From: a virus
Strand: one strand, 5' to 3'
Length of the DNA stretch: 22,376 nt
Virus record (IMG/VR): IMGVR_UViG_3300042731_003938
Span: 1-22,376 of that record
This document shows, one piece after another, positions 1 to 22,376 of this stretch. The notes beneath the pieces were generated by a model, which ran no database searches, was not told the DNA's origin, and saw nothing but the letters and a program-made list of their open reading frames with translations. Position numbers and translations under genes: made by a program. The first letter of the stretch is position 1, and every line of letters starts with the position of its first letter.

Positions 1-666
1 AGATATCTTTTCTGATGCATTTTCGGATAAAATTTGCATCAAACCTGTTCGGTAGTTTATTAGTCGTCCAATAGTATACATGTTGTTTTTCTCCTTTAAA
101 AAAATTCTTGGGTTTGATTTTATATAATCAATAAAATTCGGAAAGCGGTCATATTCTTTTTCCCGTGTAACATACATTTGATAATAAACAAAACCCGGTG
201 TATAATACCTTGTTTTAACGAGATATTCTAAACCGCTGGCAAAATCTAAATCTTCACCGCGCCCTATTGACCTATATCCAGATTTTAAAGCAAGCTCTCT
301 CTTTACTGGGCAAAAATGATTTAATCCAGAAGCCTCCCCATCATAAGGGTTATCAAAGCCGGATCGATATTCATGCTTCAATACACCGTCTTCATAACGC
401 TTTAAGCCTATACATATAACATCACAATCGCTTTCAATCCCTTTTAATACTTCATCAAAATAATCTTCAGAAAGAATGTCATCGTCATCAACAACAACAA
501 CATATTCACCAACCGCAAATTCAAGAATCCTTTGCCTCTTGTCTCCCAAGCAATCATCACCAAAGTCAACAAGCACCTCACACCACTCAGGTGCATTATT
601 TTGTAACCAAGATACAAAAGATTGTTCTCTGTTTTTTAAGGTTGCTATGCAGATGCTTAATTTCAT
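1..666 (-). CDS. Family 2 (GT-A) glycosyltransferase, C-terminus cut by window edge
   Basis: The reading frame is open from ATG 666 to base 1 (222 codons, no stop), so the C-terminus lies outside the window. The N-terminus MKLSICIATLKNRE is the usual first strand of GT-A glycosyltransferases. Residues 56-63 are VVVVDDDD, matching the DxD site that binds the metal and nucleotide sugar. Residues 137-142, GEDLDF, resemble the acidic ED motif that often carries the catalytic base. The start codon overlaps the stop of the tail fibre gene (ATGA), and the best Shine-Dalgarno (AGGAG) is about 13 bases away, so translational coupling is likely. Position at the end of the tail operon suggests that it glycosylates a virion protein, such as the fibre or major tail protein, or modifies host surface sugar. 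The family call is firm; donor, acceptor and biological target are unknown. Confidence 0.85.
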   Translation of the reverse strand, partial: MKLSICIATLKNREQSFVSWLQNNAPEWCEVLVDFGDDCLGDKRQRILEFAVGEYVVVVDDDDILSEDYFDEVLKGIESDCDVICIGLKRYEDGVLKHEYRSGFDNPYDGEASGLNHFCPVKRELALKSGYRSIGRGEDLDFASGLEYLVKTRYYTPGFVYYQMYVTREKEYDRFPNFIDYIKSNPRIFLKEKNNMYTIGRLINYRTGLMQILSENASEKIS

Positions 667-3600
667 ACTATCGGGTAAACTCCTGATACATGATAAGTGC
701 AGCTTGACCTTATTAAACCACCATAGTGAGTAATGCGCGTGTCTGTGCCATCATACCAAAGGATAAATAAAGCAGGTGGATAAGAAGCTACCCTTGCAGT
801 AGGGGCAGTATAAAATTTTAATCCATAAGTAACACCAGATGTAATGCCAAATGGATTACCGGACCTTGTTAACAAATCTTTTAAAGTTGCAGAATAATCG
901 GAATCAAAATTTGGAGTTAGTCCAAATAATAGTTCAAGCTGTCCCAAAGAGTTTACTTGAGCCTTATCAATAGTTCCACCACCATTACTAGAGGTCCATC
1001 CACTGGTATAATTAGTTCCGGGGCTGCCAAGGCTGCCGTCTCCTAATACAACGTCAGAAGATGTGCCGCCGGATGTTATATGAGACGATGCGGTTATATC
1101 ACCGCTCACCGTTAGATCTCCGGTGTTGTTTTGATCACCCCCCACAGCCAAATTAAATACACCGGATCCACTATTATTCAAAGCCAATGTAAAGTCACCG
1201 CCGGACTCGGATGTTAGTAAAAATTTTCTATTTGTAGCTTCATCGGCCTTAAGATCTAAATTATACGCAAACCCAGACCCCCAATAGCCCTTAAGACGAT
1301 AATACCCAGTATTGTCAGTGTCTGTGTTTATAATAGCAATAGAGGTATCATTAACACTGTTCCCGCGCCCGACAACATCGGCAAGTGTATCGCTTTCAAC
1401 GGTTAAGTATCCTTGACTGGTTACCCATGATTGAGTAGCATAGCCAGCCAGTGCATGATCACCCCAGCTATACGCCTCCGTCCATTGTACCGAGGTACCA
1501 CCGCTGGCTGAAACCTGGCCATCTAAATCAAAATTAAATACGCCGGTTCCAGTATTTGTTAAAGCCAATGTAAAGTCACCGCCGGACTCAGAACTAATTA
1601 GGAATTTTCTATTTGTAGTTTCATCAGCTTTGAGGTCTAAATTATACGCAAACCCAGACCCCCAATAACCTCTCAGCCCATAGTAACCACTATTGTCCGT
1701 ATTAGTGTTAGAGATCTGTATAGGTCCATCATTAACAACGTTTCCCCGCCCGACAACATCGGCAAGTGTATCGCTTTCGGCTGTTAAGTATCCTTGACTG
1801 GTTACCCATGATTGAGTAGCGTAGCCCTGACTGGTTACCCATGACTCAGTAGTATAACCCTGATTGGTCACCCAAGTTTGTGACGCTATTTCGCTACCGC
1901 CATAATAAGCGGATCCAACGCCTCCAGAATCAACGATTGAAAAGATAGTTGTTCCGTTTATGTTAAATTTGTGGCCCTCTCCGATAGTGTTCGGAAGGGC
2001 GTTATATATTATATCCTCTCCCGATGGACCTGTAATTAACAAGTCATTACTTGTAATTGTGATTAAATTCCAAGCAGTTAAATTATCAGATGTTATGCTA
2101 TACGCAGCAGATGCGGTAAACACCGGGTCTGTTTCAACTGTTAAGTATCCTTGGCTGGTTACCCAGTCTTGAGTGGCTACTAAATATCCTCCAGCGTAAT
2201 AACTACCAGCGTAAACTAAGGCGTTGCCGTCAGCAGTAATGGTATTATCCGAGACAAAATGATATGCGTTTAAAGTATCATCATAACGAATGTGATCAAT
2301 ATTGTTGGAATCAACATAACTAAAGATCAAGCTTGATCCATAAAACGCTTTTGTTTCCAGAGTGTTTTTCGGAACAAAGTTGTCATTAATGTCGGATATA
2401 GTATAAGCGTCAGTAATGCCGTAGCCTGCTATAGTAGTAGGGTGAGAGTCAAGGTCATCAAATCCAAGCACAACAACACCAGTCTGACCATTAACGGATA
2501 AAACAGACTCTTGACCAGGCTCCCAACATAAAGCAGTAGCGTTATATCTTAACAAGTCGTTATCTAACACACCCACTGTCGAAACGTCCGGTAACTGAGA
2601 AATTCTTGGGACCGGAAAAGCATCTACATAAATAGCGCCATTTGAGGCACTCACTACAGTAACAAGAGCAACGCCTATCAAACTATTTGGTTTAGCTGGC
2701 GGTGTGTTTGTTAGTTCGCCTGCCGTAGTGCTTACATAAAGTATGTCCCCAGCGGAAAAAGAGGATGTGTCTAAGTTCCTAACCAAACCTCTTTTCGTTG
2801 CAAGCCCTTCCTCTCCTGAAATCACATCTTGAGTAGCAACACAAATAGAAGTTTGTGTTGTAATCGCTGTTACTGCCTGCGCTAATGCAACGGTAACCCT
2901 CCCACCTAACTGACCATTTATATAAAGCACTTGTCCTTCTGTTATGTCGGATCCTGTGTTGTTTTTAAAATACACAACATCTTCTTGAAACCCTTGTATA
3001 ATAACACCATTCCCCATACCAAAATCAAAAGTATTGTCTTCATCGTTCCAGGCTATTTCACCCTTTTCAACACTATATCCGGCCGTTGTAGAAAACTCTA
3101 TATGGCTATTTGTTGTTAATGATGCGGCGGCAACAACACCAGAGGCATTAAGGCTACCAGTTAAACTAGTGTTTCCATTGATATAAACATCACCGTCTGA
3201 ATTTAATAATAAATCCCCCTCAGTAGAACATATTTCGAAAGGTGTAACCGCACTAAGTTTATCAACCGTATTTGATGTAATGCATCCATATTGAGTGCTC
3301 CCGGCGTAATAGGTTGTTTGTGTTGCAGCTACACTTGAGCCGTAACCTATTCGCAATTGCTCCGGCGCCGTTGTCTTTGTAATAGAGACGGGCGTATCAT
3401 TTGCCTGTGTTAAGTATCCGGCAGATTCCTCCCAAAGCACGGGGTTTGTGTCGCTATCGTGGAAATCATGCCTTTCGCCGGCAGAGCTTTTATATATAAG
3501 GGTAACACTTCCGTCAGACTCTTCATTAAATCCAAGCTGACGCAGCTCAAGGCTGGAAAACAAACCGGTATCATCATTAGTATACTGCCGCCGCAGAATA

Positions 3601-3758
3601 TCAACTTCCGAAGCAAATGAGCTTGTCAAATAACTTGAGGTAGCGGTAACGGAGGACAATGAAGCCTCCGAATCATACTCACTAACCTCAACCGAGCCAG
3701 AGCTTGATATTACTGGAGATCCTTCGCCGGATGTTTTGCTTATGTTAATTATACTCAT
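663..3758 (-). CDS. Long tail fibre / receptor-binding protein with internal repeats
   Basis: This is a 1031-residue protein rich in Ser, Thr, Gly and Asn, typical of trimeric beta-structured fibres. The middle (about residues 240-430) contains stretches seen in many phage fibres, including KNNTGSDITEGQVLYINGQ and VNGQTGVVVLG. Five copies of WVT(S/N)QGY lie between residues 530 and 870. A block of about 96 residues (about 646-742) is repeated at about 773-869 with the same spacing and no gaps. The start ATG overlaps the stop of the hub gene (ATGA) and has GAGGG six bases upstream. No tail-spike enzyme motif or chaperone domain was recognised, and the C-terminal 150 residues are the likely receptor-binding tip. 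Last tail structural gene before the glycosyltransferase. Function is inferred from composition, repeats and position. Confidence 0.8.
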   Translation of the reverse strand: MSIINISKTSGEGSPVISSSGSVEVSEYDSEASLSSVTATSSYLTSSFASEVDILRRQYTNDDTGLFSSLELRQLGFNEESDGSVTLIYKSSAGERHDFHDSDTNPVLWEESAGYLTQANDTPVSITKTTAPEQLRIGYGSSVAATQTTYYAGSTQYGCITSNTVDKLSAVTPFEICSTEGDLLLNSDGDVYINGNTSLTGSLNASGVVAAASLTTNSHIEFSTTAGYSVEKGEIAWNDEDNTFDFGMGNGVIIQGFQEDVVYFKNNTGSDITEGQVLYINGQLGGRVTVALAQAVTAITTQTSICVATQDVISGEEGLATKRGLVRNLDTSSFSAGDILYVSTTAGELTNTPPAKPNSLIGVALVTVVSASNGAIYVDAFPVPRISQLPDVSTVGVLDNDLLRYNATALCWEPGQESVLSVNGQTGVVVLGFDDLDSHPTTIAGYGITDAYTISDINDNFVPKNTLETKAFYGSSLIFSYVDSNNIDHIRYDDTLNAYHFVSDNTITADGNALVYAGSYYAGGYLVATQDWVTSQGYLTVETDPVFTASAAYSITSDNLTAWNLITITSNDLLITGPSGEDIIYNALPNTIGEGHKFNINGTTIFSIVDSGGVGSAYYGGSEIASQTWVTNQGYTTESWVTSQGYATQSWVTSQGYLTAESDTLADVVGRGNVVNDGPIQISNTNTDNSGYYGLRGYWGSGFAYNLDLKADETTNRKFLISSESGGDFTLALTNTGTGVFNFDLDGQVSASGGTSVQWTEAYSWGDHALAGYATQSWVTSQGYLTVESDTLADVVGRGNSVNDTSIAIINTDTDNTGYYRLKGYWGSGFAYNLDLKADEATNRKFLLTSESGGDFTLALNNSGSGVFNLAVGGDQNNTGDLTVSGDITASSHITSGGTSSDVVLGDGSLGSPGTNYTSGWTSSNGGGTIDKAQVNSLGQLELLFGLTPNFDSDYSATLKDLLTRSGNPFGITSGVTYGLKFYTAPTARVASYPPALFILWYDGTDTRITHYGGLIRSSCTYHVSGVYPIV
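1151..1439 (-). repeat. Tail fibre internal duplication, distal copy
   Basis: This stretch matches 1532-1820 at a constant offset of 381 bases (127 codons) with no indel seen. The best conserved parts encode the sequence around GRGN, the GYWGSGFAYNLDLKAD segment and SESGGDFTLAL. Divergence is mostly scattered substitutions. It encodes about fibre residues 773-869. Confidence 0.9.
1532..1820 (-). repeat. Tail fibre internal duplication, proximal copy
   Basis: Partner of 1151-1439 (see that entry). It encodes about fibre residues 646-742 and lies next to the run of three short WVTSQGY repeats. The fixed 381-base offset points to a single in-frame tandem duplication of a shaft or globular module. 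Confidence 0.9.
1789..1885 (-). repeat. Three tandem 33-base repeats (WVTSQGY motif) in the fibre gene
   Basis: Three consecutive 11-residue units read approximately TWVTNQGYTTE, SWVTSQGYATQ and SWVTSQGYLTA. Two more single copies lie near 1408-1436 and 2145-2172. On the plus strand the shared core reads like ctggttaccca. Such repeats are common in phage fibre shafts and can expand or contract by recombination. Confidence 0.85.
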
Positions 3759-6700
3759 GAAATACCCTCATCTATATTTTCACCGCCAATTTGTTCGTCT
3801 AGTTGTGTTCCTCCAAACTGTTCATCTAACGTCATTATCTCCGTACTTTCGGTTACATATATATTATTTAACGTTGTAAACATTACCCTGACAATAGAGT
3901 TTGCATAGTCTAAAGATATGTTCGTTATCAGGCCTTGCACAATTTGGTCATTTGTATCTTTCAGGTCTTTATAAAAAATGAAATTCCCGATTCGGATCTT
4001 AAAGAAGTCATGCTCTACGGACGCATTGTAGTCAATGTAATATTTCAAATCTACTGCTATTTCGTAGTCAAAATGCACATGGCTAAACACCTCCAGTAAT
4101 TTACCATAATCGTTTAATACCGTTAAGTTAGGTGTGTAGTAAAGCGGAGTAAATTCCTTTGATCTTATGTTTTGACGCAGATAATAATAAGCCTCTTGGA
4201 TTGACTCCAAAACAGCCGTACTTGGAAAATTACTCTCAATATAATCAGTGCTATCAACGGTCAACGGGTCGTTAATGTCATAGATAACGTTTCGTGTGTT
4301 TTGCGAAATAAAGGTTCCATCAGCGTTGTCGTTTTCGGATCCTGTGTCACACGTTATGTTAATTAAGCTGTAGGCATCGTTATAATAACTCGACACCTGC
4401 ACATCTGACATAGACCCATATATTGGAGTTACTCCAGTAGTATTATAAAAGTCTGACAAATCCCGGCTTAAAAGCGTAGTGTTTACCACAGTTAGCTTTC
4501 CATCCAGGTTAGTGCCTATCTGATTGTATCCCCCAGAAAACAAATCTCCTATCATCTCATCGATTGTTTGCCGCTCTTCCTCGAATGAGTTAAACGCTGC
4601 GTATGTGTTGCAATATGCATTAGTCGGAGTGTTTTCATACTCAACCTCGATCAAGCTGTCTTTACCAACAACAAAAGACGGTATTTGCTGCGAATCGTCC
4701 AGCATTACATCTTTCTGCGTCCACATCCTGTTAATGACATAATCACTTAGAGCGGGTAACTTATAATTTGCTGAATCTGAGCTGGCGTTATAGGATAGGT
4801 TAACGCTTTCTAATTTTGAATATTCTTTTTTGTAAAAATGAAAATTATTAAAAACAAGTTTAGCGACATGTTCTCCAGGTCCATCAGTTGAAACAGAAAA
4901 GTTAATGTATATATACATTTTTTGACCAGACTCTAAATTACTTTTAGAAATTGATAAAGGCCCTACTATATCATTAGAGTTTAAGCAAATTTTTGATAGT
5001 TCTGGCTGAGCTGGAACGCTACTAATTTCAAATGTAGAGTGATAAGGTTCATCATGCATTTGCGCGCCCAAAGTCATAAAACTATGATAATAACTATCGT
5101 TTGTATCTAATAAAATTCTTCTTGGTAAAGTACCATTACCTGAAGCAATAGCAAAATCAGTTGTTGAGTTTGCCGCGTCATATTCAAAATCGCTTCTTGA
5201 TGCATATATTTTAAATGTAGTTGTGGTGTTTGGTTTAAAAACAGTATAGTTACCTGTAGAGCTTATGAACTGAAATAAAAATCCAAATTCTAAATTTTCA
5301 TCATCTGGTATTTGATCAAATGGGATGCTAAGCAAAACACTTACATTATCAGTCGTTGAGCCTGTTTGTACATAGTCTATATATGTCGGGATTGAATCAG
5401 AACCTAAATAGTAAGAGTTATAATCATTAGTAAATGTTTCCTCTGAATTGCCGACATATGTTAACGTACTATAAGAACTAAACTTGCCTTCATATTTTGG
5501 ATGTACAGAAAATTCCTTAATCAACACATTTCCCATACTATCAACATATGGCATTTCTTTCTCAGCATCATAGTCGCCGGATCCGTCAATAGAGTAAGAC
5601 GTGCGCGTGTTGGTGGTCATCTTAATAGCACGGACAAGGTTTAAAGAATATTTCTGAGCAAACCAGAAGTTTTGTATCGTTACTGCGTTTGTTGTTCCAA
5701 AGCAATTGTTTTCAAAGCCTATAGTCCGGGCCTGATCCTGAGTGTAAGAAAACTTGTCGGGGTTATCCATTAAAACAAAGTCAGGAGAATCAACGGAAGT
5801 AAGGCATACATAAACCTCACTATTAACAAGCTCAGAAGGATCACCAGAAACATAGATGCGATACCGGCTAAATGATGAGTGGTTATCTATCCACTCTATG
5901 CGATGCACAAAAAATGTCTGCTTATTCTCAGGGAAAGCGACACCCCACATAGGAGAGGTGTTCGAAATGCTTGGATTTATAACAGACTCTTCGCGGCTTT
6001 TTATTTCGCACAGTGTCGCGTTATTCAAGAAGGCTAAATAATTATCAAAGTCTCCCGAATCAAAGTCACTTTTTAAAGGGCCATAAATCAGTATCTCACC
6101 GAAGTCAGAGCCCGGAGCATTAGTACCCTCCAGGACACCAAGGTATTTATAAAAGTCCTCTCCTTTATACTCAAGTGTATCATAAGGGTCTATTCCGGTA
6201 GTTAAACTAGGAGAGGCCGGATCCACCAATATAGGGTAATAACTGTAGTCAATAGGCTTGACCGCGTTTTCAATATTAACTCCGATGCTTGAATCTACAT
6301 TATACCAATGTGACCCGGTTAGTGGGATCTTCCGATTTGATTCATAGTTTTCAATTGCTGTTTTACCTGATACAGGGTAGGACTCCAAATTATGAAAAGC
6401 CCCCAACATTAAATTAGGCAAGACCTGATCTTTAATGCGCTCATACAAGCTACCCAAAACAAACTCAACGGAAGAGCCGCTAAGATTGATAGCGGTCACA
6501 ACACCCTTATAAACATCCTTTGTTACAGCGCCATTTATAACAAGGTGCACCCGGACAACGGAGTTAATTAAAGAGGACCGGTCTTGCAAATAATCTGGAT
6601 AGAAATCCTCATAAATAATTGTAAAACCGCCGTTGCTGAATATCTCATTACCATCGCCGTTTAATACATTGGTGGAGGCTTCAAAGCCGGCAACGCCGCT

Positions 6701-7810
6701 ATAACTTACATAGTTAGCCAAATACGTTTTACCATCATAAACGATATCGCTGTCAGACGTGGTAAAAAGAATTCCAAGGTAATCAATTTTATAAATGGCT
6801 TCTGAAAAATCACCGCAACTTAAAACATAGTTATCACTTGCAATGTCCTGAATAGCCACTGGAGAAAGGCCATATACGGCGTTAGAAGCGATTGAATTTA
6901 GTATAAGGGTTTGGCCATCAAAAGAATATACACTCCCGTCAGAGGCCCCGATATACCAAATGGAATAAGTGCAGTCAAAAGTAACAGACCGGAAGTCAAC
7001 GGTAATCGAGCTATCGGTCAAATCGGAAAAGCTCTCCGCGTCATCGGTTGAGTAAACTACTGATCCAGCATCACCAACGCCAACCCAAACACCGCTCCCA
7101 TTATTTGCGATTTGATAGAGGTCTTCGTCAACTGTTCCGGTGTTGTCAATAAATGTTGAAGGCGGGTTACTTGATAAATCAAACGTATATAAAAGCCCGT
7201 CATCTCCTACGGTACACATTCTGGAAAAGTCTTGTCCATACTTAAACTCAATTGCTACACCTCTCTGAGTAACAGTAGAGGCGACGAGATCAGTCCAGGT
7301 AATAGCCTCATAGCCTCCGCTTAGATCTTGACTATAAACAAACTCATTGACGCCTACAGCCCAAATACGGCCGCTTGCCGGGTCAAACGCAGCATCATAA
7401 AGTATATTTCCATATGTGTAATCTGTGGATGAGCTTAAATCATTTGTTTGAGAGGTGATATAAACCGAATCGCCTACCGCTACACTCATGTAAGAAAAAG
7501 TTTCCGTACCTGAGTCAAAATAAGGAATGCTTAAAACAGCGTATAAATCTCGACTTGTAGATGATGTTACACTTGACCATGTCTCACCAAGGTCTGACGA
7601 TGCAATGATATTACCGCCAGAACCAACGGCTATAAACACCGGGTCTAAATACGGTGCTACACAAAACCTGGAATTATACATAACCTTGGTTATACCATAT
7701 AAATTACCAGTATCGCCGCTTAATGGAGTGGATATCGCCGCACCTTGGATTACTTCGCCGCTTTGCGAAACATCTATTAAAAGAGCCTTTTCGTATTTAT
7801 TTCTATTCAT
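3755..7810 (-). CDS. Tail tip / baseplate hub protein with N-terminal beta-propeller insertion
   Basis: The ATG at 7810 overlaps the upstream TGA (ATGA) and has AGGG about 9 bases upstream. I prefer it to the TTG at 7846, which would add 12 residues. The resulting protein has 1351 residues. Residues 1-17 (MNRNKYEKALLIDVSQS) and the segment from about 346 (ILFTTSDSDIVYDGKTYLAN) look like two parts of one hub domain of the kind that begins DUF2163-like tail tip proteins. Between them, residues about 35-345 are a run of short beta-strand repeats. These include an Asp-box at 71-78 (SSDLGETW) and recurring AVG, GDAGS and GASDGS turns, as in BNR-type propellers. The rest is long, beta-rich and unassigned, probably hub arms or a tail-spike-like region. 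It follows the distal tail gene and precedes the fibre, so it should form the tail tip and anchor the fibre. The hub role is inferred. Confidence 0.7.
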   Translation of the reverse strand: MNRNKYEKALLIDVSQSGEVIQGAAISTPLSGDTGNLYGITKVMYNSRFCVAPYLDPVFIAVGSGGNIIASSDLGETWSSVTSSTSRDLYAVLSIPYFDSGTETFSYMSVAVGDSVYITSQTNDLSSSTDYTYGNILYDAAFDPASGRIWAVGVNEFVYSQDLSGGYEAITWTDLVASTVTQRGVAIEFKYGQDFSRMCTVGDDGLLYTFDLSSNPPSTFIDNTGTVDEDLYQIANNGSGVWVGVGDAGSVVYSTDDAESFSDLTDSSITVDFRSVTFDCTYSIWYIGASDGSVYSFDGQTLILNSIASNAVYGLSPVAIQDIASDNYVLSCGDFSEAIYKIDYLGILFTTSDSDIVYDGKTYLANYVSYSGVAGFEASTNVLNGDGNEIFSNGGFTIIYEDFYPDYLQDRSSLINSVVRVHLVINGAVTKDVYKGVVTAINLSGSSVEFVLGSLYERIKDQVLPNLMLGAFHNLESYPVSGKTAIENYESNRKIPLTGSHWYNVDSSIGVNIENAVKPIDYSYYPILVDPASPSLTTGIDPYDTLEYKGEDFYKYLGVLEGTNAPGSDFGEILIYGPLKSDFDSGDFDNYLAFLNNATLCEIKSREESVINPSISNTSPMWGVAFPENKQTFFVHRIEWIDNHSSFSRYRIYVSGDPSELVNSEVYVCLTSVDSPDFVLMDNPDKFSYTQDQARTIGFENNCFGTTNAVTIQNFWFAQKYSLNLVRAIKMTTNTRTSYSIDGSGDYDAEKEMPYVDSMGNVLIKEFSVHPKYEGKFSSYSTLTYVGNSEETFTNDYNSYYLGSDSIPTYIDYVQTGSTTDNVSVLLSIPFDQIPDDENLEFGFLFQFISSTGNYTVFKPNTTTTFKIYASRSDFEYDAANSTTDFAIASGNGTLPRRILLDTNDSYYHSFMTLGAQMHDEPYHSTFEISSVPAQPELSKICLNSNDIVGPLSISKSNLESGQKMYIYINFSVSTDGPGEHVAKLVFNNFHFYKKEYSKLESVNLSYNASSDSANYKLPALSDYVINRMWTQKDVMLDDSQQIPSFVVGKDSLIEVEYENTPTNAYCNTYAAFNSFEEERQTIDEMIGDLFSGGYNQIGTNLDGKLTVVNTTLLSRDLSDFYNTTGVTPIYGSMSDVQVSSYYNDAYSLINITCDTGSENDNADGTFISQNTRNVIYDINDPLTVDSTDYIESNFPSTAVLESIQEAYYYLRQNIRSKEFTPLYYTPNLTVLNDYGKLLEVFSHVHFDYEIAVDLKYYIDYNASVEHDFFKIRIGNFIFYKDLKDTNDQIVQGLITNISLDYANSIVRVMFTTLNNIYVTESTEIMTLDEQFGGTQLDEQIGGENIDEGIS
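3865..3875 (-). promoter_or_regulatory. Candidate late-promoter motif inside hub gene, upstream of fibre
   Basis: An exact CGTTAAATA on the minus strand (3873 to 3865), about 107 bases before the fibre start. It lies in coding sequence (codons for T-L-N-N), so it is weaker evidence than the intergenic copies and could be chance. Confidence 0.2.
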
Positions 7811-8547
7811 GATTTGTAACCCTGTAATTTTAATGTCAATGACCAAGACTTTAGATTATTCCGATCCAAAGATAAATCTAAAATAAACATTGAATCAAAA
7901 TCCTCAGCAAAGAAAGGGTTTAGGTCCGTCCAAGTTGTAGGAAGAGTAAAAGCGTTTCCTCTGATAGTGGTGATTATATAAGCCAAAAAAGCCCGGGTCA
8001 TATCATAATCAATTGTAAATGTAATGTCCTGTATATACGGCCGGCCGTAATCGGAAGAGATATAAACATCGCCATAAGTAGAGCTATTAATAACATCCGA
8101 AGACACATAACCCTGTGTGTACGCGTCCGGATATATTAAGTCTGGAATACTGCCGGAAGTCTGAGCAGTTAAAACAGTAGCCGGCACAATGCTAAACGCC
8201 AACTCCCATAAGTTTAAATCAACTCGGGAAGGCTGTTCAACATCAAAGGTAAAATACTCTTGACTGCTACCAAGCGTATATATATCAGGGCCAAAAGGAA
8301 ATTCGTTTTCGATGAACGTCATGTTTATAGCGTCATTACGCCTAACAATGTCATAAGCATTTTTAATATTTGTGTAAGAATCTTTTAAAGTGATCTTAGA
8401 GGTAAGCTCATCATTATTTATACCATAGTCCCACGTTTTATAATAGCCGCTAGACAACTGATCACGCTTTATCTTTGCATTCCAAACAAAAGAAGGCCAT
8501 TCTTTCATTTGAAAGTTTGTGTTTGGATAGAAATTTGGGAAATACAT
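7807..8547 (-). CDS. Distal tail-like protein (minor tail protein after tape measure)
   Basis: A 246-residue protein directly downstream of the tape measure gene and overlapping the hub gene by ATGA. That is where distal tail (Dit) or lambda gpM/gpL-type proteins lie. The sequence is rich in aromatic residues and predicted beta-strands, and ends in a strand-like KSWSLTLKLQGYKS. No catalytic motif is visible. The start ATG lies one base after the tape measure stop (TAAAATG), with GAGG 8 bases upstream. It would form the ring joining the tail tube to the tip. The assignment rests on order and size, not on a recognised signature. Confidence 0.55.
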   Translation of the reverse strand: MYFPNFYPNTNFQMKEWPSFVWNAKIKRDQLSSGYYKTWDYGINNDELTSKITLKDSYTNIKNAYDIVRRNDAINMTFIENEFPFGPDIYTLGSSQEYFTFDVEQPSRVDLNLWELAFSIVPATVLTAQTSGSIPDLIYPDAYTQGYVSSDVINSSTYGDVYISSDYGRPYIQDITFTIDYDMTRAFLAYIITTIRGNAFTLPTTWTDLNPFFAEDFDSMFILDLSLDRNNLKSWSLTLKLQGYKS

Positions 8548-8548
8548 T

Positions 8549-11071
8549 TTAGAAACCTCTTACAGCTTTGCGCCCCGACCGTGTGTTTCGAAAGTTGGAA
8601 TCAGCAATAACCTGATCAAGCACCCTAGTACCTAACTGTAGCTGAATGATTGTTGGTTGATTTTGATTGTTATTACTTAATGTTGAGTTGCCTTTTATAA
8701 GGTCATAAAGTCTTTTGGAGTCCTGATTATTTAAAACCATCTCCCCCGGGTTTGCTGCGATTATCTGACGGTCACCAAACATTGATGTGCCAGTCTGCCG
8801 CTGTACAACACCAGAAGATGCATAAGACGGGACGGCGGCACTTTTAATAGCACTTACAGCCCCCATAGTGGTCCCTAGCGCAGCAGTTGCAGAAACAACC
8901 TTTGTGATTACCCCACCAGCCTGATTCGCCATAACAGAAGCGAAAGCCCTCCAAGCGTCAACCGTGGCTAAAACAGCGGATGCAGCCTGCAAGTATTTAA
9001 AAAACTTAGATGTCTCGCTACCCATGTTTTGGATGTTTGACAAGCTTTGCTGAATGCCGGCGACATTTGTGTCCCAAAGAGTCTTCGAACTTTCAGCAAG
9101 TTTTTTATTCAGCTCATCGGTACGCCTTTTATATTCGTCATCTATCTTTTCTTTTGCACCAACAACTTGTTTGTATTTCTCTATTTGCTCCTGATACCAA
9201 AGCTCTGTTTCTTCCTTCTCGCGCTCTAACGGCTCCTCAATAGCCGCGATCTTCCATTCTTTACGTTTTGCTTCAAACTCTTTTTCCAGTGCAAGTTGCT
9301 CATCCTGCATCTTTTGGGTTTGCTTAATAAACCTTTGTTGCAAAGATAAATCACGCTCAATCTCTTTTATATTAAGCTGTTCCAGCTTGCGCCTGTAAAT
9401 GTCACTAATTAAAAGCTTTTTATTTTCATTTTCTCCATAAAGCTCAAGTTGCTTTTTATACCAAGCCTCTATTTCTTTGCGCTCTTTTATAATAACATCT
9501 GTGGTAAGCTCTAGGCGCCATTTAGCAAGCTGCTCATAAAAAGACTTTTCTTTGTCTAAATCAATTGTGCTGGCCGGAGCTCCGGGGGTTTCTGTTTTAG
9601 GAGGCTTTGCCAGTTCTTGCTGTTTGATTTTCCTTTTAACAAGCTCTGCATTTATCGCGCGCAGTTGATCAAGGTCTTTACCATTAAGATCATACATTGT
9701 CTTTAATGGGGCAAGTTGATTTTTAATACTAGCAAGCCTTTCTTTATAGGCCCTTCCCTCTTCTTGCATCTTGGCATAATTTTGAGTACCAGAACTAAAG
9801 TCTTCCCAAGATATATTTTCCAACTCTCGCTGAAGTTTTATTATTTTTTGAAAATCGCTAATAGCTTCTTTCGTGCTAAATTGATCTGCAAGCTTTTCAG
9901 TCTCTTTGCGCTCTGTAAAAAACTCCGTCCACCAGGTGAGGGTTTCGGTAAGGGTCTGAGTTAAAGAGCGTAGCATCCCATCTGCTGAATCTTCAATTGC
10001 AATTTGCATTTCAGACCAAGCAGACTTAAGCTTTGTCACGTCTCCCAACAAATTGTCAAGCTTTAACTCAGCCATGCGGCGGACAGCACCATCAGCCTTT
10101 TCTAAGCTCTCCCGGTACTCATCTATTTTATCCGCATTTTTTAAAAGGACCTGTGCGGAGGTAGCGGATAATTTACCAAACAAATCAGAGACTTCAGAAA
10201 ATGTAAGACCAGCTTTAGAAAGGGCTTTTAATTTTTCCGTAGTTGTCGCCGCCGCATCTACGCCCAAAGATTTTAATTTCTTTGAAAGCTCACTACCTTG
10301 TGAATTTAAATCTATAAAAACACGCTTTAACGCTGTCCCCGCAACAGTCCCGTGTATAGCGTTATTTGCAAGTATCTCAAGATAAGAAGTAGTTGTCTCT
10401 AATGTCTCATTAACAGCATTGGCAGCCGGTCCCGCATACTTCATAGATTCAGCGAACCTATTCATATCCAATGCCGAATTAACAAAAGAAGTGGCCATAA
10501 CATCGGCCACCTTAGTGCTTTTAGCTGCATTCATTTCAAACTGCTGTAAAGTAGAAGCCATTGTTTCGGCAGAATACGACATCTCTTCGCCTGACGCCGC
10601 GGCTAAATCCAAGACAGAAGCGGAAGATGCTACTATCTCATTGGTTTTAAAACCAACTTTAGCAAGCTCAGTGAACGAATCAGTAGCCTGCTTTGCTGTA
10701 AACGCAGTAGACGCGCCAAGGTCTCTAGCGGTGTCCTCCAGTATTGATAATTGGATGGCCGTTGGCTGAGCTATTGCCTCAAGGCCAGATAAAGAAGCCC
10801 GGAACTCAGCCCCCACCTTTATCGAATCAGCAAGAACATCAAATGTTTTTTTAGCGGCTGCACCGAAAGCAAGATATTTAGCAATAGGAAGGGCACTTCC
10901 GAATTCTTTAAAAAGCGCACTGCCTTTTTTTGTCTTCTTATTAAGATTCGTTTGATTTTTTTCTAATGAGTTTAAAGCCTTAGAACCATTCTTTTCTAAA
11001 CGCGCAAATCCTGCGCTCATCTCGTCTTTTAGATCGAGTAATAGTTCTACTTCATCCTTTTCAACACTCAT
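8549..11071 (-). CDS. Tail tape measure protein
   Basis: An 840-residue protein with the TP901-type tape measure core at about residues 88-300. Recognisable stretches include FRASLSGLEAIAQ, LGASTAFTAKQATDSF and the Ala/Ser-rich helices that follow. Residues about 440-690 are charged helical coiled coil with many Lys, Glu and Gln. A hydrophobic, Ala-rich segment at about 700-765 may be membrane-active. The C-terminus contains GEMVLNNQDSKRLYDLI, common near the ends of tape measure proteins. It sets tail length and is normally ejected into the host envelope with the DNA. Its ATG overlaps the stop of the tail chaperone T frame (ATGA) and has no strong Shine-Dalgarno, so coupling is likely. No lysozyme or peptidase domain was seen. 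Confidence 0.93.
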   Translation of the reverse strand: MSVEKDEVELLLDLKDEMSAGFARLEKNGSKALNSLEKNQTNLNKKTKKGSALFKEFGSALPIAKYLAFGAAAKKTFDVLADSIKVGAEFRASLSGLEAIAQPTAIQLSILEDTARDLGASTAFTAKQATDSFTELAKVGFKTNEIVASSASVLDLAAASGEEMSYSAETMASTLQQFEMNAAKSTKVADVMATSFVNSALDMNRFAESMKYAGPAANAVNETLETTTSYLEILANNAIHGTVAGTALKRVFIDLNSQGSELSKKLKSLGVDAAATTTEKLKALSKAGLTFSEVSDLFGKLSATSAQVLLKNADKIDEYRESLEKADGAVRRMAELKLDNLLGDVTKLKSAWSEMQIAIEDSADGMLRSLTQTLTETLTWWTEFFTERKETEKLADQFSTKEAISDFQKIIKLQRELENISWEDFSSGTQNYAKMQEEGRAYKERLASIKNQLAPLKTMYDLNGKDLDQLRAINAELVKRKIKQQELAKPPKTETPGAPASTIDLDKEKSFYEQLAKWRLELTTDVIIKERKEIEAWYKKQLELYGENENKKLLISDIYRRKLEQLNIKEIERDLSLQQRFIKQTQKMQDEQLALEKEFEAKRKEWKIAAIEEPLEREKEETELWYQEQIEKYKQVVGAKEKIDDEYKRRTDELNKKLAESSKTLWDTNVAGIQQSLSNIQNMGSETSKFFKYLQAASAVLATVDAWRAFASVMANQAGGVITKVVSATAALGTTMGAVSAIKSAAVPSYASSGVVQRQTGTSMFGDRQIIAANPGEMVLNNQDSKRLYDLIKGNSTLSNNNQNQPTIIQLQLGTRVLDQVIADSNFRNTRSGRKAVRGF

Positions 11072-11433
11072 TTAAACAACGCATTCTTTTTATTCATTTC
11101 TGCGATCGCACCTTCTTGGTACTGTACCAAGCTGCGCAAATAATCAAACAAATTCTTCATATCCCAAAATATTTTTGGCTGGTCCAGGAAGCCGCCATTA
11201 AAAAGCCTCACAGCTCCTTTCGTTTCGATGTATTCGCGCAGAGACAGCCAACATAGGTTTATTTTAGCCGGCAAATCACACATAATAGACTCTTGTTCTT
11301 TTACTGTCACTACGCGCCAAGAAAAACAATTCTTAGCCTCATCAAAACTCAATAAAGCACCATCGTCTGAAATAGGGAGCCCGCATTCTTTGCCATAGTG
11401 TATATCGCCACTAAAAGCAAGCATACGAAACAC
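11068..11433 (-). CDS. Tail assembly chaperone, T-like second frame
   Basis: This frame lies between the G-like gene and the tape measure gene, the standard place for a lambda T-like domain. As a separate gene it would start at GTG 11433 (121 residues), but the nearest Shine-Dalgarno (AAGGAG at 11453-11448) is 14 bases from that start. The same frame stays open upstream past the G stop to the slippery sequence at 11457-11451, so it is more likely translated as the second half of a G-T fusion by -1 frameshifting. The fusion would have 252 residues: 125 from G and 127 from this frame. In lambda the fusion recruits the major tail protein onto the tape measure and is absent from the virion. The sequence itself shows no family motif that I recognise. 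Confidence 0.65.
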   Translation of the reverse strand: MFRMLAFSGDIHYGKECGLPISDDGALLSFDEAKNCFSWRVVTVKEQESIMCDLPAKINLCWLSLREYIETKGAVRLFNGGFLDQPKIFWDMKNLFDYLRSLVQYQEGAIAEMNKKNALFK

Positions 11434-11444
11434 AAGCCCCGGAA

Positions 11445-11825
11445 TTACTCCTTTCCGATAGCGCCTATACCATCTATCTCAAAACAAAGTTTAGTGGCCT
11501 CAATCTCTCCTATCTTTTTAACAAACATAGGTATATCTTCTTTTTCTAATGCTTGAGAGTTAACACGTATAACAGGAATAGCAAGCACATGGCAAATCCC
11601 TTCGCGCGCCTCTCCAGTAAGCTTTATTACACCGGCCTCATCGCGACAAACAGCCTTACCACTGTCTTTATCCTCATCAAAACATTGCGCTATTTCGTCC
11701 CTGATAGACGACATTTCCAGCATGTTTTTTGTATAATCAGCGGCTTCCAATATATCAAGCTCTTCTATCTCAATCTCATAGCCGTTAATTTCTGTTTTGA
11801 ACACTTCTTTGTTAAACAATGACAT
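11445..11825 (-). CDS. Tail assembly chaperone, G-like
   Basis: A 126-residue acidic protein between the major tail protein and the tape measure gene, matching the size and position of tail assembly chaperones. The start ATG has AAGGAG about 7 bases upstream. A candidate late promoter (11859-11869) and the major tail terminator lie just before it, so it probably begins its own transcript. Its end (…GAIGKE stop) contains the candidate slippery site C GGA AAG, from which a minority of ribosomes could move into the T-like frame. The chaperone would coat the tape measure and keep it soluble during assembly. Assignment rests on synteny and the frameshift architecture. Confidence 0.7.
   Translation of the reverse strand: MSLFNKEVFKTEINGYEIEIEELDILEAADYTKNMLEMSSIRDEIAQCFDEDKDSGKAVCRDEAGVIKLTGEAREGICHVLAIPVIRVNSQALEKEDIPMFVKKIGEIEATKLCFEIDGIGAIGKE
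11451..11457 (-). promoter_or_regulatory. Candidate -1 programmed frameshift site (C GGA AAG)
   Basis: The last codons of the G-like gene read ATC GGA AAG GAG TAA. The heptamer C GGA AAG differs by one base from lambda's G GGA AAG. Slipping back one base pairs tRNA-Lys with AAA and enters a frame open through the stop and on to 11068. The heptamer lies in a possible 5-bp hairpin (CGGAA with TTCCG, 8-base loop). Only three bases separate it from the zero-frame TAA. Confidence 0.6.
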
Positions 11826-11858
11826 TTATTTCTCCTTTTTTATCGTTTATCATTTACC

Positions 11859-11869
11859 TATTTAACGAC
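11859..11869 (-). promoter_or_regulatory. Candidate late promoter before tail chaperone gene
   Basis: GTCGTTAAATA on the minus strand, 33 bases before the G-like start and immediately after the T-run of the major tail terminator. A -35 element at normal spacing would fall inside the terminator hairpin, where none is visible. This suggests a -10-only promoter. It shares its core with the copies at 13115, 16603 and 18763. Confidence 0.5.
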
Positions 11870-11901
11870 ATAAAAAAAAGGCATCCCCGAAGGGACACCT
11901 T
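11870..11901 (-). terminator. Rho-independent terminator with UUCG loop after major tail gene
   Basis: On the minus strand a 10-bp stem (AAGGTGTCCC with GGGATGCCTT, two G-U pairs) closes a TTCG tetraloop and is followed by eight more T residues. It lies about 30 bases after the major tail stop and before the tail chaperone gene. Confidence 0.92.
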
Positions 11902-11905
11902 AAAC

Positions 11906-11926
11906 GATGATTTGGAGAAAATCATC
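11906..11926 (-). other. Hairpin just after the major tail protein stop
   Basis: A perfect 8-bp inverted repeat (GATGATTT with AAATCATC, loop of 5) begins 3 bases after the TGA stop and precedes the UUCG terminator. It has no T-run of its own and may protect the 3' end of the major tail mRNA from exonucleases. Confidence 0.6.
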
Positions 11927-11928
11927 TG

Positions 11929-13086
11929 TCAGATAAAACACATGTAGTAATCACCATCGGAGTCACTCTCATCAAACGCACGGAATGAAAGCTCCCAAGT
12001 CATTATATTGTCAGTAAAGGAAGAAGACGGAGGGGAGGAAAACTGCACATTACCACGGAAGTAAACTGTATTTGATGTAGTCCCGTCACCTATCCTGTAC
12101 TTAACCTTCATTGACGTTCCTGTTCGATAAAGTTCTTGTGGATCAAACTCAGAATAAGGTGAGGCCTTTACAGTAAGAACAAAAGCCGCAGAACTCCGAT
12201 CTACAATGTATGCACTGTCAAAACCGGTATCATCGCTTGCGTTTTTCCAAAGAGTAGTGCTATTTCCTAAATCGAATTCAGCGGACTGGCAATTCATCGC
12301 ATAAGTTGTCGCGCCGTCAACAAGCTCAACAATTCCCCCCACGAAAGCAGCCGGCTCATTAGCAGTATATGTGGCAGTAGGCAGAGCCGTGTCTGTCCAG
12401 TTATCAGGATCGTCCTTGCCTTGGATGGTAAAAGAAAATTTCGTTAACTCCAAAGCGGTAGAAGAAAAAGTACAAGTGCCGGCACACTCACGCAAAGCAC
12501 GTAGCAAACCGTTATTCCACAAAAACACAGAACCAACCTGCTCAGAGGTTGAATCGGGGTAGACATAAAAAGAGGTGTCAGACACGGAAGAAATAGTTCC
12601 AACGGCATCCACTCCCACAGAAACATCTTCAGCGGCAGCAAATGTACCAGTAACGCCAGAAACGATAATATTCACACCGTCAATAACTTTTATCGTCCCA
12701 GTTGCCCCGCTTGTGTCGCCCGTTAGAGTGTCTCCCTCTTCTGCGTTTGTCGCGGCTGCGGTTAATACGATTAAAGGATTTTCTTCGTAGCTTTGCCCGC
12801 ATACTTGCAGCGCAGGAAGTATCGCAGGGTCCAGAGCTTGGTCAGTCGAATGCAGGTTACCGTTTAAGGTGGCTGTTCCTGCGTTACCACCGGGAAGGTC
12901 TTTTTTATTTGACATGGTGCGACCCACCACATCAGCTTGGGAATTAGTAGTGCTATCCCCCATATCAATATTAGAGTCGTTGGTTACTTCAAGAGCGTTT
13001 GTTAAAGAGGTTGGAGGCGTAGGATCCGTTCCTCCAGTCTTAAGCACAACAGCTGCTAAGGATAATTTTTGTTTTATAGACGACAT
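11929..13086 (-). CDS. Major tail tube protein
   Basis: A 385-residue protein located between the tail completion and tail chaperone genes, bounded by its own candidate promoter and a strong terminator, as expected for the most abundant tail protein. The N-terminal half contains TNSQADVVGRTMSNKKDL, of the type common in tube subunits. Residues about 117-160 hold a Gly/Thr-rich segment (GDTLTGDTSGATGT) found as an insertion in many phage virion proteins. The C-terminal half is beta-rich and ends RAFDESDSDGDYYMCFI. It is longer than the 150-250 residues of simple tube proteins, so an added surface domain is likely. Start ATG has GAGG about 7 bases upstream. The virion role is inferred from position, composition and expression signals. 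Confidence 0.8.
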   Translation of the reverse strand: MSSIKQKLSLAAVVLKTGGTDPTPPTSLTNALEVTNDSNIDMGDSTTNSQADVVGRTMSNKKDLPGGNAGTATLNGNLHSTDQALDPAILPALQVCGQSYEENPLIVLTAAATNAEEGDTLTGDTSGATGTIKVIDGVNIIVSGVTGTFAAAEDVSVGVDAVGTISSVSDTSFYVYPDSTSEQVGSVFLWNNGLLRALRECAGTCTFSSTALELTKFSFTIQGKDDPDNWTDTALPTATYTANEPAAFVGGIVELVDGATTYAMNCQSAEFDLGNSTTLWKNASDDTGFDSAYIVDRSSAAFVLTVKASPYSEFDPQELYRTGTSMKVKYRIGDGTTSNTVYFRGNVQFSSPPSSSFTDNIMTWELSFRAFDESDSDGDYYMCFI

Positions 13087-13114
13087 TCTATAGCCTCACA
13101 TTTCATTAATTACT

Positions 13115-13125
13115 TATTTAACGAC
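13115..13125 (-). promoter_or_regulatory. Candidate late promoter before major tail gene
   Basis: GTCGTTAAATA begins one base after the preceding gene's stop and ends 28 bases before the major tail start. It is an 11/11 match to the copy before the tail chaperone gene. No TTGACA-like -35 is seen upstream. Confidence 0.5.
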
Positions 13126-13126
13126 T

Positions 13127-13540
13127 TTAATTTAATGGTATTTTTATCATTAGTTCCCAAACTATATTTGCATAAGTCTGGTATTCCTTGTTTGTGTTTG
13201 GAGAGTAAGACCCGTCAATCATTACAACGTTTTCGGCGCCACTTAAAGTTATATTTGAATAAATTGTTTGGATTATGTTTTGAAAATCAGTGGCCGCCGC
13301 TTTTTTTCTCTGCGCTCCGGTTAGCGTGGAAATACTACCACGGATAAACTCAACATTGTAGTTAAGCATTAGTGTTAAATGATTTGTTTGCTGGATATCT
13401 GCTGGCCGTATATCATCAACAAAGGTCCAGCATGAAACGCCCTCGGTAACATCATCGGTACTACCATCCTGATTCATCGCAAAACCTAAATCGCCTATTG
13501 CCGCGTCAAAAACAGAAATCACATCATACATGTTCGCCAT
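13127..13540 (-). CDS. Tail terminator / tail completion protein
   Basis: A 137-residue protein immediately before the major tail gene, the usual place of the tail terminator (lambda gpU type, pfam tail completion families). The sequence alternates helices and strands: an N-terminal helix (MANMYDVISVFDAAIGDLGF), central strands and a C-terminal strand ending WELMIKIPLN, consistent with the small alpha/beta fold of these proteins. Start ATG has AGAGGA 6 bases upstream. It would cap the finished tail tube and provide the surface that joins the head. Family membership is inferred from order and size. Confidence 0.65.
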   Translation of the reverse strand: MANMYDVISVFDAAIGDLGFAMNQDGSTDDVTEGVSCWTFVDDIRPADIQQTNHLTLMLNYNVEFIRGSISTLTGAQRKKAAATDFQNIIQTIYSNITLSGAENVVMIDGSYSPNTNKEYQTYANIVWELMIKIPLN

Positions 13541-13543
13541 AGG

Positions 13544-13957
13544 TTATCCTCTGTTTGTCTCGACAATACTCGGAGTAGAATAGACGGTATCATCATCGGG
13601 AGGGTTGTCAGGATCGTAGACCTCATCTGCTTTAATATCAGCTTCTGCCTTTGCACAAGCGGTTGACCAAGTATTATACCGTAACTCCCATTGATCTACA
13701 GCGATGTTTTCTGCGATCTGGCTTAAATCGCTTCCGATGCTTGAAAATGCCACATCCACACACACCTTTAAGATAAGAAACTCTTTTACTTTTTTTTCCG
13801 GTGATGTGGGTAAGTTAGCAACCGGGATGTTTAAAGTATCTGCCAAGTCATGCCAATAAACAGACACCAAATCATCAGCAATAAAAGCTGGTGTGGTGGT
13901 CACCTTATGCATAACTTCAGAATATTTAGTAAAATCGGATGTGGTTAATATAGCCAT
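13544..13957 (-). CDS. Head-tail connector / adaptor-like protein
   Basis: A 137-residue, mainly helical acidic protein lying between the gp10-like gene and the tail terminator. The first 110 residues look like a helical bundle. The last 30 are a Pro/Asp-rich tail (YDPDNPPDDDT). Head completion adaptors of the HK97 gp6 or SPP1 gp15 type have this size and all-helical nature and bind below the portal. In many phages they come before rather than after the gp10-like gene, so the order here is slightly unusual. The start lies one base after the previous stop (TAGCATG), with GGGG 7 bases upstream. No signature motif was seen. Confidence 0.5.
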   Translation of the reverse strand: MAILTTSDFTKYSEVMHKVTTTPAFIADDLVSVYWHDLADTLNIPVANLPTSPEKKVKEFLILKVCVDVAFSSIGSDLSQIAENIAVDQWELRYNTWSTACAKAEADIKADEVYDPDNPPDDDTVYSTPSIVETNRG

Positions 13958-13958
13958 G

Positions 13959-14441
13959 CTAAAACCCCAGTTCTTTGTATATTTGTTTAGACGCTTTTTT
14001 TAAAGTGTCTAATCTTCTTTTTCTCCAGGCCTTTTCAAACCACTTCAAGTTTTTATTATTTTTTGTAGTGCTTCTAACGCCTTTCGCGCGCCCGGTCCTT
14101 TTTCTCCCCATCCACACGCCACTGACTTTATGGCCTTTTTTATCAGGCCTAACCCAATGCCACTTTGTGCCGTAATAAAGATATGTAGCATAAGACAACC
14201 TTGTATATAATAAAGAGCCTAATTCCTCTCTCTTGCGGCTTAACGATCTTGTTAAGTGGCCCTTCTTATCTTCCCAGGGATGTTTCGCTTTGACATCAGA
14301 CAAAACTTTTCCTGAGGCCTTCCAATATATATTTGAGATTGACAAGACTATTTTTTTTCCAGTCCCGCCATTATCTCCAAATATATTTGTAACATGGGCA
14401 CTAAGAGCCGAAAACGAATTAACCGTTGTCTTCTTTGACAT
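13959..14441 (-). CDS. HK97 gp10-like neck / tail completion protein
   Basis: A 160-residue basic protein with the layout of the HK97 gp10-like family. An N-terminal helical region is followed by KGHLTRSLSRKRE (compare the TGnLrrSI motif of the family), then the hallmark YATYLYYGTKWHW (compare yA.yvEyGt). A C-terminal helix, FEKAWRKRRLDTLKKASKQIYKEL, is usual in the family. The insert RPDKKGHK…RTGRAKG is strongly basic. The family acts at the neck between head and tail. It overlaps the preceding gene by 23 bases and has no strong Shine-Dalgarno, so coupling is likely. Confidence 0.78.
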   Translation of the reverse strand: MSKKTTVNSFSALSAHVTNIFGDNGGTGKKIVLSISNIYWKASGKVLSDVKAKHPWEDKKGHLTRSLSRKREELGSLLYTRLSYATYLYYGTKWHWVRPDKKGHKVSGVWMGRKRTGRAKGVRSTTKNNKNLKWFEKAWRKRRLDTLKKASKQIYKELGF

Positions 14442-14826
14442 CGCTTATTGTCTGTTCATCGTCTTGTTTCTTTTGCGCTCTTTTGCGGGTAGTCTTTGCG
14501 ATGCCCGGCAGTAAAGCAACATTAAAACGATCATATTTTTCCAACAGTGACTCCGTGAGGACGTACACTGGTATTAACACCTTGTCCTCAGATTCAGGAT
14601 CAATATAATGTTTTTTTCGATTACTCCAAAAGCCTTTCGATTCAACAAATGCCGCATCAACAACACGGTAAGAAGAAAATTCTTTCATCTTTGGCGTGCC
14701 ATGCGGAATAATCAAATAAGGCCTTTTATCTGTCTTATTCCTCTTCCCAGCAGGAGTAAGGCCCCTTAGAGCCTGCTGAAGCTCTGGGGAAAGGTTTTGT
14801 AAAGAATTTTGTAATTCACCATTCAT
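14419..14826 (-). CDS. Unidentified protein between major capsid and neck genes
   Basis: A 135-residue protein I do not recognise. The first 40 residues (MNGELQNSLQNLSPELQQAL…) look helical and Gln-rich, the middle is mixed with many aromatic and Lys residues, and the last 20 are charged (KKQDDEQTISDVKEDNG). Position after the major capsid gene and before the gp10-like gene suggests a head completion or decoration role. It has a good Shine-Dalgarno (AAGGAG, 8 bases from ATG), which lies just after the terminator-like hairpin at 14844-14869, so its mRNA is probably made by read-through. No function is assigned. Confidence 0.6.
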   Translation of the reverse strand: MNGELQNSLQNLSPELQQALRGLTPAGKRNKTDKRPYLIIPHGTPKMKEFSSYRVVDAAFVESKGFWSNRKKHYIDPESEDKVLIPVYVLTESLLEKYDRFNVALLPGIAKTTRKRAQKKQDDEQTISDVKEDNG

Positions 14827-14843
14827 GTTTTAATCTCCTTAAA

Positions 14844-14869
14844 TAAAGGGCTGAATAAACAGCCCTTTA
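14844..14869 (-). terminator. Terminator or attenuator after major capsid gene
   Basis: A perfect 10-bp stem (TAAAGGGCTG with CAGCCCTTTA, 6-base loop) follows the capsid stop by about 14 bases. In the direction of transcription it is followed by a weak U-rich stretch (TTTA of the stem then TTTAAGG). The weak tract suggests partial termination, giving more capsid than neck mRNA. Confidence 0.7.
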
Positions 14870-14883
14870 ATTCATCGTTATTA

Positions 14884-15885
14884 TTAAGCAGCGGCCTGAG
14901 GTACAATCAACTGAACACCGCAAATGTCTTTCACATTATCGACAATCTGGTCCCAGTTTGTGGCGGTTGCTAATTCTGCGTCACTGGGGAAAACACCTCC
15001 GTTGGTTTCGTCCCAGGACAAGCCACGTATGCCAAGGTCAAAGTTATAGTTTGCCTGCCATTGTGTATACAGGTTTTCTTGCCCTGTCTTTTCTTCCATC
15101 ATGTTTGTTTGGGACGTATTTGAAATCTCAGCAGCACCGTCAACCAAGCCAATAATTTTGTATACATCACGAGTACCATCATTATAAGCAAGTGCCGGGT
15201 CATCTGTAACGATAACAGAACGCCCCTGCAAAGGAACTGAACCATTTCGATACGCCATACCAGTAACATCTAAAACATTGTCATCAATAGCATTGCCGAC
15301 AAGTTGATAATAAGCCCCACTATGCATTGCTAATGTACCAATAGAGCCACCTTTATCACCAAACTTTGCAAACATGTTATTTAACATTGCTTGAGTAACA
15401 ATAGCTCCACCAGCCGAATTATCAAGAGTAGCCGCAGCCACACCATTCAAGCCGGCTCCAATGCATGCAAGAGATGTGTTTACCTGGTCCAGCATGTAAG
15501 CGTCTGCATACTGATTGGCAACCTCAGTAAGAGCCTCAGCTGTAGCAGAATTCATCTCACTCCCGCTAACAGCATCCATTATTACAGCATTAGGGATTAT
15601 GATAGGGGCAAAGCCACCAGCGATTTTAATCTTTTTGTACAGTGACTCGCTGTAATCGACTGGAGTAACTGCATCAGTAGAAGACGGATCACGCCTATAC
15701 TGGCTTGAGCGCAGGTTGTTTGCAAAGCGGAAATTGCTTACTTCGCCCGATCCACTAAAACCGCCTAAACGAATTGCATTCCCAAAAACAGAAATATTCT
15801 GAGACAACCGATTCTTCGCAAGCTCAGTCAAAATGCGGGTTGTCTGGTCAAACATCGAAATGTTTGCTAAAACTTCATTAGCCAT
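14884..15885 (-). CDS. Major capsid protein
   Basis: A 333-residue protein directly after the scaffold gene. The N-terminus (MANEVLANISMFDQTTRILTE) and the central segment with APIIIPNAVIMDAVS resemble HK97-fold coat proteins of the major-capsid-protein-13-like or phage coat type. The middle (LGGKGGS-like GDKGGSIGTLAMHSGAYYQL) fits the A-domain region, with a receptor-like strand pair after it (GRSVIVTDDPAL). No N-terminal protease-cleaved delta domain is apparent, consistent with the separate scaffold gene. It has AGGA about 9 bases upstream of ATG and a terminator behind it, fitting high expression. It forms the icosahedral shell. Confidence 0.88.
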   Translation of the reverse strand: MANEVLANISMFDQTTRILTELAKNRLSQNISVFGNAIRLGGFSGSGEVSNFRFANNLRSSQYRRDPSSTDAVTPVDYSESLYKKIKIAGGFAPIIIPNAVIMDAVSGSEMNSATAEALTEVANQYADAYMLDQVNTSLACIGAGLNGVAAATLDNSAGGAIVTQAMLNNMFAKFGDKGGSIGTLAMHSGAYYQLVGNAIDDNVLDVTGMAYRNGSVPLQGRSVIVTDDPALAYNDGTRDVYKIIGLVDGAAEISNTSQTNMMEEKTGQENLYTQWQANYNFDLGIRGLSWDETNGGVFPSDAELATATNWDQIVDNVKDICGVQLIVPQAAA

Positions 15886-15911
15886 AAAAAGCCATCCTTT
15901 TATCTAAAATT

Positions 15912-16586
15912 TTACACTGACGTCATGACTCTTTGTCTTGCCGCCAGAAACTTTTCTTTAGCCGTCTTTCCCTCAGCTATTCCTTTTGCGCCTACCGCGC
16001 CAACACCAGAAGCCCCGCTACCCGGGACGACTGGATTTACCTTTAAATACTCTCTCTCATTGACATACTTTTCGATCAAAGAATCAACACTATCGCCAGC
16101 TTCAGATACAAGCTCACCGGCTGAGTTTTTAACGAAAGTATATTTCAACGTTAAATAATCAACTGCATCGGATAACGCCTGATCCGACTTAACACCAGAG
16201 GAATACAAAGCGTCTCTAACATGAGACTTTGACTGCTCTGTAAGAGTTTCTTTCTTCGCTTGGTTTAACTCATTTTGATAAGATGACAAACTCCCCTGGA
16301 GCTCTTCGACTTTCTTAGTTAAACTCAAAACATCGATTTGGCTAACCTCATCAGCACCTTTAGACTGCTGACCAACAGCAGACATTAACTGGCTTAATGA
16401 TGTTTTCAGCTCCGTCATAGAGCCGGCGTATTCTTCAGATTTTTCCCGATGTCCTTTAGCCTCTCCCTTTAGCTTGCCGGTCTCGCTCTTAATTGCCTCA
16501 ACGATAGCAGCCGGGTCAAAGTTTTTAGGATCGAACTCTTCTTTTCCGACCTCTTCAATTTTTGTTAACGCTTCTCCAAATTCCAT
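15912..16586 (-). CDS. Capsid scaffolding protein
   Basis: A 224-residue highly charged, helical protein with coiled-coil character through about residues 40-120, rich in Lys, Glu, Gln and Ser, located just before the major capsid gene. The C-terminal part has a Gly/Ala-rich linker (VPGSGASGVGAVGAKG) and then a basic helix ending AARQRVMTSV. In scaffolds a basic C-terminal helix contacts the coat protein. It lacks a Ser-His protease signature. A candidate late promoter overlaps the stop of the previous gene, 16 bases before its ATG, and AGGA lies about 7 bases upstream. Start and role are well supported by context. Confidence 0.82.
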   Translation of the reverse strand: MEFGEALTKIEEVGKEEFDPKNFDPAAIVEAIKSETGKLKGEAKGHREKSEEYAGSMTELKTSLSQLMSAVGQQSKGADEVSQIDVLSLTKKVEELQGSLSSYQNELNQAKKETLTEQSKSHVRDALYSSGVKSDQALSDAVDYLTLKYTFVKNSAGELVSEAGDSVDSLIEKYVNEREYLKVNPVVPGSGASGVGAVGAKGIAEGKTAKEKFLAARQRVMTSV

Positions 16587-16602
16587 ATCATTTCCTTTTT
16601 CT

Positions 16603-16613
16603 TATTTAACGTT
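16603..16613 (-). promoter_or_regulatory. Candidate late promoter before scaffold-capsid genes
   Basis: AACGTTAAATA on the minus strand, overlapping the end of the head morphogenesis gene (its final CGT TAA codons form part of the motif) and ending 16 bases before the scaffold ATG. Transcription would start about 7 bases after the motif and give a leader of roughly 10 bases with an AGGA. No -35-like element was seen. Confidence 0.45.
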
Positions 16614-17364
16614 TTTTCTTTTTAACTTTAGTATAAAAGCACCCGCACAAGGTATGCCGCGGCAATGAAGGAGCTTCCTGAATTGATCTATACGTCTTTC
16701 CGGCATAGCCCAGACATTCAGAGCAATGCTTTTCCCTTGCGCCTAGATTATATAGCACTTCGCCAGTCATTGTCTTTAATGATTTTAAATATGTGACACG
16801 AGTCTTCGTTGAAAGGCGTATTGCATTTTCCCGGGCGTTCATATTTATTCCAAGCATTTGACCAAATCGGTTTGTAATGTCTTTAGCTATCGCCTGCATT
16901 AACTCTTCATCCGTGCGCCCTGTTATGCCCATTGACTTTAAATAGTGCCGTCTTTCCTTTGTTAGATGCCCTACAGCTTTGTTATATCTATCATAGTTTT
17001 TGATAACAGTGCCACGGAAAAGCTTTATACTAACATTCCATGTTTTATTTAACTGAGTATCTATTGTAGGCGCGCCCTTTGAGTCATAAGCTTTTTCATC
17101 TTTTATCTCATCCCACGAAACACCATTATCTTTTTCAATCTGCTCAATCAGCCTTGTCCTATAGGCGGCTTTATGACTTTTAAATACCTGTGTAAGCTCT
17201 CTATTAACCTGAGCCTTTGCTCCTCCTCCAAATATCTCTCTGGATGACACCTCTATTATATCATCTAACAAGTCTCCTGAAAAAGCACTCCCAGAACGCT
17301 TTGGAATGGATCCAAGGAGACTTTCGATTTCTTTGTCTATGTCTATTAGATACTCGACAGCCAT
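16606..17364 (-). CDS. Minor head (Mu F-like) head morphogenesis protein
   Basis: A 252-residue protein following the portal gene with a TAATG overlap of stop and start. It is mostly helical and basic. The C-terminus has the zinc-finger-like signature of the Mu F / SPP1 gp7 family: H213-C214-x2-C217, then GK.Y, then H237-x2-C240-x-C242 (REKHCSECLGYAGKTY… HTLCGCFYTKV). Family members lie next to the portal, are minor head proteins, and are needed early in head assembly. Spacing to the GGAGG Shine-Dalgarno is 12 bases, a little long. A poly-Lys/Arg end (KKKKR) contributes to the promoter-like motif at 16603. Confidence 0.85.
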   Translation of the reverse strand: MAVEYLIDIDKEIESLLGSIPKRSGSAFSGDLLDDIIEVSSREIFGGGAKAQVNRELTQVFKSHKAAYRTRLIEQIEKDNGVSWDEIKDEKAYDSKGAPTIDTQLNKTWNVSIKLFRGTVIKNYDRYNKAVGHLTKERRHYLKSMGITGRTDEELMQAIAKDITNRFGQMLGINMNARENAIRLSTKTRVTYLKSLKTMTGEVLYNLGAREKHCSECLGYAGKTYRSIQEAPSLPRHTLCGCFYTKVKKKKR

Positions 17365-18731
17365 TATTCTTCAGAGCCTCCACCTTCTTCCTCTATGTCT
17401 TCTGCTCCTTCAAAGTCATCATCTAATGACCCTATCTGCTCCGTTGAGTTAGCTTCTTCAGCGTCTAAAATATCTTGCTTACGCACAATAGACGCATTAG
17501 GAAAAAAGGAAACCGACATTTTTTTACGAATTTCTTTTTGAGTGAAATCAGATACACCAAGGTCAACAAGGCTGTGAGCGTTTAAAAGTTGGTCAGTTAA
17601 AGTAAGAGATGCAAAATCGTTGGGGTATTCCACGATATAATCATTATCTATTCCGACTTTATCACAAAACGACTGAACAATAGCTTCTTCAATCTCTGAC
17701 ATTTTCAGAGATCTTGTCTTTAGCTGTTCTATCCGCAATATATCAGAGTAAGCCCTGGAAGCCCCTGACGCATCCGCTGAAGTTGATAATACATTTAGGT
17801 TGCATGTCTCAAAGATTTCTTTTTTCTGCGCTTCAATTTCCTCTCTAATAGATGCCATCGTATTAGGCGGAACAATGTAATCTGGCTTTTGCATTGGTTG
17901 GTTAGATAGAGGGGCGCCATTCCAAACATTGTTTTCCGCGAATGTTGCATCTTTTTCTAGCGGTTGGTTACCATTCCACAAAATCGGAAATGTCATTTGG
18001 TCACATTGCAAATTAATCCTTGACTGCAAGTTATAAATCGACCGACACCTATAGGCTATTGTTGCGTAAGATGATGGAGGCAGCTCCCACGGGCTTTCGT
18101 ACCCGCCAAAGCAACATACAAGAGGCTCTGTTAATGGTTTCCCAGGCTCTTCTATTGGCGCGTATCCGTCCAAATCATCAGAGTACAACGCTTTAAAAAA
18201 GAATCCATTATCATAAACCTCGTATTGCGGGACTCCGTTTAAATCACCGCATTGGTAACGCATATAGATCAGTTCATTTTCCGACTTCAACTCATACTCA
18301 TTAATAAACAGAGGAGTCACTTTAACAACATACGGGTAAGCGCGCACTTGAGACATTTCCAAACGAGTTTCTGGCTGCTCTCTCAATGAGTCAACAAAAG
18401 TAATTACAGAGCCGAACATTTCCATTTCGATTGCCATGTTACGCATAAAGTCTGCAAAGCTTGTCCCGTTGCCGTCACAGTCCCTAAGAAACGCATTTAA
18501 CAAATCATTTTGCGAAGAGCGTGATACGCTATTAACTATAGGATAGACGCTACCACCTACAACCATCTGCATGTAATTGGCATAAGAAGAAAGCCTTAAC
18601 CGGATTCTGTATTTTTCTACTTTTTCGTTTGACCCCTGAATTAAGTAAGAGCCATCTTTAAACCCACCGCTCCCGTAGAACGCATCAGAGATAAGCTGTT
18701 GTTCAGCCGTGTCAACAAATATTCTGCCCAT
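17364..18731 (-). CDS. Portal protein
   Basis: A 455-residue protein between terminase and the Mu F-like gene. The N-terminal region (YRIRLRLSSYANYMQMVVGG) and the middle region with SPWELPPSSYATIAYRCRSIYNLQSRIN fit phage portal proteins. The segment SGASRAYSDILRIEQLKTRSLKMSEIEEAIVQSF, around residues 330-365, is of the type seen in the crown-side helices of portals. The acidic, Glu-rich C-terminus (EDIEEEGGGSEE) is also usual. It would form the dodecameric ring at the head vertex through which DNA is packed and released. Preceded by a candidate late promoter at 18763; Shine-Dalgarno weak. No database match was run. Confidence 0.87.
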   Translation of the reverse strand: MGRIFVDTAEQQLISDAFYGSGGFKDGSYLIQGSNEKVEKYRIRLRLSSYANYMQMVVGGSVYPIVNSVSRSSQNDLLNAFLRDCDGNGTSFADFMRNMAIEMEMFGSVITFVDSLREQPETRLEMSQVRAYPYVVKVTPLFINEYELKSENELIYMRYQCGDLNGVPQYEVYDNGFFFKALYSDDLDGYAPIEEPGKPLTEPLVCCFGGYESPWELPPSSYATIAYRCRSIYNLQSRINLQCDQMTFPILWNGNQPLEKDATFAENNVWNGAPLSNQPMQKPDYIVPPNTMASIREEIEAQKKEIFETCNLNVLSTSADASGASRAYSDILRIEQLKTRSLKMSEIEEAIVQSFCDKVGIDNDYIVEYPNDFASLTLTDQLLNAHSLVDLGVSDFTQKEIRKKMSVSFFPNASIVRKQDILDAEEANSTEQIGSLDDDFEGAEDIEEEGGGSEE

Positions 18732-18762
18732 ATATAAACCCGCTTATAAGTGCTTTAACACA

Positions 18763-18773
18763 TATTTAACGTC
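18763..18773 (-). promoter_or_regulatory. Candidate late promoter before portal gene
   Basis: GACGTTAAATA on the minus strand, starting 2 bases after the terminase stop and ending 31 bases before the portal ATG. It has the same core as the copies at 16603, 13115 and 11859. No TTGACA-like element is seen 17 bases upstream. Confidence 0.5.
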
Positions 18774-18775
18774 AT

Positions 18776-19963
18776 TTATATTGAGCCACTCAAACAAAGA
18801 CTTGTTTGCGATCCTTTGGTATAATTAAAGCACATTGATATCGCATCACCCTGGTCATCATGGTCATGAGACATGTCTTCGCGGAATTCGTCAAGCTCTT
18901 CTATTGCTGTTTTATTCCACGGCGCTGAATTAAAATAAACTCTGCCGGAATACATAGCAGTGGCAAGGCCGATGTTTTTAATAGGCTTAGATACTACACT
19001 TTTCCAGGGTATAATAGTATGACCATACAAATCAGGGTCAGCAATAAGGTCATCGTAAACGGCTATCTGAGGCCCTTGAGCGTCAACAATGCAGGGGCAG
19101 TTTATTTCGTTTAGTTTTGCTTTGATTAACTGCTTTATTTGTGGGATCTTAAAACGATGCCTCTCAACATGCAGGACGATAAAATTATTATTGTTATCAA
19201 CCCCACACAAGGCGTATGCCGTGTAGTCACTTTTGTTATGCTCAGTAAACGCTAAATCAAACGCCTGAACAAGGTGAGTAATAACGCCATAGCCATTATA
19301 TTTAATTCGTTCGGTTGGGAAATATTTGTCACCAAAAGAAACTACTAAACCCTCAAGCTCTTGTTTTGCAAAAGGGCTATCAGGGCCGCCGTATTCCTTC
19401 AGGAGCGTCTCATAAAACTTTTCTGAAAGAAAATAATTTTCTGAAAGACTTTGTGTTAATAGTAAGCAGTCATCTTGCTTTGATAACTCATAAACCCAGT
19501 CTTTACCTTTAGGGGATGATGTTATATAAACAGTTCCGTTAGGGTTTGCCGACATACGGCCAATTGCACGCAAGTAACAAGCGTTGTTTTTTAAATAGCT
19601 CCCCTCATCTATCCATACATGCCCGCACTTAAAAGCTCTTATCTCCTCCGGCTTTTCTCCTGACCGCAAGATTACTTTGTTCTTCCCTATCCACACCACT
19701 TTTTTGCTTAGTACGGATCGAACGGGAATATCCATCATCTCACCGCACTCTTCCAGAGTAGACACCACACCATCTTCAAGCATCTTATATGATGGGGCTA
19801 TCGCAAGGACGTCTTCTTTGTCTTGTAATGTATGTTTAAAGGTACGATAAGACCCGACATATGTCTTGCCTGATCTAATGCCAGCGCGAAATATCGTCAC
19901 CCTCTTGTTTGATGTCAAGAAACTTACCTGTTTAGGCAATAGGTCAATATTTCGAACACTCAA
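18776..19963 (-). CDS. Terminase large subunit (packaging ATPase and nuclease)
   Basis: A 395-residue protein with the complete terminase signature. It has an adenine-binding type LLPKQ near residue 8, Walker A at 26-34 (RAGIRSGKT), Walker B at 115-120 (HVWIDE) with the catalytic Glu, and coupling motif TSSPKG at 148-153. The nuclease triad consists of D236 (QAFDLAF), D294 (CIVDAQ) and D373 or D369/D370 (HDDQGDA). It pumps DNA into the prohead through the portal and cuts concatemers. The start is a TTG at 19963, since the first in-frame Met is at residue 61, beyond Walker A. No strong Shine-Dalgarno is visible. An in-frame TAG, the stop of the small subunit, lies one codon upstream. Length is short for the family but both domains are present. 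Confidence 0.93.
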   Translation of the reverse strand: MSVRNIDLLPKQVSFLTSNKRVTIFRAGIRSGKTYVGSYRTFKHTLQDKEDVLAIAPSYKMLEDGVVSTLEECGEMMDIPVRSVLSKKVVWIGKNKVILRSGEKPEEIRAFKCGHVWIDEGSYLKNNACYLRAIGRMSANPNGTVYITSSPKGKDWVYELSKQDDCLLLTQSLSENYFLSEKFYETLLKEYGGPDSPFAKQELEGLVVSFGDKYFPTERIKYNGYGVITHLVQAFDLAFTEHNKSDYTAYALCGVDNNNNFIVLHVERHRFKIPQIKQLIKAKLNEINCPCIVDAQGPQIAVYDDLIADPDLYGHTIIPWKSVVSKPIKNIGLATAMYSGRVYFNSAPWNKTAIEELDEFREDMSHDHDDQGDAISMCFNYTKGSQTSLCLSGSI

Positions 19964-19966
19964 ATA

Positions 19967-20422
19967 CTAGTCTCGCTTATCTTTTACATTGATATTAAAA
20001 GTGACTTCCTGATCTTGCAGCTCTTCGGCTTGTTCTTTCCATCGATTACCGCCGACATGATTCAAATAAAACTTAATTGCGTTAACATCGGGAAGGGCGT
20101 ATCTTTCCGTTATCTCCATTCGGCTGCCATTTTTATCCTTAGTGATCTTTTTCTCTTTATATGTAAAACCTTCTATTCTTTGCTGTAATTTTTTTTCCGC
20201 TACATTTACTCCGTAAGCATCTCGGCCTTTTTGTATAAACTTGGAAAACTCCGGGTAATCTTTTTTCCATTGATAGATGGTTGACTCATTCACTCCGAAC
20301 AAATCAGCTAATTCATTTGTCTGGCCGCCCTTTGATAAAAACACCTCTGCCATCGTGTTAAAACGCTCTTCATACGCCGTGGGCCGGCCTCCTGGATGCT
20401 TTTGTCTTTGTTTTTTAGCCAT
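19967..20422 (-). CDS. Terminase small subunit
   Basis: I chose ATG 20422 (MAKKQRQKHPGGRPTAYEE, 151 residues) over the TTG at 20428. It has an N-terminal basic region, the GGRPT motif common in phage small terminases, and a helix-turn-helix at about 34-54 (QTNELADLFGVNESTIYQWKK). The oligomerisation region that follows contains YGVNVAEKKLQQRI and LPDVNAIKFYLNHVGGNRWKEQ, typical of this family. It recognises the packaging site on phage DNA and passes it to the large subunit. Neither start has a Shine-Dalgarno, but it overlaps the end of an 18-codon ORF (20415-20471), so translation may be coupled. The stop TAG is in the same frame as the large subunit. Confidence 0.88.
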   Translation of the reverse strand: MAKKQRQKHPGGRPTAYEERFNTMAEVFLSKGGQTNELADLFGVNESTIYQWKKDYPEFSKFIQKGRDAYGVNVAEKKLQQRIEGFTYKEKKITKDKNGSRMEITERYALPDVNAIKFYLNHVGGNRWKEQAEELQDQEVTFNINVKDKRD

Positions 20423-20471
20423 TATCAATTTGTGGGTTATCTGGATTAATTCTTAAATCTGCTACTTTCAT
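20415..20471 (-). CDS. 18-codon micro-ORF with ParB-like N-terminal motif
   Basis: ATG 20471 encodes MKVADLRINPDNPQIDNG and ends at TAA 20417-20415, overlapping the terminase small subunit start by 8 bases. It begins 3 bases after the sigma-like gene's stop. LRINPDNP matches the L…NP.NPR strand that opens ParB-like nuclease domains, which in many phages lie beside terminase genes. It may be a decayed ParB start, a coupling leader, or chance. There is no strong Shine-Dalgarno. Confidence 0.35.
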   Translation of the reverse strand: MKVADLRINPDNPQIDNG

Positions 20472-20474
20472 TTT

Positions 20475-20900
20475 TCAACCGAAATTTATTTCAACCTGGA
20501 TGTTTTTTTTTCTTACTCTTGCTGTCTTCCTCATGCCGTCCCACACAGTTTCATTGTGATCTATATAATTTAACGTTGTATCTGGAGTTGCTTTTTCGAC
20601 AATCAGATCAAAATTTTTTTCAACGATTCTTTCGCGACGCTTTTCTTTTCTTATCTCATCAAGTAGCCGGCTTTTTATATTTTGCCTTAAGAATGAGCAA
20701 AAATTTTTCCGGTCAGGGTCATGCTTTGGAATACACTCCCTGACAGAAAAAAAATATTGATCCATAACATCTTGATAATTAAAGCCCTCTTTTATTACTG
20801 GCTTTGTCACATCTATACATAGTTGCACCAGCTCTTCTTCTATTTCGCGGTATTGCTGTATAAGCTCATTCGCTCTTTCGTTTATTCTTTCGTAGCTCAT
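20475..20900 (-). CDS. Sigma-70 region 2-like phage transcription factor
   Basis: A 141-residue protein. Residues 42-91 match sigma regions 2.2-2.4. YQDVMDQYFFSVRECI corresponds to the DL.QEG..GL..A helix, and HDPDRKNFCSFLRQNIKSR to the FDP.RG..FS.YA…I. segment. LLDEIRKEKRRER corresponds to the I.D.IR..R end. There is no region 4 helix-turn-helix: residues 92-141 are short and basic. The C-terminus, IQVEINFG, contains Q135-V-E-I-N-F140, which fits the QLxLxL-type clamp-binding hexapeptide. T4 gp55 likewise is a minimal late sigma with a clamp-binding end. It lies just before the terminase and structural genes. The start has AGGA 8 bases upstream. The sigma-like call is good; role as a late sigma is inference. 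Confidence 0.78.
   Translation of the reverse strand: MSYERINERANELIQQYREIEEELVQLCIDVTKPVIKEGFNYQDVMDQYFFSVRECIPKHDPDRKNFCSFLRQNIKSRLLDEIRKEKRRERIVEKNFDLIVEKATPDTTLNYIDHNETVWDGMRKTARVRKKNIQVEINFG
20565..20577 (-). promoter_or_regulatory. Near-match to late-promoter motif upstream of terminase
   Basis: Within the sigma-like gene the minus strand reads ACAACGTTAAATTATA, an 8/9 match to CGTTAAATA, about 145 bases before the terminase small subunit start. It lies in coding sequence and is weak evidence alone. Confidence 0.2.
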
Positions 20901-21027
20901 CGTTGTCGTCCTGTTGTCGTTGTAACAGTTGTTTATACCACTCTTTATTTTTTATGGCTTGATGTAGGCTTAAATCAGCCCTATCATGCTCCTCCATTTG
21001 ATGCGTTATAATATCTGTTGTTGTCAT
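20866..21027 (-). CDS. Small unidentified phage protein (53 residues)
   Basis: ATG 21027 to TGA 20866 encodes 53 residues beginning MTTTDIITHQMEEHDRADL and ending LRKNKRKSE. It has a good Shine-Dalgarno (GAGG, about 8 bases from ATG), which overlaps the end of the preceding gene, and its own end overlaps the sigma-like gene by 35 bases. Coupled translation with that gene is likely. It is helical and charged with no motif I recognise. Being adjacent to and overlapping the sigma-like gene, it could be a partner or co-factor of it, but nothing in the sequence proves this. Confidence 0.65.
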   Translation of the reverse strand: MTTTDIITHQMEEHDRADLSLHQAIKNKEWYKQLLQRQQDDNDELRKNKRKSE

Positions 21028-21029
21028 TG

Positions 21030-21374
21030 TTATACCTCATTTAATAATGCTTCCGATATTTTTTTTCCAGCTTTAATCCACTCTTCCACATCGATTCCAT
21101 TTAATATAAATCGCTCCCACTCATGCCACATATCGGCGCAATGCAGCCAGCATTCCCGGACAAAGTCGTCTAGCTCTATTAATTCTAAACCACCCGATTC
21201 ATAAATTTTGGGGCATTCATCCAAAACAACTTGCTTATCGAAATACCGGGCCGCTAATGATGGGTCTTTTTTTGGGTCTTCAATATCATCCAATAGTAAT
21301 GCGTCTTCATAGGCCTTAGACTTATGCCTATCTATATACCCCTGGAACCATTCTTTAAACTGTTCGTATGTCAT
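21030..21374 (-). CDS. Unidentified phage protein (114 residues)
   Basis: ATG 21374 has a near-ideal AAGGAG 7 bases upstream, lying inside the preceding gene, which it overlaps by 20 bases. The protein is acidic and helical, with several Trp residues (MTYEQFKEWFQGYIDRHK…, ECWLHCADMWHEWERF). I recognise no domain. It belongs to the run of small genes between the SSB and the sigma-like gene, a region that in phages carries replication-associated and host-takeover proteins. Confidence 0.75.
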   Translation of the reverse strand: MTYEQFKEWFQGYIDRHKSKAYEDALLLDDIEDPKKDPSLAARYFDKQVVLDECPKIYESGGLELIELDDFVRECWLHCADMWHEWERFILNGIDVEEWIKAGKKISEALLNEV

Positions 21375-21678
21375 TGTTATTCTCCTTTATAAACGTGGGT
21401 TTAAAGGTCACATCCGGCACAAGTTCTTTAATTGACACAAACCCACATTCTCTTAAAAAGTCTTGTCCTGCTGGTGATCCGAGCCACTGCATTGCGCTTA
21501 ATACTATTTGTTTCTCCCTGTCGGTTAAATAGTCGTTAGGGGCAAGTTGCTCCCCAAAGACAATAAAATCGCAAAGGTCTCTTGGCTCACGAACACCGAC
21601 AAATTCCTTTTTAAATTTATCGTGTATCTCTTTTTCTTTTGGATTGTCGTCCCATCTGTGTTTGTTAAATCCTTCCAT
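21355..21678 (-). CDS. Unidentified phage protein (107 residues)
   Basis: ATG 21678 with a perfect AGGAGG 7 bases upstream. The central part (NDYLTDREKQIVLSAMQWL) looks like a helical pair and GSPAGQDFLRECGF follows. No catalytic motif is visible. The end overlaps the next gene by 20 bases and carries that gene's Shine-Dalgarno. Function unknown; conserved-looking composition and strong translation signals support it as real. Confidence 0.75.
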   Translation of the reverse strand: MEGFNKHRWDDNPKEKEIHDKFKKEFVGVREPRDLCDFIVFGEQLAPNDYLTDREKQIVLSAMQWLGSPAGQDFLRECGFVSIKELVPDVTFKPTFIKENNNDIRTV

Positions 21679-21759
21679 AATTTTTCCTCCTTTTCAATTT
21701 CTTTATTCGGAGCATTCATATTTCTTTCGCTATTCCTCCTCTACTATTGATATAAATTT

Positions 21760-22116
21760 TTAATAGTTATCAACACCATCAAACTCAAAGCATTCTTCTG
21801 TCATGCAATAGTTATCATCTTCACATATCCACCAATCGCCGGCCCATTCATAAACATTAACTTCTTTTCCAGTATATCGGTCTAAAAACTCCAAGTCCTC
21901 TTCACTTTCATAACTTGCTTTATAAGTGCGTTGAAGGATCTGCTTTACGTTATTTTTTACTCTAGCTCTTTTAACTTTGTCAAGTATATGTCTCAGTTCT
22001 TTTTTAGAAAAACCACGCGTAACACTAAATAAACTTAATAAAAGTGCTTCTGCATTATCTGTCGTTATTTCTTTGTTCTGTAGCCTTTCTGCTATTTCTA
22101 AAATTTGTGCTTTCAT
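21760..22116 (-). CDS. Unidentified phage protein (118 residues)
   Basis: ATG 22116 overlaps the preceding stop (ATGA). AGGAGG lies just upstream, too close for ideal spacing, so coupling probably drives translation. The N-terminal half is helical (MKAQILEIAERLQNKEITTDNAEALL, then a Lys/Arg-rich stretch KRARVKNNVKQ). The C-terminal half is acidic and aromatic (YEWAGDWWICEDDNYCMTEECFEF). It resembles many small phage proteins of unknown role in overall layout only. The 81-base gap after it (21679-21759) holds two strong Shine-Dalgarno-like sequences; one serves the next gene, the other (GAGGAGG, about 21734-21740) has no well-spaced start. Confidence 0.72.
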   Translation of the reverse strand: MKAQILEIAERLQNKEITTDNAEALLLSLFSVTRGFSKKELRHILDKVKRARVKNNVKQILQRTYKASYESEEDLEFLDRYTGKEVNVYEWAGDWWICEDDNYCMTEECFEFDGVDNY

Positions 22117-22298
22117 TCCTCCTCCTTTACTTTTCTACCATGATAAGCCCCCAGCTCATACAGTTTATTGACACACTCTTTGAGTGAGACGCCACACTTT
22201 GTAAGGCTATCTAATTCTTCCAAACATTGGTTTAGTGTAGTTTTCAATTCACCCGTAGACTGTTTATATTCTAATTCAAGTTTATCTAATACGGCCAT
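22113..22298 (-). CDS. Small unidentified phage protein (61 residues)
   Basis: I chose ATG 22298, with GGAGG 5 bases upstream, over the TTG at 22310, which lies on the Shine-Dalgarno itself. The 61-residue protein (MAVLDKLELEYKQSTGEL… YHGRKVKEEE) is a charged helix pair with two Cys residues. It overlaps the next gene by ATGA. No function can be assigned. It follows the SSB gene by about 30 bases and is probably in the same transcript. Confidence 0.7.
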   Translation of the reverse strand: MAVLDKLELEYKQSTGELKTTLNQCLEELDSLTKCGVSLKECVNKLYELGAYHGRKVKEEE

Positions 22299-22328
22299 TT
22301 TTTCCTCCAAATTTTTTTAACAGCCCTC

Positions 22329-22376
22329 CTAAAAAGGAAGGCCGTCATCTAGTCCCATCGGCTCTTGCCGGCCGTC
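22329..22376 (-). CDS. ssb: Single-stranded DNA-binding protein, C-terminal end only
   Basis: The minus strand from the right edge reads DGRQEPMGLDDGLPF then TAG. An acidic end with DDGLPF is the diagnostic C-terminal tip of bacterial-type SSB (usual end D-D-[DI]-P-F), which recruits replication and repair proteins. Only 15 residues are in the window, and the OB-fold lies beyond it. The frame runs exactly to the window edge. The presence of an SSB indicates that the replication module lies to the right of this window. A short hairpin overlaps its stop, but no T-run follows it. Confidence 0.8.
   Translation of the reverse strand, partial: DGRQEPMGLDDGLPF

Follow-up and report, generated by a model that had tools for sequence, protein, structure and literature searches.

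The window analyzed here, the whole of an IMG/VR virus record (22,376 bases), is a fragment of the genome of an uncultured tailed phage, the remainder of which is missing. It combines a nine-base word, CGTTAAATA, repeated shortly before structural genes, with a gene for a small protein of the sigma-70 family that has region 2 only. Judged from the sequence, a minimal phage sigma factor acting on single-element, -10-only late promoters is probably the best explanation of this arrangement. We infer that CGTTAAATA is a promoter, that the 141-aa sigma-like protein reads it, and that the genes concerned are expressed late. The co-occurrence of the motif and the region-2-only sigma gene in one window is suggestive and comes from a single genome.

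Gene Organization of the Window

All main genes are located on the minus strand (Table 1). Small early-side genes come first, followed by the sigma-like gene and then by terS and terL. Next are the genes for portal, minor head, scaffold, and capsid, the head-tail genes, and the major tail gene, after which come the presumed chaperone, the tape measure, and finally the tail genes. Between the first and last genes, approximately 564 bases are noncoding, and no Rfam families or tRNA were found in the window. The gene that follows the motif copy at 11859 had been described as a tail chaperone; its position fits this assignment, but the family search gave no match, and the label rests on position. 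A family-2 glycosyltransferase-like coding sequence downstream of the tail-fibre-like gene (approximately 50-662, minus strand) was spotted by eye.

Table 1. Genes, motif copies, and hairpins of the window.
Feature	Position	Strand	Evidence or remarks
Sigma-70 region-2-only protein, 141 aa (proposed late sigma factor)	20475-20900	-	Pfam and NCBIfam profiles
Terminase small subunit (terS)	19967-20422	-	phrog_309, 6.8e-29; directly downstream of the sigma-like gene
Terminase large subunit (terL)	18776-19963	-	Pfam Terminase_6N, 4.1e-11
Portal protein	17364-18731	-	phrog_145, 1.9e-29
Scaffold protein	15912-16586	-	Pfam Phage_scaffold, 1.8e-4 (under the cut-off); precedes the capsid gene
Major capsid protein	14884-15885	-	33-35% identity to annotated major capsid proteins of phages (tblastn)
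Major tail protein	11929-13086	-	Position and weak matches to same-position ORFs in L017 and L018
Presumed tail assembly chaperone	11445-11825	-	Position only (between major tail and tape measure)
Tail-fibre-like gene	663-3758	-	
CGTTAAATA, copy 1	18763-18771	-	Before portal, 31 nt to ATG (18731); PWM 20.5
CGTTAAATA, copy 2	16603-16611	-	Before scaffold, 16 nt to ATG (16586); PWM 20.0
CGTTAAATA, copy 3	13115-13123	-	Before major tail, 28 nt to ATG (13086); PWM 23.5
CGTTAAATA, copy 4	11859-11867	-	Before presumed tail chaperone, 33 nt to ATG (11825); PWM 22.9
CGTTAAATA, coding copy	3865-3873	-	106 nt before the tail-fibre-like gene; PWM 12.5
CGTTAAATA, opposite-strand copy	16149-16157	+	Inside the scaffold gene; PWM 10.9
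8/9 match, CGTTAAATT	20567	-	Inside the sigma-like gene
Hairpin after the capsid gene, possible terminator	14827-14883	-	-18 kcal/mol, z -5.2; short T-run
Intrinsic terminator after the major tail gene	11868-11901	-	T-run abuts copy 4; 11868-11928, -21.9 kcal/mol, z -4.4

Distribution of the Repeated Motif

An exact search of the whole window found CGTTAAATA at six sites, five of them on the minus strand and one on the plus strand, and all motif coordinates of the sequence-only reading proved correct. Four of the minus-strand copies were measured at the distances of 16-33 bases before start codons that it had given. Its placement of these copies in gene borders holds for the four starts, but the copy at 16603 is not fully intergenic: it takes in the final codon (CGT, Arg) of the minor head gene upstream together with its TAA stop and is therefore slightly weaker as an independent intergenic match. 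The fifth minus-strand copy in coding sequence, the single plus-strand copy, and the 8/9 match were also recovered where they had been reported. The flanks of these three sites are dissimilar, and their PWM scores are far below those of the border copies, a comparison that is partly circular since the PWM was trained on the four border copies. It is doubtful that the copy at 3865 acts as a promoter, and the plus-strand copy is probably a chance one. The copy at 3865 and the near-copy at 20567 (both minus strand) share the longer ACAACGTTAAAT-ATATA and read TTLN in frame, which is probably a coincidence. The late genes with no copy of their own are the 14826 cluster and the terminase genes. The bases just after the motif (48 bases only) are 75% AT vs 64% in the upstream regions of 60 nt; the same AT-richness just after the motif is found in T4 late promoters (PMC2988020).

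Region-2-Only Sigma-like Protein

The sigma-like gene, located directly before terS-terL, had escaped the sequence-only reading. Its 141-aa product matched Pfam Sigma70_r2 over residues 39-89 (1.7e-4; 21.7 bits, below the cut-off of 24), compared with 13.1 bits for T4 gp55, which had no NCBIfam match. Sigma models made up 13 of the 14 NCBIfam matches of the 141-aa protein up to an E value of 1, the best being SigI (2.7e-7), while its reversed and four shuffled versions gave zero sigma matches. A six-frame search of the fragment gave no match to region 4 (PF08281 and PF04545). Structure prediction yielded poor models (pLDDT 50 and 53); for the low-confidence model with pLDDT 53, sigma domain 2 led the fold matches over residues 1-98 (Foldseek E 0.2), a resemblance that may lend the assignment slight support. 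Searches of Pfam, PHROGs, and NCBIfam gave no match of the protein to the terS-adjacent late-activator families (Xpf and RinA/ArpU).

Two small ORFs adjoin the sigma-like gene on the minus strand. One, MKVADLRINPDNPQIDNG (18 codons, 20429-20481), lies between this gene and terS; it resembles the beginning of a ParB-like protein, and its stop overlaps the terS ATG, which suggests a remnant kept for translational coupling. A 53-aa ORF (20866-21027) overlaps the start of the sigma-like gene, where translational coupling is possible.

Search for Relatives

No close relatives were found in IMG/VR with the terminase, capsid, and sigma-like protein as single queries; likewise, megablast against phages retrieved no relative of the window, and GTDB genomes contained no relative of the sigma-like protein. 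The family search for region-2 sigma factors that was used on the relatives was positive for the window itself and gave no Sigma70_r2 match in 28 distant portal relatives (L010-L035) or in 47 capsid relatives (L051-L130). No comparable motif was detected in the tested distant relatives or in portal relatives within bacterial genomes, the latter also giving no Sigma70_r2 match, and the motif and sigma gene occurred together in no relative searched. Most of the 75 distant-relative records are fragments, so the absence of a region-2 gene or motif there is weak evidence.

The sole match of a stricter DNA pattern search was an unrelated 69-kb IMG/VR contig (L039), which encodes a 143-aa region-2-only sigma-like protein (9929-10360, plus strand) scoring over the Sigma70_r2 cut-off and sharing 32% identity over 72 residues with the 141-aa protein. 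Its gene sits in a cluster of replication-type genes. The upstream regions of this contig yielded no enriched word above shuffles, and it therefore neither supports nor refutes a link between sigma factor and motif. The query alignment (A2) included three hand-written generic region-2 rows, which widened the search patterns; these are not real proteins and carry no evidential weight.

Proposed Promoter Architecture

No shared -35 element was found in the 50 nt upstream of the four border sites, where just two columns (-44 and -4) were invariant. The proposal of a -10-only promoter family is supported by this result together with the region-2-only sigma gene, and it is still a prediction. As had been observed, the T-run of a strong terminator lies immediately before the copy at 11859, whose upstream sequence is thus dictated by the hairpin. 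Terminators had been proposed after both the capsid and major tail genes; both hairpins are real by their z values, but a long T-run is present only in the latter.

Alternatively, the sites might be promoters whose -10 element, with a weak or missing -35, is read by a primary or alternative host sigma factor, while the sigma-like protein of the phage serves another function. Some bacteria, e.g., Campylobacterota, use promoters with a weak or absent -35. TAAATA in the motif resembles a -10 element, and the best named relatives of the portal protein are phages of Nitratiruptor, a member of Campylobacterota. However, a fixed nine-base word including CG is tighter than usual host -10 elements, and the best TTGACA-like hexamers upstream of the four sites matched only 2-4 of 6 positions. 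Moreover, a consensus scan of the window for canonical sigma70-type promoters (-35/-10 hexamers at 16-18 nt) showed no excess (24 found vs 27.9 expected) and listed none at the four motif sites. We regard a host sigma factor as an unlikely reader of these sites.

It is less likely still that the word is the binding site of another regulator or an RNA element that influences how the downstream gene is processed or translated. Recurring dedicated operators are a feature of phage genomes, and the copies lie close upstream of starts; nevertheless, CGTTAAATA is not palindromic, its varying distance to the start (16-33 nt) argues against its being part of a ribosome site, and one copy stands directly after a terminator, a place that calls for a new start.

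Chance Expectation of the Motif

By hand estimate from base composition, approximately 0.2 copies of CGTTAAATA are expected per strand, which bears out the earlier statement that such a 9-mer should occur well under once, vs five on the minus strand. Significance was evaluated by shuffling each upstream region with its dinucleotides kept and allowing any 9-mer to win, which corrects for the look-elsewhere effect. The best of all 9-mers reached four upstream regions in 21-26 of 5000 shuffles (P ~0.005) and in 3 of 500 in a smaller run. Given the word, the location of four of the five minus-strand copies at most 45 nt before a start has P ~1e-5, for an interval chosen after seeing the data. One-mismatch matches to CGTTAAATA numbered 17 vs 9.5 expected. 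Among 65 other phage loci, with mechanical gene calls, a 9-mer was present in four upstream regions of only one; that word, TAAAGGTGA, looks like a Shine-Dalgarno-like ribosome site. When the identical test was applied to the T4 late region, the best 8-mer was TATAAATA: four copies lay 14-28 nt ahead of starts and three within coding sequence, and the other strand had none. The window thus resembles a T4-type late region in copy number, spacing, and stray coding copies. Coincidental clustering in AT-rich gene borders (64% in the upstream 60 nt) could draw on there being only four copies and on the mild one-mismatch excess, but it is improbable given that shuffles keeping the border dinucleotides reach this result in 0.5% of cases, that only the one other locus had such a word, and that the motif co-occurs with a region-2-only sigma gene, a kind of gene that is rare among the records searched (0/28 and 0/47).

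Proposed Late Transcription

Under the preferred explanation of a minimal phage sigma factor and single-element promoters, the sigma-like protein would be expressed along with the terminase genes from a promoter lying upstream, bind the host core RNA polymerase via its region-2 domain, and direct the polymerase to CGTTAAATA with no -35 contact. A sigma factor lacking region 4 should need no -35, and single-element promoters are thus predicted. Of the four border copies, the first would drive transcription of portal and minor head, the second of scaffold and capsid, the third of major tail, and the fourth of chaperone and tape measure; two of these four units would end at the hairpins that follow the capsid gene and the major tail gene. 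The promoter case is built on only four sites, one of which overlaps a stop codon, and two of the six exact copies are inside genes.

We lean slightly towards a broader interpretation, in which the window represents a third minimal-sigma lineage of late transcription outside the T4-like and phiEco32-like phages, with the 141-aa sigma factor reading CGTTAAATA as a complete promoter and separate promoters serving the most abundant structural proteins. If so, a sigma factor cut to region 2 and the loss of the -35 would not be confined to phiEco32 and the large T4-like phages, and a compact phage with no visible gp33 or clamp would employ a minimal-sigma design. It would then be among the smallest promoter-recognition systems for a host polymerase and useful for defining minimal sigma requirements. 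A practical rule would also follow: where a phage encodes a region-2-only sigma factor, a single repeated -10-like word should be sought before its late genes.

Comparison with Known Systems

T4 late promoters consist of a single -10-like element with the core TAAATA and no -35, close before structural genes (PMC2988020), and gp55 is a small sigma-70 family protein with region 2 only (PMC2988020, PMC7892883). The window shares with T4 the TAAATA core, the lack of a shared -35, the location near structural genes, and a region-2-only sigma-70 protein. In contrast, its word is CGTTAAATA rather than TATAAATA, with 6 of 8 T4 bases shared. The 141-aa protein resembles SigI/ECF-type region 2 more closely than gp55 does, and its C-terminus, VEINFG, has no evident clamp-binding motif or hydrophobic-acidic end. 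Alignment with gp55 is loose (19% identity), and homology beyond region 2 was not detected. No gene for gp33 or the clamp (T4 gp45) was recognized in the fragment. The phage is small and tailed, and none of the genes tested marks it as a relative of T4. Membership in the T4 system was rejected on the different word, the lack of gp55 homology beyond region 2, and the lack of a clamp-binding end. T4 late promoters had been named as the closest known parallel; the proposed system would work like late transcription in T4 and phiEco32, but by the features tested the window does not belong to the T4 family.

The late promoters of Aeromonas phage Aeh1 retain the TAAATA core, but a/gC stands in place of the first two T4 bases (PMC2988020). 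The window is similar in keeping this core with the first two T4 bases changed; unlike in Aeh1, a T4-family phage, GT replaces TA and C precedes. In phiEco32, the sigma factor gp36 has no region 4, which is the explanation given for its single-element middle/late promoters (tAATGTAtA), with starts 6-8 bp downstream (PMC8948821). The window likewise combines a proposed phage sigma factor lacking region 4 with candidate single-element promoters, whereas the word differs and phiEco32 is a podovirus.

The position of the sigma-like gene has parallels of its own. In several phages, late activators (e.g., Xpf of PBSX and RinA/ArpU) are encoded beside terS, and the sigma-like gene resembles these in lying directly before terS and in its late-gene role as proposed here. 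By analogy with T4 and phiEco32, the phage probably follows a known strategy with its own version of the parts.
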